From NCBI RefSeq assembly GCF_030123505.1, contig NZ_CP126115.1, positions 3,920,001 to 3,984,000 on the forward strand: DNA of 64,000 bases. Direction: 5' to 3'. The stretch is from Neobacillus sp. YX16. GTDB taxonomy: Bacteria > Bacillota > Bacilli > Bacillales > Cytobacillaceae. Shown one piece after another: positions 1 through 64,000 of the stretch; positions within the stretch are counted from its first letter, which is position 1, and each line of letters starts with the position of its first letter. The position numbers were made by a program, and so were the translations under genes. Below the pieces are notes generated by a model that was not told the DNA's origin, ran no database searches, and saw only the letters and a list, made by a program, of their open reading frames with translations.

Positions 1-55
1 CCTTTAAGAGGAATTGAGTACAAATTTGGTCTAGTTCATTGACTAACGAATGCAT
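1..55 (-). CDS. N-terminal end of an unidentified protein (partial)
   Basis: An ATG on the minus strand at 55 follows GGAGGGG with a 4-nt gap, and 18 codons (MHSLVNELDQ...) stay open to the window edge. It is divergent from the acidic protein gene that starts near 212. Too little is visible to name it; the good ribosome binding site is the only support. Confidence 0.45.
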   Translation of the reverse strand, partial: MHSLVNELDQICTQFLLK

Positions 56-217
56 GGTACCCCTCCATCGTAGACTAACATTATTGGTCACATTATATCA
101 TTTTACCTTTTCAGTATGACAGGAAAACCCATGTTTTTACAAAAATGCATGGATTAAACATATTAATAGACATGTTGGAGATAATAACTCCGATTACCTT
201 GAAAGGATGGGATGTTA

Positions 218-949
218 ATGTCGTTAGAATGGTTTGACAGAGTTTGCGGCGAGCTTCAAGATCACCTAGAATCTATTTGTGAAGAGTATGATCAGGTTGG
301 TCAAATGTCGGTTGAAAGAGCTGCCAAACACCCGAGGATCGAGTTTTTTGTAGAAACAGAAGATGTGAATACAGAAGAAATCGATAGAGACTTTTTCTGT
401 ACATTGTTCTTTGATCCTCAGAACGAAGAATTTTACATCGATACCTTCGATGTTGACAGTGGGCATACTGCTAAAGTCATCCTTTCGGACATAGAAGATA
501 TAATCGATGAGGTCCACACAAGCCTGCATGATTATATGAACGATGATGATCATTACACAGATGACGGTGTCTATCTTACTTCAGACGAAGTCTATGTAGA
601 CGATGAAGACTGTTATGAAATGGCCGATGACGATGGTGTCGAGTATTATGAGGCTGAGGAAGTAAATGAGGACGATATATTTGAAGAGATTGATGTAGAA
701 TGGAACACTCCTGAGGTCACCGCTTTCAAGCATGAAGATGAAGTCGAAGTGACTTATCAATTTGGGGTTGTTCCTGAAACTGGCGACGGTGTGTTAAAGC
801 GAATTAATCGGATTTGGACCACCGAGGATGAATTAATCAAAGACGAATCTCATTTCATTTTCAGTAAAGAAGAGGCCAGCACCATTATCGCCATGATTGC
901 CAGCCATATGGATCAATTAAGCGAATTTAACTTTGATGATATGCCATAA
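218..949 (+). CDS. Acidic hypothetical protein
   Basis: A soluble protein of about 243 residues with a strongly acidic middle (roughly residues 70-165, rich in D, E and Y), no signal peptide and no membrane segment. I do not recognise a family. AAAGGA at 202-207 lies 10 nt before the ATG at 218 but only 4 nt before an in-frame ATG at 212, so 218 is preferred. It stands alone between a divergent gene on the left and a convergent CBS gene on the right, and ends at the shared hairpin terminator. The C-terminal part (FSKEEASTIIAMIASHMDQL) looks helical. The acidity could suit a decoy or binding role, but nothing in the sequence proves a function. Confidence 0.75.
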   Translation: MSLEWFDRVCGELQDHLESICEEYDQVGQMSVERAAKHPRIEFFVETEDVNTEEIDRDFFCTLFFDPQNEEFYIDTFDVDSGHTAKVILSDIEDIIDEVHTSLHDYMNDDDHYTDDGVYLTSDEVYVDDEDCYEMADDDGVEYYEAEEVNEDDIFEEIDVEWNTPEVTAFKHEDEVEVTYQFGVVPETGDGVLKRINRIWTTEDELIKDESHFIFSKEEASTIIAMIASHMDQLSEFNFDDMP

Positions 950-978
950 GAAAAGCCCAAAATCTTGGTGCTAAATAT

Positions 979-1016
979 AAGGAGGAGCATACCATTTTGG
1001 TATGCTCCTTCCTTTA
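979..1016. terminator. Bidirectional hairpin terminator
   Basis: Perfect 11-bp stem GGAGCATACCA/TGGTATGCTCC with a TTT loop at 984-1008, extended imperfectly by AAGG/CCTT on the outside. It lies between two convergent genes, so it can serve both. Confidence 0.75.
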
Positions 1017-1742
1017 TTACTCCACCGTATAGTCGATTTCAATCAAATCCCATGGAGTAACAATTCCTAATGGTGTTTCGTCTTTTTTACCATTTTCGGT
1101 GATGATAACTGCTTCTAATTTTTTCTTAACCTTATGTGACTTTTCAAAGATGGTTTCAACGTCAAAGATATTCGTGCTTTTCGCGACAAAGTCAATCGGA
1201 TGATCTTTCTCGTATTTCATTATATCCGAAATATGTGTATCGTCTAGATTTACAGAGCCGCTTACCATGTTCTGTGCCATCCATTTTACAATCGCTCCTG
1301 CCGTCAATAAACCCACAAACTCTTTATTCTTGTATATCGGAAATTTCGAATAATTAAACTGGCGAATTGCCTCGGTTACCTTAAGGATGCTATCGTCATA
1401 ATCAAAATATATTACATTTCTCGTCGCAATCGTCAAAGCGTAATTGGGACGGTTAAATACATGGGCAATTTTTTCTATATGCTCTACTACTCTTGCATTT
1501 GGTTCCGCGATATAATAGCCTACTTCCATTTTTTCATGGACAATAGCATTGCGCAGCTTCGCATATTGTTCGAGATCTTTTTTAAAAGTTTCAATGATTT
1601 GATATTTCTTAGCTCCAACCTTCACTAATACTACAAATCTATCATCATTAATTTTGACAATATCCTTCATCGCATCATGTACTTGATTAAAGGCCACTTC
1701 AAACCGTTCCGATAGTATTGGTGCTTTTTTCACTTGTTTCAT
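1017..1742 (-). CDS. CBS-domain protein
   Basis: 241 aa, soluble. The central and C-terminal parts form a CBS pair: the first unit holds 'FPIYKNKEFVGLLTAGAIVKW' (about residues 133-153), the second 'AVIITENGKKDETPLGIVTPWDLI' ending near residue 236. CBS pairs usually bind adenine nucleotides and gate a partner protein. No catalytic domain is attached; the N-terminal 100 residues are unrecognised. It is transcribed alone from the minus strand, with AGGGGTAGAGG just before the ATG. Its substrate or partner cannot be told from context. Confidence 0.7.
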   Translation of the reverse strand: MKQVKKAPILSERFEVAFNQVHDAMKDIVKINDDRFVVLVKVGAKKYQIIETFKKDLEQYAKLRNAIVHEKMEVGYYIAEPNARVVEHIEKIAHVFNRPNYALTIATRNVIYFDYDDSILKVTEAIRQFNYSKFPIYKNKEFVGLLTAGAIVKWMAQNMVSGSVNLDDTHISDIMKYEKDHPIDFVAKSTNIFDVETIFEKSHKVKKKLEAVIITENGKKDETPLGIVTPWDLIEIDYTVE

Positions 1743-1806
1743 CCTCTACCCCTGCCATTTTATTTACTTTATTCTCTTTTATTATATATTTATTGTATGT
1801 ATTTCA

Positions 1807-2640
1807 CTATCCCCACTTTTGGTAGAGCTGCATAATTTCTTCTTCATGAGAGATACCTTCGTCATCGGGTGTTTCTAACACAAATGGAATATCCTTTACA
1901 ATCGGGGAGGTAGCAATTTCCTGAAGAAACTTTGCCTTGATCAGACCATTCTGAAAAACATTGGCATGACGATCCTTCTTCGAACCGGTGGGATACTTAG
2001 AATTGTTAAGATGAATGATTTTCAGATGGTCAAAGTAGTCTAATTCTTCTCCTTTGGAAAAAAATTCTTCTGTATTTTCCCCATTCCAAAGTCCACTCGC
2101 AAACATATGACAAGTGTCGAGGCAGAATCCTATTTTCTCAGGATAATCAGCCAGATTTCTAATCTGTACTAATTCTTCAAAGGTAGTCCCGAGAGCCCCT
2201 TTAGTTCCAGCATTATTTTCAATGAGTAGTAAACATTGGCCGTCCCATTGACTGAGGACAGAATTTAGCATTTCAAGCATTAAATGATAACTCGCAAGCG
2301 GGTCATTTTTGCTTATTTGACTTCCAAAGTGGACTACCACACCGATTGAACCGCAGGAGTCTGCAATTTCAAGGTCATTCAAAAGAGAGGCAATAGTTAA
2401 TTCTTTTTTATCCTCTGAAGGAGTTAAACTTGTAGAGTACGGAGTATGCGCAACTGAAACAAGGTTGTGCTTCTGGCAAAACTCCATACAGCTTGTGGCA
2501 TCTCCTCGGTCAAAATCCTTTACCGAAAGGCTGCGCGGGTTTTTCGGAAAATATTGAAATGCCGCTGCACCCAATGATGCTGCTACTTTAGCCGCTCCTG
2601 TATATCCATTTCGTATACTCACATGACATCCAAAAATCAT
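1807..2640 (-). CDS. nfo: Endonuclease IV (apurinic/apyrimidinic endonuclease)
   Basis: A metal-dependent AP endonuclease of the Nfo family, acting in base excision repair on abasic sites. The TIM-barrel metal ligands are visible in order: His in VVVHFGS, Glu in LLIENNAG, Asp and His in CLDTCHMF, His in IIHLNNSK, the DRHANVF motif, and Glu in VLETPDDEG. Length (about 277 aa) fits the family. GTG at 2649, ATG at 2643 and ATG at 2640 are all in frame; AGCGGTG ends 6 nt before 2640, so that start is preferred. It could be a second copy beside the usual Bacillus yqfS-type gene, since no usual yqfS neighbour is present here. Confidence 0.85.
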   Translation of the reverse strand: MIFGCHVSIRNGYTGAAKVAASLGAAAFQYFPKNPRSLSVKDFDRGDATSCMEFCQKHNLVSVAHTPYSTSLTPSEDKKELTIASLLNDLEIADSCGSIGVVVHFGSQISKNDPLASYHLMLEMLNSVLSQWDGQCLLLIENNAGTKGALGTTFEELVQIRNLADYPEKIGFCLDTCHMFASGLWNGENTEEFFSKGEELDYFDHLKIIHLNNSKYPTGSKKDRHANVFQNGLIKAKFLQEIATSPIVKDIPFVLETPDDEGISHEEEIMQLYQKWG

Positions 2641-2746
2641 CATATACACCGCTTTTTTAGTGTTAGATTCTGCATTATAAGTTTAAACTATTCTTTTTAA
2701 TGCAAGTGTTGTAAGATAATTCAGGATACTTGGAAGGAGGAATTAG

Positions 2747-3229
2747 ATGAGAACAATTACATTATCAAATGGAAAAACAGTTGAAGTCGAATGTTTAAGC
2801 TGCGCCTTAACAAGCGGTCTGATTGAGCCTGATGGTGGTGTCATAATAGAAACAGAATCTTTTCATGCTCACCAGGATGTCGCCTATCCCATTGAAGGAT
2901 TAGTCATCCTTGCTTCTAAAAGGCATATTAAATGCTTAGATGAACTTACCGAGGCAGAAAGATTGGATTACATAAATATAATGACTTCCATTAGGAAAGC
3001 TCAGCGCGAAGTTTTAGGTATTGAGTATGTTTATTACTTTTACAACGAAGACACTACCCATCATTTTCATACCTGGATGGTCCCTCGATATGATTGGATG
3101 AATGAATTTGGCCGTTCTGTTGAATCTGTTCGACCTGTATTGCTACATGCACGAAATCATCGGAACACAGTAGAAAATAATCAAAAGGTTATGAAAGCTA
3201 TCGAAGACTTAAGAAACGCATTAAATTAA
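2747..3229 (+). CDS. HIT-like nucleotide hydrolase/transferase family protein
   Basis: 160 aa, cytoplasmic. It has the HIT fold pattern: Cys-containing N-terminal strand (ECLSCAL), a conserved 'HIKCLDELTEAER' helix and the motif HFHTWMVPR near residue 107. In classic HIT hydrolases the signature is H-x-H-x-H; here the third His is replaced by Trp, so the catalytic centre is not canonical and dinucleoside polyphosphate hydrolysis is only a possibility. A perfect AAGGAGG lies before the ATG. It is divergent from nfo and stands alone. Confidence 0.7.
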   Translation: MRTITLSNGKTVEVECLSCALTSGLIEPDGGVIIETESFHAHQDVAYPIEGLVILASKRHIKCLDELTEAERLDYINIMTSIRKAQREVLGIEYVYYFYNEDTTHHFHTWMVPRYDWMNEFGRSVESVRPVLLHARNHRNTVENNQKVMKAIEDLRNALN

Positions 3230-3263
3230 AGTACAGACTTTCAAAATAACGGGTTCCGTTAAC

Positions 3264-3419
3264 GAATCGTTCCCTTAAACGACGAAAATGAGGTATCAAG
3301 GGAATGATACTTGGAGAATCGTTCCCATGTAGGGTGAAAAAGATGGGTCAACGGAACAATACCTGCAGAATCGTTCCTTAATCCGAAGAATACGGAGTGT
3401 AATGGGGACGATTCAAGTA
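3264..3419. repeat. Three tandem 52-bp hairpin repeats
   Basis: Units start with GAATCGTTCC at 3264, 3316 and 3368, a period of exactly 52. Each unit ends with a diverged inverse of its start (GGAATGATAC, GGAACAATAC, GGACGATTC), so each can fold as a hairpin. The middle of the units has diverged freely. The array fills the gap between the HIT-like gene and the 3' end of the ADP-ribosylglycohydrolase gene. No coding potential is convincing. Confidence 0.8.
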
Positions 3420-3455
3420 AAATTTCATTATAACAAAACAATTAAGGTAATATTT

Positions 3456-4490
3456 TTACCAACCAGGATACTTTTGGTGCCATTCCTCACTGTCTTCATA
3501 GGTCTTGACTAAATCATCTGCCAGTTGGCTCAATTCTTTTGAAAGTTCTACATCGCTAACCCAATTTTGCGGAATCCCATTGATTCCAAGATAAGCCCCT
3601 AAAATATTTCCGGTTATCGCTCCGGTACTATCACTGTCGCCATTATGGTTAACGGCTGTAAACACAGCTTTTTCAAAATCATCTTGATATTTTAAAGCGC
3701 TGTAGATGGAAATAGCAAGTGCCTCTTCACCGACCCAACCCTCTCCTAGACTTTCTATTGCTTGAATAACTGGTTTGTCTGATTTTACTAATGTGATTGC
3801 TTTTTCAATCAGCGTGCTGCATTCCTGATTTGATGGGTATTTTTTACACTCTTCCAAAGCTTGTTCCACAGCAATTTCTAAATTTATCCCCTCAATTATA
3901 GCTGCGATTATATAACTAAGCGCACCGGCAGAAAGGTATCCACTCGGATGTCCGTGTGTAATTGCCGCACTTTCACATCCTAGCTTGAATGCCTCCTCTT
4001 TCTTAAAAACCAATCCAATAGGGGCAGTCCGCATCACACCTCCGCATCCTTTACTATTATTGAGTGGTTCTTCCATGGTTCCCATTCTTCCTGAGATCAG
4101 TGCATCTAAACAGGTATTTCCAGGCGCTCTTCTTGTATGTAAAGCTTTTATTGAATGTATCCAGCCGTCCTTTTCTACGTCGTTGCCCACCCCTTGGGTA
4201 TTAAGCCAGCGTAAATAGCTTCTGTGGACCACCGACGGTATATGTGCTATTCCTTTGTTTCTGCCTCTATTTTCTGCTCGTAATAAACCCTCTGCAGTGA
4301 AAATCGTCATTTGTGTATCATCGGTTATTTCTACTAGATTACTTCTGCCTTTTACTAGGTTCGTTATCCCCTGTGTTCCGTATTTCCTTTTGATTTCATC
4401 CAGACGTAAAAATTCCACTGGCCATCCTAACGCATCGCCAATTGCCCCGCCAATCAGGCAGCCTCTAAACCGTTCATTTATTGTTTGCAT
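3456..4490 (-). CDS. ADP-ribosylglycohydrolase (DraG family)
   Basis: 344 aa, cytoplasmic, of the all-helical ADP-ribosylglycohydrolase family, which removes ADP-ribose from protein or nucleic acid targets using two metal ions. Visible motifs: GGAIGDALGWPVEF near the N-terminus, ITDDTQMT (metal-binding Asp pair) near residue 56, GCGGVMRTAPIG in the middle and the C-terminal HNGDSDSTGAITG holding the second Asp cluster (usually DSDT; here DSDS). Length is normal for the family. AGAGAGGTG precedes the ATG. No ADP-ribosyltransferase is seen nearby, so the substrate is unknown. Confidence 0.85.
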   Translation of the reverse strand: MQTINERFRGCLIGGAIGDALGWPVEFLRLDEIKRKYGTQGITNLVKGRSNLVEITDDTQMTIFTAEGLLRAENRGRNKGIAHIPSVVHRSYLRWLNTQGVGNDVEKDGWIHSIKALHTRRAPGNTCLDALISGRMGTMEEPLNNSKGCGGVMRTAPIGLVFKKEEAFKLGCESAAITHGHPSGYLSAGALSYIIAAIIEGINLEIAVEQALEECKKYPSNQECSTLIEKAITLVKSDKPVIQAIESLGEGWVGEEALAISIYSALKYQDDFEKAVFTAVNHNGDSDSTGAITGNILGAYLGINGIPQNWVSDVELSKELSQLADDLVKTYEDSEEWHQKYPGW

Positions 4491-4535
4491 GTGTATTCAC
4501 CTCTCTTACATATTTACCTATATTTTAACAGAAAA

Positions 4536-4563
4536 AATAAGTTGTATCTAAGAGACCACAACT
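4536..4563 (-). terminator. Weak terminator behind the split carboxypeptidase
   Basis: AGTTGT/ACAACT arms with a long loop, followed on the minus strand by TTATTTTTTC, directly after the decayed 3' end of the carboxypeptidase gene. The stem is short, so this is tentative. Confidence 0.35.
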
Positions 4564-4565
4564 CA

Positions 4566-5568
4566 TCATTGATTGGCTATTATCGTAATTGATTTGTCTT
4601 CTATTTTCTTTCCTTTAGAGTCATCCAATAGATTATTTAACATGATAGAAAATATTATGGTTTGTCCGCTTTTAGTGTAACGTAGCCGGATATGGTGCTG
4701 ACTGTTGAGATGGTTCCAGTCTTCGCAAATACCTTCTGTCTAAGCTCAGGACCTGACATCCGGTTACGTAAAGTACCGCCTTCCATTTTTTCACTTGCTC
4801 CTGCTATCGGTAGTGAATGAAGAAAAGCTGGAAACCATTTTTGCTGCTGAACTGCATATAACAATTGAGATAGTTGAGCTGCTGGAACTAAGTCGACATG
4901 AGAAATACCAGATCCATCCCTTAGTACCAAGGTTTTCGTGTTGATTCCGAATTTAGTTAACTCGGCTTCCATCACCTAAGACCCTTTTCCCAGCTTCCTT
5001 CCCCTTTCACCACTTTTCCCATCTCTTTAACCAAGGTTTCTGCATGGCCATTGTTGCTTAGCTTCATAAACGGGACCAGTAACTCAGACAGCATGATTGA
5101 GCTATGCGAATGTAGTATTCTTGCTGCGTCTGGTGTTGTCCCTGTCTCAACTTTTCCGGTAAATTGAATGCCTTGTTCGGTTAGGGATTGTTTAAAAAGG
5201 GCTAACGCATAACGTGTCGGCTCCCACACACCAATCCATTCCTTTTCTGGCTTGGCTTTAACAGGTAATGTGCCAGATATCGTAATCGTATTTTTGGCGT
5301 GTTCCCGTTCAAAGGTAATTTTCTTTTTCCCATCTGCAGGGACGGTTTCAGTTTGATTGATTATTTTTACAAAGTTCGTGTCAGGAGTAACTTTTACCTT
5401 GGTCTTATTACCTTTGTTATTGCCAGGCATCACCTCAATCATGACCGAGCCTGAATCAAAGTCTTTTGTGGGTGAAGCCGTAAATGCCGAAATTTGTGCA
5501 CCATAATAGGTTTGTTCATCACTCCAAGGTAAATCCGGCGAATACCGGACATCATCATACAAGATATC
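4566..5568 (-). pseudogene. C-terminal half of a split D-Ala-D-Ala carboxypeptidase (S13), frameshifted
   Basis: Homologous over its whole length to the intact S13 gene at 6579-8057, from the YDDVR motif to the C-terminus. It carries the SxN motif (SNNGHAE) and the KTG motif (KTGTIS), but not the N-terminal SxxK, which lies in the matching fragment at 20153-20620. Two frameshifts are visible: near 4977 (CTTAGGTGATGG, where a G seems lost after CTT, ending one frame at GSWEKGLR) and near 4657 (the tail FSIMLNNLLDD continues in another frame to a TGA at 4566-4568). Homology starts about 5559-5568, and upstream sequence is unrelated. It is not expected to give an active enzyme. Confidence 0.85.
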
Positions 5569-5569
5569 G

Positions 5570-6480
5570 TATCTTAATTGAATTGTACATTAAATAATTG
5601 TACATAGATTCCTTTTCTTACTCCTAGTTAATCGTTGATACACAAGGATTTTTATATACCCAAGAGAAAAAAGGGTTGTACACAAAATTTTTCTATTTAG
5701 CTATTAAATTTACCGTATTCTCTTAATGTGTCCATAACTGTGAAATGTACATAAAAGAATTTATTATTTAATTTTGAAAATATTATTTGGAATAATTAAT
5801 CCATTTATGTATGAATAAGTGACTATAAACTAAAGACTTTATTCAAGGGATTTTTAGTTAAGCCTTTATTGGTTTGGAGGAGGACATAGCCCATAGCGGG
5901 AGGCGTATCCGCAGATGCGAAGCATCGAGGACCTTAAAAATACGGTTAAATTAAGTAAATAATAATAAAAAAATATATGGGCTGTTATTGATCATATTGT
6001 TTGATGCTGGTTTGGCAGTATGGTTCTAGATTTTTGAATCATTTCTCAATACATAATAGTCATGCAGTGCATTTCATATTAACGGGGCTTTAGTGGAAAT
6101 AGCCTCTTATATTGCTCCAATACTCCTTTTGGAAGGACATGCCTCACTAGTTATGCCAATTGACAGTGGTAAAATTAAATTTAATGTAGTGAAATTTGGT
6201 GAGTGCTCAAATTGTAGGGATACATGATACCGTTAATTCCCTTTGCTGCTTCATTCTTGTGTGCAAGATGTATTAGAAATTGGTAATCTCATTCACAACT
6301 TGGGAGTAAAAATAATCTAATAATAGATTATTGAAATTATATATTTGATAAACAATTGTTACTTAACTAAGGAGGCATTTCTTAAAAGAGTGCTCATCAT
6401 CGAGGATTGTATAATTTAACAGATTTCGGTACTTTTCATATACACTCTAATCCGACAATATGCAATCGACTTTATACCAA
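5570..6480. other. Gene-poor left end of the insertion
   Basis: About 900 bp of AT-rich DNA without a convincing gene. Just inside the breakpoint the word TTGTACA or ATGTACA recurs (near 5583, 5598, 5675 and 5742). A short open frame on the plus strand at about 6063-6228 (reading AFHINGALVEIASYIAPILL) lacks a start and looks like a remnant; I do not recognise it. A GC-richer patch lies at about 5880-5930. Confidence 0.4.
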
Positions 6481-6521
6481 AAAAATGACTACAAATTATA
6501 CAATTATTAGTAGTCATTTTT
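6481..6521 (-). terminator. Terminator of the intact carboxypeptidase gene
   Basis: Arms AAAAATGACTAC and GTAGTCATTTTT pair perfectly around a 17-nt loop, and the minus strand continues with T residues. It lies about 60 nt downstream of the stop codon of the S13 gene. Confidence 0.7.
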
Positions 6522-6578
6522 CGGTGTGTTTTTTGTTAGACATTGGTAATGGGACTCATTTTGTTTCTAAGTTAGCAC

Positions 6579-8057
6579 TTATTTATGTTTTGCTATTATT
6601 TTCACTATTTTATCCTCGATGTCTTTTCCTTTTTCCTCATCAAGGAGATTGTTTAATAGAATAGAAAAAATAAGTATTTCTCCTTTTTGGGTTTCCACAT
6701 AACCAGATAAGGAAGATACAGTAGAAATTGTTCCTGTTTTAGCTTTTACGTTTAGGGATTCCATTCTTTTTCTCAAGGTTCCACCTACCATCCTATTACT
6801 ATCACCAGCGACTGGCAGGGATATTAAGAAAGTAGGAAACCATTTTTCTTTTTGTACATTAAACAAAAGCTTGGAAATTTCATTAGCTGGAACTAGGTTG
6901 ACATGAGAAATACCTGAACCGTCTCTAATTACTAGTGTTTCTGGATTTACCCCTAATTTGTAAAGCTGCTCATTTATTACTTCTAACCCTTTTTCCCAGC
7001 TACCTTCTCCTTTCCTTATTTTCCCCATTTCCTTAACTAAGATTTCTGCATGTCCGTTATTACTAAGTTTCATAAAAGGTATGAGGAGCTCGGATAATGG
7101 TATGGATAGATGACTTGTAAGAATTTTGGCATCCTTGGGTGTAACTCCTAACTTAGAGTTTCCCGATAGTTTAATCCCTTCTTTTGCTAATTTCTGATTA
7201 AAAAAATCAAGTACAAATTGGGTCGGTTCCCAAATTGCTATCCATTCTTTTTCCTTTTTTGCTCCGATAGGAAGAAAGCCCTTAACAATAATGGTATTTG
7301 AACCATGCTTTCGATCAATTGAAAGATCGGTCTCTCCATCGGGGGATACGGTCACAGCCTGATTAATTACATTTACATAATTTGTATTTTGTGAGAGTTT
7401 AATTTGTACGGGATTACCTATGTTCAATCCAGGAAATGCCTCTACAATAATAGTACCAGAATCAAAATCTTTAGTCGGAGAAACTGTTAGTGCGGAAATT
7501 TGAGATCCGTAATAAGCTGACTCATCACTCCAATTTAGATCACGAGATAATCGAACATCATCGTACCAGCTGTCGTCCCCAATAAGATCTCCCTCGATAG
7601 ATGTGATACCATTGGAATGGGCAATAAACTTAGTTAGTTGATCCAAATCTTCACCTAAAAGTGTTGGGTCACCAAAACCTTTTAAATACAGATTCCCCTT
7701 TAATATATTTCCGTCTCTTTTCCCGTCCATCCTAATTTCAGTCCTAAATTGATATTTTTCACCTAATACAGATAAAGCTGCTGCTGAGGTAAATAATTTC
7801 ATATTCGAAGCAGGTCTCATACGAACATCCCCATTATGCTCATATAGGACTTCGCCCGTACTTGCAGTACGAATGCTTATTCCTGTCAATCCTCCCTTTA
7901 AGATTGGTTCTTCCTGTAAAAGTTTGTTAATTTCTGTTTTTAAAATTTGATTTGATACATTTGCATAGAAATGAGAGGAAGGCGGTAGAAAAGTCGCCAA
8001 AATTGAAAATAACAAGATACAAAAGCCTTTTTTAATTATATTCAAACGATTCCACAT
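6579..8057 (-). CDS. dacC: D-alanyl-D-alanine carboxypeptidase/endopeptidase (PBP4a/DacC type, S13)
   Basis: 492 aa, exported low-molecular-weight penicillin-binding protein that trims peptidoglycan stem peptides. An N-terminal hydrophobic segment (about residues 12-32) is a signal peptide. The three active-site motifs are intact: SxxK (PASNMKL, about residue 83), SxN (SNNGHAE) and KTG (KAKTGTIS). The large insert domain typical of class C PBPs is present (KDFDSGTI and beyond). Length fits the DacC family. It shares roughly 60% of residues with the split copy on either side, so it is an older paralog and not a fresh duplicate. It lies inside the segment that interrupts that copy, so it may supply the lost activity. 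The ribosome binding site is poor. Confidence 0.9.
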   Translation of the reverse strand: MWNRLNIIKKGFCILLFSILATFLPPSSHFYANVSNQILKTEINKLLQEEPILKGGLTGISIRTASTGEVLYEHNGDVRMRPASNMKLFTSAAALSVLGEKYQFRTEIRMDGKRDGNILKGNLYLKGFGDPTLLGEDLDQLTKFIAHSNGITSIEGDLIGDDSWYDDVRLSRDLNWSDESAYYGSQISALTVSPTKDFDSGTIIVEAFPGLNIGNPVQIKLSQNTNYVNVINQAVTVSPDGETDLSIDRKHGSNTIIVKGFLPIGAKKEKEWIAIWEPTQFVLDFFNQKLAKEGIKLSGNSKLGVTPKDAKILTSHLSIPLSELLIPFMKLSNNGHAEILVKEMGKIRKGEGSWEKGLEVINEQLYKLGVNPETLVIRDGSGISHVNLVPANEISKLLFNVQKEKWFPTFLISLPVAGDSNRMVGGTLRKRMESLNVKAKTGTISTVSSLSGYVETQKGEILIFSILLNNLLDEEKGKDIEDKIVKIIAKHK

Positions 8058-8165
8058 CCAAATTGTTTTTAATAGATATCATTACCTGTTCACTTAATTC
8101 TAAAACCAGGACCTTTTTTATATTTATTAATAATTTTTTATATCATAGATTTTGCATAAATAAAT

Positions 8166-8199
8166 AAACAACCCAATGACACTACCATTAGGTTGTTTA
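8166..8199 (-). terminator. Hairpin, possible terminator
   Basis: Arms AAACAACC and GGTTGTTT extended by AATG/CATT with one mismatch. On the minus strand it follows the decayed HNH gene and is trailed by TATTTATTTA. Confidence 0.45.
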
Positions 8200-8214
8200 T
8201 AAAAATAACATCAT

Positions 8215-8299
8215 ATGCCTTGCCTTACCTCGCTTTACCTCACCCGACCGTACCAAACCTCTCCATGCCGGACCACCCCATAGGATGCCTCATTTAGCC
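8215..8299. repeat. Pentanucleotide-phased tract (NNNCC)17
   Basis: Cut into 5-nt units from 8215, 14 of 17 units end in CC (ATGCC, TTGCC, TTACC, TCACC, GTACC and so on); the exceptions are units 4, 14 and 16. On the minus strand this reads GGNNN. Because 5 is not a multiple of 3, every reading frame gives a 5-residue periodic peptide rich in G and R. No start, stop and ribosome binding site combination supports a gene. Confidence 0.75.
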
Positions 8300-8311
8300 T
8301 ATCATCATCAG

Positions 8312-8357
8312 CGACAGGTCGGCTAATACCTGTCGGACAGGGAATAATGAACCCTGT
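8312..8357. repeat. Two adjacent perfect hairpins
   Basis: CGACAGGT/ACCTGTCG at 8312-8319 and 8328-8335, then ACAGGG/CCCTGT at 8337-8342 and 8352-8357. They lie between the 5-nt tract and the HNH remnant. Neither is followed by a T run, so they are not obvious terminators. Confidence 0.6.
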
Positions 8358-8379
8358 TTCGAATTCCATGACTGTATTT

Positions 8380-8700
8380 TTATTCCTTCCAAATTTGTTC
8401 TCTCCAGTCTGAAGTAATGAAACCGTCCTTTAATGCTTTTCCAATCATTCCACGATGTCTTCTATCAGCTCTTAAAACATGACAGTGTCGACATAGAGTT
8501 CTTAAGTTTTTAATTTTATTGGTTCCTAATTTTCCACTAATTTTATGATCAATATGAGCTTTGTTTAAATTCCTGAGAATGCTCCAGCATCCTTACAAAT
8601 TGTCGCCATAATTTCTGGTGCTATTAATGAATCATCCCACATACTTTTAAAACTTGCTTTCCATCCAGAATTAAGCGCCAACCTATATCTTATGTTCCTT
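8380..8700 (-). pseudogene. HNH endonuclease remnant
   Basis: The C-terminal part reads KAHIDHK...NLRTLCRHCH, a classic HNH core (His-Asp-His, Asn, then the CxxCH zinc/metal site), and ends RADRRHRGMIGKALKDG...SDWREQIWKE before a TAA at 8380. Upstream, another frame gives WKASFKSMWDDSLIAPEIM and ICKDAGAFSG; the two are separated by a frameshift at about 8570. No start codon with a ribosome binding site is found. It was probably a phage- or intron-type HNH nuclease and is now inactive. Confidence 0.7.
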
Positions 8701-8777
8701 GCCTAATCTATTTTAGTAAAATGTAATTTTTTCTAGAGAAAATTCCTCCTAAATTCAATCAAAATCTAGTTTCGAAA

Positions 8778-8915
8778 TTACATCTCCATATTACTAGCCA
8801 TCAATTCAGCCTGTTTTACTACCGTTTCAACCGCCATTTTCTGAAGGTCAGGTGGATAGCCATATTTATTTAACAATCTTCGAACAGTAATTCTCATTTT
8901 AGCTCTTGCAGATTC
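8778..8915 (-). pseudogene. C-terminal fragment of a type I restriction subunit HsdR
   Basis: Only the last 45 codons remain: ESARAKMRITVRRLLNKYGY, then PPDLQKMAVETVVKQAELMA and a TAA. The pattern RAKMR-VRRLL-KYGYPPD-Q-AVE-V--QAELM is the usual C-terminus of type I restriction-modification R subunits. Nothing upstream continues it, and no hsdM or hsdS is present. It marks a former restriction locus in the insertion. Confidence 0.65.
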
Positions 8916-9134
8916 AAGGCAATAACTCCTCTAAAATAACGTTTAAGGAGATTATTATGGCAACCTAAGATACTATAAAAATATTAAGAAATAATTCATA
9001 GCAATTAATAAACAGACTGCCGAAATATACATAAAATAAATACCAGAAACATATTTGCTATCACAATTATTGGAGTTTTATGATCCCTTTTTCCCTTATG
9101 CATTCCCCCATTGAAATATCTGCTGTTGAACAAC

Positions 9135-9163
9135 AAAAAGACGTATATAGAAACACGTCTTTT
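9135..9163 (-). terminator. Terminator of the duplicated-domain protein gene
   Basis: Arms AAAAGACGT and ACGTCTTTT around an 11-nt loop, about 125 nt downstream of the minus-strand stop at 9289. The T run belongs to the stem end. Confidence 0.5.
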
Positions 9164-9288
9164 CATCAATATTTATTATTCCTTAGGTCCACTTTTTTAC
9201 AAAGCAAAATTCTTACATAATGGAAGCAAACAGCAATCTTATCATGTGAAAATGTACAAATTCGAATATAATGGACCATTAAAGATCA

Positions 9289-10374
9289 TCATACTAACCG
9301 GATTCGAAAATATACATTTACTAGTTGGTCACTTTGTGAAAAGGATAAGTAAAAATCTCTCCAATTACCACTAAGCTCATTCACTGGTATACTTAACTCC
9401 CTTTGTTCCATATCATCGTCCTCATCCAAAGGAAGCGGATCACTTTCCCATAAATGCCCCTCCAATTTAAGAGGTTCGCCTGGATCCAAACGGATTGTTT
9501 TTTGCACACGAATCGGATAAAGATTCCCTTCTCTAATGGTTACAGCATTCGATGGGTCTACATTCCACAACAAAGTATCCTTTGCTTTTAGCCACCCGTA
9601 AATGGCCAAACCAGCACCTTCATAATCACCTGATCTGTTGTTATGGATACCCACTAGCAACACTTCAGCTCTAACAGGATTCTGTCTGTAGGGATTATTG
9701 AGATGATGATGCGGTATATAGTAAGTACTTTGACTATTATGGAAACTGGAAATCCTGGAGTCAATGGATTTGACTTCAAAATAAACATCAACGATCTGAT
9801 CAAGTTCTTTAAACCTTAGAGTATATCTTCGCGGTTCTGAGGCAATTTCATGAAAAGGTATCATGATTTCTCTATATTTCATATCATCATGTGGATCAAG
9901 AGGAGGAGAGTCTTGATCCCATAAATGTCCCTGCAGTTTCAATGGTTCGTTTGGATCCAACACTATGTTTTTATACTCAAGAATGCCAAAAAGATTTCCT
10001 TCTTTAATGTTCACAGGATTCATTTCCGTACTATGCCAAATTAAATTATCGTTAGCCATTAGACTACCATAGATCTCTAAATCATACCCTTCATATACAC
10101 CTGTGCTTTTACAGAAAATCCCTTCTAAGAACACTTGAACTGTTTTTGGCTGTCTATTTTGATGATTCATAAATGAATGAAGATGATGGGAATTACCTGG
10201 ATTAAGATGGTAAAAAGGAACAATATATTCTGGATTTTTTATCCATCCGTGCGAAACATGGGCTTTGGGATATGAATTGGGATACCACCTATATGGTGCC
10301 GAAATTGGTACATGATTGAAATGGGACTGATGGGATGGCCAGTGATTTGATGAAAAAAAAGGATAATAAAACAA
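9289..10374 (-). CDS. Protein with two copies of an unknown domain and a His/Tyr/Pro-rich start
   Basis: 361 aa. Residues 1-75 are rich in H, Y, P, N and S (coat-protein-like). Two copies of a roughly 125-residue domain follow, about residues 77-205 and 235-361. They share VLLxGI, SGxYEGxxLxIYG, NLIWxxxxxNxVxIxEGNL, LDPxEPLKLxGHLW, PLDxxDDMxxRE and a final VxVYFxxK strand. No signal peptide or membrane helix is seen. The start is TTG with GGAG about 10 nt upstream. The composition and the LysM neighbour suggest a spore-surface or wall-associated role, but that is inference; I do not recognise the domain family. Confidence 0.7.
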   Translation of the reverse strand: MFYYPFFSSNHWPSHQSHFNHVPISAPYRWYPNSYPKAHVSHGWIKNPEYIVPFYHLNPGNSHHLHSFMNHQNRQPKTVQVFLEGIFCKSTGVYEGYDLEIYGSLMANDNLIWHSTEMNPVNIKEGNLFGILEYKNIVLDPNEPLKLQGHLWDQDSPPLDPHDDMKYREIMIPFHEIASEPRRYTLRFKELDQIVDVYFEVKSIDSRISSFHNSQSTYYIPHHHLNNPYRQNPVRAEVLLVGIHNNRSGDYEGAGLAIYGWLKAKDTLLWNVDPSNAVTIREGNLYPIRVQKTIRLDPGEPLKLEGHLWESDPLPLDEDDDMEQRELSIPVNELSGNWRDFYLSFSQSDQLVNVYFRIRLV

Positions 10375-10661
10375 AAAATGTCACTCCTTATCTTGTTCTT
10401 GCTTTATTCCTTTTATCATATACAAAGATAAATATATAGTAGATTGTCTAAATCAAATAATTATCCAAAAAGTCTCATTCGTTAGTAGTGCCTAAAGCCT
10501 AATTAGCTTCATTGAACGAAATGGGCTTTCCCTATTTCATTTGAATAAATGTCATTTACGCAAATAGATTCCAAAGCATATTCCCATTTTGATGACATAC
10601 AGATGTAGATGTAACCAATCTGCAAAGTCAATATTATCCTCATTAGAATAGGTGGTAGGCT

Positions 10662-11210
10662 ATGGGAAGAATTCCTACTTTTTGTCCACCAGGTTTTACT
10701 CGTTATATGGTAGGGAAAGGTGATTCCATGTATTTGATTGCTCGTCGTCTAAGGGTAAGTACAGGTTTCATTATTGCAAACAATCCACACATTTCCAATC
10801 CGCTGAAAATTTATCCAGGAGATTTACTATGCGTACCTGAATATATTGAATTGCCATGCTGCACGGTGTTAAAAAGCCCAATACCAAGCATCCATACAAA
10901 TGGACTTGGAGTTGCATTAGCTGATCACCTCGCTAATGGTGAACAATCAGTAAGCATCCTTGCAAAGGGTTTGCCTACCCCTAACCAGTTTGGTAACTAT
11001 GATGCCTATGAAGGATTTATTACTTTCCCTGGAATTGGCAGTTATCATTTTATGTTGTACTCCACTCCTGAAATACAACCAACATGGTCACGCACATTAA
11101 CGATACCTCAACCATTGTTTTACAAGGGGGCCGTTGTACAAGTTAGGACTACGAATTCGGCTGCTCCAGTGTCACCGCATATCGTGCTTATTGGAACACT
11201 ATGTAAATGA
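10662..11210 (+). CDS. LysM-domain protein
   Basis: 182 aa. One LysM peptidoglycan-binding domain spans about residues 12-58 (RYMVGKGDSMYLIARRL...IANNPHI..PLKIYPGDLLCVP). The C-terminal 110 residues form a beta-rich domain ending IVLIGTLCK, which I do not recognise. There is no signal peptide, a common situation for proteins assembled on the spore from the mother cell side. AGGTGG precedes the ATG. It heads the plus-strand part of the accessory cassette, 840 nt before the first giant gene, with a small opposite gene between them. Confidence 0.75.
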   Translation: MGRIPTFCPPGFTRYMVGKGDSMYLIARRLRVSTGFIIANNPHISNPLKIYPGDLLCVPEYIELPCCTVLKSPIPSIHTNGLGVALADHLANGEQSVSILAKGLPTPNQFGNYDAYEGFITFPGIGSYHFMLYSTPEIQPTWSRTLTIPQPLFYKGAVVQVRTTNSAAPVSPHIVLIGTLCK

Positions 11211-11337
11211 AAGGTGGAGGATATCCCCACCCTTTCATTCCCCATTTTCCTCTAATATTGTAGACGATAGATGTATTTACAAACATAAAACGCTGCTAAT
11301 CTCATACACTATATCTTTGTATCAATAGCAACATATT

Positions 11338-11769
11338 TTAATATCTTGCTTTTGGATAAAGCACTGGGATCTCCGCTGCAGAACCACCTGGTAAAAATAC
11401 TTCATAGGGGATTAAAAAGTAAATACCCTTGTTTCCACCTTTATTATTCACGGTAAAAATAACTCTACTTCCCAGCTTTACAATGCCAGAAATTGCGGCT
11501 ATTATTCCATCCTCTACTTCAGTAAGAACTCCCATTGAAACCAACCCAGATGCAATGAGGGCAGCATTAGAACCCTGGATTATCATTTCATCCAGCCATT
11601 TTGTGGTTTTATCATCAAAAGCCAATATCGCATATCGACGCGACCAACTAAGCCCTACTGGCGGTCTATAAGAGTCTTCTCTGTTAAAGACCAGGTTTAC
11701 AGGCGGGGGGGTGTTGGGATATGCAGGCATATTCCAGTAACCATAGTAGCGATATGGTTTGTACCTCAA
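11338..11769 (-). CDS. Small protein with Tyr/Pro-rich start, unknown
   Basis: 143 aa. The first 25 residues (KPYRYYGYWNMPAYPNTPPP) resemble coat-protein leaders; the middle (about residues 65-95) is hydrophobic and glycine-rich (SNAALIASGLVSMGVLTEVEDG, IIAAISGIV), perhaps one membrane-associated hairpin. The start is TTG behind GGGAGGTATTATT. It is oriented against the LysM gene and divergent from the 1031-aa gene. No family recognised. Confidence 0.6.
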   Translation of the reverse strand: MRYKPYRYYGYWNMPAYPNTPPPVNLVFNREDSYRPPVGLSWSRRYAILAFDDKTTKWLDEMIIQGSNAALIASGLVSMGVLTEVEDGIIAAISGIVKLGSRVIFTVNNKGGNKGIYFLIPYEVFLPGGSAAEIPVLYPKARY

Positions 11770-12049
11770 AATAATACCTCCCTTTTTATTCCATCATTAA
11801 GATGTACCCCAGTCTATGTCCTTTAACATCTTAACGTGCGAAAGATTTCCATACCAATCCCCATTTAATTGACAAATTTCCTATACTCAAATAATGCTAA
11901 CGTGGTTCTTATCCCCGATGGCAGGAAGATGCATTTCGTTTGTGGTCTATCACCATTCCTCGATACATAGTTATAATATGAAGTGAATTTTTTATCTAAG
12001 CAATCTTCTTCATGCTAATCCTTTTTTTAAAAAGAAAGGAGCGAAAGCT

Positions 12050-15000
12050 TTGTCTAATAATAATCTTTTTATCCGAGTTTTACGGAAAGAAGACTTCTTA
12101 GACTTGATTTTTGAACTCGTCAATATTCACACGAATGGATACCCGCTTCGCCTTGTCAGGCGTAATGCAGATGAACCGGTATTATTAATCGTTCACTTTC
12201 CCGCACAACATATCGTAGAAGAAATTTTTTCAGAAGCAGAACCTTCTGTAAGTCCAATCAAAGCGATGCTTTCCGGTCCAAGCCGACTGGTGTTCGAGCT
12301 TCCTGAGGATGAAAACAACTGGCCGCTTACAATGGAAACATTGCTTAACTGGAAGAATTACAAACCCGTGGTTCCAAAACTGCCAAATCCAGATCCATCA
12401 AAGCCATTTACTCCACATTTTCCAGAGATTTTTGAGGGAAAGACTACACTGGAAATCCCAACAGGACTCTATCTTTCTCCTGAAGAATCTGGCGTTTGGT
12501 ATCATCTCATTCACCCGGAGGGACAAGATGGCCGATTTGTGTTATGGCATACAGAGCTTGGAGAAAAGCAGAAAGAAAATGAAAACACTTTTCGTGAAGG
12601 CGGCACAACAAATCTGATTACTGCATCTAATCATCATATCCCATTTAACAGTGCCCCTACCCAGAAACAGCTTAATGAAATTGTAAAGTTAACAACAGAT
12701 TACTCAATGCCAAAACCTCCAAGCGGGATATCGAAAGAGGCTTGGCAAAACAAATTAAACGAACTTCGTATTCCAAATCCTTACATTCCCAGTCCTATTA
12801 ATCTACGACGTCTGATACTCTCTACTGCAGGAGCTTGGTCAAACTTAGAGGGTGTATGGAATTACCCAACGGTTTTTGATAAAACACTTGGTTATGAAAC
12901 ATTATCCCTAGAAGGATGGCAGCAGATTATCACCCAGGGGAGAGACCAATTTGTTAAAACAACAGAAAAGGCCGTTCTATGTGATACAGGGCATGCCGTA
13001 TCGATTGTAACCATTACGGAACGACGATTTGAGCGGATTTCAACCGCTCAGATGGGGGCCCAAGCGGTTCTTAGACAATATAGGTACATCGAAGTCCGAG
13101 AGCCTGTGAAAAATTACGAAACTCTTACTCCAGCGTACCTAAAAGAACGTCGAGAAATGCCTTATAAATGGATACGGATCACAACCCGTAAAACTCCCAA
13201 TCTGGTTCCCAGCGGAAAATATCCGTGGCCTGTGAACTTAGGTGATCCTATCCCTTCATGGCCTATAGGTGACGCGACGCCGTTCTGGCCAACCGAGATG
13301 AATAAAGAGCCCTTTCTCTTCAAAATGGTCGCAGAAGATTGGGAAGGGAACACCGTTTCCTTTGAACGGCCTCTTTTGTGCGTTCCAATCAAGGAAAAAA
13401 TGCCGCCTTGGGATCAATTAGTTTCTATCTATAATAATGATGCCAACTTTGTTCCTTTACGAAAGGTCCCATTAAACAACCAGCCGATTGCATTTGCTAA
13501 AACCGAGAATGACAGTAAGGGGAAAACCACACTTGAAACAGGAACAATGACGTTTAATGCACAGCTTGTTAAAGGTGAAAAAGAAAATGTGTTAAACAAA
13601 TTGTCTTACTATAACCCTAGGTTTCTTCCGCAAGTTGAGTCAGCGGAAGTGAACATCCCTGCTGCTGAACAGGTAGCTGGTCGAAAATTAGATAGTAAAT
13701 CAATTAAATTTGAAGAAGCTTATTTAAATCATGGTTTTCATCCTACAAATAATAAAGGTGAAGTTTTTGCAGGGCTTACTGAAAAGTTAGGACTATCTTT
13801 ACCTACAGAGAAAGCCGGCGGGCTCATCACTCCTAATACCACGATTGGGGGATTGTCGAGAGCGCTCGGTCCAGTCGCAAACCCAGCCGACATTATTAAA
13901 GGGCAGTTCAACCCAGCAGCATTATTTGAGAAAGCCAGATTTCTGGGAGGAATTACACTACAGGACATTCTGCCAAAGGTTCCTATAAACATTGATCCAC
14001 TTAAAATAAAGGAGTTAGAATCAGCTTTAAAACCTGAACAGTTAATACAGAAACTGGATGATCCAAATTTCAAGTTAGAAGCTCCTATGCTAACGAATCG
14101 ACGTCTGCAAAATAATGCGATAGAAACACGCTTTTTATGGAAACCAAGTATTGAAAACTGGAAAGATCCAACAGGTTTCTTTCAATTCTTAGCTAAAGGT
14201 GTAACAGGATTTGATCGTCCAGCTCAGTTAAGCATTAATGTACAAATGATTACTGCGCCAGACGGCAGCCCTCCAACCTTCATGGTACAAGGAAAGTTAC
14301 AAGATTTTGCTTTGGAGTTTATCGATACTTTGCTGCTTAAATTTTCTGCGTTAAGGTTTTCTGCTGGAAATGGTAAGAAAATGGATGTCAGTGCAGAAGG
14401 ACTCGACCTTGTATTTCAGGGGCCGCTAAAGTTTGTTGAAACCCTGAAAAACATTATCCCTTCTAATGGCTTTTCCGACCCTCCATTCATCAATGTAACA
14501 GCATCCGGCGTGACGGCAGGCTTCACGCTTGGGATTCCGTCTTTCGGTGTAGGTATTTTCAGCATACAGAATATCAATCTTTCGGCCGCTCTGTCTCTTC
14601 CCTTTGTCGATCAGCCAGCGGGTGTCAGATTTGCCTTCTCTGAGCGTCATAATCCTTTTAATGTCTCAGTAATGGGTTTTGCCGGCGGAGGTTTCTTTGC
14701 TTTTGCCCTCAATGCGAAGGGGATTGAAGCGATTGAGGCATCAATCGAATTTGGCGGAAATATCAGCATTAATCTCGGAGTCGCCAGTGGCGGTGTGTCT
14801 GTGATGGCCGGCATTTACTTCGGAATGATCGGGGAAGAAGTAAAACTAACCGGTTACGTGCGCGCCAGCGGCAATGTAACGGTTCTGGGTTTGGTTTCAG
14901 TGACCGTTGAATTTTACATTAGCCTCACTCTCCGTAAGAAAGAAAATGACAAAGTGGAAGTTTGGGGCCAGGCATCTTTATCGGTTGGCGTTAAGATCGC

Positions 15001-15145
15001 ATTTTTTAGTAAAAGCGTGACCCTCACAGTGGAGCGCAGATTCGCCGGAGCAGCAGGAGATCCCACTTTTGCACAAATCATGGGCCCTGACCAACCAGGC
15101 GGCTATCCCTTTGAATGGGAAAAATATTGCATGGCATTTGCCTAA
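12050..15145 (+). CDS. Giant protein A, unknown function (1031 aa)
   Basis: No signal peptide. The N-terminal 560 residues are mixed and proline-rich; about residues 265-330 hold AGAWSNLEGVW and the line TGHAVSIVTITERRFERI. Residues 700-1010 are a run of amphipathic, glycine-rich beta strands (GVTAGFTLGIPSFGVGIFSI, GGFFAFALNAKGIEAIEASI, SVMAGIYFGMIGEEVKLTGY), as in beta-barrel or beta-helix walls. The start is TTG, with AAAGGAG 8 nt upstream. The second giant gene starts 54 nt after the stop and has its own ribosome binding site, so the two very likely form a unit. From memory, similar long proteins occur in distant bacteria, but I could not search. Function unknown. Confidence 0.8.
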   Translation: MSNNNLFIRVLRKEDFLDLIFELVNIHTNGYPLRLVRRNADEPVLLIVHFPAQHIVEEIFSEAEPSVSPIKAMLSGPSRLVFELPEDENNWPLTMETLLNWKNYKPVVPKLPNPDPSKPFTPHFPEIFEGKTTLEIPTGLYLSPEESGVWYHLIHPEGQDGRFVLWHTELGEKQKENENTFREGGTTNLITASNHHIPFNSAPTQKQLNEIVKLTTDYSMPKPPSGISKEAWQNKLNELRIPNPYIPSPINLRRLILSTAGAWSNLEGVWNYPTVFDKTLGYETLSLEGWQQIITQGRDQFVKTTEKAVLCDTGHAVSIVTITERRFERISTAQMGAQAVLRQYRYIEVREPVKNYETLTPAYLKERREMPYKWIRITTRKTPNLVPSGKYPWPVNLGDPIPSWPIGDATPFWPTEMNKEPFLFKMVAEDWEGNTVSFERPLLCVPIKEKMPPWDQLVSIYNNDANFVPLRKVPLNNQPIAFAKTENDSKGKTTLETGTMTFNAQLVKGEKENVLNKLSYYNPRFLPQVESAEVNIPAAEQVAGRKLDSKSIKFEEAYLNHGFHPTNNKGEVFAGLTEKLGLSLPTEKAGGLITPNTTIGGLSRALGPVANPADIIKGQFNPAALFEKARFLGGITLQDILPKVPINIDPLKIKELESALKPEQLIQKLDDPNFKLEAPMLTNRRLQNNAIETRFLWKPSIENWKDPTGFFQFLAKGVTGFDRPAQLSINVQMITAPDGSPPTFMVQGKLQDFALEFIDTLLLKFSALRFSAGNGKKMDVSAEGLDLVFQGPLKFVETLKNIIPSNGFSDPPFINVTASGVTAGFTLGIPSFGVGIFSIQNINLSAALSLPFVDQPAGVRFAFSERHNPFNVSVMGFAGGGFFAFALNAKGIEAIEASIEFGGNISINLGVASGGVSVMAGIYFGMIGEEVKLTGYVRASGNVTVLGLVSVTVEFYISLTLRKKENDKVEVWGQASLSVGVKIAFFSKSVTLTVERRFAGAAGDPTFAQIMGPDQPGGYPFEWEKYCMAFA

Positions 15146-15199
15146 ATAGTTGATCTTTAAAAAATATTTAATGAAAACTAAAGGATAAAGGAGTTTTGT

Positions 15200-18100
15200 A
15201 TGGTCAATCAAAGGCTTCTTTGGATTGCACTCCCAAATGGAATGCAAATAGATGGAAACAACCGATATTTGCGGCTATCTGCTTACGTAAATCCGCGTTT
15301 ATATTCGGAAAAGGAAACAACATTAGCATCTTTTCCAGACTTTCTTAATTGGGCCTACCGCACACATCCAGACCGGTTAACATTTGAACTTGAGGTACAT
15401 GACGGAACACAAACCAAAGTGATCCCGACACACAGAGTGTCATCTCCTCCCAATCAAGGGCTATGGCAATCCCTTTTCCGGCAGGATATTCCTGTTCATC
15501 CGCATGAATTTGACGACTATTCCAGTCGGCCAATCGTGAGTTATCCGGTGAAAGACGTGTTAAATTATACGAAGGCTTTATATCAAAAGCTTATGAAAGA
15601 ATCACGCCATGACCTGCCTCCAATAATTACTCCAAAAGGTTCAAATGGAGTCAGTATGGGAATGGATCGATTCATCAATGAACTGGTTGAACTGCATAAG
15701 CGCTTTCGTTCTCATGGGATCAAAACAGAAAAGGACTTAAGCACGCAGTTGAACAAATCTATCGAGGAAGCCAAAGTCATAGCCCGCAGGCGTCGTATCT
15801 CAGGAAGAACTGGAGATGCCATTATCCCAAAGTTTCCTTTTCCTCCGGAACCACAGCCGGGTCCAAAGGGTCCAGCAACTCCGAAGGGTTCAAGCGGCCC
15901 AAGGAGTCCGGATGACGACGAATTATACTTACGATTTCCCAGCGATCCACGTAATCAAGATGTTCAAGACGCCTATTACCGTACGATGCTCTATCACTAT
16001 CGATCAGCCGATGCTAAGCCGGCTGCCATGCCTGATGGCCCTGAGGCCAATGCTCACTTTGAGAAGGAAATCGACTTTCATCAAATGCTCTCAGCCTTAG
16101 GTGATTATCCTGAGATACTGCGCCGTTTAGGTCTTGTGATGGATTTTTATATTCCAGTTGATGCGATCCCTAAAACAAATAACAATGCCGGTACATTTAA
16201 ACTGCGTATCGTACCAAAATGGATTTCCCAGTCCCATAACGGTTCTTTTCCTGGGAATGGAGGTCAGCCTTCTTTTCAAAACGGCTCTTTTCCTGGTAAT
16301 GGGGGTCAGCCTTCTTTTCAAAATGGATCTTTTCCTGGGAATGGAGGTCAGTCTTCTTTTCAAAATGGATCTTTTCCTGGGAATGGTGGTCAGTCTTCCT
16401 ATCAAGACAGTCGAGCTCCCGCGACGGAAGATTATTGTCCGTGGACGGCTTATGACTATCGGGAGAAAAATGGTACCGTACTATTTTCGGCCTACTCTTC
16501 AACAAAAGAATTAGATGGAGGAATCTGGATTCCCAAAAAAGAAGACATTGAATTAGTTCAAGTGGATGTGGATGGTGCTGCACTCAAGACCTTAAACCTC
16601 GCTTCAACCGTCGCAGCTCAAAAGGATAAAAAGGTAAACGATAAGCCCATTGATGCAGAAGAAAAAGCGGGTGTCTCTCCTCTGCGCAACGGCGGGATCT
16701 CGGTTGTACGGAATAAGAATGCCAACAATTTAAACACTATTTTTAACCGCTCGAACAAATTGAATGGGATGCTGGATGGTCCTCCTAAACTGGATAATCC
16801 CCTCTTTGCAGAAGATCTTTTACGCGGGTACCGCTTAGATGTAACTGATCAATATAATAATCGAAATTCTTTGCACCGCCGGCTTGGTCAATATAAACTG
16901 CTAAATATTGGACGTTACTTGGAATTTTCGGATGAGGGATTTATACAGCCTAGCGTGACTAGTCCGCCTCAGACAGGTGATCCTGTTAGCCAACTTTATA
17001 TTCACGAGTCGCTTTTCACTTGGGAAGGCTGGAGTTTGTCAGCTCCCCGGCCTGGCAAAAGTATTAGCAGTACGGCCAGTGCGCCCAATCCAAACGAGCC
17101 CGATACGATGCCGCAGAAAGTGGATAACACAGCGATGACAAAGCTTGGACTGGAGACAAACTTTTCCGTCATACCTGGGACTTTGCCTCGTCTCCGGTTT
17201 GGAAATGAATATACCTTCCGTGTCCGAACGGTTGATTTAGCCGGAAATGGACCAGCGATGGACGAAGCACAAAAGATTGAAGCGGCATTAGGGCTTAATC
17301 AAACAGCGATCGGTACGATTAAGTACCTCCGTTTTGAGCCCGTCAATCCTCCGGAACTTGTTCCGAGACAGCTTTATAGTCCAAGTGGAAATCTGAATCA
17401 TCCAGACACAACCGCCTATGCGGAAGGTGAATCATTAGAAAGGCTCGTGATTCGCAGCAACTATGACCAAAGCACTGAAGAATATACTGCGGCCCACCCT
17501 GTCTATCTGCCTTTTAACGAGAGACATGTTGCACCTCCAAAAGTATCGCTTCAATTGATAGAGGAGCATGGGCTGCTCGATGGAGCCATTGATGTAAAGT
17601 ATAGCGGCATGCCGCCAGGTCAGATTCGCAGTGTCATCCAGAATTTCTATTACTTGGCTGCACGCGAGTCAGGCACGTTCAATGATATAACATCACCGTC
17701 TGTTCGCTTTATTCGCACTAGCTCTGACCCTTCATCGACCGATGGTTATGCGGTTCATACTGAGGAGCAACTGATTCTTCCTTACTTGCCGGAACCATGG
17801 ATTTCGGGGGTGATGTTTGAAGGACTTCCCGGTGGAGGTCCTAACGATTTGTTTTTCGTAGAGGTAAAAGGAAACACATGGTATGAGCCAAAGCTGTTCC
17901 GCATTCGTATCGTTGAAGGTTCAAATGAACCCCTGTGGGATGAAAGAACCCGTGTTCTTACAATCTATCTCCCGAAAGCAACGATCGCAACCAATATTCG
18001 CGTCAGCTCTACATTTGGAGGAAATCTTCCAGATATGGGGCTTTTGCAGTGGGTGAAAGATGACAAAGCAAACTGGACCAACGAAGATCTGTTGAAACTG

Positions 18101-19666
18101 GAAAAAGAAATTTATGCCGGCCGCAACTGGTTGTTCACCCCTTTTCGGGAGATTTCTCTTGTTCACGCTGTTCAGCAGCCACTTGATTTCCCATCGCAGC
18201 CTATTCTACAAGTAAGACCACGTGAGAAGAATAATACGTATGCTTATCTCTTTGGAACCATCTTTGTCCATATCCCTAGCACCTCCAAGGTGGATATTCT
18301 TGCCGAATGGACAGAAAGAATGGATGATGTCACGAAAATAGAACCAGTATTAGAACCAGTCCCATTCAGTGGTCATGTGATGGAATTACCGATTTGGCTG
18401 GACGACGGAAAAGAGGTTAAGATCGAAAGTAACCCTAATGCCTTACGATTGGAGGCTAACCAATCACGTCTAGTCTTCAACAGTTTTGAAGCGAAAACGA
18501 TCCATGATACCTTGTTAAAGAAGCCCGTAACGCCGGAAAATCAGGCACAAATTAATTTGGCAAGCAAAGTAGAGAAACAGGGATTTGGCGATACGAAGTA
18601 CAGGCGTGTCCATTACAAAGTTAGAGCGACAACACGCTTCCGTGAGTACTTCCCGCCAAACATGCCAAACGAGAGCCTTGTCCGCGATACGCAAGAGATT
18701 GAAATCGATATCCTTAGCACCGCTAGGCCTTCGAAACCTTTAGTTAAATACGTCTTGCCTACCTTTTCTTGGAGTCAACGGAATGAAGATGGAACAAAAG
18801 TGACAAGTATGCGAAAAGGAGGAGTCCGGATTTATCTTGACCGCCCTTGGTGGTCTTCGGGTGACGGTGAGATGCTGGGAGTTGTGGTACTCGAAAATAA
18901 ATCACCCGATCATTCGGAGGCTATTTACAGTTACTTGACTTTTTGGGGTCAGGATCCTATCCGCGAATCACCCCGACTTCCGCTAACACACATAGCAGAT
19001 TTTAAGAATGCTAAGAAGATTTATGATGCTCGTTTGTTTGAACTTCCAAATCACTTTGTAAAGGTCGTTTGCTTCGAAGTCAATTGGGATCGTGAACGCA
19101 AGCTATGGTATTGTGACCTAGAACTAAATACCGGCAATGCCTACTACCCATTTATTCGCCTTGCCCTTGTCAGATTCCAGCCAAATTCGTTGATCATATC
19201 GAATCCAGCTCCTGAAGATTTACGTATCTCGCCCGTCGTGCTTGCTGACATCGTTCAAACGTCACCAGATCGTTCCTTAACCGTAACAAGGGATCCAAAT
19301 CATCCAGGAGTCTACAATGTCTCGGTAAGCGGTGTAACGTATTCGAAAAAGAAACAAAACACACCTAACAATACAGTAGAACCTGCTCCGAGTGTGATGA
19401 ATCTTCAACTCCAACGCCAGCTTTCCGAGATGGTGGATGATACCCTCGGCTGGGAGGATGTGCCAAACTTTGATGAAATCGTGCTCAAGCCAGGCACCCC
19501 TAATTCAAATGGTGTGGTCGTATGGGAAGGCAAAGTAACCAATCCTGAGGAAAATCGAGGATATCCATTGCGACTGGTTGTCAAAGAAATGGAAATATTT
19601 TACGGTGCACACCCAACTCAAACTTTTCAACGCAACGTATATATGGATATCATTTACTTAAAATGA
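15200..19666 (+). CDS. Giant protein B, unknown function (1488 aa)
   Basis: No signal peptide. N-terminal 130 residues read WIALPNG..., YLRLSAYVNPRLY, FPDFLNWAYRTHPDRL. A Gly/Pro linker (about residues 215-235) and, at residues 347-402, four 14-residue repeats NGSFPGNGGQPSFQ follow. The rest (residues 403-1488) is mostly beta-rich, with a line resembling an Ig/fibronectin-type strand (FGNEYTFRVRTVDLAGNGPA, about residue 670). AAAGGAG precedes the ATG. It follows giant protein A by 54 nt. A structural or assembly role with its partner is likely, but I know of no assigned function. The stop codon is butted against a degraded IS1182-type gene on the other strand. Confidence 0.8.
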   Translation: MVNQRLLWIALPNGMQIDGNNRYLRLSAYVNPRLYSEKETTLASFPDFLNWAYRTHPDRLTFELEVHDGTQTKVIPTHRVSSPPNQGLWQSLFRQDIPVHPHEFDDYSSRPIVSYPVKDVLNYTKALYQKLMKESRHDLPPIITPKGSNGVSMGMDRFINELVELHKRFRSHGIKTEKDLSTQLNKSIEEAKVIARRRRISGRTGDAIIPKFPFPPEPQPGPKGPATPKGSSGPRSPDDDELYLRFPSDPRNQDVQDAYYRTMLYHYRSADAKPAAMPDGPEANAHFEKEIDFHQMLSALGDYPEILRRLGLVMDFYIPVDAIPKTNNNAGTFKLRIVPKWISQSHNGSFPGNGGQPSFQNGSFPGNGGQPSFQNGSFPGNGGQSSFQNGSFPGNGGQSSYQDSRAPATEDYCPWTAYDYREKNGTVLFSAYSSTKELDGGIWIPKKEDIELVQVDVDGAALKTLNLASTVAAQKDKKVNDKPIDAEEKAGVSPLRNGGISVVRNKNANNLNTIFNRSNKLNGMLDGPPKLDNPLFAEDLLRGYRLDVTDQYNNRNSLHRRLGQYKLLNIGRYLEFSDEGFIQPSVTSPPQTGDPVSQLYIHESLFTWEGWSLSAPRPGKSISSTASAPNPNEPDTMPQKVDNTAMTKLGLETNFSVIPGTLPRLRFGNEYTFRVRTVDLAGNGPAMDEAQKIEAALGLNQTAIGTIKYLRFEPVNPPELVPRQLYSPSGNLNHPDTTAYAEGESLERLVIRSNYDQSTEEYTAAHPVYLPFNERHVAPPKVSLQLIEEHGLLDGAIDVKYSGMPPGQIRSVIQNFYYLAARESGTFNDITSPSVRFIRTSSDPSSTDGYAVHTEEQLILPYLPEPWISGVMFEGLPGGGPNDLFFVEVKGNTWYEPKLFRIRIVEGSNEPLWDERTRVLTIYLPKATIATNIRVSSTFGGNLPDMGLLQWVKDDKANWTNEDLLKLEKEIYAGRNWLFTPFREISLVHAVQQPLDFPSQPILQVRPREKNNTYAYLFGTIFVHIPSTSKVDILAEWTERMDDVTKIEPVLEPVPFSGHVMELPIWLDDGKEVKIESNPNALRLEANQSRLVFNSFEAKTIHDTLLKKPVTPENQAQINLASKVEKQGFGDTKYRRVHYKVRATTRFREYFPPNMPNESLVRDTQEIEIDILSTARPSKPLVKYVLPTFSWSQRNEDGTKVTSMRKGGVRIYLDRPWWSSGDGEMLGVVVLENKSPDHSEAIYSYLTFWGQDPIRESPRLPLTHIADFKNAKKIYDARLFELPNHFVKVVCFEVNWDRERKLWYCDLELNTGNAYYPFIRLALVRFQPNSLIISNPAPEDLRISPVVLADIVQTSPDRSLTVTRDPNHPGVYNVSVSGVTYSKKKQNTPNNTVEPAPSVMNLQLQRQLSEMVDDTLGWEDVPNFDEIVLKPGTPNSNGVVVWEGKVTNPEENRGYPLRLVVKEMEIFYGAHPTQTFQRNVYMDIIYLK
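16238..16405 (+). repeat. Four 42-bp in-frame tandem repeats
   Basis: Units at 16238, 16280, 16322 and 16364, each 42 bp and each coding for NGSFPGNGGQ(P/S)S(F/Y)Q. Units differ by a few silent changes and P/S or F/Y swaps. The length keeps the frame, so copy number can change without breaking the gene. Confidence 0.9.
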
Positions 19667-19668
19667 AA

Positions 19669-19990
19669 TACGGGACGGTTCGAGGCCACTGAAAAAGTCC
19701 ACGTTATTCTGGAATCCTCCTGACTTAGACAGTGTTTTTTGAAGAATATAGTAATGAGATTAACAGGAAACAGTAATTTCGAGGATAGTATCTTTGCTAT
19801 CCTCTTTAAATTTACTGCTATTTCGGTTAATTACGCTTCCCTAGTCATGCTTTTTAGACCATACCCCCTGGCACGACCTAGTCCGTGAAAATTTTTCATC
19901 TAGCCGTTTTTCCACTCCTGGCAAGCTCTTTTCTAATATTCTTCTTTAAACTCTTCCGTTTTTTGTGCCTGGCTGTACCATAGAATTCCG
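19669..19990 (-). pseudogene. IS1182-type transposase C-terminal remnant
   Basis: The minus strand reads KNFHGLGRARGYGLKSMTRE, a TAA in frame, then LTEIAVNLKRIAKILSSKLL, DSRITWTFSVASNRPVFHFK and a stop. HGLGRARGYGL followed by AVNLKRIAK is the usual C-terminus of IS1182-group transposases, and the last residues match their typical TFS-xAS-RP ending. The upstream part is broken by stops. It sits directly behind giant gene B and about 160 bp from the right breakpoint of the split carboxypeptidase. Confidence 0.75.
19781..19808 (+). terminator. Hairpin downstream of giant gene B
   Basis: GAGGATAG/CTATCCTC with an 8-nt loop followed by TTTAAATTT. It could end the giant-gene transcript, but it lies in the old transposase frame, so it may be coincidental. 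Confidence 0.4.
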
Positions 19991-20006
19991 GGGTAATTAT
20001 ACTAAC

Positions 20007-20125
20007 CATTCAAATTCTTCGGTATTAGCTGGTAATGAATTGCCCTATCTGGTCTTTCAATTAATCCACATCCAACGGACTTTGGAAGTTGTTTCACAAA
20101 GTGCACTGCTATTTGTTGGGAGTAA
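20007..20125 (-). pseudogene. Possible winged-helix regulator fragment
   Basis: An open minus-strand stretch without a good start reads SQQIAVHFVKQLPKS, then GLIERPDRAIHYQLIPKNLNG and a TAG. The pattern S-Q-x-VxxHxKxL...GLIExxxxRxxxYxL resembles the recognition helix and wing of ArsR-type regulators. It is short and the match is loose, so this is a guess. Confidence 0.3.
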
Positions 20126-20152
20126 AAAATAATGTTGTACTTACGTTTTTTA

Positions 20153-20620
20153 TTAAGATTCTCCTCCGTCACCGATTAAATTTCCGTTTATTTTTTTAAT
20201 GCCCAATTTCTTAATTTCGGCAGCCATTTTATCTAAGTCTTCTTTTAGAAGAGTGGGGTCACCCTTGCCTTTTAAATAAAGGTTACCTTGAAGCGTCTTC
20301 TTCTTTACTTTACCGTCTGTGAGTATTTCCGTTTTAAACCTATAATCCTGCCCTAAAACAGATAGTGCTGCAGCGGCTGTTAGTAGCTTCATGTTTGAAG
20401 CGGGACGTAGGCGGACATCTCCTAAATGATCATAAATAACGTCACCAGTATCTGCAGAACGTATGCTGATTCCTGCAATAGCCCCATGTAAATCGGGGTC
20501 TTCATTTAACAGCTGATTCAACTGATGAGTTAGATTATTTTCTGCGAGTACAGGATATGATTGTGGGACCAATGCTGCAATTAATAAAATAAGAACAATC
20601 AAATTCAATCTTTTCAGCAA
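20153..20620 (-). pseudogene. N-terminal half of the split D-Ala-D-Ala carboxypeptidase (S13)
   Basis: 155 codons: a signal peptide (about residues 5-26), then the S13 N-terminal region with the nucleophile motif SxxK (PASNMKLL). It aligns with residues 1 to about 160 of the intact paralog up to LIGD; homology stops at about 20168 and the frame ends GGES-TAA. The rest of this gene is found 14.6 kb away at 4566-5568, on the same strand and starting with the very next motif (YDDVR). It lacks SxN and KTG, so it cannot be an active enzyme alone. The start is TTG; promoter and ribosome binding site are not clear. Confidence 0.85.
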
Positions 20621-20807
20621 AATTCATTTCCAACTTTCCCTTTTTTCATCAAGTCTTTCCTAAAAAACAAACTTTCTTCCATATATTTTTCTTAAAAATA
20701 AATATATTTGTGGTGCTCGACCAAATATTTTCGATAATTCAAATATATCTGCGTTCTGAGGCCATATATCTGCGATAATTGCGTTGCACCCAATAAACCC
20801 AATGACC

Positions 20808-22073
20808 TTATTTCATAACGGCAATATTTTTACTCAAGTATGCCCAATTCTGTGGCGCCGCCAAGCTTATCTGCCAAAAGGTAGTCCCTAATAGATTGTA
20901 AACATCCATCAATTGATATTTTTCTATGAAACTTCTTATATCCTCGAACCAAACAACCTGTTCTACCCCAGCACTCCAATGCCGATACCAAGGGGACATA
21001 GCGTGCAGATCAAATTGTATTGGAGATCCTGTTGAAATGGCTTGATTTTGCGCTGTAAGCACAGACATGGCATGTGTAATATTCGTACCTACCACTTTGT
21101 CATAACCATAAAGCGGCAACGCAATTTGTAGTTTTCTAGGATTGATTTGGGTGATCGAGTATTGAACAACCTGCTCCATCCACCAAATAGGTGCAATCGG
21201 ATCAGGCGGTCCACCTGGATAGCCATAATCAATTGTCATCACCGCAACGATGTCCGCTATGCTTCCGATAGCAGCATAATCATATGCTCCGACGATTCGA
21301 TTGGTCGGGAGATCGGCAGTTTTCGCATGTACATTTACATGCAGGATCAACTCTCCCAAGGCAGTCTTTAATTCTCTTAAAAATAGGTTGAAATCATTAC
21401 GCTGAGGGGGTGGAATAAATTCAAAATCAATCGATACCCCGCCAAATCCCCTTTGGCTAATCAAATTCACAATACTATGAACTAAATTCCGACGGTAAAC
21501 AGCATTAGCTAGTACATGTCCTGCTAACTCCGCACTAAAATCTACTCCAGTAAAATTACGAATCATTAATAATGGCGTAATATTCAACTGTTTACTTCGT
21601 GCTACAATCGCCGAATCCTCTATTTCGTTATAGGCATATCCCTCTGCTGTAAATGAGTACGCTACAACTGCTAAATAGGTTAATTGTCCGGCGAGTGAAT
21701 CTAATACTGACAAAATATCACTGCCGCCCGATGGAACGAGAAATCCCAATGTTGTTAATCTTAATTTCACTGGTGAGGGAATGTTGATAATTTGACCAAT
21801 AATAAGCTGTTTAGGATCAACCCCTGGATTCGCCCCGACAATCGATTTAATATCTGTATTAAACCTCCTGGCTAATTCCCAAAATCGGTCACCTGGTTTT
21901 ATTTTATAGGAGCGGATAGGCGTTTGGTTGTCCGGAATATACAAGGCGAGACCTGGTACGAGAGAACTAGTAGATGGCAACCCATTTAGCTCAACAATGG
22001 TTTGCATAGATACTCCATACCTATTGGAAATTGCCCACAGATTTTCTCCCGTACTCACCACATGAACACCCAT
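20808..22073 (-). CDS. LysM/GH18 spore peptidoglycan hydrolase (SleL/YaaH-like)
   Basis: 421 aa. Two LysM domains (about residues 2-48 and 54-99) are followed by a GH18 barrel. The active-site strand reads GFGGVSIDFEFIPP, keeping the catalytic D-x-E pair of the GH18 signature. In Bacillus the closest known proteins (YaaH/SleL) are spore-coat-located N-acetylglucosaminidases that cut cortex fragments during germination, made without a signal peptide, as here. An upstream in-frame extension exists, but AAAGGGGTG before the ATG at 22073 and the LysM domain starting at once support this start. It is the first complete gene beyond the split carboxypeptidase and lies 102 bp after pnkp. Confidence 0.85.
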   Translation of the reverse strand: MGVHVVSTGENLWAISNRYGVSMQTIVELNGLPSTSSLVPGLALYIPDNQTPIRSYKIKPGDRFWELARRFNTDIKSIVGANPGVDPKQLIIGQIINIPSPVKLRLTTLGFLVPSGGSDILSVLDSLAGQLTYLAVVAYSFTAEGYAYNEIEDSAIVARSKQLNITPLLMIRNFTGVDFSAELAGHVLANAVYRRNLVHSIVNLISQRGFGGVSIDFEFIPPPQRNDFNLFLRELKTALGELILHVNVHAKTADLPTNRIVGAYDYAAIGSIADIVAVMTIDYGYPGGPPDPIAPIWWMEQVVQYSITQINPRKLQIALPLYGYDKVVGTNITHAMSVLTAQNQAISTGSPIQFDLHAMSPWYRHWSAGVEQVVWFEDIRSFIEKYQLMDVYNLLGTTFWQISLAAPQNWAYLSKNIAVMK

Positions 22074-22174
22074 ACTCTCACACCCCTTTACCATCATCAT
22101 ATGGTGATTTACCTTGTAATATTGCTCTTTGAATGAAAAAAACGAACTGGAATTAACCAGTCCGTTTGTCCTGC

Positions 22175-24775
22175 CTATAATCGTGGATCGATGGGTTCTG
22201 CCTCTAAAGCCAGAATTCCTAACACACATTCATGAACACGTTCCAATGACTCTCTTTTGACAAATCGATTTACACCCTCGACCCCGAGGGAAAATTCCTT
22301 CAATGCATTACGCTGTTTCTTACCTGCATTCCGTTTCTTTAACCTCGCTAAATTTTCAGGAAGCAGGTAATCAATTCCATAGATGATATGCAAATACTTG
22401 CGGCCCCTCACTTTTATCGCTGGCTGCACTAGTTTTCCTTTATGACGCGTAATAAAAGGTTGTGGTTTAACAACAAATCCTTCATGTCCATCCTCGGTCA
22501 TTTCCTCCCACCACTCAATGGCCTCTTTCATAGTTGCATCATCGGTAACAACCCTGTATTCTGTTTCCAAAAACAAACGGGAAATCCCGCTAAATTCTTT
22601 ATTTTTCTCCATGTGCCAAGTGTGTGGCTTTTCAAAAAATGTTTCCGAGCTGTGAGCCAGCGTGTGAAATGGTGCGATTTGGATACCTTCCAAACCATCT
22701 GTTTCCCAGCAGTATTTCTGATAAACTTCATTAAAGACTTTAGCACTTTCTATCCCGACATCCACTTCCTGAATCCAGTTCAGCACATCTTTGCCGCTGT
22801 CAATTGCCTGTTGTAGTGAATCTTTCAACTTTGTTCGGTCAAGCAATGCCATTTCCCCAACATGTGCATATTGATTTAAAACCAGATCCTTCGCCTTTAA
22901 GTTCCAAGGCAGAATCTCAGCATCGAGGAGCACAAAATCTGTGTTGTACTTTTCAAAATAACCATTTTTCACTAAATCCTCATTTAAACTGCTGATTACT
23001 TGTTCTTGCAATTCTTTTTGAAAAAACGCCCTTCCTGTCCGGGAATAAATGGTGCCTAACGTCTCCCTGCCTAAATACTCTTTAGCAATTTCTTTATTTT
23101 TAAATAAAAACAAAATGCCCCTGCTTCCCATATGTTTCTTCTCCACGACCAAGGTTTCAACGCCATTGGCTTGATAATATTCAAATGCCTCCATTGGGTG
23201 CTCCAGATACCCTTCTAGACGGGAAGGTTTTGGCGTCGGACTCATCGTTGGTGGAAGATAGACGATATCCTCAAGTGGCAGAGTGTAATGAGATACATCA
23301 TCCAAAGCGGGTTTCACGCCATCGTCATAAATCATGATCTCGCCGTAATGTTCCGTTAACACGGAATAACCTTCTAGGAATTTCATAATATTCGGAGGAG
23401 CCAGCCTTTTGAGTTCCCATTCTTTCAATGGATTGTCGGGTACATTCGCATAGTCCTGTTTCGCCTTGACCGAAACAAATTGTCTTTCTGGATAACGATA
23501 AGCGGTTAAACTTCCTCCAAACACAACACCTTGGTCAATGTTTAGTGTGTTGTTAACCAGTAAGGGCTGTGGCTTTGGATCGTGTCCCCAAAGAATGAGT
23601 TCGCTAGATTTATGAGAAATGGACCAATCTTTTCGAATCGGCTTTCCGTGTTCATCCAGCCCTTCACTATCACCATACCGGCAAAAATCAGAAATACGCG
23701 CTGACTGTTTTCCGATATAGTGATCCTTTATGCCTGCATGAGCGGCTACTACTGCATTAACCCCATTTTTTCGAACAATATAATGTGATTTTGCTTCTAA
23801 AAGTAACTCCTTTATCTGCTCCTTTACCTTTTCTACAGCCTCGCTGCCATTTTTACGCTCATATTCCTCAAATTCAGCGGCAACATTTTCATCACCATGA
23901 GCCATCGTTACATTTTTCCCATCGAGCCAGCGGGCAATTTTCCAGCCGTGGTTGCTGTCAATCATATAAGCAAGTCCGGCTGCAACATGCTTTTGAAAAA
24001 ATTGCAGTGTTTCAATTGATTTAGGTCCCCTGCTCAACACATCACCAAGTGAAAGAATTTTCCTCCCCTCAGGATGAATGTAGAAACCTTCTTCATTTTC
24101 CTGATACCCCAATTTCGATAACATTTCAATAAATTCATCAAAGCAGCCGTGAATATCCCCGATAAAATCGATTCCGTTTCCTACATCGATAAAAAGCGGG
24201 TTTTCAAGACGATTTATGTTGAGTATTTGAATATCGTCTTCACCAAGCAAATAGACACGACGATATGGTTTCTTTTTAATGAACCTAAGCACATTTTTAA
24301 AATGTTGATACTGCTGCTTGATTCTGTTTCTGCCCCGAGGGAAAGCCCGTTCGCTATCTCGTCTTAGTAATTCCGTTTCTGATATATTCAAGACCATCGC
24401 GATAACAGGTACGTGATATTTCTTGCCCATTTGCAGGTATTTGTCATGCTCTTCCTCGCGTAAATGGGTAGCATCGATGAACGTTAATTTATTGAGTTTG
24501 CAGCGTTTTGTAATGACATAATCCATGGCGTCAAACGCTGCTCCAGAAATTTGCTGATATTCGTTAAACAGTGCGTCACTTTCGTCTTTAGGACGGCCGT
24601 TCCAGCTAATAAATTCAATATCACTGACAAGTACTCGGAATTGATCGGAACTGACCACTTCAGAAGCAAGAATTTGTTCTTCTTGTATTAATTGATTTAA
24701 TAAGGTTGTTTTTCCTGTATTAGAGGGTCCGACAAGCAGGACGATTCCTCCGTGCGGTAAATGGATCGTTGTCAT
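22175..24775 (-). CDS. pnkp: Polynucleotide kinase-phosphatase-ligase Pnkp (RNA repair)
   Basis: 866 aa, three domains. Kinase (about 1-170): P-loop GPSNTGKTT. Phosphatase (about 180-480): GDIHGCFDE, LGDVLSRGP, SNHGWK, AAHAG and WGHDPKP, a calcineurin-like metal site. Ligase-type adenylyltransferase (about 490-866): EKKHMGSR with the nucleotide-bound Lys. With Hen1 this enzyme heals and seals RNAs cut by ribotoxins. Its start codon overlaps the hen1 stop (TAATG), showing translational coupling, with GGGAGGAGGGG upstream. The phosphatase motif usually written GDxVDRG reads GDVLSRG here; the first Asp and the Arg are kept. Length matches the family (about 870 aa). Confidence 0.92.
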   Translation of the reverse strand: MTTIHLPHGGIVLLVGPSNTGKTTLLNQLIQEEQILASEVVSSDQFRVLVSDIEFISWNGRPKDESDALFNEYQQISGAAFDAMDYVITKRCKLNKLTFIDATHLREEEHDKYLQMGKKYHVPVIAMVLNISETELLRRDSERAFPRGRNRIKQQYQHFKNVLRFIKKKPYRRVYLLGEDDIQILNINRLENPLFIDVGNGIDFIGDIHGCFDEFIEMLSKLGYQENEEGFYIHPEGRKILSLGDVLSRGPKSIETLQFFQKHVAAGLAYMIDSNHGWKIARWLDGKNVTMAHGDENVAAEFEEYERKNGSEAVEKVKEQIKELLLEAKSHYIVRKNGVNAVVAAHAGIKDHYIGKQSARISDFCRYGDSEGLDEHGKPIRKDWSISHKSSELILWGHDPKPQPLLVNNTLNIDQGVVFGGSLTAYRYPERQFVSVKAKQDYANVPDNPLKEWELKRLAPPNIMKFLEGYSVLTEHYGEIMIYDDGVKPALDDVSHYTLPLEDIVYLPPTMSPTPKPSRLEGYLEHPMEAFEYYQANGVETLVVEKKHMGSRGILFLFKNKEIAKEYLGRETLGTIYSRTGRAFFQKELQEQVISSLNEDLVKNGYFEKYNTDFVLLDAEILPWNLKAKDLVLNQYAHVGEMALLDRTKLKDSLQQAIDSGKDVLNWIQEVDVGIESAKVFNEVYQKYCWETDGLEGIQIAPFHTLAHSSETFFEKPHTWHMEKNKEFSGISRLFLETEYRVVTDDATMKEAIEWWEEMTEDGHEGFVVKPQPFITRHKGKLVQPAIKVRGRKYLHIIYGIDYLLPENLARLKKRNAGKKQRNALKEFSLGVEGVNRFVKRESLERVHECVLGILALEAEPIDPRL

Positions 24776-26118
24776 TACCCCTCCTCCCTTCTGAAAATGG
24801 CCATTTGCGTTGGATGACCGTATGTTGGATGCTCTTCGCCAATCCCTTGTATGATGACTTGATAAGGATAGTTTTGGGTCCATGCTTCGACATTTTGAGC
24901 AAGTTCCACTCTTGTCCATTCAAAACGATGATCATCATGACGCATTTCTTCATTCATATCATAGATTACATTGTATTCCTGGTTTGGTGTTGTCACAATT
25001 AATGTCTTCGGACGGTAATCATTTAAGATGGAATCAAATATTTTAGGAAGCCTGCCCTCATCAATATGTTCAATGACTTCACATAAAACGATAACATCTT
25101 TATTTTGCAATCGGCTATCAAAATAATATAGTGACCCCGGTAAAGACTGCGGTTCAATATACCCTTTTTTGACATTCACCTGCTCAAAGCGCTCGATGGC
25201 CCGTATTCGAGATTTGTTCGAAGGCTCAATCGACAGAATCTCTTTAACACCTTCTAAAAAGCCCAATTGTACCGAGAGTCTTCCTTCTCCTGCACCAAGG
25301 TCTACTATCGATTCCTTGTGTGGCAGAGAACGAATAAAGTTTAGGATTGCTTCATAACGAAGGTCATTCAAGCGAACCCTCGGACTTTCATCCTGGCTGC
25401 GAATTTGTTGTTTCTTTTCATAGAATTTAGATTGAGATATTAACGCATTAAAGCGGAGTGCTCTTTTTACAATCATTTGCTTTAAAGGATGGTCTTCCAG
25501 CCATCCTTCTCCGTAACGATCCAGCTTTTCAACCTCTCTTTCATCTAAAAAATAATGCTTGTAATTATCAATGACCGGAATAAGAATGGATACATGCTTT
25601 AAAGTATTCTGAACAGTTTGATTGCCGGATATCGTAACAAATCGAGCGGAGCTTTTTTTTCGAATGGTACTATCTCCACGTTCAATTTCCACTTTGTAGC
25701 CAATGGGTTCAAACAACTGGACAATCTCCTGATCATGCAAATCGGTGGCAACCGGTCCAAAAGCGAGCTTTATTTCAAATGGATGGTCCACCCATTGCAA
25801 ATAAGCTTCATCTGGTTTCCCATTTAAAGCGGTACCTAACGCCTTACGGATGGTGGTGATAAATAAGCTGCTGACGGCGAACTCGCGGTCATTTATGTAA
25901 TGGGTAATGTCAAATAAATCGGATGAGTTTCGCACTAAATCTATCGGGTCAGGCTTTACATAGATAACAAATTGCACTTCTTCTTTTGTGAAAATAGGAT
26001 AAACAAGGCGAACCTTGAAGCCTTTCTCATTTCGTTCATACGGATTATTAGGGTTTTTCGCGATTAAGTACGAGACCATATCCGCACCAGGTCCTCTTAC
26101 GGTTAATGATAGCTTCAT
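24775..26118 (-). CDS. hen1: Hen1 RNA 3'-terminal ribose 2'-O-methyltransferase
   Basis: 447 aa. The N-terminal half is the bacterial Hen1 domain that binds and stimulates Pnkp; the C-terminal half is a SAM methyltransferase (VDLGAGEGRLSVQLG, about residue 277). The Mn-binding set is complete: CEVIEHI and HDDHRFEW. It methylates the 2'-OH at the cut site before sealing, protecting the RNA from renewed cleavage. The start at 26118 (MKLSLTVRGPGADMVSYL) matches the family N-terminus; a longer in-frame start at 26166 has no ribosome binding site. It is first in a two-gene operon with pnkp, behind a terminator that isolates it from the regulator gene upstream. Confidence 0.9.
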   Translation of the reverse strand: MKLSLTVRGPGADMVSYLIAKNPNNPYERNEKGFKVRLVYPIFTKEEVQFVIYVKPDPIDLVRNSSDLFDITHYINDREFAVSSLFITTIRKALGTALNGKPDEAYLQWVDHPFEIKLAFGPVATDLHDQEIVQLFEPIGYKVEIERGDSTIRKKSSARFVTISGNQTVQNTLKHVSILIPVIDNYKHYFLDEREVEKLDRYGEGWLEDHPLKQMIVKRALRFNALISQSKFYEKKQQIRSQDESPRVRLNDLRYEAILNFIRSLPHKESIVDLGAGEGRLSVQLGFLEGVKEILSIEPSNKSRIRAIERFEQVNVKKGYIEPQSLPGSLYYFDSRLQNKDVIVLCEVIEHIDEGRLPKIFDSILNDYRPKTLIVTTPNQEYNVIYDMNEEMRHDDHRFEWTRVELAQNVEAWTQNYPYQVIIQGIGEEHPTYGHPTQMAIFRREEG

Positions 26119-26212
26119 ACAATGCACTTCACTTTCTTCTGAAGTATTTTTCACTAATATTATCATTACATAAAAATGGATATTTTAGAAATAATTGTTG
26201 ATAAAATTTAAA

Positions 26213-26240
26213 AAGGACGTAACGATATTCCGTTACGGCC
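26213..26240 (-). terminator. Terminator of the HTH/F1-beta-like gene
   Basis: GGCCGTAACG/CGTTACGTCC with a 6-nt loop on the minus strand, followed by TTTTTAAATTTT. It separates the regulator gene from hen1. Confidence 0.75.
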
Positions 26241-26323
26241 TTCTAATTCTTGCTATTATATAGGCTGCAATGACCGGAACCTATATTGCATTTCCCTTTG
26301 GGTCACTCCAGCACACATATCAA

Positions 26324-27376
26324 TTAAATCATTCCAATAAAATTCAAGGAAGCAATATCCTTTGAATCCACGACACCATCCAAAATTTTCTTAACGTCAT
26401 TCAATGTATCCTTCAGACTTACTTCAGCTCCTTTAATACCCGTAAAGGCTTCTGCAACATAGAAAGGCTGTGTCAAATAGGCTTCTAAACGTTCTCCCCG
26501 ATGGTAGGTTTCTATTTCTGATGCTGGTATCCCGTTAATACCTTTTACATTTACAAGCGAACGTAATTCTCGATAACGTCGTAATAGTTTTTGGGCTTTT
26601 TGTTGGATAGTTAGGTGGTTTTGGTCTAGGTGTGCACCTTCTAATACAGAAGATGTAGAGTAGATTGGATTTACCGCTGGGTAACGGTGTCTAGCTGCTA
26701 GGTCCATATCAAACTGCCATAATGTTTCAAGCGGTCCATATGGGAGGTCCTCATCCACCGATGCTCCTTTTAAATCGAGCAAAAAGGTAGTCACGGACTT
26801 GATATTGACATCCTGTAATTTTTCCTGAAGTTCAAAGATTTCCCCTGTTAATACATGCGAACGGTCTGCAACGAAAATGATTTCTTTATTTTTACCAACC
26901 ACCGACATTTCAGCAAAAGCTTTTTCGATGTTTTCAGCGACAATCTCTGTATCATCAAGGATTTCCGCTAACTCTGGATGATCGTTTTCTGGTTTTAATA
27001 AAACTGTTGCATAACCTTCTCTCTTTAAACGATAAAATAACTCTGCTAAAACAACCAACTGACCCATTCCTGGACGAGCAACAAGCCCAATGGTTCCCCC
27101 CTTAACAATCGGTGCAAACAAATCTAATGTTTTTATCTTTGTCTCAATCATCTCTACATTCTCCCCTCTTAAAAGCAATTCATCTAGACTACATTGTGCT
27201 AATTCTGCTAAAGCTACAATCGTGCGAACTTCAGAGCGTCCTACTGGAATTTTCCCGGTACATAAATTCGATACAGTTGCCGGCCTTAAGCCTACCTCAC
27301 GTGCTGCACTTGTAAGGTTAGGCACCCTCCTTCGCAATAATGGAACGTTCAGTCTTATGTTTTCCATTATTTTCAC
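26324..27376 (-). CDS. HTH regulator fused to a degenerate F1-ATPase beta-like domain
   Basis: 350 aa. Residues 15-70 form an XRE-type HTH (LTSAAREVGLRPATVSNLCTGK, IPVGRSEVRTIVALAELAQC). From about residue 78 the protein follows ATP synthase beta: IKTLDLFAPIVKGGTIGLVA, then a P-loop-like RPGMGQLVVLAEL, later RYPAVNPIYSTSSVL, QKLLRRYREL and YLTQPFYVAEAFTGIKG...SLKDTLNDVKKILDG. The Walker A Lys-Thr of beta subunits (GVGKT) is Gln-Leu here, so ATP hydrolysis is unlikely. It looks like a DNA-binding protein that reuses the beta fold as a sensor or oligomerisation body. The promoter region carries three direct repeats. It is transcribed alone, between hen1 and a helicase gene. Confidence 0.85.
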   Translation of the reverse strand: MKIMENIRLNVPLLRRRVPNLTSAAREVGLRPATVSNLCTGKIPVGRSEVRTIVALAELAQCSLDELLLRGENVEMIETKIKTLDLFAPIVKGGTIGLVARPGMGQLVVLAELFYRLKREGYATVLLKPENDHPELAEILDDTEIVAENIEKAFAEMSVVGKNKEIIFVADRSHVLTGEIFELQEKLQDVNIKSVTTFLLDLKGASVDEDLPYGPLETLWQFDMDLAARHRYPAVNPIYSTSSVLEGAHLDQNHLTIQQKAQKLLRRYRELRSLVNVKGINGIPASEIETYHRGERLEAYLTQPFYVAEAFTGIKGAEVSLKDTLNDVKKILDGVVDSKDIASLNFIGMI

Positions 27377-27389
27377 CTCCTTACTTTAT

Positions 27390-27418
27390 ATAGTAATTTA
27401 ACATACTCTAAAACGCAA
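27390..27418 (-). promoter_or_regulatory. Promoter of the HTH/F1-beta-like gene
   Basis: TTGCGT (27413-27418) and TACTAT (27390-27395) on the minus strand with a 17-bp spacer, immediately before the ribosome binding site AAGGAGGTG. The -35 overlaps the first of three direct repeats. Confidence 0.6.
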
Positions 27419-27461
27419 TAACCAATTACTCTATAACGTAATTTTTTTCTCTCAAACGTAA
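27406..27461. promoter_or_regulatory. Three direct repeats CTCTMWAACGYAA (candidate operator)
   Basis: CTCTAAAACGCAA at 27406, CTCTATAACGTAA at 27429 and CTCTCAAACGTAA at 27449, spaced 23 and 20 nt, about two helical turns. The first covers the -35 box and the others lie upstream. They are a natural binding site for the encoded HTH protein. Confidence 0.6.
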
Positions 27462-27465
27462 AAAA

Positions 27466-27491
27466 CGATATGATAGAAAAATCATATCGTT
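27466..27491 (-). terminator. Terminator of the helicase gene
   Basis: AACGATATGAT/ATCATATCGTT, perfect 11-bp stem with a short loop, followed on the minus strand by TTTTTT. The helicase stop codon overlaps its base. Confidence 0.85.
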
Positions 27492-30066
27492 AAAAATCCT
27501 CTGCATATCGAGTTCTCCTATATTTAGCACTATGGCAGGCATCACAGGTTGGAAACGAGTGATCCCAAGCAAGGTTCTTTCCACAGTTTTTGCATTTCTT
27601 CACGAACTTTTTGATATCTGTTTTTAATTTATCTTGAACCTTGTCACTCATTTCCTCACGAAGCCGCTCCCAATAAATCGCCTCCGTCCGTTCTCCTAAC
27701 CGATACAAAAAGAGCAGATGTAAACCAAGCGCCTTATAAGCTAACTCGAGATCCTCCAAGCTTCGCTCCTTATATGGCGGTTCCGGAAGAGGAGTGCCTT
27801 GAATAATTGCATACATCGTATCTTCCCATTGTCTTATTAAAACTTGTTCATTTTTCGAAAAAGGAAGATGTAAAAACCCATATAAATCCATCAAAGGCAA
27901 GCGTGCTTCAATTTCTGTTCCGGCAATCAGATTGTAAAGTGACCGTTCCTCAGCTAATGAAGCTTTCTTCGTTCCTAGCGGGCTGTTAAATTTTCCCCAC
28001 AGCTCAAAGAATGTTCCTAAATCTCGGTAATATCGCTGGAACCGCTCAAACACCGAGTTAGTTGGAGCAATCGCAAAGGTATGAACAGGTTCATCCTCTT
28101 GAATAAGCAATTTCTTCATCAACCTGATGTCTTTCGTGAAGGCAACCTTCCCGACATCATAGATTCCTTTACGACCGGCACGTCCAGCAATTTGCTTCAC
28201 TTCCTGTGAAGTTAACAACCTTCTTCTCGTACCATCAAATTTCTCATTCTCCAAAAACACAATCCGCCGAATCGGTAAATTTAATCCCATTCCAATTGCA
28301 TCAGTTGCAACAATTACTTTTGTTTTGCCGCTGTTGAATTGCTCAATTTGTTTTTTCCTAGTTTCTGGCGGCATGCTGCCGTAAATCATACTGACAGTAT
28401 GCCCATCACTTTGAAGCCGAGAAGCTGTTTCAAGCACCCGCCTTCTTGAAAAACAAATCAGCGCATCCCCTTTTTTTACATGTTTAATATGGAATTCCTT
28501 TGTTTCCACTTCAAGAGGAGTATCACGGCTATACTCGTGGATGATAATATCCGACTCTCCTAACAGCTGCAAAAGCATCGGTTTCGAGTTTCTGCTCCCG
28601 ATAATATGTACTTCTCTTGCATTTGCTTTGGTTATCGCCTTATACCATGAAAAGCCACGATCCTTGTCTGTAATCATTTGTGCTTCATCGATAACGATGA
28701 CATCATAGTTTTCTTTTTCATGAAACATCTCTACTGTACATGAAAAATGATTCGCGCCCGGAACGATTTTTTCTTCTTCGCCAGTTTTTAACGAGCAGAG
28801 TGTTCCTTCAGCATTTAACTTATCATAAACCTCCAGCGCTAATAGCCTAAGTGGAGCAAGATATAAGCCGCTAGTTGCTTCCTTCATTTGCTCAAGGGCA
28901 TGGTATGTCTTCCCGGTATTTGTTTCCCCAATATGAAGGATATAACGAACCCTTCTTCCAAAAGATGGATTGTATTCCTGGCCGAAAATATCCTCCATCA
29001 TTCGTTCTTCTGCTTCTCTTTTCCGTTGTAATTCTGCCTCTTCCTCCGCTTTCTTACGTTCTCTTTCAGCAAAATCCTTTTCAAAAATTTGCTGATGAAC
29101 AGAGAGGTCGAAAGGAATATCAGCAATCTTCAAAAGATCAGAAAGGTATTCGTCTTGTAAATCTTCAATAAAATAGTCTTCTACTTCATTAAGAAGCTGT
29201 TTTAAACTCCCCTTAATGAAAGAAGCTGTAAGTTTTTCACCAAAGGTTTCTTGGAACTGTTCCTTTATTTCAACTGGAAGCTTTTCTAGAACCCTTTCCG
29301 GAATCAGTTCTGACAGATAATCTGAAATCAAGCTTTCGTAAACAAAAAAATAGGTTTGATATTCATACAAACTTCTTCCCCAATTTACCGACTTATGAAT
29401 ATCTCCTGTCAATTCCTCAAAAAACTTTGCAACCGTTGTATAGGATTCGGGGTTAAAATGACCTTCATCCTCTAATTTCTCTTCTAGCGCAAAGGTATCA
29501 ACATTTTTGAATTTCACATTGTTCTTGATGTCTGCTGCTAATTGCTTGGATGTAAAATGCCGAACATAAAGATAAACTTGAGCATAATCCTTCTCAAGCA
29601 TATCACCTGCAGTCTCTTCTATCATTGCTCGAATACGATGTCGCACTTCCTCAAGACGGGTGACTTCTTGTCGTTTTATAAAATCAACTTTTGCTTGTTG
29701 ATATCTTTGTTCCCATTCCTCTTTTTTATCTGAAAAGGTTTCCTTGGTCCATTCCAACACATGAAAAGGCTGATATTCTCTCATCTCATCCCGAAAAAGT
29801 TTATTAATAAGCTTGCGGTCCACTCCTTGTACCTCAAACCCTTTTTCCCGTAAAAACTCTTTTTTCTCATTCTTCGGGACATCATTGGTGACCTTATTTA
29901 ACCAGATATTGACCCAAATCTGCTCCAGATAATGCCCACGATCGGATAAATATTGGCTAAAAGAAGGCAGACTTTCTTTTGTCTCTAAGTAATAGTTCAT
30001 ATCCTCCATTACTTTATTCTTCGTATGTTCAATCGCTTGAGGGTAAATGGCGGTTAATTTACTCAA
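27490..30066 (-). CDS. SUV3-like DExH RNA helicase with C-terminal zinc finger
   Basis: 858 aa, cytoplasmic. The N-terminal 370 residues are helical and charged, with a K/E-rich coil before the motor. The helicase core (about 375-660) has motif I GETNTGKTYHAL, motif Ia YLAPLRLLALEVY, the SUV3 landmark SLKTGEEE, DEAQ (VIDEAQMI), and motif VI QIAGRAGR. The order and wording match mitochondrial SUV3 and its bacterial relatives, which unwind RNA. A C-terminal zinc ribbon reads CKNCGK...CDACH. The start is TTG behind AAGGAGGGATAAT. It is monocistronic, beside the RNA repair genes but separated by its own terminator, so a link to Hen1-Pnkp is only suggestive. Confidence 0.85.
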   Translation of the reverse strand: MSKLTAIYPQAIEHTKNKVMEDMNYYLETKESLPSFSQYLSDRGHYLEQIWVNIWLNKVTNDVPKNEKKEFLREKGFEVQGVDRKLINKLFRDEMREYQPFHVLEWTKETFSDKKEEWEQRYQQAKVDFIKRQEVTRLEEVRHRIRAMIEETAGDMLEKDYAQVYLYVRHFTSKQLAADIKNNVKFKNVDTFALEEKLEDEGHFNPESYTTVAKFFEELTGDIHKSVNWGRSLYEYQTYFFVYESLISDYLSELIPERVLEKLPVEIKEQFQETFGEKLTASFIKGSLKQLLNEVEDYFIEDLQDEYLSDLLKIADIPFDLSVHQQIFEKDFAERERKKAEEEAELQRKREAEERMMEDIFGQEYNPSFGRRVRYILHIGETNTGKTYHALEQMKEATSGLYLAPLRLLALEVYDKLNAEGTLCSLKTGEEEKIVPGANHFSCTVEMFHEKENYDVIVIDEAQMITDKDRGFSWYKAITKANAREVHIIGSRNSKPMLLQLLGESDIIIHEYSRDTPLEVETKEFHIKHVKKGDALICFSRRRVLETASRLQSDGHTVSMIYGSMPPETRKKQIEQFNSGKTKVIVATDAIGMGLNLPIRRIVFLENEKFDGTRRRLLTSQEVKQIAGRAGRKGIYDVGKVAFTKDIRLMKKLLIQEDEPVHTFAIAPTNSVFERFQRYYRDLGTFFELWGKFNSPLGTKKASLAEERSLYNLIAGTEIEARLPLMDLYGFLHLPFSKNEQVLIRQWEDTMYAIIQGTPLPEPPYKERSLEDLELAYKALGLHLLFLYRLGERTEAIYWERLREEMSDKVQDKLKTDIKKFVKKCKNCGKNLAWDHSFPTCDACHSAKYRRTRYAEDF

Positions 30067-30115
30067 ATTATCCCTCCTTATCTTATTTTTGGTAATTTTA
30101 TTATATCAAAAAACA

Positions 30116-30141
30116 AGAAACCGAACAAATATTCGGTTTCT
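30116..30141 (-). terminator. Terminator of the ybxH-like gene
   Basis: AGAAACCGAA/TTCGGTTTCT with a 6-nt loop, followed on the minus strand by TGTTTTTTG. It overlaps the end of the small gene. Confidence 0.75.
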
Positions 30142-30142
30142 A

Positions 30143-30331
30143 AATTTGACGGGTGTTGCAGTATTGATCCACTAAGTCTTCTATTTGATCTAGTTCAGGA
30201 AAATCCCCTGAAAACTGAAATTTGATTTCTTCAATTAAACGATTCTTGTTATAGACATGAATTGCCCCATTTTGATGGCTGACACTGTATTCTGGTACAA
30301 AGCGAAATCCGTTTCGTTCAATGGCTCCCAT
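30143..30331 (-). CDS. YbxH-like small protein
   Basis: A cytoplasmic protein of about 62 residues beginning MGAIERNGFRFVPEYSV and containing HQNGAIHVY and EEIKFQFSGDFPELDQIE. This resembles B. subtilis YbxH (DUF5370), of unknown function, as I remember it. A TTG further upstream is in frame, but AAAGGA stands at normal distance from the ATG at 30331. It has its own terminator and shares no operon. Confidence 0.7.
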
Positions 30332-30485
30332 GATAATCAATCCTTTTTTGAGTTTTTTTTAGTATTTACTATTATCCAGTCGTTAATCTCCAAATAGAGA
30401 CGCCCAAATCCATATTCAGTACTAATAGAAAATTTTTAGTCATATTCTTATAGGAAAAATGCAATTAGAAGGGGTGAAAAGTTAG

Positions 30486-31928
30486 ATGGTAAAAGTTCGT
30501 TTGCGTCCCATTGTCAGTAAGATAAATTTACCCACTGTATTAAAAACAGCAAAACTACCTGGTGACTCAATGGAAAGATTATTTATCGCAACTCAGCTAG
30601 GAGAAATCTTTTACATAGGAAACTCAAGTTTAAGGACTTTTTTAGATATACGCCCCCGGATTATTAAACTAGGTGCTTCTGGTGGTTATGATGAACGGGG
30701 ATTGCTGGGGCTTGCGTTTCATCCCCAATTTTATTATAACGGTCTGTTTTATCTTCATTATTCAGTAGCTGGAACACAAGGTCCAGGTGCTCTTCCTAAT
30801 TCAGAAGCTGCAAGACAAGGTCGAGATGCTCTGCCTGAATTTTTTAAGCCTAACCCGTGTGACCCCAGAACGTTAAGCCTAAAGTGGATAAATAGAGAAA
30901 ATCAATATGATCATATTGATACAGTAGAAGAATGGAATTTACAATCGAATGGCCAGCCTCAAAAACGACGGACATTACTTAACGTAAGAAGACCATTTAT
31001 GAATCATAATGGGGTCAATAGCTTAAATTTTTCCCCTGAAACAGGAAACCTTGTTTTAACAACTGGTGATGGTGGATCAGGCTATGATCCATTTAATTTA
31101 AGCCAGGATAATATGGAAATAGCAGGAAAAATAATTGAAATTGATGTGGCAAAGGATACATTAATCGCTAATCCACCCGTAGTCACACGTTTTAATGAAC
31201 TTCCCTTACCTTTTCAGGAAACGCTTACGGTAATCGCTAAAGGTGTTCGCAATATACCAGGCATTTCCTATCAAAGGTTTTATCATCAGTATATCAAATA
31301 TGCAGGAAATGTCGGCCAGGATTTGGAAGAGTCGATTTTTTCATTCGTTCAGTATAAACCAATACCGGTTACTCAGCTTGTTCAAGCTTCTTTCATGAAT
31401 TCCGAACCTGACCAAGAAGGAATTATTAACTTTGGCTGGCGAGGATGGGAAGGTGCTTTTCCTACATCGTTTATGAGGCCCTGCTCTGAAAATTCGACAT
31501 TGGATGAGAAAGTTATTGCTTATTACAATGAGGCAATAACCACTTCAACGCGGCGTCTTCATCCTTTAACTACTTATTTTCACAGAGATCCTCGACCCGA
31601 TAAGTTTAGTGGAACGGCACTTACAGGGGTGCAAGCCTATATAGGGAATGGAATCCCCGGTTTAACAGGAACCGTTGTGTTTACCGATTTTGCCCGGAAA
31701 GAATCTCAACCTCAGGTTAGAGGGGTATTAGCCTATACCAGAGGTAGACAAAATGGTAAACTAAATGATTTTAGTGTGATTAAAACCGATTATGATTTTG
31801 GGTCTCAATCAGCTTATTATGTTAGCTTGGGAACAAACCTGGACCAGACCAGACTATATTTAGGGGTTTATGGCTCTTCGAAAGTGACAGATATTAACCA
31901 AGGTACCGTTTTTGAAATTGTTCCTTGA
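30486..31928 (+). CDS. PQQ-type glucose/sorbosone dehydrogenase-like beta-propeller
   Basis: 480 aa, no signal peptide. It follows the soluble aldose dehydrogenase (YliI/GSDH) family: a start with PTVLKTAKLPGDSMERLFIATQ, then ERGLLGLAFHPQFYYNGLFY (the classic GLLGLAFHP strand), NHNGVNSLNFSPETGNL, TTGDGGSGYDP, NFGWRGWEGAFP and a final YVSLGTNLDQTRLYLGVYGS. The family oxidises sugars with PQQ, but many Bacillus members lack a known cofactor supply; no PQQ genes are here. AAGGGGTG lies upstream. It could be a spore- or surface-located oxidoreductase; substrate unknown. Confidence 0.75.
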   Translation: MVKVRLRPIVSKINLPTVLKTAKLPGDSMERLFIATQLGEIFYIGNSSLRTFLDIRPRIIKLGASGGYDERGLLGLAFHPQFYYNGLFYLHYSVAGTQGPGALPNSEAARQGRDALPEFFKPNPCDPRTLSLKWINRENQYDHIDTVEEWNLQSNGQPQKRRTLLNVRRPFMNHNGVNSLNFSPETGNLVLTTGDGGSGYDPFNLSQDNMEIAGKIIEIDVAKDTLIANPPVVTRFNELPLPFQETLTVIAKGVRNIPGISYQRFYHQYIKYAGNVGQDLEESIFSFVQYKPIPVTQLVQASFMNSEPDQEGIINFGWRGWEGAFPTSFMRPCSENSTLDEKVIAYYNEAITTSTRRLHPLTTYFHRDPRPDKFSGTALTGVQAYIGNGIPGLTGTVVFTDFARKESQPQVRGVLAYTRGRQNGKLNDFSVIKTDYDFGSQSAYYVSLGTNLDQTRLYLGVYGSSKVTDINQGTVFEIVP

Positions 31929-31977
31929 TTCCATATATGTGATTTCCTCAAAAATTTTCATATATATTTAAGTTAAA

Positions 31978-32017
31978 AAGAGTGAGAATTCATGCAAGAT
32001 TTCTCACCCTTTTCTTC
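31978..32017. terminator. Terminator between convergent genes
   Basis: GAGTGAGAA/TTCTCACCC arms around an 11-nt loop, flanked by AAAAA and TTTTC, so it can act in both directions. Confidence 0.7.
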
Positions 32018-32026
32018 TTTTTTTAT

Positions 32027-32344
32027 TTATCGATTAAGCAGATCATTTCTTAACGGGGTAAACGTGTCAAGTATTGCACCGGCTTCTAAAGCCCTGGCCC
32101 CGTGCTTTGCCCCAACCGGAATAAAGATGGTTTCTCCAGGCCCGATAATTGTTGTTTCACCTTCAATAGTAAATGCAAACTTTCCTCTTAAGCAATAAGT
32201 AAGCTGCTCGTGGGGATGGCTATGTTCATAGCCTTCTGCCCCTTCTTCAAAATGAACCTCCATCATCATAACTGAATCTCCTGGAGGAAATATCTTTCTT
32301 TTCACACCCGGTTCTGCTGCTTCCCATGTAAGTTGATTACTCAT
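32027..32344 (-). CDS. Small cupin protein
   Basis: 105 aa single cupin barrel. Metal-ligand motifs are visible: EHSHPHEQLTYCLRGKFAFT (His-x-His, Glu) and the second motif PGETIFIPVGAKHGARAL with its His. Related small cupins include KdgF-like sugar-processing proteins; the substrate is unknown. The stop of the truncated MFS gene lies 16 nt upstream, with GGGAGG before the ATG, so they may be co-transcribed. Confidence 0.75.
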   Translation of the reverse strand: MSNQLTWEAAEPGVKRKIFPPGDSVMMMEVHFEEGAEGYEHSHPHEQLTYCLRGKFAFTIEGETTIIGPGETIFIPVGAKHGARALEAGAILDTFTPLRNDLLNR

Positions 32345-32360
32345 CCTGAACCTCCCGATT

Positions 32361-32612
32361 TTAATAAGCTTTTGCTACCTCTACACGGAATGTTTTCCCA
32401 TTCTCCGTTTTGTATAGGCCACTGACTGCAATAATCGACCCTGAAAGTGCTGTACTCATGCCTAAATGATTTATAAAATAAACACTTAAAATTGGAACAA
32501 GCATATAAAAACCAATGGCCTTTACTAATGTATCAACGTACAAAGCAAGTAAACCAGGACTAAAAGATCCTCGAAAGATGACATTATCTTTCCTCTTCAA
32601 TTCCCTAAGCAT
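32361..32612 (-). pseudogene. Truncated MFS transporter, fused to a foreign tail
   Basis: 83 codons from an ATG with GGAGAAGGG upstream. Residues 15-62 are the first two membrane helices of a major facilitator (ALYVDTLVKAIGFYMLVPIL, SVYFINHLGMSTALSGSIIA). The last 18 residues (YKTENGKTFRVEVAKAY) are hydrophilic and look like the tail of another gene. A full MFS protein has about 400 residues, so a deletion has joined the start of a transporter to an unrelated end. It is probably non-functional. Confidence 0.65.
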
Positions 32613-32852
32613 CAGTACCCTTCTCCTTTTTATTTTCATTCCTTGATACTATCATCATTTTGAGGTATGGAAATTGGGGTATTTTAGATAGAGTTGGGTT
32701 TTTTTGTGGTGTAACTTCAAAGTTTAGCTTTTAAAAACGTTCCATGTTAAAAAATCTATTATTCATAGCTGGGATAATGTAGGGCATTGCCAATATAACT
32801 TATTGATAGAGAAAAATGAACATTTAAGAAATTGTTTGATAAAAAAATGAAG

Positions 32853-32880
32853 AAGCCAATTTAGAGATCTAAATTGGCTT
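32853..32880. terminator. Isolated perfect hairpin
   Basis: AAGCCAATTTAG/CTAAATTGGCTT, 12-bp stem with AGAT loop, then TTT. It is in a 640-bp gene-poor stretch and may end transcription from either side. Confidence 0.6.
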
Positions 32881-32956
32881 TTACTACTATGTCAGAGTAT
32901 ATAATCAAGTATTTTTTGATAGCAAAAGGGTAAAACGGAAGCAACCATTAAACCTA

Positions 32957-33100
32957 TTACAATAGCTGAACTTGTAAAATGGTAAATTTCCGAAGGTATA
33001 TTTCCTTTCTTTTATTGGCAATACTGAATACTTTGATCATGCCATAAACGGTTATTAATATGATAATTGCCGAAAAAACACTGGCTACAATTAATCCCAT
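32957..33100 (-). CDS. Possible small membrane protein
   Basis: 47 codons from ATG: MGLIVASVFSAIIILITVYG, then a basic tail SIANKRKEIYLRKF. One clear membrane helix with positive residues after it is typical of genuine Bacillus small proteins. GGGATGGGTGG lies upstream, a weak ribosome binding site. It is the only coding candidate between the truncated MFS gene and the DUF4822 lipoprotein; the remaining sequence shows only the hairpin at 32853. Confidence 0.45.
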   Translation of the reverse strand: MGLIVASVFSAIIILITVYGMIKVFSIANKRKEIYLRKFTILQVQLL

Positions 33101-33236
33101 TGTAACCACCCATCCCAATAATCATTTTACCCGACCATCCCTCTTGCATTCACTTTCCACACATCATTAACGAGACCATAATTATATATATTCTTTTAAT
33201 TCTATTTACGTATTTGTATTTCCTTCCTAAACAAAA

Positions 33237-33263
33237 AAGGGAATGGAGTAAATCCAATCCCTT
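33237..33263 (-). terminator. Terminator of the DUF4822 lipoprotein gene
   Basis: AAGGGATTGGA/CTCCATTCCCTT on the minus strand, then TTTTTTG. It lies 23 nt after the stop codon. Confidence 0.8.
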
Positions 33264-33286
33264 CTTGCTTACATGCCATGTCCTGT

Positions 33287-34249
33287 TTAAAATTTAGTAA
33301 ATTTTAGTTTAAAATCACCTTTATATGGTATATGTTCAACGGTGATGGTTATGTCTTTACCATCTTTATCCTTACCATTTCTTTTATAGGTGAATTTATT
33401 TTCATTCAGTTCTGTAAGTTCAAGAACCGCACCATACTTCATTCCGAGTGAAACATGGGCTCTGATCTTATTTCCATGTACAACATCGTAATATCCGTAA
33501 TCACCTCGGCTTGTTCCCGTTTTTGCATCAAAAAATTCATATTTATTTGTCTTAAAATCATACTTTGCTAAACCTAAATAATTTTGGTTAAAGGCTGATA
33601 CATCATTACCATTTTCATCTAATGCCACTGTCCCTTGCCATAGCGTGTCTGATAAAATTTTATCTCCATCTTTGTCTTTAACAATTTTTCCTGTTTGAGT
33701 TTCCAACTTCTTATCTGGATCCGAAAAGGAAAGTTCAGTTTCTTTAAAAGGAATATGATCAACGAATACCTCTAAATCGTTACCATTCGTATCTTTTCCC
33801 ATCCTTTTATAAGTAAACATATCTTTATTGAGTTCTGTTATTTCGACAACAGCTTGGTAACCCATAGATTCTGAAATTAATACTCTAAGCTTTCCATCGT
33901 TGGTGATAAAGAATGTTCCTTTATCGCCGCGGCTAGCTTTTGTGGTTTTATCAAAAAATTCATATCTAGCAGTTTTGTCGTCATATTTCGCAAGACCAAT
34001 AAAGTTTGCATTCTCTTTTGTTAAGTCATTTTTATTCTTATCATATACTTTTGTACCTTGCCAATTTGTGTTACTAAGAATAGTTGCCAATTCCTGTCCT
34101 TTTGTTTCTTTCTGTTGATTTTTATTCCTTTTTGCATTCTGTTCTAGCTTCTGTTCACTTGTTTTAGCTTGAGTGACTGTGCTGCAACCTGATATGACTA
34201 AAGTTAACCCAAGTAATATAGTAGGTAAAATCCTTGCATTTTTGTTCAT
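33287..34249 (-). CDS. Lipoprotein with two DUF4822 domains
   Basis: 320 aa. Signal peptide with lipobox VISGC (Cys at residue 22), then a K/Q-rich spacer and two copies of DUF4822 (about residues 54-180 and 194-320). Each holds NWQGTKVYD or LWQGTVALDENGND, FIGLAKYD, YEFFDKTT-ASRGDKG and a closing FTYKR-GKD-NG-D. Function unknown; it is anchored on the outer face of the membrane. GAGGAGAC precedes the ATG. It is followed by a terminator and preceded by the ankyrin lipoprotein gene with 79 nt between them. Confidence 0.85.
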   Translation of the reverse strand: MNKNARILPTILLGLTLVISGCSTVTQAKTSEQKLEQNAKRNKNQQKETKGQELATILSNTNWQGTKVYDKNKNDLTKENANFIGLAKYDDKTARYEFFDKTTKASRGDKGTFFITNDGKLRVLISESMGYQAVVEITELNKDMFTYKRMGKDTNGNDLEVFVDHIPFKETELSFSDPDKKLETQTGKIVKDKDGDKILSDTLWQGTVALDENGNDVSAFNQNYLGLAKYDFKTNKYEFFDAKTGTSRGDYGYYDVVHGNKIRAHVSLGMKYGAVLELTELNENKFTYKRNGKDKDGKDITITVEHIPYKGDFKLKFTKF

Positions 34250-34328
34250 GTTATTGTCTCCTCGTTTCTATATATTGGTGTCATTTCTATCATTTTTTAA
34301 TAACTGACTACAACCTTATACGACTTAG

Positions 34329-35036
34329 TTATTTTGCTCCTGCTTTTAACAAAATATGTTCAATCTCTTTAAATCCTTTTTCGCGTGCATGCTGTAAAGG
34401 GGTCACATTATTATGATCAGGTATGTTGACATCTGCCCCGTGATCGATGAGCAATTTTACCGTTTGCTGCTGTTTTTCATCACCGTTGTTCAAAATAATC
34501 GCTTCTAGTAAAGCTGTCCAACCAAGATTATTGACATGATTAACATCAATATCCGTATTTGTAAGCAGTTCTTTAATAACATCTACATATCCATGTTCTG
34601 AGGCAGGGATTAAAGCCGTTCCGCCAAACCGGTTCGTTATAGATGAGTCGGCACCCGCTTTAATCGTTAGTTTTAAAATATCGATATACCCTTCTGCACC
34701 GGTATATAGGAAGGGGTTATTTTCCATGTCATCCTTGATGTTGACGTCTGCCCCCGCGTCAATAAGTATTTTTGCAGTCTCTATATCATTGTTGTAAGTC
34801 GCAATCATAGTGGCAGTTCGACCCTGTGAGTCCTGCGTATTAATATCGACACCTTCCTCTATCAATCTTCTTACAGTTTCCGAATCTTTACCTGTTACTG
34901 CTTGAAACAGTTGTTCACTCATATTTATCCCTACTTTTTTATCATCCTTCTTTTTAGTTGGATTGCCATCGTTATCTGAGACACATCCCTGAAGAATGAA
35001 TATACTTCCAATGACTATTGCTAAGCACCTCCACAT
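34329..35036 (-). CDS. Ankyrin-repeat lipoprotein
   Basis: 235 aa. Start MWRCLAIVIGSIFILQGC gives a signal peptide with lipobox LQGC. Five to six ankyrin repeats follow (VRRLIEEGVDINTQDSQGRT, AKILIDAGADVNIKDDMENN, LLIDHGADVNIPDHNNVTPL), a protein-binding surface displayed outside the membrane. A longer in-frame upstream extension exists, but AAGGTGGTGATTTTC before the ATG at 35036 and the signal peptide there fix the start. It is probably co-transcribed with the DUF4822 lipoprotein gene. Confidence 0.85.
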   Translation of the reverse strand: MWRCLAIVIGSIFILQGCVSDNDGNPTKKKDDKKVGINMSEQLFQAVTGKDSETVRRLIEEGVDINTQDSQGRTATMIATYNNDIETAKILIDAGADVNIKDDMENNPFLYTGAEGYIDILKLTIKAGADSSITNRFGGTALIPASEHGYVDVIKELLTNTDIDVNHVNNLGWTALLEAIILNNGDEKQQQTVKLLIDHGADVNIPDHNNVTPLQHAREKGFKEIEHILLKAGAK

Positions 35037-35190
35037 GAAAATCACCACCTTCGTTCTTATTTTTTGCCTCCCCCCTAATAAATTAGAACTTACATTTATG
35101 TTAATACTTAAATTTAAACTCCTTCGAAAGAATTTCTTAAAAAAAGATAAACTTTTTAAGAAAGTTTCTTCATTTTTATAAAAAAAAATA

Positions 35191-35210
35191 TCCGCCACCT
35201 TTGTGACGGA
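35191..35210 (-). terminator. Terminator of the two-component operon
   Basis: TCCGTCAC/GTGGCGGA arms on the minus strand, one G-T pair, followed by TATTTTTTTTT. Confidence 0.75.
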
Positions 35211-35231
35211 CTGTGCTATCTATTATTTAGT

Positions 35232-35918
35232 TTAAACATTGAATCGATACCCTGCCCCCCAAACCGTTTCTAGGTATTTCGGATGTGCAGGATCCTTTTC
35301 AATTTTCCCGCGTATTTTTCTGATATGAACAGTCACTGTTGAAACATCTGCTGCCATTTCATAGCCCCAAATATTTTCATAAAGCTGTTCTTTGTTCAAT
35401 ACTTGATTCGGGTGATTCACAAGAAAGACCAACAGATCAAATTCCTTTGTTGTGAACGATGTGTCCTCTCCGTTTATATAAACTTTGCGTGCTGACTTAT
35501 CGATCGTAATCTCTTTAACCTTGATCGTATTTGATTTTGACTGACTTCCTGCTAATCGTTCATACCGCTCTATATGCGCTTTCACCCTAGCTACCAACTC
35601 GCTTGGACTAAAAGGTTTGGTAATGTAATCATCGGCCCCTAAGCCGAGACCTCGAATTTTATCGATATCCTCTTTTTTCGCGGAAACAAACAAAATCGGA
35701 ATATTTTTAACTTGGCGTACTTGTTTACATATCTCAAACCCATTTACCCCTGGGAGCATGATGTCCAAAATAATTAAATCATAATCATTATGAAGCGCCA
35801 GTTGGAGTCCTGAATCACCACTATGTTCTACATCAACATGAAACTGATTAATTTCTAAATAATCTCTTTGCAATTCTGCGATACTCACTTCATCTTCAAT
35901 CAATAATATCTTTTTCAT
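35232..35918 (-). CDS. OmpR-family response regulator
   Basis: 228 aa. Receiver domain (1-118) with the acidic pocket ED near the start, phosphorylated Asp in LIILDIMLPGVNG and Lys in ITKPFSP; then an OmpR winged helix (about 130-228) ending TVWGAGYRFNV. It acts with the kinase encoded 2 nt upstream. The sequence is close in style to the YclJ/VanR group. Targets are not evident, but the two lipoproteins downstream are possible members of its regulon. Confidence 0.9.
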   Translation of the reverse strand: MKKILLIEDEVSIAELQRDYLEINQFHVDVEHSGDSGLQLALHNDYDLIILDIMLPGVNGFEICKQVRQVKNIPILFVSAKKEDIDKIRGLGLGADDYITKPFSPSELVARVKAHIERYERLAGSQSKSNTIKVKEITIDKSARKVYINGEDTSFTTKEFDLLVFLVNHPNQVLNKEQLYENIWGYEMAADVSTVTVHIRKIRGKIEKDPAHPKYLETVWGAGYRFNV

Positions 35919-35920
35919 CC

Positions 35921-37363
35921 TTACACACCTTTCTTCAAAGAAAAGAAAACACTTGTACCTTTGCCTTTCTCACTCGTTGCCCAAATCTCCCCACCGTGCT
36001 CTTCGATAATGTGTTTGGAAATGGCCAGCCCTAATCCACTTCCACCAGTCTGGGAATTTCTAGACTTTTCAGCTCGGTAAAAGCGATTAAAAATGTATGG
36101 CAACGCAGAAGGTTCTATGCCATAACCATTATCAGATACTTCTACGATTACATCAAATGGTCCTTCATGCAGACTAATAGAAATGTACTTATCATCTTTA
36201 TTCATATACTTAACGCAATTGTTAATGAGATTTACTAAAACACGTTTTATCTTCTCTCGGTCAGCCGTAACGTATATAGGGTGATTCATTGGATGATGGT
36301 GAATCTGTATCCCTTTTTGAATTAAATCTAGATGAAGTTTTTCTACATAATCTCGTAAATATTCAACTAGTTCGATCGTTTCAAATGTGAATGACTCTTT
36401 CTTTAAATCAAGTTTTGAAAATAAAAACAGTTCATCGATCAATGAATCCATATCTCTTGCTTTTACGTGAATGGTTGTTAAATACTTCTCCATTTTCTCT
36501 CGTGTGTTGGCCACCCCGTCTTTAATCCCCTCAACATAGCCAATTATGGAAGTAATCGGTGTCTTAAGATCATGTGAAATATTAGAAAGAAGTTCTTTTC
36601 GATTTTCTTCATATTGAATCTGGAGCGTTATAGACTCCTTTAGTTTAACTCTCATTTCTTCAAAGGTTTTATTTAATTGTCCGATTTCGTCATTTGAAGT
36701 CGTTATGATTTCGAAATTTAAATCTCCTGATTTAATCCGTTCAGCCCCTTCTTTTAAAACGGAGATCGGCTTGATAATGCTTCTTGACACCAAATAGTTT
36801 AATAATCCAATAATCATGATAAACAGAAGCAGCAAAAGACCTAATAAAATGGGAAACAGCTCTTGAATCAATTGGGCATTTGAGCTTACCTTCCTCAATA
36901 CAAAAATACTTCCTTTACTTTTATCTGAAAAATAAAAATCAAACTTCACATACGTGAAAAAGAATTCATTGATTTTAATGGAGTCCCTCGTATTAATATT
37001 CGATTCTTCAAACTTAGGAAGTGACGTAACCAATGCCTGTTTATCTAAAGTGGAAGTCGCGTACTCAATGTTCTTATCTTTTCTAACGACAATTTTGATA
37101 TCTTGATGTTCAATCTTCTTCAGTTGTCCATTATTTAATAGCTGCTCAGAGTTATTTTTTGCCAATAGCTTCAAATCTAGAAATACGCTTTCTTCTACAG
37201 CAGTCAAAGGTTTTTGAAGATATGATTTTTTGTAAAATTTCTCTATAGAATTTACATCGCCTGTTATTGTAAAAATAAGTAAATAACCAGCAGCTAAGAA
37301 TAAAGTGATAGAAAACACGATTACTCCCACGTAGGACAACAGAAATCTCATTTTAATGGACAA
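35921..37363 (-). CDS. Sensor histidine kinase, HAMP type
   Basis: 480 aa. Two membrane helices (about 10-32 and 165-190) bracket an extracellular sensor of about 130 residues, then HAMP, a HisKA dimer helix with NISHDLKTPITSI (phosphorylated His), and an HATPase with NLINNCVKY, DNGYGIE and GGSGLGLAI. It is the partner of the regulator gene 2 nt downstream. The start is TTG at 37363: GGAGGTG lies 6 nt before it, while the longer in-frame ATG at 37387 would put that sequence inside the gene. The signal sensed is unknown. Confidence 0.9.
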   Translation of the reverse strand: MSIKMRFLLSYVGVIVFSITLFLAAGYLLIFTITGDVNSIEKFYKKSYLQKPLTAVEESVFLDLKLLAKNNSEQLLNNGQLKKIEHQDIKIVVRKDKNIEYATSTLDKQALVTSLPKFEESNINTRDSIKINEFFFTYVKFDFYFSDKSKGSIFVLRKVSSNAQLIQELFPILLGLLLLLFIMIIGLLNYLVSRSIIKPISVLKEGAERIKSGDLNFEIITTSNDEIGQLNKTFEEMRVKLKESITLQIQYEENRKELLSNISHDLKTPITSIIGYVEGIKDGVANTREKMEKYLTTIHVKARDMDSLIDELFLFSKLDLKKESFTFETIELVEYLRDYVEKLHLDLIQKGIQIHHHPMNHPIYVTADREKIKRVLVNLINNCVKYMNKDDKYISISLHEGPFDVIVEVSDNGYGIEPSALPYIFNRFYRAEKSRNSQTGGSGLGLAISKHIIEEHGGEIWATSEKGKGTSVFFSLKKGV

Positions 37364-37558
37364 ATAATCACCTCCGATTAATCCCACTCTAATCTTTAAA
37401 AATAACTAAGAAAACCATATCATACAATTCTTAAAATTTTCGAAAATATAAATGAAAAAAACTAAAACATCAACCAAAATACTACAAGTTTTTTATTTAT
37501 TTATGTGTGCGATTTTAGACTTATATCCCAAGTAATCGCTTTTATTGTAACAAAAAAA

Positions 37559-37590
37559 AGCATACCAATTCTTTTGTGAATTGATATGCT
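37559..37590 (-). terminator. Terminator of the ccpN-ppsR-ppdK operon
   Basis: AGCATATCAATTC/GAATTGGTATGCT on the minus strand with a short loop, followed by TTTTTTTG. Confidence 0.85.
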
Positions 37591-37664
37591 AATTAATTTC
37601 CTAACTATTTGTTTCTCAAGATAAACGGAACTACTTCACCTTAGAGGACGTCCTCACACAAAAT

Positions 37665-40340
37665 TTATGCAGTTGTATAAACTTCTTTTTTATTGGAATC
37701 ATGGCGAATCGTTGCTTGTGCAGCCGCTAATCTTGCCAACGGCACACGGTAAGGTGAACAGCTTACATAATCAAGTCCAGTTTTGTAGCAGAAATCAATG
37801 GACGTTTTTTCGCCGCCATGTTCACCACAGATTCCTGTTTTTAACGTAGGCTTTGTTTCACGACCAAGTCTTACTCCCATTTCTACTAATCTACCAACAC
37901 CATCTTGATCAAGGACAGCAAACGGATTTTCTGGCAAAACCTTATTTTCAATATAATTCTGAAGGAATTTCCCTTCCGCATCGTCACGGCTATATCCGAA
38001 TGTTGTTTGTGTTAAATCGTTCGTGCCAAAAGAGAAGAAATCTGCTTCTTGTGCAATTTGGTCAGCCGTAATCGCCGCACGTGGAATTTCAATCATCGTT
38101 CCAATTGTATACTCAAATTGCTTTCCTGTTTCTTCCTGTACCTTTTCAGCAGCATCGATCACTAGCTGGCGCATTTGTTTCAACTCATTAACATGACCAA
38201 CAAGTGGAATCATGATTTCAGGCTCGACTTCCATCCCTCTGTCTGCAAGCTTAGCCGCAGCATAGAAAATTGCCTTTGCCTGCATTTCGTAAATTTCCGG
38301 ATAAACCATTCCGAGACGACAGCCGCGGTGTCCGAGCATTGGATTATATTCATCTAATTGGCGAACCTTTTTCAATAGCAACTCTTTATTCTTCAGCTCA
38401 GGAGAGGAAGGATCCAGAATTTGCAGCTTCGTCACTTCGACTAACAGCTCTTCCTTATCTGGTAAGAATTCATGTAAAGGCGGGTCCAATAAACGAATTG
38501 TAACCGGGTATCCCTGCATTGCTACAAAGATTCCTTCAAAATCGCCCTGCTGCATTGGCAGCAATTCAGCAAGTGCGTCCTTACGCTCGCTGTATGTTTC
38601 AGCTAGAATCATTTTTTGAACGATTGGAATACGTTTCAAGTCCATAAACATATGCTCTGTACGGCACAATCCAATACCACCGGCACCAAATTCAAAGGCT
38701 TTTTGTGCATCTTCAGGATTATCAGCATTTGCACGAACCCCAATTTTTCGTTCTTGGTCAGCCCAAGCAAGTAAAAGCTGGAATTCATCTGAAAGCTCTG
38801 GTTCAATCATTGGAATTTCTCCGAGCATGATTTCTCCTGTTGAACCATCAATCGTGATTACATCACCGTAGTTGATAACCTTCTCGTCCACTTTAAATTG
38901 TTTTGCTTTTACATCAATTTTTAGAGCATCACATCCGCAAATACATGCTTTACCCATACCGCGCGCAACAACGGCAGCGTGACTTGTCATACCACCTCGG
39001 CTGGTAAGGATTGCTTGAGCTGCAACAATTCCGTGAATATCATCAGGCGTTGTTTCTGGACGAACAAGAATAACCTTTTTACCAGCATTCCCTAATTCCT
39101 CAGCTTCGTCTGCATCAAAAACAACTTGACCAGTAGCCGCACCTGGTGATGCTGGGAGACCTTTTGCTAATAAAGTACGCTCATACTTATCATCTATTCG
39201 GCGATGAAGCAGCTGATTTAATTGATCTGGATCGACACGAAGTAAGGCTGTCTTCTTATCAATAATTCCTTCTTCCACCATTTCAACCGCAATCCGAATT
39301 GCAGCTTGTGCTGTCCGCTTACCATTCCGCGTTTGAAGAATAAACAATTGCCCGCGTTCGACTGTAAATTCAATATCCTGCATTTCTTGATAATGCTGCT
39401 CCAAACGTTTACATGTTTCGGAAAATTGTTTAAAAACCGCAGGCATCTCATCTTTTAAGGTTTGAATTGGCTGGGGTGTACGAATTCCTGCTACTACATC
39501 TTCACCCTGTGCATTAATTAAGTATTCACCGTAAAGAACGTGTTCTCCAGTAGAAGGATTCCGAGTAAAGGCCACACCAGTTCCTGAATCATTGCCCATG
39601 TTACCGAATACCATGCTTTGAATATTGACAGCCGTTCCAAGGTGATCCGGAATTTTGTTCAAGCGGCGGTAGACGATTGCACGCTGATTATTCCAAGAAT
39701 CAAACACTGCGTTGATGGCAAGAAATAGCTGTTCCTTCGGATCCTGCGGGAAGTCTTTTCTTGTATGTTTTTTAACAATCCCTTTATACCCTTCGATTAC
39801 CTCTTTCCAGTCCTCTGCAGTCATTTCTGGATCTGCGCTATATCCCTTTTCCTCGCGTGTTTCTTCTAATAATTGTTCAAAATAATACGTATTAATATCA
39901 AGAACAACATTACTGAACATTTGAATGAAACGGCGGTAAGAATCATAGGCAAAACGAGGATTATTCGTTAATTTTCCCATTCCAATAACGGTTTCATCAT
40001 TCATTCCAAGATTTAATACGGTGTCCATCATCCCTGGCATTGAAAATACAGAACCTGAACGGACAGAAACAAGTAACGGATTTTCCGGGTCACCTAGTTT
40101 TTTCCCCATTTTTTCCTCTAGGGTGTTTAGTGCTCCCAATACTTGGCTTTCAACGAGCGATGGAATCATTTTTCCTGCATCATAATAGGCATTACAAGCT
40201 TGGGTCGAAATCGTAAAGCCATAAGGAACTGGCAGTCCAATCCGCGTCATTTCGGCTAGGTTTGCCCCTTTTCCTCCAAGCGTTTCCTTCATATTTCCAT
40301 TTCCTTCATGAAACAAGTAAACGAATTTATCCATCATCAT
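37665..40340 (-). CDS. ppdK: Pyruvate, phosphate dikinase
   Basis: 891 aa. It interconverts pyruvate, ATP and Pi with PEP, AMP and PPi. The N-terminal ATP-grasp part holds KGANLAEM and SVRSGSVFSMPGMMDTVLN; the central swivel has TSRGGMTSHAAVVARGMG, with the catalytic His and the Thr next to it that the regulatory protein modifies; the C-terminal PEP barrel has GIGLCRTEHMF and ends GICGEHGG. Length is typical. Three ATGs start the gene behind AGAGAGGAG, and the start overlaps the ppsR stop, so the two are coupled. Control by CcpN suggests a gluconeogenic use. Confidence 0.95.
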   Translation of the reverse strand: MMMDKFVYLFHEGNGNMKETLGGKGANLAEMTRIGLPVPYGFTISTQACNAYYDAGKMIPSLVESQVLGALNTLEEKMGKKLGDPENPLLVSVRSGSVFSMPGMMDTVLNLGMNDETVIGMGKLTNNPRFAYDSYRRFIQMFSNVVLDINTYYFEQLLEETREEKGYSADPEMTAEDWKEVIEGYKGIVKKHTRKDFPQDPKEQLFLAINAVFDSWNNQRAIVYRRLNKIPDHLGTAVNIQSMVFGNMGNDSGTGVAFTRNPSTGEHVLYGEYLINAQGEDVVAGIRTPQPIQTLKDEMPAVFKQFSETCKRLEQHYQEMQDIEFTVERGQLFILQTRNGKRTAQAAIRIAVEMVEEGIIDKKTALLRVDPDQLNQLLHRRIDDKYERTLLAKGLPASPGAATGQVVFDADEAEELGNAGKKVILVRPETTPDDIHGIVAAQAILTSRGGMTSHAAVVARGMGKACICGCDALKIDVKAKQFKVDEKVINYGDVITIDGSTGEIMLGEIPMIEPELSDEFQLLLAWADQERKIGVRANADNPEDAQKAFEFGAGGIGLCRTEHMFMDLKRIPIVQKMILAETYSERKDALAELLPMQQGDFEGIFVAMQGYPVTIRLLDPPLHEFLPDKEELLVEVTKLQILDPSSPELKNKELLLKKVRQLDEYNPMLGHRGCRLGMVYPEIYEMQAKAIFYAAAKLADRGMEVEPEIMIPLVGHVNELKQMRQLVIDAAEKVQEETGKQFEYTIGTMIEIPRAAITADQIAQEADFFSFGTNDLTQTTFGYSRDDAEGKFLQNYIENKVLPENPFAVLDQDGVGRLVEMGVRLGRETKPTLKTGICGEHGGEKTSIDFCYKTGLDYVSCSPYRVPLARLAAAQATIRHDSNKKEVYTTA

Positions 40341-41164
40341 AAGCTCCTCTCTTTTTTTAACACTTCTAAAATTAGTCCTGCTGTTTCCTCAATTGCTTTA
40401 TTTGAAACATTGATAATCGGACAGCCTACTCGCTTCATAATTTTTTCAGCATAATCCAGTTCATCAAGTATTCTTTCGAAGCTTGCGTAACTTGCTTTAG
40501 ACCCTAACCCTAAAGCTTTTAGCCTTTCAACACGAATTTCGTTTAATTTATTGGGAGAGATAATTAATCCAATACAATTCTTTCTCGGAATCTCGAACAA
40601 TTCCTCTGGTGCTGGAACCTCCGGAACTAACGGTACGTTGGCAACCTTAAAGCGTTTATGAGCTAAATACATCGATAATGGTGTCTTTGAGGTTCTTGAA
40701 ACACCGATTAAGACTATATCTGCCTTGAGAATTCCTCGAGGATCACGCCCATCATCATATTTAACCGCAAATTCGATGGCTTCTATTTTTCTAAAATACT
40801 CTTCATCTAGTTTTCTCATTAAGCCTGGCTGATGATGAGGCGTTTTATTAAAGCTAGTGGTGAAGGCATTCATCAATGGACTAAGCAAGTCCACTGCCAT
40901 AATGTTTTCTTCTGCAGCACGACGATCTAAATATTCCTTTAACACTGGAATGACAATCGTATAGGCAATGATTGACTTTCCTTTTTTTGCTATTATAAGG
41001 ACATCTTCAATGTCTTCGAGGTCCTCCACATAGGAATTGCGTCGAATCTCTACATTTCCACCGTTAAATTGTGTTGCTACCGCTTTTACAACAAACTCAG
41101 CTGTTTCCCCAACAGAGTCCGAAACCACATAGACTACTTCCTTCTCTACAAAAATCGCTGCCAC
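40337..41164 (-). CDS. ppsR: PPDK regulatory protein (bifunctional kinase/pyrophosphorylase, DUF299)
   Basis: 275 aa. It switches PPDK off by ADP-dependent phosphorylation of the active-site Thr and on by Pi-dependent removal. The family landmarks are VVYVVSDSVGETAE at the start, the P-loop-like IGVSRTSKTPLSMYLA, VANVPLVPE and GLIISPNKL. In B. subtilis the relative is YqfL, downstream of ccpN in the same way. The GTG start at 41164 has AAAGGGGA very close to it, so the precise start is uncertain. The next gene is its substrate enzyme, overlapping by 4 nt. Confidence 0.9.
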   Translation of the reverse strand: MAAIFVEKEVVYVVSDSVGETAEFVVKAVATQFNGGNVEIRRNSYVEDLEDIEDVLIIAKKGKSIIAYTIVIPVLKEYLDRRAAEENIMAVDLLSPLMNAFTTSFNKTPHHQPGLMRKLDEEYFRKIEAIEFAVKYDDGRDPRGILKADIVLIGVSRTSKTPLSMYLAHKRFKVANVPLVPEVPAPEELFEIPRKNCIGLIISPNKLNEIRVERLKALGLGSKASYASFERILDELDYAEKIMKRVGCPIINVSNKAIEETAGLILEVLKKERSL

Positions 41165-41170
41165 TCCCCT

Positions 41171-41812
41171 TTATACCGAATTTCGATCCATTATTTCTAG
41201 GTATGCTCGTGTGATGGTTGTTTTCGTAATCCGGCCGACAAGTAAATATGTATGGTTTCCCGGATTGATTTCTTTCACTACAGGTAAGGAGTCAATGTGA
41301 TTGGTAATCATTTTTTTAGCAGCTTCTAACAATGTTTCCTCAGGTGTGATTGTGATAATGTTAGGCATTCTGGTCATAATGACGTTACAGGGTAATTCTT
41401 GCAAATCTTTATTGCCGATGGCTGTTCTCAGTAAATCTTTCCTAGAAATTACACCAGCTAAAAAGCCATTACTATCTACCGCATAAAGAGTACCAACATC
41501 TTCCAAAAACAGTTGTACAATCGCATCATACACAGATGTGGATTTTTCCACAACGATTGGAAGAGCTTTAAAATCTGCCACTTTTTTGTGGAGAAATTTT
41601 TCTGCCTGATGCTTTACCTCTTGGTTATGATTAAAAAAATAACCAACTCGAGGTCTGGCATCCAAATTACCAGCCATTGTTAAAATAGCTAAGTCTGGTC
41701 TTAATGCTGCTCTTGTTAAGGAAAGCTTTTCTGCAATTTGCTGCCCCGTAATGGGTCCACTTTCCTTCACAATCTTTAGAATTTCATCTTGGCGTTTCGA
41801 CAGTTTAATCAC
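41171..41812 (-). CDS. ccpN: CcpN repressor (HTH plus CBS pair)
   Basis: 213 aa. An N-terminal winged HTH (residues 1-65, KRQDEILKIVKESGPITGQQ) is followed by two CBS domains (about 75-210, VIMTRMPNIITITPEETLLE) that sense nucleotides. In B. subtilis CcpN represses gapB and pckA during growth on glucose. It heads the operon with ppsR 6 nt downstream. Two sequences fitting the known CcpN box TRTGHYATAYW lie between its promoter and the GTG start, so self-repression is likely. Confidence 0.9.
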   Translation of the reverse strand: MIKLSKRQDEILKIVKESGPITGQQIAEKLSLTRAALRPDLAILTMAGNLDARPRVGYFFNHNQEVKHQAEKFLHKKVADFKALPIVVEKSTSVYDAIVQLFLEDVGTLYAVDSNGFLAGVISRKDLLRTAIGNKDLQELPCNVIMTRMPNIITITPEETLLEAAKKMITNHIDSLPVVKEINPGNHTYLLVGRITKTTITRAYLEIMDRNSV

Positions 41813-41835
41813 ATTGACCCCCTTTTCAGTTTAAT

Positions 41836-41875
41836 TATGTTATATTTTTTGATAAAAATATAAATGTGCTATACT
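41836..41875. promoter_or_regulatory. Two CcpN boxes
   Basis: TATGTTATATT at 41836-41846 and TGTGCTATACT at 41865-41875 both fit the CcpN consensus TRTGHYATAYW at every position, 29 nt apart. They lie just downstream of the -10 of the minus-strand promoter, around the expected transcript start, a position for repression. Confidence 0.7.
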
Positions 41876-41878
41876 TAT

Positions 41879-41907
41879 TGTATATTTAGTATATTACATT
41901 TAAACAA
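41879..41907 (-). promoter_or_regulatory. Promoter of the ccpN operon
   Basis: TTGTTT (41902-41907) and TATACA (41879-41884) on the minus strand, spacer 17 bp. Confidence 0.65.
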
Positions 41908-41969
41908 TAAGTGAAACAGTTTATTGCACATATTTTTGACAAATTTTCTTCCTCTTCAAAAAAAAAAAA

Positions 41970-41999
41970 AAGAATCCTACCGCAGGAGATAGGATTCTT
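41970..41999 (-). terminator. Terminator of the glycosylase gene
   Basis: AAGAATCCTA/TAGGATTCTT stem, 10-nt loop, followed on the minus strand by a long T run. Confidence 0.9.
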
Positions 42000-42000
42000 A

Positions 42001-42810
42001 CTATTTTTGACAGTTGGGACAGAAATAGGTTTTACGAGATGAAATCATTTCTTTAATAATAGTGCCCCCGCATCGATTACAATTCTCTCCTTCTCGGTCA
42101 TACACAAGACAGAGATTATTATAGCCCCCTGTTAAATTGTCCCCTTGGAAAAAGGGATTTTCCATGTATCCACCATGCTTTAAAGCATCTAGGAGCACAT
42201 GCTTCATCGACTGGTAAAGTTGATTTCGTTCAGGCTCACCTATATCCTCTATACTCCGTTTTGTTTTAATTCCAGCATGATAACAAATTTCATCGGAGTA
42301 ACAATTTCCAATCCCTGCTATAAACTCCTGATCGAGAAGTTTTGTTTTTATTTTCCCACGTCTGTCACTTAGTAGTTTTAAAAAATCCTGCAAAGTGAAC
42401 TGAGGCTCTAATGGCTCCGGACCCAAAGAAGATAATTCTTTTTTAACATCCTGTTCATTATATAAATGCAAATAACCCAATCGCAATCCAATAAAATAAA
42501 CATGGTGTTTTCCAAAAGATAACCGAACCTGTATCGTTCTTTCCGGTTTGTCATCCTCTTTCCCAAAATACATCCAGCCGCCAAGCATTAAATGCAACAG
42601 AAGGACTTGCCCGTTTTCTAAATGAAATAATAAATGCTTTCCTCTTCGATTGACTGTCATGACCTTCTGATTTGTGACACTATTAATAAAGAGTGTTGGG
42701 TTCAAATTAACCGATTTCTCTCGATTGATTTGTACCTGAGAAATGGTTTTACCCGCTATTTTTTGATTTAATAATCTTCGGTAATTTTCCATCTCTGGAA
42801 GTTCAGGCAT
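42001..42810 (-). CDS. Fpg/Nei-family DNA glycosylase
   Basis: 269 aa base-excision repair enzyme. The mature N-terminus PELPEME has the catalytic Pro2 and Glu3; Lys in NRRGKHLLF is the usual wing Lys; the helix-two-turn-helix motif reads LLDQEFIAGIGNCYSDEICY; and the C-terminal zinc finger has CNRCGG...CPNC. Fpg removes 8-oxoguanine and Nei oxidised pyrimidines; the exact preference cannot be fixed by eye. It is monocistronic, downstream of two tRNA genes on the same strand but behind their terminator, and is not beside polA as the usual Bacillus mutM is, so it may be a second family member. Confidence 0.85.
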   Translation of the reverse strand: MPELPEMENYRRLLNQKIAGKTISQVQINREKSVNLNPTLFINSVTNQKVMTVNRRGKHLLFHLENGQVLLLHLMLGGWMYFGKEDDKPERTIQVRLSFGKHHVYFIGLRLGYLHLYNEQDVKKELSSLGPEPLEPQFTLQDFLKLLSDRRGKIKTKLLDQEFIAGIGNCYSDEICYHAGIKTKRSIEDIGEPERNQLYQSMKHVLLDALKHGGYMENPFFQGDNLTGGYNNLCLVYDREGENCNRCGGTIIKEMISSRKTYFCPNCQK

Positions 42811-42860
42811 CTATCTACTCCCCTTTACGGCTTTTTCATATCTTTTCCTCACAAACGCAA

Positions 42861-42890
42861 AAAAACCGAACATTTTAAAGTTCGGTTTTT
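42861..42890 (-). terminator. Terminator behind the tRNA genes
   Basis: AAAAACCGAAC/GTTCGGTTTTT stem with an 8-nt loop; on the minus strand it follows tRNA-Ile. Confidence 0.85.
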
Positions 42891-42908
42891 GTATCAATCA
42901 TTATTAAG

Positions 42909-42982
<74 letters not shown>

Positions 42983-42994
42983 ATTTAGAGTAAT

Positions 42995-43068
42995 TGGAGC
43001 GGGTGATGAGAATCGAACTCACAACATCAGCTTGGAAGGCTGAGGTTTTACCACTAAACTACACCCGC
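42995..43068 (-). tRNA. tRNA-Gly (TCC)
   Basis: A complete cloverleaf on the minus strand: acceptor GCGGGTG paired with CACCCGC, anticodon loop with TCC (CTTCCAA), T arm GTTCGATTC, and an encoded CCA. It is 12 nt upstream of tRNA-Ile and shares its terminator. Confidence 0.95.
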
Positions 43069-43129
43069 ATTTATAGTGCCCTACAAATAGTACATGAAAT
43101 ATTATAACACCCTGCAAATAAGTTGTAAA

Positions 43130-43405
43130 CTACTTTTTATCACCCTCAAGATGTTTAAGTTTTTTCAATAATTGTGCCGAGTCTTCAGCTGCAATAAATT
43201 CACCATTTACAATCGCATAAGGAGATATTTTGCATTCCTCACATCTACTTTGACAATGGTACTCTTTATATTCGATATTTTTTTTACCCAAAAAAGCACT
43301 GTATTCATGTTGAAGCTCATCGGGTAAAAAACGATTTAGATTTTTTTCACAGAAATCAACTTTTAATTTTTTTTCCTTCGTAAAAAGTTTTGTAATAAAG
43401 TTCAT
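43130..43405 (-). CDS. DUF1450 family protein
   Basis: 91 aa, small cytoplasmic protein with a Cys pattern DFCEKNLNRF...CQSRCEECKISPYAIVNGE, as in the DUF1450 (YuzB-like) group; a thioredoxin-like fold with metal-binding Cys is possible. Function unknown. An in-frame ATG 27 nt upstream has no ribosome binding site, while GGAG stands 11 nt before the ATG at 43405. It lies upstream of the tRNA pair on the same strand. Confidence 0.75.
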   Translation of the reverse strand: MNFITKLFTKEKKLKVDFCEKNLNRFLPDELQHEYSAFLGKKNIEYKEYHCQSRCEECKISPYAIVNGEFIAAEDSAQLLKKLKHLEGDKK

Positions 43406-43487
43406 ACGCTGCACATCTCCACTGCTAGTCATTTACATTAAGTATATCAATTTCACCTAAATTATTCTCCTAATATATATTACAAAG

Positions 43488-43522
43488 AGCAACCATTTCT
43501 AGTAGGGTTGCTCGATTTTTAA
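43488..43522 (-). terminator. Hairpin behind the fbpB-like gene
   Basis: GAGCAACC/GGTTGCTC stem with a 10-nt loop, with T-rich flanks on both strands, between the fbpB-like and DUF1450 genes. Confidence 0.6.
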
Positions 43523-43540
43523 CTGCTATATATGAATTTT

Positions 43541-43663
43541 TTATCTTTTTGAATGTTTTTTATCTATTTTCGCCTCAATTCTCTCCATTGCTTTTAGATC
43601 ACTTTTTAATTCCTGCTTATTATCATCTACTAATTTCTTAAAGCTTATATTGCGTTTTCTCAT
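43541..43663 (-). CDS. FbpB-like small basic protein
   Basis: 40 aa: MRKRNISFKKLVDDNKQELK followed by a helical tail rich in K and E. It resembles the Fur-regulated basic protein FbpB of B. subtilis, which helps small-RNA-based iron sparing. AAAGGTGGAG lies 6 nt before the ATG. I see no clear Fur box upstream, so regulation by iron is an inference from family likeness only. Confidence 0.6.
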   Translation of the reverse strand: MRKRNISFKKLVDDNKQELKSDLKAMERIEAKIDKKHSKR

Positions 43664-43877
43664 CTGTTTCTCCACCTTTCTTATGTTTCTATTATACAAA
43701 AAGTAGAAAGGTTAAAATCAACAGAAATATTACAATTTTTTGAACTTTTATGAATTTTTCTATTTTTTCAGCAAGGAATATCCCTTCACTACTTACTTAT
43801 GGTAAATATTGTTTATCTTGGTTAACTCATTTATAATTGAAACTATATCTGAATCACAAATTTTGGAGGAGAAAATT

Positions 43878-44249
43878 ATGAAACTAGGTGCATTTTCAGT
43901 TAGTTTAAATGTAAAGGACATTCATTTATCAAAATCATTCTATGAAAACTTAGGATTTCAAGCCTTTGGTGGAGATATTAATCAAAATTGGCTTATTATG
44001 AAAAATGAAAATTGCATCATCGGTCTATTTCAAGGCATGTTTGAAAAAAACATCCTAACTTTTAATCCAGGATGGAATGAAAATGCTGAAAATCTTGAAT
44101 CGTTTACGGACATTCGAGAAATTCAAAAGCAGCTTAAAGAAAAAGGAATAACAATGCATTCTGAAGCAGATGAATCAACCGAAGGACCAGCACATTTTAC
44201 GATTGAGGATCCAGATGGTAATCAGATTCTTATGGATCAACACAGATAA
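43878..44249 (+). CDS. VOC-family (glyoxalase/bleomycin-resistance fold) protein
   Basis: 123 aa with two beta-alpha-beta-beta-beta units: VSLNVKDIHLSKSFYENLGF at the start and HFTIEDPDGNQILMDQHR at the end, the latter carrying a Glu/Asp-type metal-site pattern. Substrate not predictable. An upstream frame extension was refused because GGAGGAG stands right before the ATG at 43878. It is followed by a terminator at 44379. Confidence 0.8.
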   Translation: MKLGAFSVSLNVKDIHLSKSFYENLGFQAFGGDINQNWLIMKNENCIIGLFQGMFEKNILTFNPGWNENAENLESFTDIREIQKQLKEKGITMHSEADESTEGPAHFTIEDPDGNQILMDQHR

Positions 44250-44378
44250 CAAAAAACATAACTCTCCAATGAAATACATACATCATCATAGTTAACCCTT
44301 TCCTTACAGAATCAAGATAAAACAATAAAGAATAATAAAAAACCGAGTAGGCTACTATTTTCACGGCTAACCAAAACA

Positions 44379-44408
44379 AAGCGTCTTCCAACGAGGAAGG
44401 CGCTTTTT
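44379..44408 (+). terminator. Terminator
   Basis: AAGCGTCTTCC/GGAAGGCGCTT, 5-nt loop, then TTT; one G-T pair. Confidence 0.8.
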
Positions 44409-44537
44409 CTAATTTAAGCTTGGATAGCACAATAAAGTAATTGAAAATATTTGTTTTAATAAGTATATTTGATAAAGTAATGAAAGTAACTGACAAGACT
44501 TGTTGTTAGCTGCTTTTGAGTGGAGGATTGGAGCATT

Positions 44538-45560
44538 GTGAAGTTAGGACCTCGCGTCATTAAAACAGGCATTGCTGTTACATTTGCCTTATATATTTGT
44601 TCGGTATTAAAGCTTGAATCAGCAGTATTTGCAGGAATTGCTGCCATTTTTACGATTCAACCTTCCATTTACCGCACATGGAAACAAGTATGGAACCAAG
44701 TCCAAACCAATTTCATAGGTGCGATTATTGCCTTTCTAGGATTATACTTTCTGGGCAATGACCCCTTTTCAATTGGACTGGTAATCATTATACTGATTTC
44801 GATTAGTTTGAAGATAAAGATGGGAGAAACGATTTCGCTGACGGTTGTAACTGTGTTGGCAATTATGAGTGCTCCAGGAAACGAAGATTGGCTCTTTGCT
44901 TTGAACCGTTTTATCGTTACCTTTATCGGTATGGCAACGGCACTATTGGTGAATATTTTTGTTTACCCACCAAATTACAAGAAAAATTACGTGAAGAAAG
45001 TGAATGAAATTTTTCAAAATATGTCTATTTTGCTAAGAACCGCTATCTCTGACGAAATGACAGAAAAGTGTTTTAAGGAGCAAATGGAACAATTAGAGAA
45101 TGATATTTTACTATTAGATGAGCAATTTATGTTGTTTGATGAAGAACGCGAAAAAATGTCCAAGGTAAATAATATCGATGTACGCGAAATAGTCGTGTTT
45201 AAGCAAATGTTTAAATCACTCCAACAGGGTTTTATTGTCTTGGAGGACATTGATTCCTTTTATTTTTCCAGTAAGCCGACACCTGAAGAAAATCATCTCT
45301 TTGATCAACAACTAGAATATTTAATTAAGTACCACGAGCTATTTCTATTAAAATATGATGGAAAGATAAAAATGGATCTGCCTTCATTGGAAGATGAGTT
45401 TATGAAACATACTGAAGACTTTTTGGAAAAAGTTATGCAATCCTATAATGAAGGTCATAAAATCCAAATGGCCGTCATTGGAGCATCTATTTATAATTAC
45501 GCCTTCCAACTGGACCGATTGAATACACTAATAGAACACTATTTGAAGAAATCACAATAG
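44538..45560 (+). CDS. Aromatic acid exporter family (ArAE_1/YgaE-like) membrane protein
   Basis: 340 aa. The N-terminal half holds four to five membrane helices (residues about 10-150: TGIAVTFALYICSVL, FIGAIIAFLGLYFLG, IGLVIIILISISL, FIVTFIGMATALLV); the C-terminal half is a helical cytoplasmic domain (LLDEQFMLFDEEREK and on). Relatives are putative efflux proteins; the substrate is unproven. Two GTG codons are possible; GGAGGATTGGAG lies just before the one at 44538, so this was chosen. The gene is monocistronic with a terminator behind it. Confidence 0.8.
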   Translation: MKLGPRVIKTGIAVTFALYICSVLKLESAVFAGIAAIFTIQPSIYRTWKQVWNQVQTNFIGAIIAFLGLYFLGNDPFSIGLVIIILISISLKIKMGETISLTVVTVLAIMSAPGNEDWLFALNRFIVTFIGMATALLVNIFVYPPNYKKNYVKKVNEIFQNMSILLRTAISDEMTEKCFKEQMEQLENDILLLDEQFMLFDEEREKMSKVNNIDVREIVVFKQMFKSLQQGFIVLEDIDSFYFSSKPTPEENHLFDQQLEYLIKYHELFLLKYDGKIKMDLPSLEDEFMKHTEDFLEKVMQSYNEGHKIQMAVIGASIYNYAFQLDRLNTLIEHYLKKSQ

Positions 45561-45561
45561 T

Positions 45562-45599
45562 AAAAGGAGTAGCTAGATTGTATTCTGCTACTCCTTTTT
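45562..45599 (+). terminator. Terminator
   Basis: AAAAGGAGTAGC/GCTACTCCTTTT stem, 13-nt loop, ending in T residues immediately after the exporter stop. Confidence 0.85.
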
Positions 45600-45639
45600 C
45601 TATTGTGTAGGGAAATCACATCTAAATAGGCTTCATCCT

Positions 45640-45870
45640 TTATTGCTCTTCAATTAATTTTAACGCTTCATTATATAACTCTTTATCTACTACTTTTTCT
45701 AAATCAAGCGGTGTTTGAATTAATCCGTTTTCTAAATACCAATCAGACCATGTTACTTGTGTCTGTAGCTTCGAGGACATTTTTGTAATAATATCTTGCA
45801 GAGTCAATGTAACTAGCAAGGAATCGAACAGCTAAATCTTTATTCTCCATCATTTTTCCTAAGAAATAAA
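45640..45870 (-). pseudogene. Decayed ABC transporter binding protein, C-terminal part
   Basis: Two minus-strand frames join at about 45785: MMENKDLAVRFLASYIDSAR, then (other frame) QVTWSDWYLENGLIQTPLDL...EKVVDKELYNEALKLIEEQ-TAA. The second part is the typical end of NMT1/SsuA-type binding proteins (D-dG-I-P-DL--VVD---Y--AL). The N-terminal lobe is absent. It lies just past the last gene of the cobalamin operon. Confidence 0.55.
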
Positions 45871-45917
45871 AGCCTGCTGATTAATTATAACTAGTGGTCA
45901 GAGTCTTTCGATAACTA

Positions 45918-46754
45918 TCATAAAAGAAATTCAGCTTCTTCATCTAATAAAGGATCTATATTTTCGTTAAATGGCGGGTAAATAGCAGGGTGAAGGATAC
46001 TTGCTATCTTAAATAATCCTAGTAACAATCTAGGAGATGGCCTGCAAAATAATGGCTCATCTAATATATATAATTGATTGTTTTTAATAGCACCCATGTT
46101 TTCCGTCCCAGGGCGTTTTAGGATGACCTTTGGATTAACTTTTTCTATCTGTACACCTACCCAAATAACACAAATCACTTCGGGATTTCTTTGTAGGACC
46201 TCTTCCCACTCCGTTTTAACACTGGATTGTGCCACATCTTCAAAAACGTTTCTTCCCCCTGCAAGTTTACTAATTTCGGTTAGCCAATTGGTTGCTCCAG
46301 GAGTAAAAATAGGTTTTGCCCACCATTCCCAATAAAGGGTCGCAGGCTTTTGCACTAACTTAGATAAAGATTGATATTTTTCGAGTATAGTATTGTATTT
46401 TTTAAATAATTGATTCGCCTTGTCAGAGGTATTGGTAACTTCTCCAACAAATAATATACTTTCTCCAACCTCTGTTAATGTCTTAGGATTAGGAACAATG
46501 ACAAAAGGGATGTTTCGTTTTTTCAACTCTTCGATATTGCGTTCCATTCCAGGTACAGAAAGAGAGGCTAATACTAAGTCAGGCTGTAAGGCTTCCACTT
46601 TGTCCATATCAATGTCCAAATCAGAACCTAATCTTGGCAAGGATTGAATATCCTCCGGCCAATCCGAGTAGTTATCCACTCCTACTAACGAAGATGTTAA
46701 TCCTAAGTAAGCAGCTAATTCTGTATTACTTGGACATATAGAAATTAATCTCAT
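45918..46754 (-). CDS. Cobalamin-type substrate-binding protein without a signal peptide
   Basis: 278 aa, class III periplasmic-binding fold (BtuF/FhuD type): ISICPSNTELAAYLGLTSSL at the start, GSDLDIDMDKVEALQPDLVL, then WWAKPIFTPGATNWL and a C-terminal lobe. Unlike the lipoprotein at the head of the operon, it has no signal sequence or lipobox and begins at once with the fold, so it may work in the cytoplasm. GAAGGAGG is upstream. It is the last gene of the B12 operon, 21 nt after btuR. Confidence 0.75.
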   Translation of the reverse strand: MRLISICPSNTELAAYLGLTSSLVGVDNYSDWPEDIQSLPRLGSDLDIDMDKVEALQPDLVLASLSVPGMERNIEELKKRNIPFVIVPNPKTLTEVGESILFVGEVTNTSDKANQLFKKYNTILEKYQSLSKLVQKPATLYWEWWAKPIFTPGATNWLTEISKLAGGRNVFEDVAQSSVKTEWEEVLQRNPEVICVIWVGVQIEKVNPKVILKRPGTENMGAIKNNQLYILDEPLFCRPSPRLLLGLFKIASILHPAIYPPFNENIDPLLDEEAEFLL

Positions 46755-46775
46755 AGATAAACCTCCTTCAAGATT

Positions 46776-47324
46776 CTAAAATTCTATTCCCTTTACAGCT
46801 GGGATGCCTTCATTGTAATAATGTTTTTCCGATTCAATAACTGAAACGAGATCAGCTGCGTCTTTAATTTCTTGCTTGGCATCTCTTCCAGTGATTACCA
46901 AATGAACATGTGAAGGTTTATTTTTGATAACATCTATCACTTCATGTAGAGGCAAGACATCATCAATTGGAAACTTATTAATGGCTAATGCATTATTGAG
47001 TTCGTCTAAAATTACCAAATCGTACTCGCCGCTCATTACCGCTTCCTTTGCTTTCGGCCATCCTTGCTTTATTGCTTCTCTATGTTCCTCTGGTGTTTTT
47101 GTCCAAGTGAACCCAATTCCCAGTTGAACCATCTCTACTCCCAGCTTCTTCAGTGCAATTTGTTCACCATATGTGCGTTCAGGTGATTTGATAAACTGAT
47201 AGATTTTCACTCTAAATCCTCGACCAATTCCGCGAAGTGCTAACCCTAAAGAGGATGTCGTTTTTCCTTTTCCATGTCCCGTATAAACAAGTGTTAAGCC
47301 ATTTCGATTTATTTGTTTAGTCAT
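46776..47324 (-). CDS. btuR: Cob(I)yrinic acid a,c-diamide adenosyltransferase
   Basis: 182 aa. Transfers the adenosyl group from ATP to reduced cobalt in corrinoids. P-loop YTGHGKGKTTSSLG near the N-terminus, then IYQFIKSPERTYGEQ, LVILDELNNAL and VHLVITGRDA, all CobA/BtuR-type. It overlaps the end of cbiA by 8 nt, so translation is coupled. It completes a salvage path: uptake, amide trimming by the CbiZ domain, adenosylation. Confidence 0.92.
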   Translation of the reverse strand: MTKQINRNGLTLVYTGHGKGKTTSSLGLALRGIGRGFRVKIYQFIKSPERTYGEQIALKKLGVEMVQLGIGFTWTKTPEEHREAIKQGWPKAKEAVMSGEYDLVILDELNNALAINKFPIDDVLPLHEVIDVIKNKPSHVHLVITGRDAKQEIKDAADLVSVIESEKHYYNEGIPAVKGIEF

Positions 47325-48699
47325 ATGTGTTCCCCCTATTTTCCAGACATTTCTTTATCCAATTCTCAACCATTTCTGGACAAGAAGCAAAATGAAAATG
47401 GGTGTACCCTGCTGCTAAATTATGTAGTAAATACCCTTCTTTATTTACACCTCTCATGCCTATCGTTTCATAAGCATAAGGTACATCCTCTTCAAGTGCT
47501 TGGAAGGTTGAGTAATGAAATTCATGTCCCCTGGCACTCATATCTTCAAGAATAAAATTAGCATTTTGCCCGGTAATCTCTCGATAACCTAATGCCGCTA
47601 ATTTTGTTTGCATATGTACACTACCTGGAATAACACCCGCCATTTCAAATTTTTTCTTATCCGTAGTTTCTATGAACTCAGTTAAATACATGAAACCTCC
47701 ACATTCGGCAAGTGTAGGCAATCCACCTTCAATCGCTAGCTTTACTGATCGCTTTGCTTTTAGATTACAAGCTAGGACTTGTGCAAACTCTTCAGGAAAT
47801 CCGCCGCCAATATAAAGTCCATCAGCATCATCAGGTACCTCCTCATCCGCAAGGGGCGAGAAATATACAATTTCAATCCCTTTTGCTTCCATGATTTCTA
47901 AATTTTCAGGGTAATAGAAATTAAAGGCGCTATCTTTTGCTACCGCAACTTTCACTAGATGTTCCCTCTGTTTTTCAAAAATGGAAGACTTGCGGCTTGC
48001 TTCTAACCGCTCAGCAACAGCTAATTCAAGAAGTCTATCAATATCAACAGTTTCGCTGACTAATGTGCCTAATTTATCAAAAAACGAATCTAGTTCCCCT
48101 CTTTCCAAAGTGGGAATAAGTCCAAGATGTCTCTCAGGAATTTCAATATCTAGTTCTCGTTTCAAATAACCGATAACAGGAACGTGACATTCCTGCTCAA
48201 TCGCTTTTTTGACAAGTTGAAAGTGACCTTCACTTCCTACTTTATTTGCAATGACAGCTGCAATATTAGGTCCCTCAGCAAATAATTGAAAACCTTTCAC
48301 GATCGCAGCAGCACTTCTAGCCATACTTTCACAATTAACAACAAGCAAAACTGGGCTTTTCGTAATCATACTAATTTCAGCCGTACTTCCCTCATTTGTT
48401 TCTGGACTCTTCCCATCAAAAAACCCCATAACCCCTTCGATGATTGAAATATCTGAACCCTGACTGCCATGAGTGAAAATATCCAGCACCAAATCTTTTG
48501 TAAGCATCCAGCTGTCTAAATTTCGAGAAGCTCGTTTCGTTACAGCGGTATGATAGGAAGGATCAATATAATCCGGTCCACATTTAAAACCCTGGACGGT
48601 TAGGCCCTTTTTCATTAATGCTGCCATTACCCCAATGGTTAGTGTTGTTTTCCCCACGCCGCTTCCAGTCCCGGCAATTACCAATCGTCGTTCTGCCAT
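47317..48699 (-). CDS. cbiA: Cobyrinate a,c-diamide synthase
   Basis: 460 aa. The N-terminal dethiobiotin-synthetase-like ATPase (GTGSGVGKTTLTIGVMAALM; DYIDPSYHT; VEGVMGFFDG-like IEGVMGFFDGK) is followed by a C-terminal class I glutamine amidotransferase domain with the nucleophile Cys in LPTLAECGGFMYL and a late His in HEFHYSTF. It amidates two side chains of the corrin ring. Since the rest of the corrin ring pathway is not present here, it may serve salvage of incomplete corrinoids. It is 32 nt after the transporter ATPase gene. Confidence 0.9.
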   Translation of the reverse strand: MAERRLVIAGTGSGVGKTTLTIGVMAALMKKGLTVQGFKCGPDYIDPSYHTAVTKRASRNLDSWMLTKDLVLDIFTHGSQGSDISIIEGVMGFFDGKSPETNEGSTAEISMITKSPVLLVVNCESMARSAAAIVKGFQLFAEGPNIAAVIANKVGSEGHFQLVKKAIEQECHVPVIGYLKRELDIEIPERHLGLIPTLERGELDSFFDKLGTLVSETVDIDRLLELAVAERLEASRKSSIFEKQREHLVKVAVAKDSAFNFYYPENLEIMEAKGIEIVYFSPLADEEVPDDADGLYIGGGFPEEFAQVLACNLKAKRSVKLAIEGGLPTLAECGGFMYLTEFIETTDKKKFEMAGVIPGSVHMQTKLAALGYREITGQNANFILEDMSARGHEFHYSTFQALEEDVPYAYETIGMRGVNKEGYLLHNLAAGYTHFHFASCPEMVENWIKKCLENRGNTYD

Positions 48700-48731
48700 C
48701 TGCCATTCCCCTTTTCAATGGATCTATGAGT

Positions 48732-50111
48732 TTAGTGGACCTTCTCTATATATTTGCTGAAACTTTTCTTTATAGCACCATACACCATTTGGCCGATTGC
48801 CCTTCCGACAACTGTTCCTGAACCGGCGCAATCTATTTTTGCCCCTTGCTGAGTAAGGCCAAGAAGCAGGGTATCTGAGGATGAACCAGCCGCAATCATT
48901 TTGGAAAAACGAAGTTTATGTAAGGCCTTCACTTTTGCTTCAACAGCTGACATATATCCATCAACAAGGGCACCATCTGTAAAATGGGCATCTATAAATA
49001 ACATGATGTTGATGGTTTTTCCTGCCCCCTCTGTCACGATCACCATCATGTGAATATCTTCTATTACCTTCGTTACCATCAACATTTCCTCGAGTTTTAC
49101 GGCTGTCATGACACCAGCTGCTTGTTCATGAGGCTGGGAGTAATTTGTCATCAACTGCTGTATATCTGAATGTGGACCTTGAAACTGACAAAAATGTTTT
49201 AACCATTGGATACCAGCACCGACCTCCGTATTGGATATAGTGCGCAGCGGCTGATCAAATTGAACATGAAGATAGTCTTCACCTTGATTTATTTTATAAG
49301 AATCATCAAAGTTAAATAACCGACTTGATGAAATGTGGTTTGGTGTCATCAGAAGCTGTGGTTTAGGAACAGTTGGATGTGATTGGGATTTCACTTTCAC
49401 CTCGTAAACCTTCTCTAATTGATCTTCTTTCCTCAAAAGATCTACTTCTCCTACTTCTAAAAAGCTCCCATTATGTAGTAATGCTACGCGATCTGCATAA
49501 AGCGAAGCCACATTCAAATCATGTAGAATCGCAAAAATAGTTAGCCCCGTAGTTTGTTGTCGTTCTTTTAGTAGATTCAACATTTGATATGTATGTTTAA
49601 TATCCAGATGATTGGTAGGCTCATCCAAAAGTAAGATTTCAGGCTCCTGTGCTAATGCTTTGGCCAATAAGACTCTTTGCTTTTCACCGCCACTAATCAG
49701 TCGAAATTGAGTTGTCCGAAACTGACTTATCTGAGTTATTTCCATAACCTCTTCAATGACTTTCCGATCATTCTTCGAAAGCTGCTTAAAGATCCCCTTT
49801 TGATGAGGATAACGCCCCAGGCTAATGATTTCTTCAACGGTATAATCGAAAGATACTTGAACTTCCTGTGTTAAAACAGCCATTTTTTTTGCTTTTTTCA
49901 GTTTTGAGAGAGTTGAAATTTCTTGACCACAGACTGAAACTTTACCACTCTTTATTGGCAACTGCCCTGTAATGAGCTTAAAAAGGGTGGTCTTCCCACT
50001 TCCATTAGGTCCTAGCAGGGCAAAAAACTCTCCTTTTTTTACTTCTAAATCCAGCCCCTTAATAATGGGAGAATGGGTATAGCCACCGACTAAGTTTTCA
50101 ACACAGATCAT
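48732..50111 (-). CDS. ABC transporter ATPase fused to CbiZ amidohydrolase (YvrA-type)
   Basis: 459 aa. Residues 1-240 are a BtuD-like ATPase: Walker A LGPNGSGKTTLF, signature LISGGEKQRV, Walker B LLLDEPTNHLD. Residues about 265-459 are CbiZ (adenosylcobinamide amidohydrolase): RTISNTEVGAGIQWLKHF, then AAGVMTAVKLEEM, IVTEGAGKTINIMLFIDAHF, AAGSSSDTLLLG. The fusion couples uptake to removal of the lower ligand part, as in B. subtilis YvrA. Its ATG overlaps the permease stop (ATGA). It sits third in the riboswitch-controlled operon. Confidence 0.9.
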   Translation of the reverse strand: MICVENLVGGYTHSPIIKGLDLEVKKGEFFALLGPNGSGKTTLFKLITGQLPIKSGKVSVCGQEISTLSKLKKAKKMAVLTQEVQVSFDYTVEEIISLGRYPHQKGIFKQLSKNDRKVIEEVMEITQISQFRTTQFRLISGGEKQRVLLAKALAQEPEILLLDEPTNHLDIKHTYQMLNLLKERQQTTGLTIFAILHDLNVASLYADRVALLHNGSFLEVGEVDLLRKEDQLEKVYEVKVKSQSHPTVPKPQLLMTPNHISSSRLFNFDDSYKINQGEDYLHVQFDQPLRTISNTEVGAGIQWLKHFCQFQGPHSDIQQLMTNYSQPHEQAAGVMTAVKLEEMLMVTKVIEDIHMMVIVTEGAGKTINIMLFIDAHFTDGALVDGYMSAVEAKVKALHKLRFSKMIAAGSSSDTLLLGLTQQGAKIDCAGSGTVVGRAIGQMVYGAIKKSFSKYIEKVH

Positions 50112-51178
50112 TTATTTGCCCCCTTCCCAAATCGTTCTCTAATCAATAATAGAGCAAATACTGGCGCTCCAATTAAGGCCGTGATTACACCAATTGGCAG
50201 TTCTTTTGGAGCAATGATCGTTCTTGCCATTAAATCAGCTAAAATGAGAAAAGCTCCTCCTACTAGCATGGATAGTGGAAGGACATGGCGATGATTTGGG
50301 CCGGTAACAAGTCGGACTAAGTGTGGAATCACCAGTCCAACAAATCCAATCGACCCTGACACAGCTACCGCTGCTCCCGTTAATAACGATGCACCAATTA
50401 GAACAAATGTCTTTCCCTTTTTAACATCAACCCCAATATGATCTGCTGCATCCTCACCCAGTGCGAGAGCATTTAACTCACGATAATGATAGATTAATAT
50501 AAATGAACCAATGAGCATAAATGGAAGGATTAGTTGAATATGACTCCATCCTCTCATTCCAACACTCCCATATAGCCAATAGATAATTTGTGTCATAGAT
50601 TCTCTATCACTTAATGAAATTATGAGTGAGACAAGTGAGCCAATAAAGGCACTTACAATAATTCCAGCCAGAATAATAGTTTCAATCGCTAGACTTTTAC
50701 TGCTTAATCGAACGAGGCCGAAAACAATGAATAAAGAAATTAAACCAAATGAAATGGCGACAACCGGAAGCGTAAAACTTCCCAACCCTACAATAGTCAC
50801 TTGGAAAAACAATACCAAAACGGCGCCTAGAGAGGCACCAGAGGATACTCCTATGGTATATGGGTCTGCTAATGGATTGCGTAAAAGTCCTTGAAAAGCT
50901 GCACCTGCTAATGCTAATGATGCTCCTATACAGAATGCCAGAAGAACTCTTGGCAGACGGATATTCCAAATAATCATTTCTTCATTTTTTGCTATATCAG
51001 TCAGCCAGCCCATATTTAACGTTTTATCTAGTATGATATGTAAGATTGTAGGAACAGTAACGGTTACACTACTATAAAATAAACCAAGAAGGCTTATACC
51101 AAGTACAAGCCCTCCGCTTATAACATACAACCAGCCTATTTTATTGTTTAAATATTTCAGGATAGATAAGTTCCGCAA
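50108..51178 (-). CDS. btuC: Vitamin B12-type ABC transporter permease
   Basis: 356 aa, FecCD/BtuC family with about ten membrane helices. Family marks: RLPRVLLAFCIGASLALAGA, FQGLLRNPLADPYTIGVSSG, AVSGSIGFVGLVIPHLVRL. AAGGAG stands 9 nt before a TTG at 51178 inside the end of the preceding gene; a longer TTG at 51196 has no ribosome binding site. It overlaps the binding protein gene by 38 nt and the ATPase gene by 4 nt, so all three are coupled. Confidence 0.9.
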   Translation of the reverse strand: MRNLSILKYLNNKIGWLYVISGGLVLGISLLGLFYSSVTVTVPTILHIILDKTLNMGWLTDIAKNEEMIIWNIRLPRVLLAFCIGASLALAGAAFQGLLRNPLADPYTIGVSSGASLGAVLVLFFQVTIVGLGSFTLPVVAISFGLISLFIVFGLVRLSSKSLAIETIILAGIIVSAFIGSLVSLIISLSDRESMTQIIYWLYGSVGMRGWSHIQLILPFMLIGSFILIYHYRELNALALGEDAADHIGVDVKKGKTFVLIGASLLTGAAVAVSGSIGFVGLVIPHLVRLVTGPNHRHVLPLSMLVGGAFLILADLMARTIIAPKELPIGVITALIGAPVFALLLIRERFGKGANK

Positions 51179-52130
51179 GTGTCTCGACTCCTTCAATTAA
51201 ACGAGGCCCAGGTCTAGTAACCGTATCACTATCGACATCAAATACGTTTCCACTTTTTATAGCTGGCACTTCTGCCCATCCTTCACGTTTTAGCACCCCA
51301 GATGTTGGATTATCTACATAGTAGCCATAGGTTGTGATAATCACATCAGGGTTTAATTTTACTATTTCTTCCTCAGTCATCTTCACCCAGCCATCTTGAT
51401 CTTCAGCAGCATTAACGGCTTGTATGGATTCAAGCATCTCATGCATAAAGGTGTTTTTACCTGTCGTAAAAATATCGGGAGCCGGTGAAACTTCTACCCA
51501 AACTTTCTTTTTCTCCACATTTGCTGCTGCTGCTTTGTCTTTAATCGTTTGAAGACGCTCTTTCATATCCGTAACGATTTCTTCTGCTTCCGTCTTACTT
51601 CCGGTAGCCTCACCAATCATTTCAATTTTGCTATACACATCCTCAAAGGATGTAGCACTTCCAACAACAATTACTTCAATCCCAGCTTCTTCAAACTTTT
51701 GTAAGACATCCGGGTGTGTTTTGTAATGATAATCCGTTACAAGAGCCATATCTGGAAGAAGTGAGAGAACAAGTTCTGCATTGATATCTTGTGCTCCAAC
51801 CTTTTCAATTTTTTCTACTTCTGGTGGATAGTTATCATAATCCGATACACCAATGATTTTATCTCCTAACCCAAGTGCAAAGGCAATTTCTGTATTACTC
51901 GCTTGAATAGAAACGATGGTTTCAGGTTCCTCTTCAATCGTTACCTCTTGATTCGCATCGTCAGTGATTGTTACTGGGAATTGCTCTTTACTTTCGTTTT
52001 TCTTTTCGTTTTGGGTAGCAACAGCTTTATCTTTAGAGCTTTGTTCCTGTGTACCACAGCCTGCAATAATACCCATGCTTAACAGAAGAAAAATTCCGAA
52101 TAAACCCCACTTTTCAACCATTTTTTTCAT
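51141..52130 (-). CDS. btuF: Cobalamin ABC transporter binding lipoprotein
   Basis: 329 aa. Signal peptide with lipobox IAGC (Cys about residue 25), then a class III binding-protein fold: ETIVSIQASNTEIAFALGLG, VGAQDINAELVLSLLPDMAL, ITTYGYYVDNPTSGV. First gene after the riboswitch. It should capture corrinoid outside the cell for the permease encoded next. The last 55 nt may overlap the permease reading frame. The wording is close to YvrC of B. subtilis. Confidence 0.9.
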   Translation of the reverse strand: MKKMVEKWGLFGIFLLLSMGIIAGCGTQEQSSKDKAVATQNEKKNESKEQFPVTITDDANQEVTIEEEPETIVSIQASNTEIAFALGLGDKIIGVSDYDNYPPEVEKIEKVGAQDINAELVLSLLPDMALVTDYHYKTHPDVLQKFEEAGIEVIVVGSATSFEDVYSKIEMIGEATGSKTEAEEIVTDMKERLQTIKDKAAAANVEKKKVWVEVSPAPDIFTTGKNTFMHEMLESIQAVNAAEDQDGWVKMTEEEIVKLNPDVIITTYGYYVDNPTSGVLKREGWAEVPAIKSGNVFDVDSDTVTRPGPRLIEGVETLAELIYPEIFKQ

Positions 52131-52163
52131 AACTTTTCCCCCTACTATTTTTTTGACAACAAA

Positions 52164-52190
52164 AAAACGCTTTTCCTATGGAAAGCGTGT
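52164..52190 (-). terminator. Riboswitch-controlled terminator
   Basis: ACGCTTTCC/GGAAAAGCGT arms with a short loop and one bulge, followed on the minus strand by TTTTTTTGTTG. It lies between the B12 aptamer and the first gene and is the probable expression platform. Confidence 0.75.
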
Positions 52191-52319
52191 AAAAAGGCAG
52201 ATTTATAATACTTAGTCATTTAGACAGCGTAATAACTTGCAATCTTCAAAATAAATAATAAAATTTACATTATCGATTACCTGCACTTTAAACATCCCTT
52301 TCCTCGAGGAAGCTTAAAA

Positions 52320-52508
52320 ACATAATAGGCAGGTCTCCTGACTTGCGAATCATCGGTAGGTTATCCCTTCCCATGTTTAATAACACAGTGGATATATATA
52401 ACCTTCCTTCTCGCTTACAGTGGCGGGACCGTGTTGGACTTTCACCAACTTCCCTCTTAGTCTTAAATGAATCTTGCTGATCATTTAAGAAACCTATTTG
52501 TCTAGTAT
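52320..52508 (-). promoter_or_regulatory. Cobalamin riboswitch
   Basis: Minus-strand marks of the B12 aptamer in order: GGGAAGTTGGTGAAAGTCC, AACACGGTCCCGCCACTGT, AAGCGAG, and the 3' B12 box AAGTCAGGAGACCTGCCT. When adenosylcobalamin binds, the terminator at 52164 should form and shut the uptake operon. Confidence 0.95.
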
Positions 52509-52530
52509 TCATTTTTTTGTTATAAAAGCC

Positions 52531-52559
52531 ATTATAGTAGAGTATTCCTCCTTTGTAAA
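52531..52559 (-). promoter_or_regulatory. Promoter of the cobalamin operon
   Basis: TTTACA (52554-52559) and a perfect TATAAT (52531-52536) on the minus strand, 17-bp spacer, starting about 20 nt before the riboswitch. Confidence 0.75.
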
Positions 52560-52640
52560 CTATTTCTAGTTTTTAATTTTTCCCTGTTTCTTTCCCATGA
52601 AGAAAAAGAAGCAGAGATCATTTCGTAGATAATCTATTTT

Positions 52641-53384
52641 TTATTTAAAGGATTTTGGGGATAACCCATAAAACCTTTTAAATGTTTTTAAAAAATAACT
52701 TTTACTTTCGAACCCTAACTCATATGCTATCTGTTCTACTGTCTTTATTGATTGATCTAATAACTCTAAAGCTTTTTCCATTTTAACTCTCGTTACATAT
52801 TCAATAAAACCTTCTCCTGTTTCTTTTTTGTACATCCTGCTGAAATAACTGGAATTTAGATGTAAATGCTCAGCAACTTCTGTCAAAGAAATCTTTTCGC
52901 CAAGATGTGTTTGTACATATTTTTGTGCTTTTATTACATCTTCATTTCTAGTCGTCATTTCTAAAAATTGGGTGACTTTTAAGTGTTGGTTACTAGAAAA
53001 TCGTTCTTGGTTTATCTTATTCTTTAATCTATCAAGTAAATCAATGATATTACTTTCTTCCATAGATTCTTTTAAAATATAATCATAGGCTTCTAATTTG
53101 ATGGCTTGTTGTGCAAAGGTAAACTCTTCATGGCAAGAAAGGATAACATTATATGAATTGATTTTAGAGCTTTTCAGTTTCTCAATTAATTCAATTCCAT
53201 TAAGTTTTGGCATTCCAATATCCGTAATCAGTACATCATAAGGGTTTTCTAGCATAAATATTAAAGCATCACTACTATCTTGAAAGTTTGCGACTACTTG
53301 GAATCCATAGTCCTGCCATGGAATCACTTTCTTCAAAAACTCAATAACGATCACATCATCATCTACCAAAACTACATCATACAT
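52641..53384 (-). CDS. AraC-type response regulator (YesN-like)
   Basis: 247 aa. Receiver domain (1-120) with VDDD, phosphorylated Asp in LITDIGMPKLNG and a Lys in ILKESMEE; then an AraC DNA-binding pair (about 150-247: VAEHLHLNSSYFSRMYKKET and a second helix QIAYELGFESKSYFLKTFKR). Partner of the kinase encoded just upstream (stop and start 1 nt apart). It most likely drives the sugar ABC operon. A GTG at 53393 is in frame, but AGGGGTG fits the ATG at 53384. Confidence 0.88.
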   Translation of the reverse strand: MYDVVLVDDDVIVIEFLKKVIPWQDYGFQVVANFQDSSDALIFMLENPYDVLITDIGMPKLNGIELIEKLKSSKINSYNVILSCHEEFTFAQQAIKLEAYDYILKESMEESNIIDLLDRLKNKINQERFSSNQHLKVTQFLEMTTRNEDVIKAQKYVQTHLGEKISLTEVAEHLHLNSSYFSRMYKKETGEGFIEYVTRVKMEKALELLDQSIKTVEQIAYELGFESKSYFLKTFKRFYGLSPKSFK

Positions 53385-53385
53385 C

Positions 53386-55185
53386 CTACTCACCCCTATC
53401 CACTGGAATATGCAATGTTAAAGTCGTTCCTTCCCCTTCAATACTGTCTATCGTCATTTGAAATTCTTCTCCATAAATCAATTTCATCCTTTGGTAGACA
53501 TTTTGCACTCCTATTCCATTAAACGATTGGTTGCTTTTAATAAAGGTATTACTATTTGATTTAAAAACCTTCTCTTGTAATCGTTCTAATGTGGCTGCAT
53601 CCATCCCTTTTCCATTGTCAGTAACGATTAACTCCAATTGGTTCTTACTTTGTTCATTTGCCATTATTCTGATAGTTACTTTTCTATTATTTTTCCCATG
53701 AATGATGGCGTTTTCAATTACTGGTTGGAGAAAAAATCTTGGCACTTCGATACTAGAAGCAGTATCGCTCACATCTATCTCCAGTTCAACATCATGTTGG
53801 TGACGAAAATTCATTAAATCAACGTAATGCTTCACAATCGTTACCTCTTCTTCTAAAGAAATAAATGCATTATTACGATTGATTGTCATTCGAAGGAGTG
53901 CTGATAGTGAATAAATGAGTGAAGCACTGCCAGCATTACCGTCCATTTTTATTTTTAAGCGAATCGCATTTAAAACGTTAAATAAAAAATGCGGGTTAAT
54001 CTGTGCTTGAAGCATTTCTAATTCAGCATTTCGTTTCGCTTCTTCCTTAACTTTTATCTGTTCAATCATTTCCTCGATGGTATCCAACATATGATTGAAA
54101 GATTGGCCTAATTGAGCAACATCATTACTACCAGATAACGGTATCCTAGCGGTTAAGTCCCCCTGTTTTATGGCTTTTGTTACTTGGTGTAACCTTGTAA
54201 TTGGTTTCGTAAATTCTCGGACAAGCATGATAAGTCCAATTAAAAATAGAACTAAAAAACCACCTTGAATTAAAATAGTCGTTCTCGTTACCATATTGAT
54301 AGAACCAATGGTATCCTTATATGGTACAAGGCTTACCAATCTCCAATCCGAATAGGACACTGGATAGGAGACCAATAAGTGCTTCTCTTCTTCATAGTCA
54401 ACAATTTGATAATCATTGTTAGCAACGTCATATGGTAATGTCGTTCCTACCTCATCTGTATTCAAACTCGAGTAGATATCTCCATCTTTGTTGGTCAAAT
54501 AAAATTTCACTCTCTTTTCACTTTGATATTGACTAAAAAGCTTCTTAATCTCATTTTCTTTTAAACTAATAATTAAATAGGAATTGGAGGAATACGCACT
54601 TTGAATTCTTCTACCTATGGTGATGAGATATGGGTAAGTATCTCTCTCGGATTTAATATAAGTTGGGTGTGCACCTAACCAATAGGTTTGATAAAAACTT
54701 AAATTATCCAATTTTTTAAACCATGGTTTTTCTTTAAATTCTAACGGATTAAAATCTATTGGAGAATAATTGGTGTAATATAGGTCGTTTTTAAACATGA
54801 TGGTAATATACAAAGGCATTAATAAATCAGTAATTCCAGACAATTCATTTGATATATGTATATAATTAAGGGCTATTTTTTGTTTTACATTAGTGGAATC
54901 TGCATCAATTAACTTATGCGTTTTTAGTAACTGACTCATGTTTGAATCAAATTGAATATAATTAGAGGTATACATAATATCATCTAACATATTCTTTATT
55001 CCTAATTCAAGCATTCTTAAATCATCTTCTGATTGTGTTGCAGCACGTCGTTCTAATACATCCTTTGTAAAATAGTTTGAGACAATATAGGTACTAACCC
55101 ACGGAAATAAAATGCAGAGAATAACTGAAATAATTAATCTCATTCTTAGCGACATTTGCTTTATTGTTTTCCATATAAAATTCAA
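53386..55185 (-). CDS. Sensor histidine kinase (YesM-like)
   Basis: About 599 aa. Membrane helix near the N-terminus, a roughly 250-residue extracellular sensor, second helix (IQGGFLVLFLIGLIMLV), HAMP, then the His_kinase domain with NPHFLFNVLNAIRLK and an HATPase ending NGIGVQNVYQRM. Typical partner of AraC-type regulators for sugar polymers or oligosaccharides. TTG at 55185 has GGAAGCGGTGG before it; an in-frame TTG at 55215 has none. A terminator (55221) separates it from the binding protein gene, so expression relies on read-through or its own promoter. Confidence 0.85.
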   Translation of the reverse strand: MNFIWKTIKQMSLRMRLIISVILCILFPWVSTYIVSNYFTKDVLERRAATQSEDDLRMLELGIKNMLDDIMYTSNYIQFDSNMSQLLKTHKLIDADSTNVKQKIALNYIHISNELSGITDLLMPLYITIMFKNDLYYTNYSPIDFNPLEFKEKPWFKKLDNLSFYQTYWLGAHPTYIKSERDTYPYLITIGRRIQSAYSSNSYLIISLKENEIKKLFSQYQSEKRVKFYLTNKDGDIYSSLNTDEVGTTLPYDVANNDYQIVDYEEEKHLLVSYPVSYSDWRLVSLVPYKDTIGSINMVTRTTILIQGGFLVLFLIGLIMLVREFTKPITRLHQVTKAIKQGDLTARIPLSGSNDVAQLGQSFNHMLDTIEEMIEQIKVKEEAKRNAELEMLQAQINPHFLFNVLNAIRLKIKMDGNAGSASLIYSLSALLRMTINRNNAFISLEEEVTIVKHYVDLMNFRHQHDVELEIDVSDTASSIEVPRFFLQPVIENAIIHGKNNRKVTIRIMANEQSKNQLELIVTDNGKGMDAATLERLQEKVFKSNSNTFIKSNQSFNGIGVQNVYQRMKLIYGEEFQMTIDSIEGEGTTLTLHIPVDRGE

Positions 55186-55220
55186 TGATGACCACCGCTT
55201 CCAATAGTTAAACAAGAAAA

Positions 55221-55252
55221 ATAGAGAGAAAACATGTCTGTTTTCCCTCTAT
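55221..55252 (-). terminator. Terminator behind the sugar-binding protein gene
   Basis: ATAGAGGGAAAACA/TGTTTTCTCTCTAT with a 4-nt loop, followed on the minus strand by TTTTTC. Confidence 0.8.
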
Positions 55253-55271
55253 TATAGCATGAATATTCTAA

Positions 55272-56600
55272 TTATTTATTTGCATCTACTATCGCTTGTA
55301 CTTTTTCTTCGATATTTTTCATTGTTTTATCAAGATCCTGTTCACCAAGGAGATACAATTCCACCTCTGCCCCAAATTCTGTAAAAACTTCAGTAATATA
55401 AGGAGCTGGGGTAATAACTTCACTTGGCTCAACAGTTGTAAGTGCATTCCTCAATGATTCCATATGAACGGCATCAGGTTTTTTGGTTCCATTCACCACT
55501 GTTTCTAACGCTTTGTCCATATCAGCTTCTTTCCAAGAAGGTGTCCAGATTCCTTGTTCTACAATACCTTCTGTTGACAACCATCGCATGAATTCATACG
55601 CCTCTTGCTTGTGTTTCGAGCTTTTTGCGATAGATAGTAAATCACCACTCATTACGGCAACTGCTTTATCACTTTCCTTATTTTTTGGCCATGGCGCCCA
55701 AGCTATTTCAAATTCTGGTGTAAATTGACCCCATTCTGTAATCATAAAGCTTCCGGTAGGAACCATTGAAGCTGATTGACTAAAGAATTGCTGACGATAA
55801 TCCATTTTTTGCGATAAAATTTCAGTAAATGGAACGGATGATTTATCCACATTTTCTAATTGATTTCTTAGTTCTAATGATGCGCGTAACATCGGATCAT
55901 CTGCATTTGATGTTCCATCTTCGTGTAAAATTAAATTATCTTCTGCTTTACTCATCGTTTTTAAAACAGAATGGAAATTATGCCAAGAGTGCAAATAAGA
56001 TCCATAATGCTTGTCTGTTGTTAACTTTTTAGCGTATTCTGCATAGTCATCCCAAGTCCAATCAGTCGGAATTTCTAAGCCAGCTTCATCAAGATGCGCT
56101 TTATTTAGCATAATAAGCATCGTGATGTTTTTCATCGGCAAGCCATAGTTCTCTCCTCCAAAAGCCGGATAACTATTATTGTATACTTCATTAATATCAA
56201 TGCCTTCTTTTTCAACAAATTTAGTGATTGGTTCAACCAGTCCAGCATCAACCCGTTTTGCTAATTCTTGAGGATTGTTGAACATAATCACATCCATTTC
56301 ATCACCCGCTGAGGCCATTAAATCTAACTGCTTGAAATAATCCACAGAGTTCATGTTTTCTACAAGTGGGATTGATTCCACTTTTATTCCTGGATTCTCT
56401 GCTTCATATTTTGCAATGGCACTTTCCCATTTCCCAACATCTTCATTAACCCAGTGGACAAATTTCAACGTAACTTCTTCATCAGATGAATCAGATTTAC
56501 CTTTATCTGATGAAGTTTTATCGTTTCCTGAACAGGCTGCTAACATAAACATTGCAATCAGTCCAACTAGTAACAATGAACCCCATTTTTTCAACATCAT
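55272..56600 (-). CDS. Sugar ABC transporter substrate-binding lipoprotein
   Basis: 442 aa, family 1 solute-binding protein. Signal peptide with lipobox LAAC (Cys at about residue 23), then LKFVHWVNEDVGKWE, NPGIKVESIPLVENMNS and EPITKFVEKEGIDINEVYNN, and a late WLSTEGIVEQGIWTP. It captures an oligosaccharide outside the membrane; the sugar is unknown. It is the last gene of the transport operon (permease, permease, binding protein), an unusual order. GGGGGAAAGT precedes the ATG pair. Confidence 0.88.
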   Translation of the reverse strand: MMLKKWGSLLLVGLIAMFMLAACSGNDKTSSDKGKSDSSDEEVTLKFVHWVNEDVGKWESAIAKYEAENPGIKVESIPLVENMNSVDYFKQLDLMASAGDEMDVIMFNNPQELAKRVDAGLVEPITKFVEKEGIDINEVYNNSYPAFGGENYGLPMKNITMLIMLNKAHLDEAGLEIPTDWTWDDYAEYAKKLTTDKHYGSYLHSWHNFHSVLKTMSKAEDNLILHEDGTSNADDPMLRASLELRNQLENVDKSSVPFTEILSQKMDYRQQFFSQSASMVPTGSFMITEWGQFTPEFEIAWAPWPKNKESDKAVAVMSGDLLSIAKSSKHKQEAYEFMRWLSTEGIVEQGIWTPSWKEADMDKALETVVNGTKKPDAVHMESLRNALTTVEPSEVITPAPYITEVFTEFGAEVELYLLGEQDLDKTMKNIEEKVQAIVDANK

Positions 56601-56633
56601 ACTTTCCCCCTTATTTATATTGTTTGTATATCA

Positions 56634-56659
56634 ACTCTCTCTATATAAATAGAGAGAGT
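56634..56659 (-). other. Perfect hairpin before the binding-protein gene
   Basis: ACTCTCTCTA/TAGAGAGAGT, 10-bp stem with a 6-nt loop in the 69-nt gap between the second permease and the binding protein genes. No T run follows, so it is more likely an RNA-processing or stabilising structure than a terminator. Confidence 0.55.
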
Positions 56660-56669
56660 ACATACCGTT

Positions 56670-57503
56670 TTAACCTTTCACTCCACCAAGCTGTATTCCT
56701 TCAATAACATTTTTCTGTCCGATTATGAAGATAATCAGTAAAGGTAAAATGGCGGACACAGATGCTGCCATCATCAAGGAGTAAACGCTGCCATGTTGAT
56801 CTGAAAAACTCTGTACACCAAGCTGAATGGTATATAATTCTTTTGACCTTAGGAAAATTAATGGATTTTGGAAGTCATTCCAGGTCCAGATAAAACGTAA
56901 GATTGCATACGTTGCGATTGCAGGTCTTACTAATGGTAAAGCAATTGAAGTGAAAATTCTAAAATGACCTGCTCCATCCATTTTCGCTGATTCTATGATT
57001 TCATTACTAATTCCGAGATAGAATTGGCGCAGCATAAACGTTCCAAATACACTGAAACTATTTAATAGAATGAGTCCAGTGTGGGTTTCATAAAGACCCA
57101 GCCATCTATATAGTAGAAATTGTGTAACTAACAATGTTTGAGGCGGAATCATAAAAGTGGCCAATACGATTAAAAAGATGAAATCTCTTCCTTTAAAATT
57201 AATTTTTGCAAATCCATAGGCCGCTAAACATGAAATCGTACATGAAACGAGTGTGGTTAGAACCGTTACTTTGATAGAATTCCAATATAATAGAAGGAAT
57301 GGCATAGAACCTGTCCAAACCTCTTTATAATTTTCAACCGCATTCCAATTTTCAGGAATCCATTGGATTGGAAAAGTTAATACTTCCTCCTCTACTTTAA
57401 AAGAAGCAGATATCATCCAAAAAAATGGCATTAGAAAAGCAATTCCTATTAGAACCATAATGGCAGTCACGATCAATTTTCGCATATCTATTCTTTCAAC
57501 CAT
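56670..57503 (-). CDS. Sugar ABC transporter permease (MalG type)
   Basis: 277 aa with six membrane helices. The EAA loop, where the ATPase docks, reads ESAKMDGAGHFRIFTSIALP...VRPA. AAAGGAGAAG precedes the ATG. It pairs with the MalF-type permease encoded upstream, from which it is separated by a MITE-like element. No ATPase gene is in the cluster, so a shared MsmX-like ATPase is probably used. Confidence 0.88.
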   Translation of the reverse strand: MVERIDMRKLIVTAIMVLIGIAFLMPFFWMISASFKVEEEVLTFPIQWIPENWNAVENYKEVWTGSMPFLLLYWNSIKVTVLTTLVSCTISCLAAYGFAKINFKGRDFIFLIVLATFMIPPQTLLVTQFLLYRWLGLYETHTGLILLNSFSVFGTFMLRQFYLGISNEIIESAKMDGAGHFRIFTSIALPLVRPAIATYAILRFIWTWNDFQNPLIFLRSKELYTIQLGVQSFSDQHGSVYSLMMAASVSAILPLLIIFIIGQKNVIEGIQLGGVKG

Positions 57504-57524
57504 CTTTACTTCTCCTTTCTTTTT

Positions 57525-57707
57525 GGCTGTGTTAAATTGGGCTGTTGATTTGTGCTCTAGGCGCTTCGCTTTCCGCAGGCGGTTCGGGAAGCCTCCTCGT
57601 CGCTAAAGCGACTGCGGGGTCTCCCCTGTCCCGTCCTCCTGCAGGAGTCTCGCGCCTTCCGCACAAATCAACAGGTTCTAAAATCAACATTTACCTTTAA
57701 CACAGCC
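57525..57707. mobile_element. MITE-like element with nested inverted repeats
   Basis: Outer ends GGCTGTGTTAAA (57525-57536) and TTTAACACAGCC (57696-57707) are perfect 12-bp inverted repeats; inside, CTGTTGATTTGTGC (57542-57555) and GCACAAATCAACAG (57661-57674) are perfect 14-bp repeats. The core is GC-rich, unlike the flanks, and can fold into a long hairpin. No gene is encoded. Similar GC-rich intergenic repeats are common in Bacillaceae from memory. It lies within the permease operon. Confidence 0.8.
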
Positions 57708-57713
57708 TTATTT

Positions 57714-58676
57714 TTAATAATTCACCCATTTTTTCTGACCAATAAATTGAATATAAGTAATGATTAAAATAATAACGAACATCACTAATGAAATTGCGGA
57801 AGCGTAGCCTGTTTTGAGTTCAACAAATGCTTGCTGATACAAATAAACAACTGGTGTGATGGTTGAATTTGCTGGTCCGCCATTTGTTAAAACAATGATT
57901 AAATCAAATACTTTAAAACTTGAAATAACACCTGTAACAAACAATAGAAAAGTTGTAGGTGACACTAATGGAATCGTAATCTTCATAAATTGAGACCAAG
58001 CGGTAGCACCATCGATTTGTGCTGCTTCATATAATTCTTTAGGTATGTTCTGCAAACCCGCCAAGTAAATGATCAAATTAAAGCCAATTCCGGTCCAAAC
58101 CATAATTAGCATAACAGATGGTAACGCAAAGGTAACATCGGCTATCCAACCAGGTGGATTATCAACCCCAAGCTTCAAGAGTAATTGGTTTATAGGACCC
58201 TTTGTTGGATGAAAAAGCACTTGAAAGACAACTGCAACCGCTACAACGCTCGAAATAAACGGCATAAAATAAATCACTTTAAACAGATCTTTCAAATAAA
58301 CATATTTATTAATGATTACAGCTAGCGCAAGAGAAAAAAGCAAAGTAATAGGTACCGCTAAAATTAAGAGAACATTATTAAATAATCCTTTAAGGAATAA
58401 TGCATTGGTAAGTAATTTCGTGAAATTTTCAAATCCTACAAATTTAGCATTTTCGTAGCCAGATACAAAATTCCAATCGGTAAAACTTAAAACAAATGAA
58501 GAGAGAATCGGAAACAATACTAATATAGAAGTTCCAATGAACATTGGTCCTATAAAGGCATAACCTGCTAAATTTTCCTTCCAGCTACTAAAAGGAGAAC
58601 CTTTTTTTGCTCTTTTGCGTATTTTACTTTTTGTTGTTTGGACAACTTTTGTTTCAACCTTTACCTCACTATTCAC
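57714..58676 (-). CDS. Sugar ABC transporter permease (MalF type)
   Basis: 320 aa with a basic N-terminal tail and six membrane helices. EAA loop: LYEAAQIDGATAWSQFMKIT. First gene of the operon, GTG start behind AAGGGGTG. With the MalG-type permease it forms the membrane channel for the substrate held by the binding protein. Transcription starts from a cre-controlled promoter about 30-65 nt upstream. Confidence 0.88.
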   Translation of the reverse strand: MNSEVKVETKVVQTTKSKIRKRAKKGSPFSSWKENLAGYAFIGPMFIGTSILVLFPILSSFVLSFTDWNFVSGYENAKFVGFENFTKLLTNALFLKGLFNNVLLILAVPITLLFSLALAVIINKYVYLKDLFKVIYFMPFISSVVAVAVVFQVLFHPTKGPINQLLLKLGVDNPPGWIADVTFALPSVMLIMVWTGIGFNLIIYLAGLQNIPKELYEAAQIDGATAWSQFMKITIPLVSPTTFLLFVTGVISSFKVFDLIIVLTNGGPANSTITPVVYLYQQAFVELKTGYASAISLVMFVIILIITYIQFIGQKKWVNY

Positions 58677-58709
58677 AATTTTTCACCCCTTCGTCTTTAT
58701 TGTAGCTTT

Positions 58710-58738
58710 AGTATAGTTATTGAAATCGCTTTCAACAA
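58710..58738 (-). promoter_or_regulatory. Promoter with overlapping cre site
   Basis: TTGTTG (58733-58738) and TATACT (58710-58715) on the minus strand with a 17-bp spacer. TTGAAATCGCTTTCAA at 58720-58735 fits the CcpA consensus WTGNAANCGNWNNCW fully and covers the spacer and -35, a position for catabolite repression. Confidence 0.8.
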
Positions 58739-58929
58739 TGTTGAATTTTTACATTATTGAGAAAATTTTTACTACTTTTGTCATGTATTTAATTTCACAT
58801 TTAAGTTGGTTAATTTTCTTCCTATTTCATGCATTATTTTTACTTATTAGATAAAATTTTTACTTCATTTGAAAAAGTGAAAATTACTCCCTCTGTGCAT
58901 GATATATTTATGTGTAAGGAGGGAGTACC

Positions 58930-59559
58930 ATGCAATTAGGTTCATTTTCAAATGCGGTTTATACCTTTTGTGATTGGGTAGCAAGACTAGCTTATATTAA
59001 TCTATTATGGATTCTTTTTACTTTAAGTGGACTCGTGTTTTTTGGATTTTTTCCAGCAACAATTGCCATGTTAGCTACCTTAAGACAGTTTATCCGAAAA
59101 AATCATCCACCGGTATTCCAAACTTTTTGGCACTATTATAAAAAGGAATTTATTAATAGTAATAAATTAGGATTAATCATCGTAGCAATCGGTTTTATTT
59201 TGTTTGTGAATATCCGATTTATACAATCAACATCAAATAACATGTCCTCTTTTCTTTTTTATTCAAGCATTTTTATGAGTTGTATTTATTTTCTCATCAT
59301 TTGTTATACAATGGCTTCCTATGTAGAAGTTGATCAAGCATTAGGAGTTCATATTAAAAATGCACTTCTCCTTACAATTTCCAATCCGATTCCTAGTCTA
59401 TTTATTATTTTTGGATTTGCTGCCGTGTACTTCGCTGTTACCTATTTATCTGGTATCGGATTCTTTTTCAGCGTGAGCATATTAGGTCTTGTAGTACTTT
59501 CTTCTGCAAATCTGGCGTATAAAAAAGTCCTGAGTAAACAAGAAAAATTAAGCGCATAG
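58930..59559 (+). CDS. YesL-like DUF624 membrane protein
   Basis: 209 aa with five or so membrane helices; the start (VYTFCDWVARLAYINLLWIL) and FPATIAMLATLRQF are DUF624 marks. Such genes sit beside YesMN-type regulators and sugar ABC operons, as here, but the role is unknown. It is divergent from the permease operon and has AAGGAGG before the ATG. A terminator follows. Confidence 0.85.
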   Translation: MQLGSFSNAVYTFCDWVARLAYINLLWILFTLSGLVFFGFFPATIAMLATLRQFIRKNHPPVFQTFWHYYKKEFINSNKLGLIIVAIGFILFVNIRFIQSTSNNMSSFLFYSSIFMSCIYFLIICYTMASYVEVDQALGVHIKNALLLTISNPIPSLFIIFGFAAVYFAVTYLSGIGFFFSVSILGLVVLSSANLAYKKVLSKQEKLSA

Positions 59560-59599
59560 CAAAGCTGAACTCATCTTATAATCCCTTTTTCGACAAAAC

Positions 59600-59645
59600 A
59601 AAACCACTCACAAATGCTGATTCAACAGCATTTATGAGTGGTTTT
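59600..59645 (+). terminator. Terminator of the yesL-like gene
   Basis: Long stem AAAACCACTCA...TGAGTGGTTTT with inner AAATGCTG/CAGCATTT, then T residues. Confidence 0.85.
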
Positions 59646-59899
59646 TTAAATTTTCACATTTTAATCTAATAAGTTCGCTGAATTACAGAGTGAGGATTAG
59701 ACGTTATCTCTCTCCCCTTTAGACTTAGGTAGCATGAAAACTACTTGATAGCTTTTGCATAATTGATATAATGAAGTTTCTATATAATATTTATCTTTTC
59801 TAAATAAGAAATTAAATATTATTATCGTTCTATTAAATAGACTTTATAAAGGGAATTCATAGATTTTATCTAATTATAGGCAATATTTTGGAGGTCACC

Positions 59900-61273
59900 G
59901 TGAAACAACATCCTTTTTTTCGCTATCTATATGTATTTTATTCTTTTATATTTATCATCTATATTAGTAATCTGTTTATAGCTAGTGAAGGCTTAAACTA
60001 TTTTTTAGGTATCATTACTATAATCATATTAATTATTTCTTTTCCATTAGCAACAAGACTGTTTAAAACCCTTGGGGGGACATTCCTTGCTATGGGTGGT
60101 TATATATATTTTACAAAGGGGCAGCCTCTGCTATATATTCCAGAATTACTAACATCCAATCTATCATTGTTAGCCCTTTTAGCAATGCTGCCTTGGATGA
60201 ATACGGTCGTTCAAATTGGCCGATTTGACCGTAGTTTAAATCAACTAATAAAATCCAACGTTTCTGACTTAGGCAAGCTGTACCCGCGCAGCTCAATCAT
60301 TACACATACCTTGGCGGCATTTTTGAATTTACCTGCTGCGACCATTGCTCAAGAAGTACTAAAGACGAATTTTGCTTCACTTAGCAAAGAACTGCGTAAT
60401 TCATTTATAACCACTTCAACACTAAGAGGATATTCATTGGCCTTGGCATGGAGCCCATTGGAGATAACGTTAGCCGTAGCCATCTTTACTACGGGGGTTG
60501 ACTATGTTTCTTTATTGCCTTGGTTGCTATTGATTACGGTGGTCACTATGTTAGTGGATTCACTATAGGGGCGAATTCATTATAAAAAATATTCATATGG
60601 GAACTCCATTGAAGATAAACAACAGGATATAGATGTGAAGGAATTAACAAAAAAAGTTAGCCACTTAGTCCTTTCGCTTGCCTTGTTTTTAACCCTTGTC
60701 ATTTTTTTAGGCAAATTATTTGGGTTAGGTTTTCCTTTAACGGTAACGCTCCTGATTTTCCCATTTGCGTTTGTTTGGTCGATAATCATGAAAAGAAGTC
60801 GTCGACTTTGGGTGATTGGTTGGAATACATGGAAAACCAAGACAAATACCATGCAAAATTTTGTCGTTCTTTTTATATCTCTATCTTTGTTTTCAAACAG
60901 TTTAAATGAATCATCGTTTTTAGATTTTATCCAGAAACCTCTTTTACTAGTTTCAGATTAATCATTTATTTTATTATTTTTAATCCAAGCTGTTTTTGTT
61001 TTCTTAAGTTTGTTTGGTATTCACCCGATAGCCACTGTTGGTATTTTAACTGGGATTATTACGCCTTTATTAGAAATTATGAACCCAGTCAGTATTGCAA
61101 TTGTTTTGATAACTGGTTATGTAGCTACCTTCACCGTAGGAACCTATGGCTTGCTAGTTACACTGACTTCAGAAAATTTAGAACAGAGTCCATATCGAAT
61201 CACTTTGAAAAATATGCCGTTTGCCTTGTTTACTGGTCTAATAGGTACCCTTGTTGCCTATTTACTTTTATAA
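59900..61273 (+). pseudogene. Polytopic membrane protein with two in-frame stop codons
   Basis: One uninterrupted frame of 457 codons apart from TAG at 60566-60568 and TAA at 60959-60961. About ten membrane helices are seen; motifs such as AAFLNLPAATIAQEVL and ITPLLEIMNPVSIAIVLITG suggest a permease-like protein, which I cannot name. GTG start at 59900 behind GGAGGTCACC. No frameshift is present, so the reading frame has been kept despite the stops. Each stop could arise from a Gln codon by one C to T change. Confidence 0.75.
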
Positions 61274-61330
61274 AGGAAGCCGAATGACAATAATTAAAGA
61301 TACTCTTTTTCAGTCTTTTTCCTAAAAAAC

Positions 61331-61378
61331 AAAAAAACACTCACAAAGTTGATTTAACAACATTGTGAGTGTTTTTTT
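61331..61378 (+). terminator. Terminator
   Basis: AAAACACTCACAA/TTGTGAGTGTTTT with inner GTTG/CAAC and a T run, behind the membrane protein gene. Confidence 0.8.
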
Positions 61379-61407
61379 AAAAAAATTTACTCTTTTTGAT
61401 CTTGGGA

Positions 61408-61460
61408 TACCGGTGGTCGGGGTCGAACCGACACTCCTCAGGGAACACGATTTTGAGTCG
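61408..61460 (-). other. 3' half of tRNA-Leu (CAA): attachment site of an integrated element
   Basis: The minus strand runs from the anticodon loop (CTCAAAA between CGA and TCG), through a long variable arm and the T arm GTCGGTTCGACCCCGAC to the acceptor end ACCGGTA. The 5' half is missing: sequence to the right is unrelated from the anticodon stem on. This is the footprint left at one end by an element that integrates into the 3' part of a tRNA gene; the complete tRNA-Leu should lie at the far end, beyond the window. Confidence 0.75.
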
Positions 61461-61577
61461 AAACTCTTATATTCCAAGTCACCGGATATTGATATATCTG
61501 CATTCCGTTTCCATTATTGGAAAATTCAGCATAAGATTACTTCTAATTATGCCTTAAGTCATCTTTTTCGGTCAAGC

Positions 61578-61976
61578 TTAAAATCGTTTTTTATTAAATT
61601 TTGCTTGTCCTATTTTTTTGTATCTTCCAATAAGTTCGGCTTCATATTTTCTCGCTTCATCTTCAGTATCAAATTCAGCAACAATTTTATATTGAAGCCT
61701 TCCTTCTTCCATCAGTTTTCTATGTCCTTGATTTCTTCTGTTCGTATACCTTCTGCAACGATACCAGACTCCACTTCCGACATATACGATTTCATTGTCA
61801 TGCCAATGCTCGTAAACTATAAATTTGTCTATCTTTCTTAGCTCGTCTGGATTGAGCTTATACTTCTTAACAAGCTGGATTATCTTTTGAAATGTAGCTT
61901 CATAGATATTTGCTATATCTTGGTTAGTCATTTTGTCTAGTAAATGCTTTTCGAGTTCTTCCTTAGTTAGCAGCAT
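61578..61976 (-). CDS. GIY-YIG-like nuclease family protein
   Basis: 132 aa. The N-terminal 45 residues look like an HTH-type helix pair (MTNQDIANIYEATFQKIIQL). The C-terminal half reads FIVYEHWHDNEIVYVGSG, R after it, then a Glu-containing helix (DEARKYEAELIGRYK), a loose GIY-YIG nuclease pattern. Such small proteins are frequent in phages and mobile elements. The ATG at 61976 follows GAGGTGATTAG; an in-frame GTG lies inside that sequence. It is the first gene inside the integrated element. Confidence 0.6.
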   Translation of the reverse strand: MLLTKEELEKHLLDKMTNQDIANIYEATFQKIIQLVKKYKLNPDELRKIDKFIVYEHWHDNEIVYVGSGVWYRCRRYTNRRNQGHRKLMEEGRLQYKIVAEFDTEDEARKYEAELIGRYKKIGQAKFNKKRF

Positions 61977-61989
61977 TCTAATCACCTCA

Positions 61990-62240
61990 ACGTATGTTTA
62001 TCTACATATCGTGGAAGTGTAAAGCAAACATAACATAAAATTTTTATTTTATATACTGAAAGGTTAAAAGACAAAATCTCATAGACCTTACTATCTTACC
62101 ACAAGGTGTAAAAATAACGCGTCTCTACACTTTTGTGTCTTTTCCAGTGTACACAAGTCCTGGAAGTATTGGTATTAAAGACTTTTTGGATTATCAATTT
62201 TACCTAAAATCCACTCCACGTGGACATTTTTAATTTTTAA
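61990..62240. other. Non-coding stretch inside the element
   Basis: No gene seen. Contains a 10-bp palindrome TCCACGTGGA near 62215. No integrase gene is present here, although it would be expected beside an att site. Confidence 0.5.
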
Positions 62241-62248
62241 AATAAAAA

Positions 62249-62268
62249 GAGAGCTTTTCGCCCTCTCA
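62249..62268 (-). terminator. Terminator behind the Ltp-like gene
   Basis: GAGAG/CTCTC on the minus strand around a GGCGAAAAG loop, then TTTTTATTTT. Confidence 0.55.
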
Positions 62269-62277
62269 ATATTATTA

Positions 62278-62952
62278 TTATAAACCGATTTGATCGACTG
62301 CATATGTTGCTTGTTCTGTACTGAATCCTTCATATACTAATTGGTCAATTAATCCACTTCTTGAAAATGCTGTATAATCTAGATAGTTTTTACCAGATAG
62401 TACAGCTTGTTCGTTCCAATCAACTGTAATGTTATCGACTGCGAATGTTGCATCTTGATTGCTGTAACCTTCGTACTCTAACTGTTTAATAAGACCTTGC
62501 CTAGAAAATGCTGTATAATCGAGGTAACTCTTTGCTGCTCTTAATGCGTTTTCTTGAGAAAGAGTTAATTTAGGTTTTGCTGCTTCAGCTGCTGCTGCTT
62601 CAGCTGCTGCCTTGGCTGCTGCTTCCTCTTCGGCTTTCTTACGAGCTTCCTCTTCAGCTTTTGCCTTAGCTTCTTCTTCAGCTTTAGCTTCAGCTTCAGC
62701 TTCTTCCTTAGCTTTTTCTTCCACAGACTTCTCTTTTTTAGCTGGCTCTTCTTGTTTTACATCAGTCGTTGCAGGTTCAGCTGTTTCAGTAGATGTATCC
62801 GTTTCAGCGCCGACTCCCCACATTATAAAACATACAACTATTAGTATTAAGTTTCTTTTAACTTTACCATTTCGTTTGATTAGACCGAATACAAGCAATA
62901 CCAATGAAACTATTAACCCTAAAAATCCAACAACAAGTAAAAATGCACTCAT
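62278..62952 (-). CDS. Ltp-like membrane protein (superinfection-exclusion type)
   Basis: 224 aa. Two N-terminal membrane helices (about 3-25 and 33-50), an E/A/K-rich coiled segment (about 65-125), and two copies of a 42-residue three-helix Ltp domain: NALRAAKSYLDYTAFSRQGL and AVLSGKNYLDYTAFSRSGLI, each ending AT-AVD-I. The Ltp lipoprotein of Streptococcus phage TP-J34 blocks DNA injection by related phages. Here the anchor is a membrane hairpin, not a lipobox. It is in an integrated element, so a defence role is plausible but unproven. Confidence 0.75.
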   Translation of the reverse strand: MSAFLLVVGFLGLIVSLVLLVFGLIKRNGKVKRNLILIVVCFIMWGVGAETDTSTETAEPATTDVKQEEPAKKEKSVEEKAKEEAEAEAKAEEEAKAKAEEEARKKAEEEAAAKAAAEAAAAEAAKPKLTLSQENALRAAKSYLDYTAFSRQGLIKQLEYEGYSNQDATFAVDNITVDWNEQAVLSGKNYLDYTAFSRSGLIDQLVYEGFSTEQATYAVDQIGL

Positions 62953-62970
62953 AATATATGATTCCTCCTA

Positions 62971-63186
62971 TTAATTAAGTAGATTATTGATACGTCTTTC
63001 TAGTTCTTTGACATCATCTGGATTACTTCCAAATACTTCAAAGTTTTCTGCTGCAAATAAGATTACTAATTTTTCAGCACTCTCAACTAATTTATCAACT
63101 TTCTTTTTAGTTTTTGAGCTGATCGTAACCATTTCGCTAGTTTTTTCTTTTTTAAATCCAAGATAATAACCGTTCTTTCCCTTCAT
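62971..63186 (-). CDS. Hypothetical protein, possibly frameshifted at its start
   Basis: 71 aa, mostly helical at the C-terminus (KKKVDKLVESAEKL, DDVKELERRINNLLN). The ATG has no good ribosome binding site. Upstream, another frame starts behind AAGGTG at 63224 as MVWVEHKRK; adding one A to the AAAA run near 63204 would join it to IPYWMKGKNGYYLGF. So the gene may be longer and broken by one base. No family recognised. Confidence 0.5.
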   Translation of the reverse strand: MKGKNGYYLGFKKEKTSEMVTISSKTKKKVDKLVESAEKLVILFAAENFEVFGSNPDDVKELERRINNLLN

Positions 63187-63377
63187 CCAATAAGGGATTT
63201 TCGTTTGTGCTCAACCCAAACCATCACCTTACAAAATACTATTTCTATATACATAAATATATTACAATTATATTACAATTTACAAAATTAGTATACTGTT
63301 ATTTTGTAATATATTTACTTTTTATAAATTTAGTAGGACTACTTCCCTATGTATAAAGAAGTAGTCCATTTATTCAA

Positions 63378-63752
63378 TTAGATGGCAGCCTTAATCATCA
63401 TGCATAAGATGATCGTTGCTGTACAAAATCCATAAAATCCGTAAAACCACAGTGGTAGGCCGTCCTCGTCCAATTTCATATATCCAATTTGCTCCAGTCT
63501 TTTCATAGTCTTTTTAACTTGGTTCAATGATGGTTTGAAAGTTGACCTATTATGCTTCATTTTCTTGATGGCATATTTAACATTGTCCATGAAAAGATTT
63601 TTGTTAATTTCAACTATTGCTTGCTCTCTAACGCTTGCTCCAATCTCAAATAATATGCGTGATATAATTTGTTGTTCTGGAGTTAGTTGCGACATAGCTT
63701 GGTAATAAAATGGTTTTGCTTTTTGAATGATTAATTTCATAGTTTGGTTCAT
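63378..63752 (-). CDS. Hypothetical protein with a C-terminal membrane helix
   Basis: 124 aa, basic (KYAIKKMKHNRSTFKPSLNQ) with a possible winged-helix-like middle (VKKTMKRLEQIGYMKLDEDG) and a final membrane helix (FYGFCTATIILCMMIKAAI). Tail-anchored topology is likely. GGAG stands 10 nt before the ATG at 63752, better than an in-frame ATG 15 nt upstream. No family recognised. Confidence 0.55.
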   Translation of the reverse strand: MNQTMKLIIQKAKPFYYQAMSQLTPEQQIISRILFEIGASVREQAIVEINKNLFMDNVKYAIKKMKHNRSTFKPSLNQVKKTMKRLEQIGYMKLDEDGLPLWFYGFYGFCTATIILCMMIKAAI

Positions 63753-63893
63753 AGTAATCAGCTCCATTTCATTTTATGGAGTAATTGTATCGACCTTTTT
63801 AAAAATGTAAATTTGAAAATAAAATTGATATTTTATACTATTCATTATGATAAAGTCCTTATATTAATAAAGTAAATGTTGTTAAAGTAATTT

Positions 63894-64000
63894 TTACGAA
63901 GATAAGCTGATTTCCATATCGAAACGTTCTTCAAACATTTTAATGAACTTGCCATAAGAGACTGAAAAAGCTCCGTCTCCTTTTACAGCCAAATCCGCAA
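63894..64000 (-). CDS. C-terminal end of an unidentified protein (partial)
   Basis: 35 codons open from the window edge to a TAA at 63894: ADLAVKGDGAFSVSYGKFIK and MFEERFDMEISLSS. Part of the integrated element. Too short to identify. Confidence 0.45.
   Translation of the reverse strand, partial: ADLAVKGDGAFSVSYGKFIKMFEERFDMEISLSS

Follow-up and report, generated by a model that had tools for sequence, protein, structure and literature searches.

A 14.6-kb mosaic insert splits the native peptidase S13 gene of a Neobacillus genome and carries an intact S13 gene of another clade

The native gene for a peptidase S13 of the PBP4 type, as assigned by profile match, is divided in the soil bacterium Neobacillus sp. 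YX16 by about 14.6 kb of DNA that holds a second, intact S13 gene. Positions below refer to the window, the whole stretch of 64,000 nucleotides that was analysed (NZ_CP126115.1, positions 3,920,001 to 3,984,000), and the features are collected in Table 1. We put at roughly 82% the probability that an acquired mosaic broke the native gene while bringing a probable substitute, leaving a permanent, fairly recent scar. Horizontally acquired mosaic DNA entered the native S13 gene of this Neobacillus lineage, and the S13 gene of another clade that it brought along has probably taken on the enzyme's task.

The two native parts read as one gene. The frame at 20153-20620(-) matches Pfam S13 positions 2-121 (2.1e-44), that at 4972-5562(-) positions 125-311 (1.9e-46) and that at 4655-4975(-) positions 315-410 (7.7e-31), with a third short frame of the C-terminal part supplying the C-terminal tail; the N- and C-terminal parts meet in the profile at 121/125 and abut without overlap. 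In a tree in which the parts were entered as separate rows, the N-terminal part and the first C-terminal piece both group, on the native Neobacillus side, with L044, the S13 locus of genome G019 (98/90), where the TTG start and the sequence upstream of it are also the same. An S13 search of the YX16 genome itself returned both parts and the intact copy and, at another place, a weak class match of 25 bits. A sequence-only reading had taken the fragments for complementary, collinear halves of one gene, with two frameshifts in the C half; the abutting ranges and the common grouping with L044 bear this out, and the frameshifts are one-base events near 4979 and 4678. Because the insert leaves SNMK on one side and SNN and KTG on the other, and the C-terminal part is frameshifted twice, the native gene is, on its sequence, a pseudogene. 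The frameshifts may either have followed the insertion or have come with it. Base errors are an unlikely cause, since all nine flanking genes compared with L044 align unbroken and in one frame, which argues against a general error of this kind.

The gene is intact elsewhere in the genus. S13 is present in all 61 genomes searched, and in 59 of the 60 other than YX16 at least one match spans the profile in a single frame; in G036 the match lies in two adjoining frames. Twenty kilobases around S13 were fetched from 10 of these 60 genomes, and the gene is whole in every one. Alignment extends over both flanks of the break in eight of the fetched loci, and in all eight, where a GH18 gene adjoins S13, the native parts adjoin: window positions 5568 and 20169 lie one base apart in five (L036, L038, L039, L042 and L044), with 4, 6 and 21 unaligned bases between them in L041, L043 and L037, respectively. 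L040 and L045 hold whole S13 genes without a nucleotide match to the N-terminal part. Since the gene is whole in relatives and its parts adjoin there, about 14.6 kb must have been inserted, as had been proposed on grounds of simplicity. G034, labelled as the same species, has a whole S13 gene without the insert, its flank at this locus being only 91.5% identical to the window. Five genomes (G014, G016, G021, G023 and G028) have apparently double-domain S13 proteins, their frames of 802-990 aa each giving two S13 matches.

The surroundings of the locus show some variation of their own. An ADP-ribosylglycohydrolase gene (3456-4490) sits between S13 and HIT and was not found in the 10 fetched loci by tblastn at E 1e-8; read by eye, L044 seems to retain a remnant of its C-terminus at that place. 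The RNA-repair genes for Pnkp and Hen1 lie beside the S13 locus at 22175-26166 and are kept in 7 of the 10 fetched loci.

Only the trinucleotide ACG, in minus-strand reading, is repeated at both ends of the insert, and the short shared core that had been suggested at 5560-5580 and 20140-20170 comes down to these 3 bp. Longer matches around the junctions, direct or inverted, occur just as often between randomly chosen sites of this region; among candidate inverted repeats, an 8-bp match, ATTAAGAT, is put down to chance, being reached by 26 of 293 and 82 of 292 random pairs. As the native parts adjoin in relatives and the ends share ACG, the alignments show an insertion that removed no target sequence and duplicated at most 3 bp. 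A 3-bp end repeat would fit a staggered cut of the transposase type or end joining, either of which may have been the entry route. Campbell-type integration through S13 homology, which predicts two chimeric S13 genes, is rejected because one S13 gene here is uninterrupted and the fragments of the other are both native and complement each other. The tandem S13 copies of G005 and G016, considered as a source of the pair in the window, were discarded as well: both copies fall on the native side of the tree.

Table 1. Features of the split S13 locus in window coordinates
Feature	Position	Strand	Remarks
Native S13, C-terminal part	4572 (about)..5568	-	SNN and KTG motifs; three frames through two one-base frameshifts
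Inserted segment, 14.6 kb	5569..20168	.	Minus-strand ACG at each end (20167-20169, 5568-5570)
288-bp stretch	6099..6386	-	89% identity with an unrelated site in G048
Intact S13 xenolog, 492 aa	6579..8057	-	SNMK 84, SNN 332, KTG 440
HNH nuclease fragment	8380..8592	-	
HsdR-type relic	8778..8930	-	Type I restriction subunit C-terminus
361-aa protein	9289..10374	-	No family
182-aa LysM protein	10662..11210	+	Weak SafA/ExsA-like spore-coat match
143-aa protein	11338..11769	-	No family above cut-off
1031-aa protein, first of conserved pair	12050..15145	+	No family match
1488-aa protein, second of conserved pair	15200..19666	+	No family
IS1182-type relic	19672..20012	-	Transposase C-terminus with stops, plus end repeat 19672-19701
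Native S13, N-terminal part	20169..20620	-	TTG start, signal peptide region, catalytic SNMK motif

The intact S13 gene lies in the same orientation as the native one, matches Pfam S13 positions 2-443 (1.2e-128) and passes the curated cut-offs of PF02113 (430.1 bits; cut-off 22.8) and TIGR00666 (377.9; cut-off 107.8). The catalytic motif set of S13 enzymes consists of SxxK, SxN and KTG, and all three are present. This copy had been called an intact paralog; intact it is, but it is a xenolog belonging to another S13 clade and no duplicate of the host's own gene. Its identity is 53-59% with the S13 proteins of genus loci L006-L045 (59% with a partial second S13 copy listed among the genus loci), 78% with the S13 protein of genome G049 and 81% with its best database hit. 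Its clade includes Schinkia, Mesobacillus maritimus, Bacillus shivajii and one Neobacillus niacini record, with support of 100/99 for 27 rows and of 100/98 for 14 rows in a separate tree that includes G049; 6 of 193 family genomes, this one included, pass E 1e-190 with the xenolog, and a genome-collection scan yielded one relative (62%). S13 genes on the Bacillus plasmids NZ_CP154897.1 and NZ_CP083717.1 are 51-53% identical to it. Between the xenolog and the G049 gene, changes at codon positions 1/2/3 number 73/41/192, a position 2/3 ratio of 0.213 beside a native mean of 0.204 (sd 0.039; C region, 66 pairs of 12 native relatives), and by this measure the xenolog is under purifying constraint. 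The three motifs and the purifying ratio make it very likely a working enzyme; it has probably taken over the role of the native gene, and it is plausible that the host keeps its S13 activity in this way. PBP4a of B. subtilis, encoded by dacC, belongs to the same peptidase S13 family as the xenolog; unlike dacC, the locus described here holds two S13 alleles of two clades. Class-C PBP mutants are reported to have no laboratory phenotype (PMC4604126), so that the loss of such an enzyme is tolerable.

The insert as a whole is a mosaic, in which the xenolog is accompanied by a pair of large genes and by remnants of three others (IS1182 transposase, HsdR, HNH nuclease), and its GC content runs from 0.30 to 0.45, the large pair standing at 0.43-0.45 against 0.36-0.38 around it. 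Homologues were found for both members of the pair (89 for the 1031-aa and 75 for the 1488-aa protein), and of 12 plasmid records with the 1488-aa gene, 9 have both genes, about 2.3 kb apart or less, the records with the pair coming from Rhizobium, Streptomyces, Cupriavidus and Diaphorobacter; in two plasmid relatives the annotated regions read "hypothetical protein" only. Among 193 family genomes, the pair is full length in only two, and G018 has only 11939-19657 of the insert, at another locus and 81% identical. The 1031-aa protein has no match in Pfam, PHROGs, NCBIfam or PADLOC, no relative in the genome-collection scan and none in any phage record, and its predicted structure (pLDDT 80.5, pTM 0.67) has no convincing fold match in the PDB (best TM 0.34 among the matches listed) or among viral proteins. 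The 1488-aa gene contains 42-bp tandem repeats at 16235-16444. At the edges of the insert, 5569-6579 has no plasmid match and 19670-20168 one short one; Rfam returned nothing in window positions 1-30000. The insert resembles genomic islands with restriction-modification and IS debris in its mosaic of relics, its two large rare genes and its cargo pair of higher GC, yet no integrase, tRNA site, plasmid or phage backbone was recognised in it.

How the insert arrived, and whether it can leave, could be seen differently. IS1182 might have transposed into the gene, other DNA then accreting at the IS: a relic of such an element, with one end repeat, lies 157 bp inside the left junction. That end repeat recurs in 12 of the 60 other genus genomes. 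The relic is truncated, however, and no member in working order, scoring 54.2 bits against an NF033551 cut-off of 270 and covering only positions 427-488 of 488, although it exceeds the PF13751 cut-off (30.6 over 25.1). Moreover, the IS is not at the insert junction, no second copy of the relic exists in the genome, and the window holds one IS end only, even with up to three mismatches allowed, where a composite transposon would have two flanking IS copies. We regard this route as unlikely. An assembly artefact is barely credible: nothing was found in its favour, the genome is a single 6.23 Mb contig with a completeness of 99.99, and the native flanks stand in order on both sides of the insert.

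In skin (sigK), SPbeta (spsM) and gin (gerE), too, foreign DNA splits a host gene in spore-forming Bacillaceae, and the insert could be an element of that kind, excised during development so that the gene is made whole again. It sits cleanly within a gene of a spore former, neither native part shows relaxed constraint, and its genes include one for a LysM protein that weakly matches the spore-coat type; gin likewise lacks phage genes (PMC5595907). Those elements, however, have serine recombinases and att repeats, neither of which was found for this insert, and their genes are rejoined. A six-frame search of it (C1:3925569-3940168) gave no match to PF00239 or PF00589; genome-wide there are 14 Phage_integrase domains, the nearest integrase lying at C1:3984386, just outside the window, and three Resolvase domains, which occur only in frames of 195-221 aa, so that by PF00239 the genome has no large serine recombinase. 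By comparison, gin spans 28.6 kb with three recombinase genes and has a 9-bp consensus within an imperfect inverted repeat of 27 bp (PMC5595907), and SPbeta has a 16-bp core (PMC4191935), whereas the junctions here share the 3-bp ACG, with longer words at chance level. The two frameshifts deny the C-terminal part an open frame, S13 is no known sporulation-specific gene here, and the insert, unlike skin, SPbeta and gin, carries a whole replacement gene and would itself supply the activity. Developmental excision is thus very improbable. The sequence-only reading had preferred a permanent scar, as we do, on seeing no recombinase gene and two frameshifts; the former holds for Resolvase and Phage_integrase domains but overlooks the IS1182 transposase relic. 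With no sign of a mechanism to remove the insert, we read it as a permanent scar.

The scar appears to be fairly young. With L044 as sister and seven outgroups, changes at codon positions 1/2/3 on the window branch number 2/0/7 in the N-terminal and 12/5/18 in the C-terminal part, and those on the L044 branch 4/2/9 and 16/16/26; the native parts show no relaxed constraint, the window branch being no looser than that of its intact sister. Since the split gene has drifted no more than the intact one, either the gene was broken recently compared with the divergence from G019, or it remains in use, an option that the frameshifts argue against. Decay of the C-terminal part, suggested by comparison with L044 alone (position 2, 28/330 vs 2/150, Fisher p 0.0018), is rejected because the branch count puts most of the excess on L044's own branch.

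A second genome, G049, offers a parallel. Hen1, Pnkp and GH18 follow the order of the window (82-89% protein identity), and between the stop codons of GH18 and S13 lies a block of 18.7 kb that ends in an S13 gene of the foreign clade (loci L080 and L092). The block includes ATP-grasp and glycosyltransferase genes, names that come from reading the translations, with no family search behind them. After S13 come a 173-aa gene, other genes and then HIT, nfo, CBS and the 212-949 gene. The 173-aa gene is 92% identical in L044, where the native S13 precedes it, and G049 is 59-76% identical to L044 up to and including S13, then 85-97% from near the S13 stop through the 173-aa gene. Native S13 was not found in G049, which has one S13 match in the genome and no native copy in L092. 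With a foreign S13 in both the window and G049, the locus has received one twice. Xenologous gene displacement in situ is the substitution of a native gene by a foreign homologue; the complete exchange in G049 is of this kind, whereas the window keeps both genes, and there the xenolog arrived on the same segment that breaks the native copy.

It is conceivable that S13 itself anchors such exchanges, cargo with its own S13 replacing or interrupting the native gene and the incoming S13 serving as homology arm or as compensation. A foreign S13 of the same clade stands at the same locus in G049 with the native copy gone, identity to L044 jumps at the end of S13, the foreign S13 occupies the HIT-side end of the block in both genomes, and S13 genes ride on Bacillus plasmids, in the two records given above. 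Against this, there are two cases only, and their cargo is unrelated; the breakpoints differ, the native gene being cut midway in the window and gone in G049; the two xenologs are not nearest kin, the G049 gene grouping with P0079 and P0082; L081 is a member of the xenolog clade without similar cargo; and the ends of the window insert are not homologous to S13. We consider an S13-anchored mechanism quite unlikely, and the comparison of the two loci is suggestive of repeated exchange of S13 plus neighbouring cargo. Equally doubtful is the broader proposal that the Neobacillus S13 locus is a landing site where blocks bring their own S13, destroying or displacing the native one, and their cargo becomes fixed because the host requires the enzyme; if true, that cargo would be a giant two-gene system here and a spore-coat-like ATP-grasp/glycosyltransferase set in G049.

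The reading of an acquired mosaic that both broke and probably replaced the native gene offers a natural case of a gene disrupted by the same DNA that brings its substitute, at a stage when the broken copy shows no decay yet, while G049 shows the exchange at the same locus complete. As it stands, with two cases, this is mostly genome history, ordinary in kind, and the pattern is worth a survey. If the pattern recurs, it would mean that an incoming block may become hard to lose by taking over a cell-wall function of its host.
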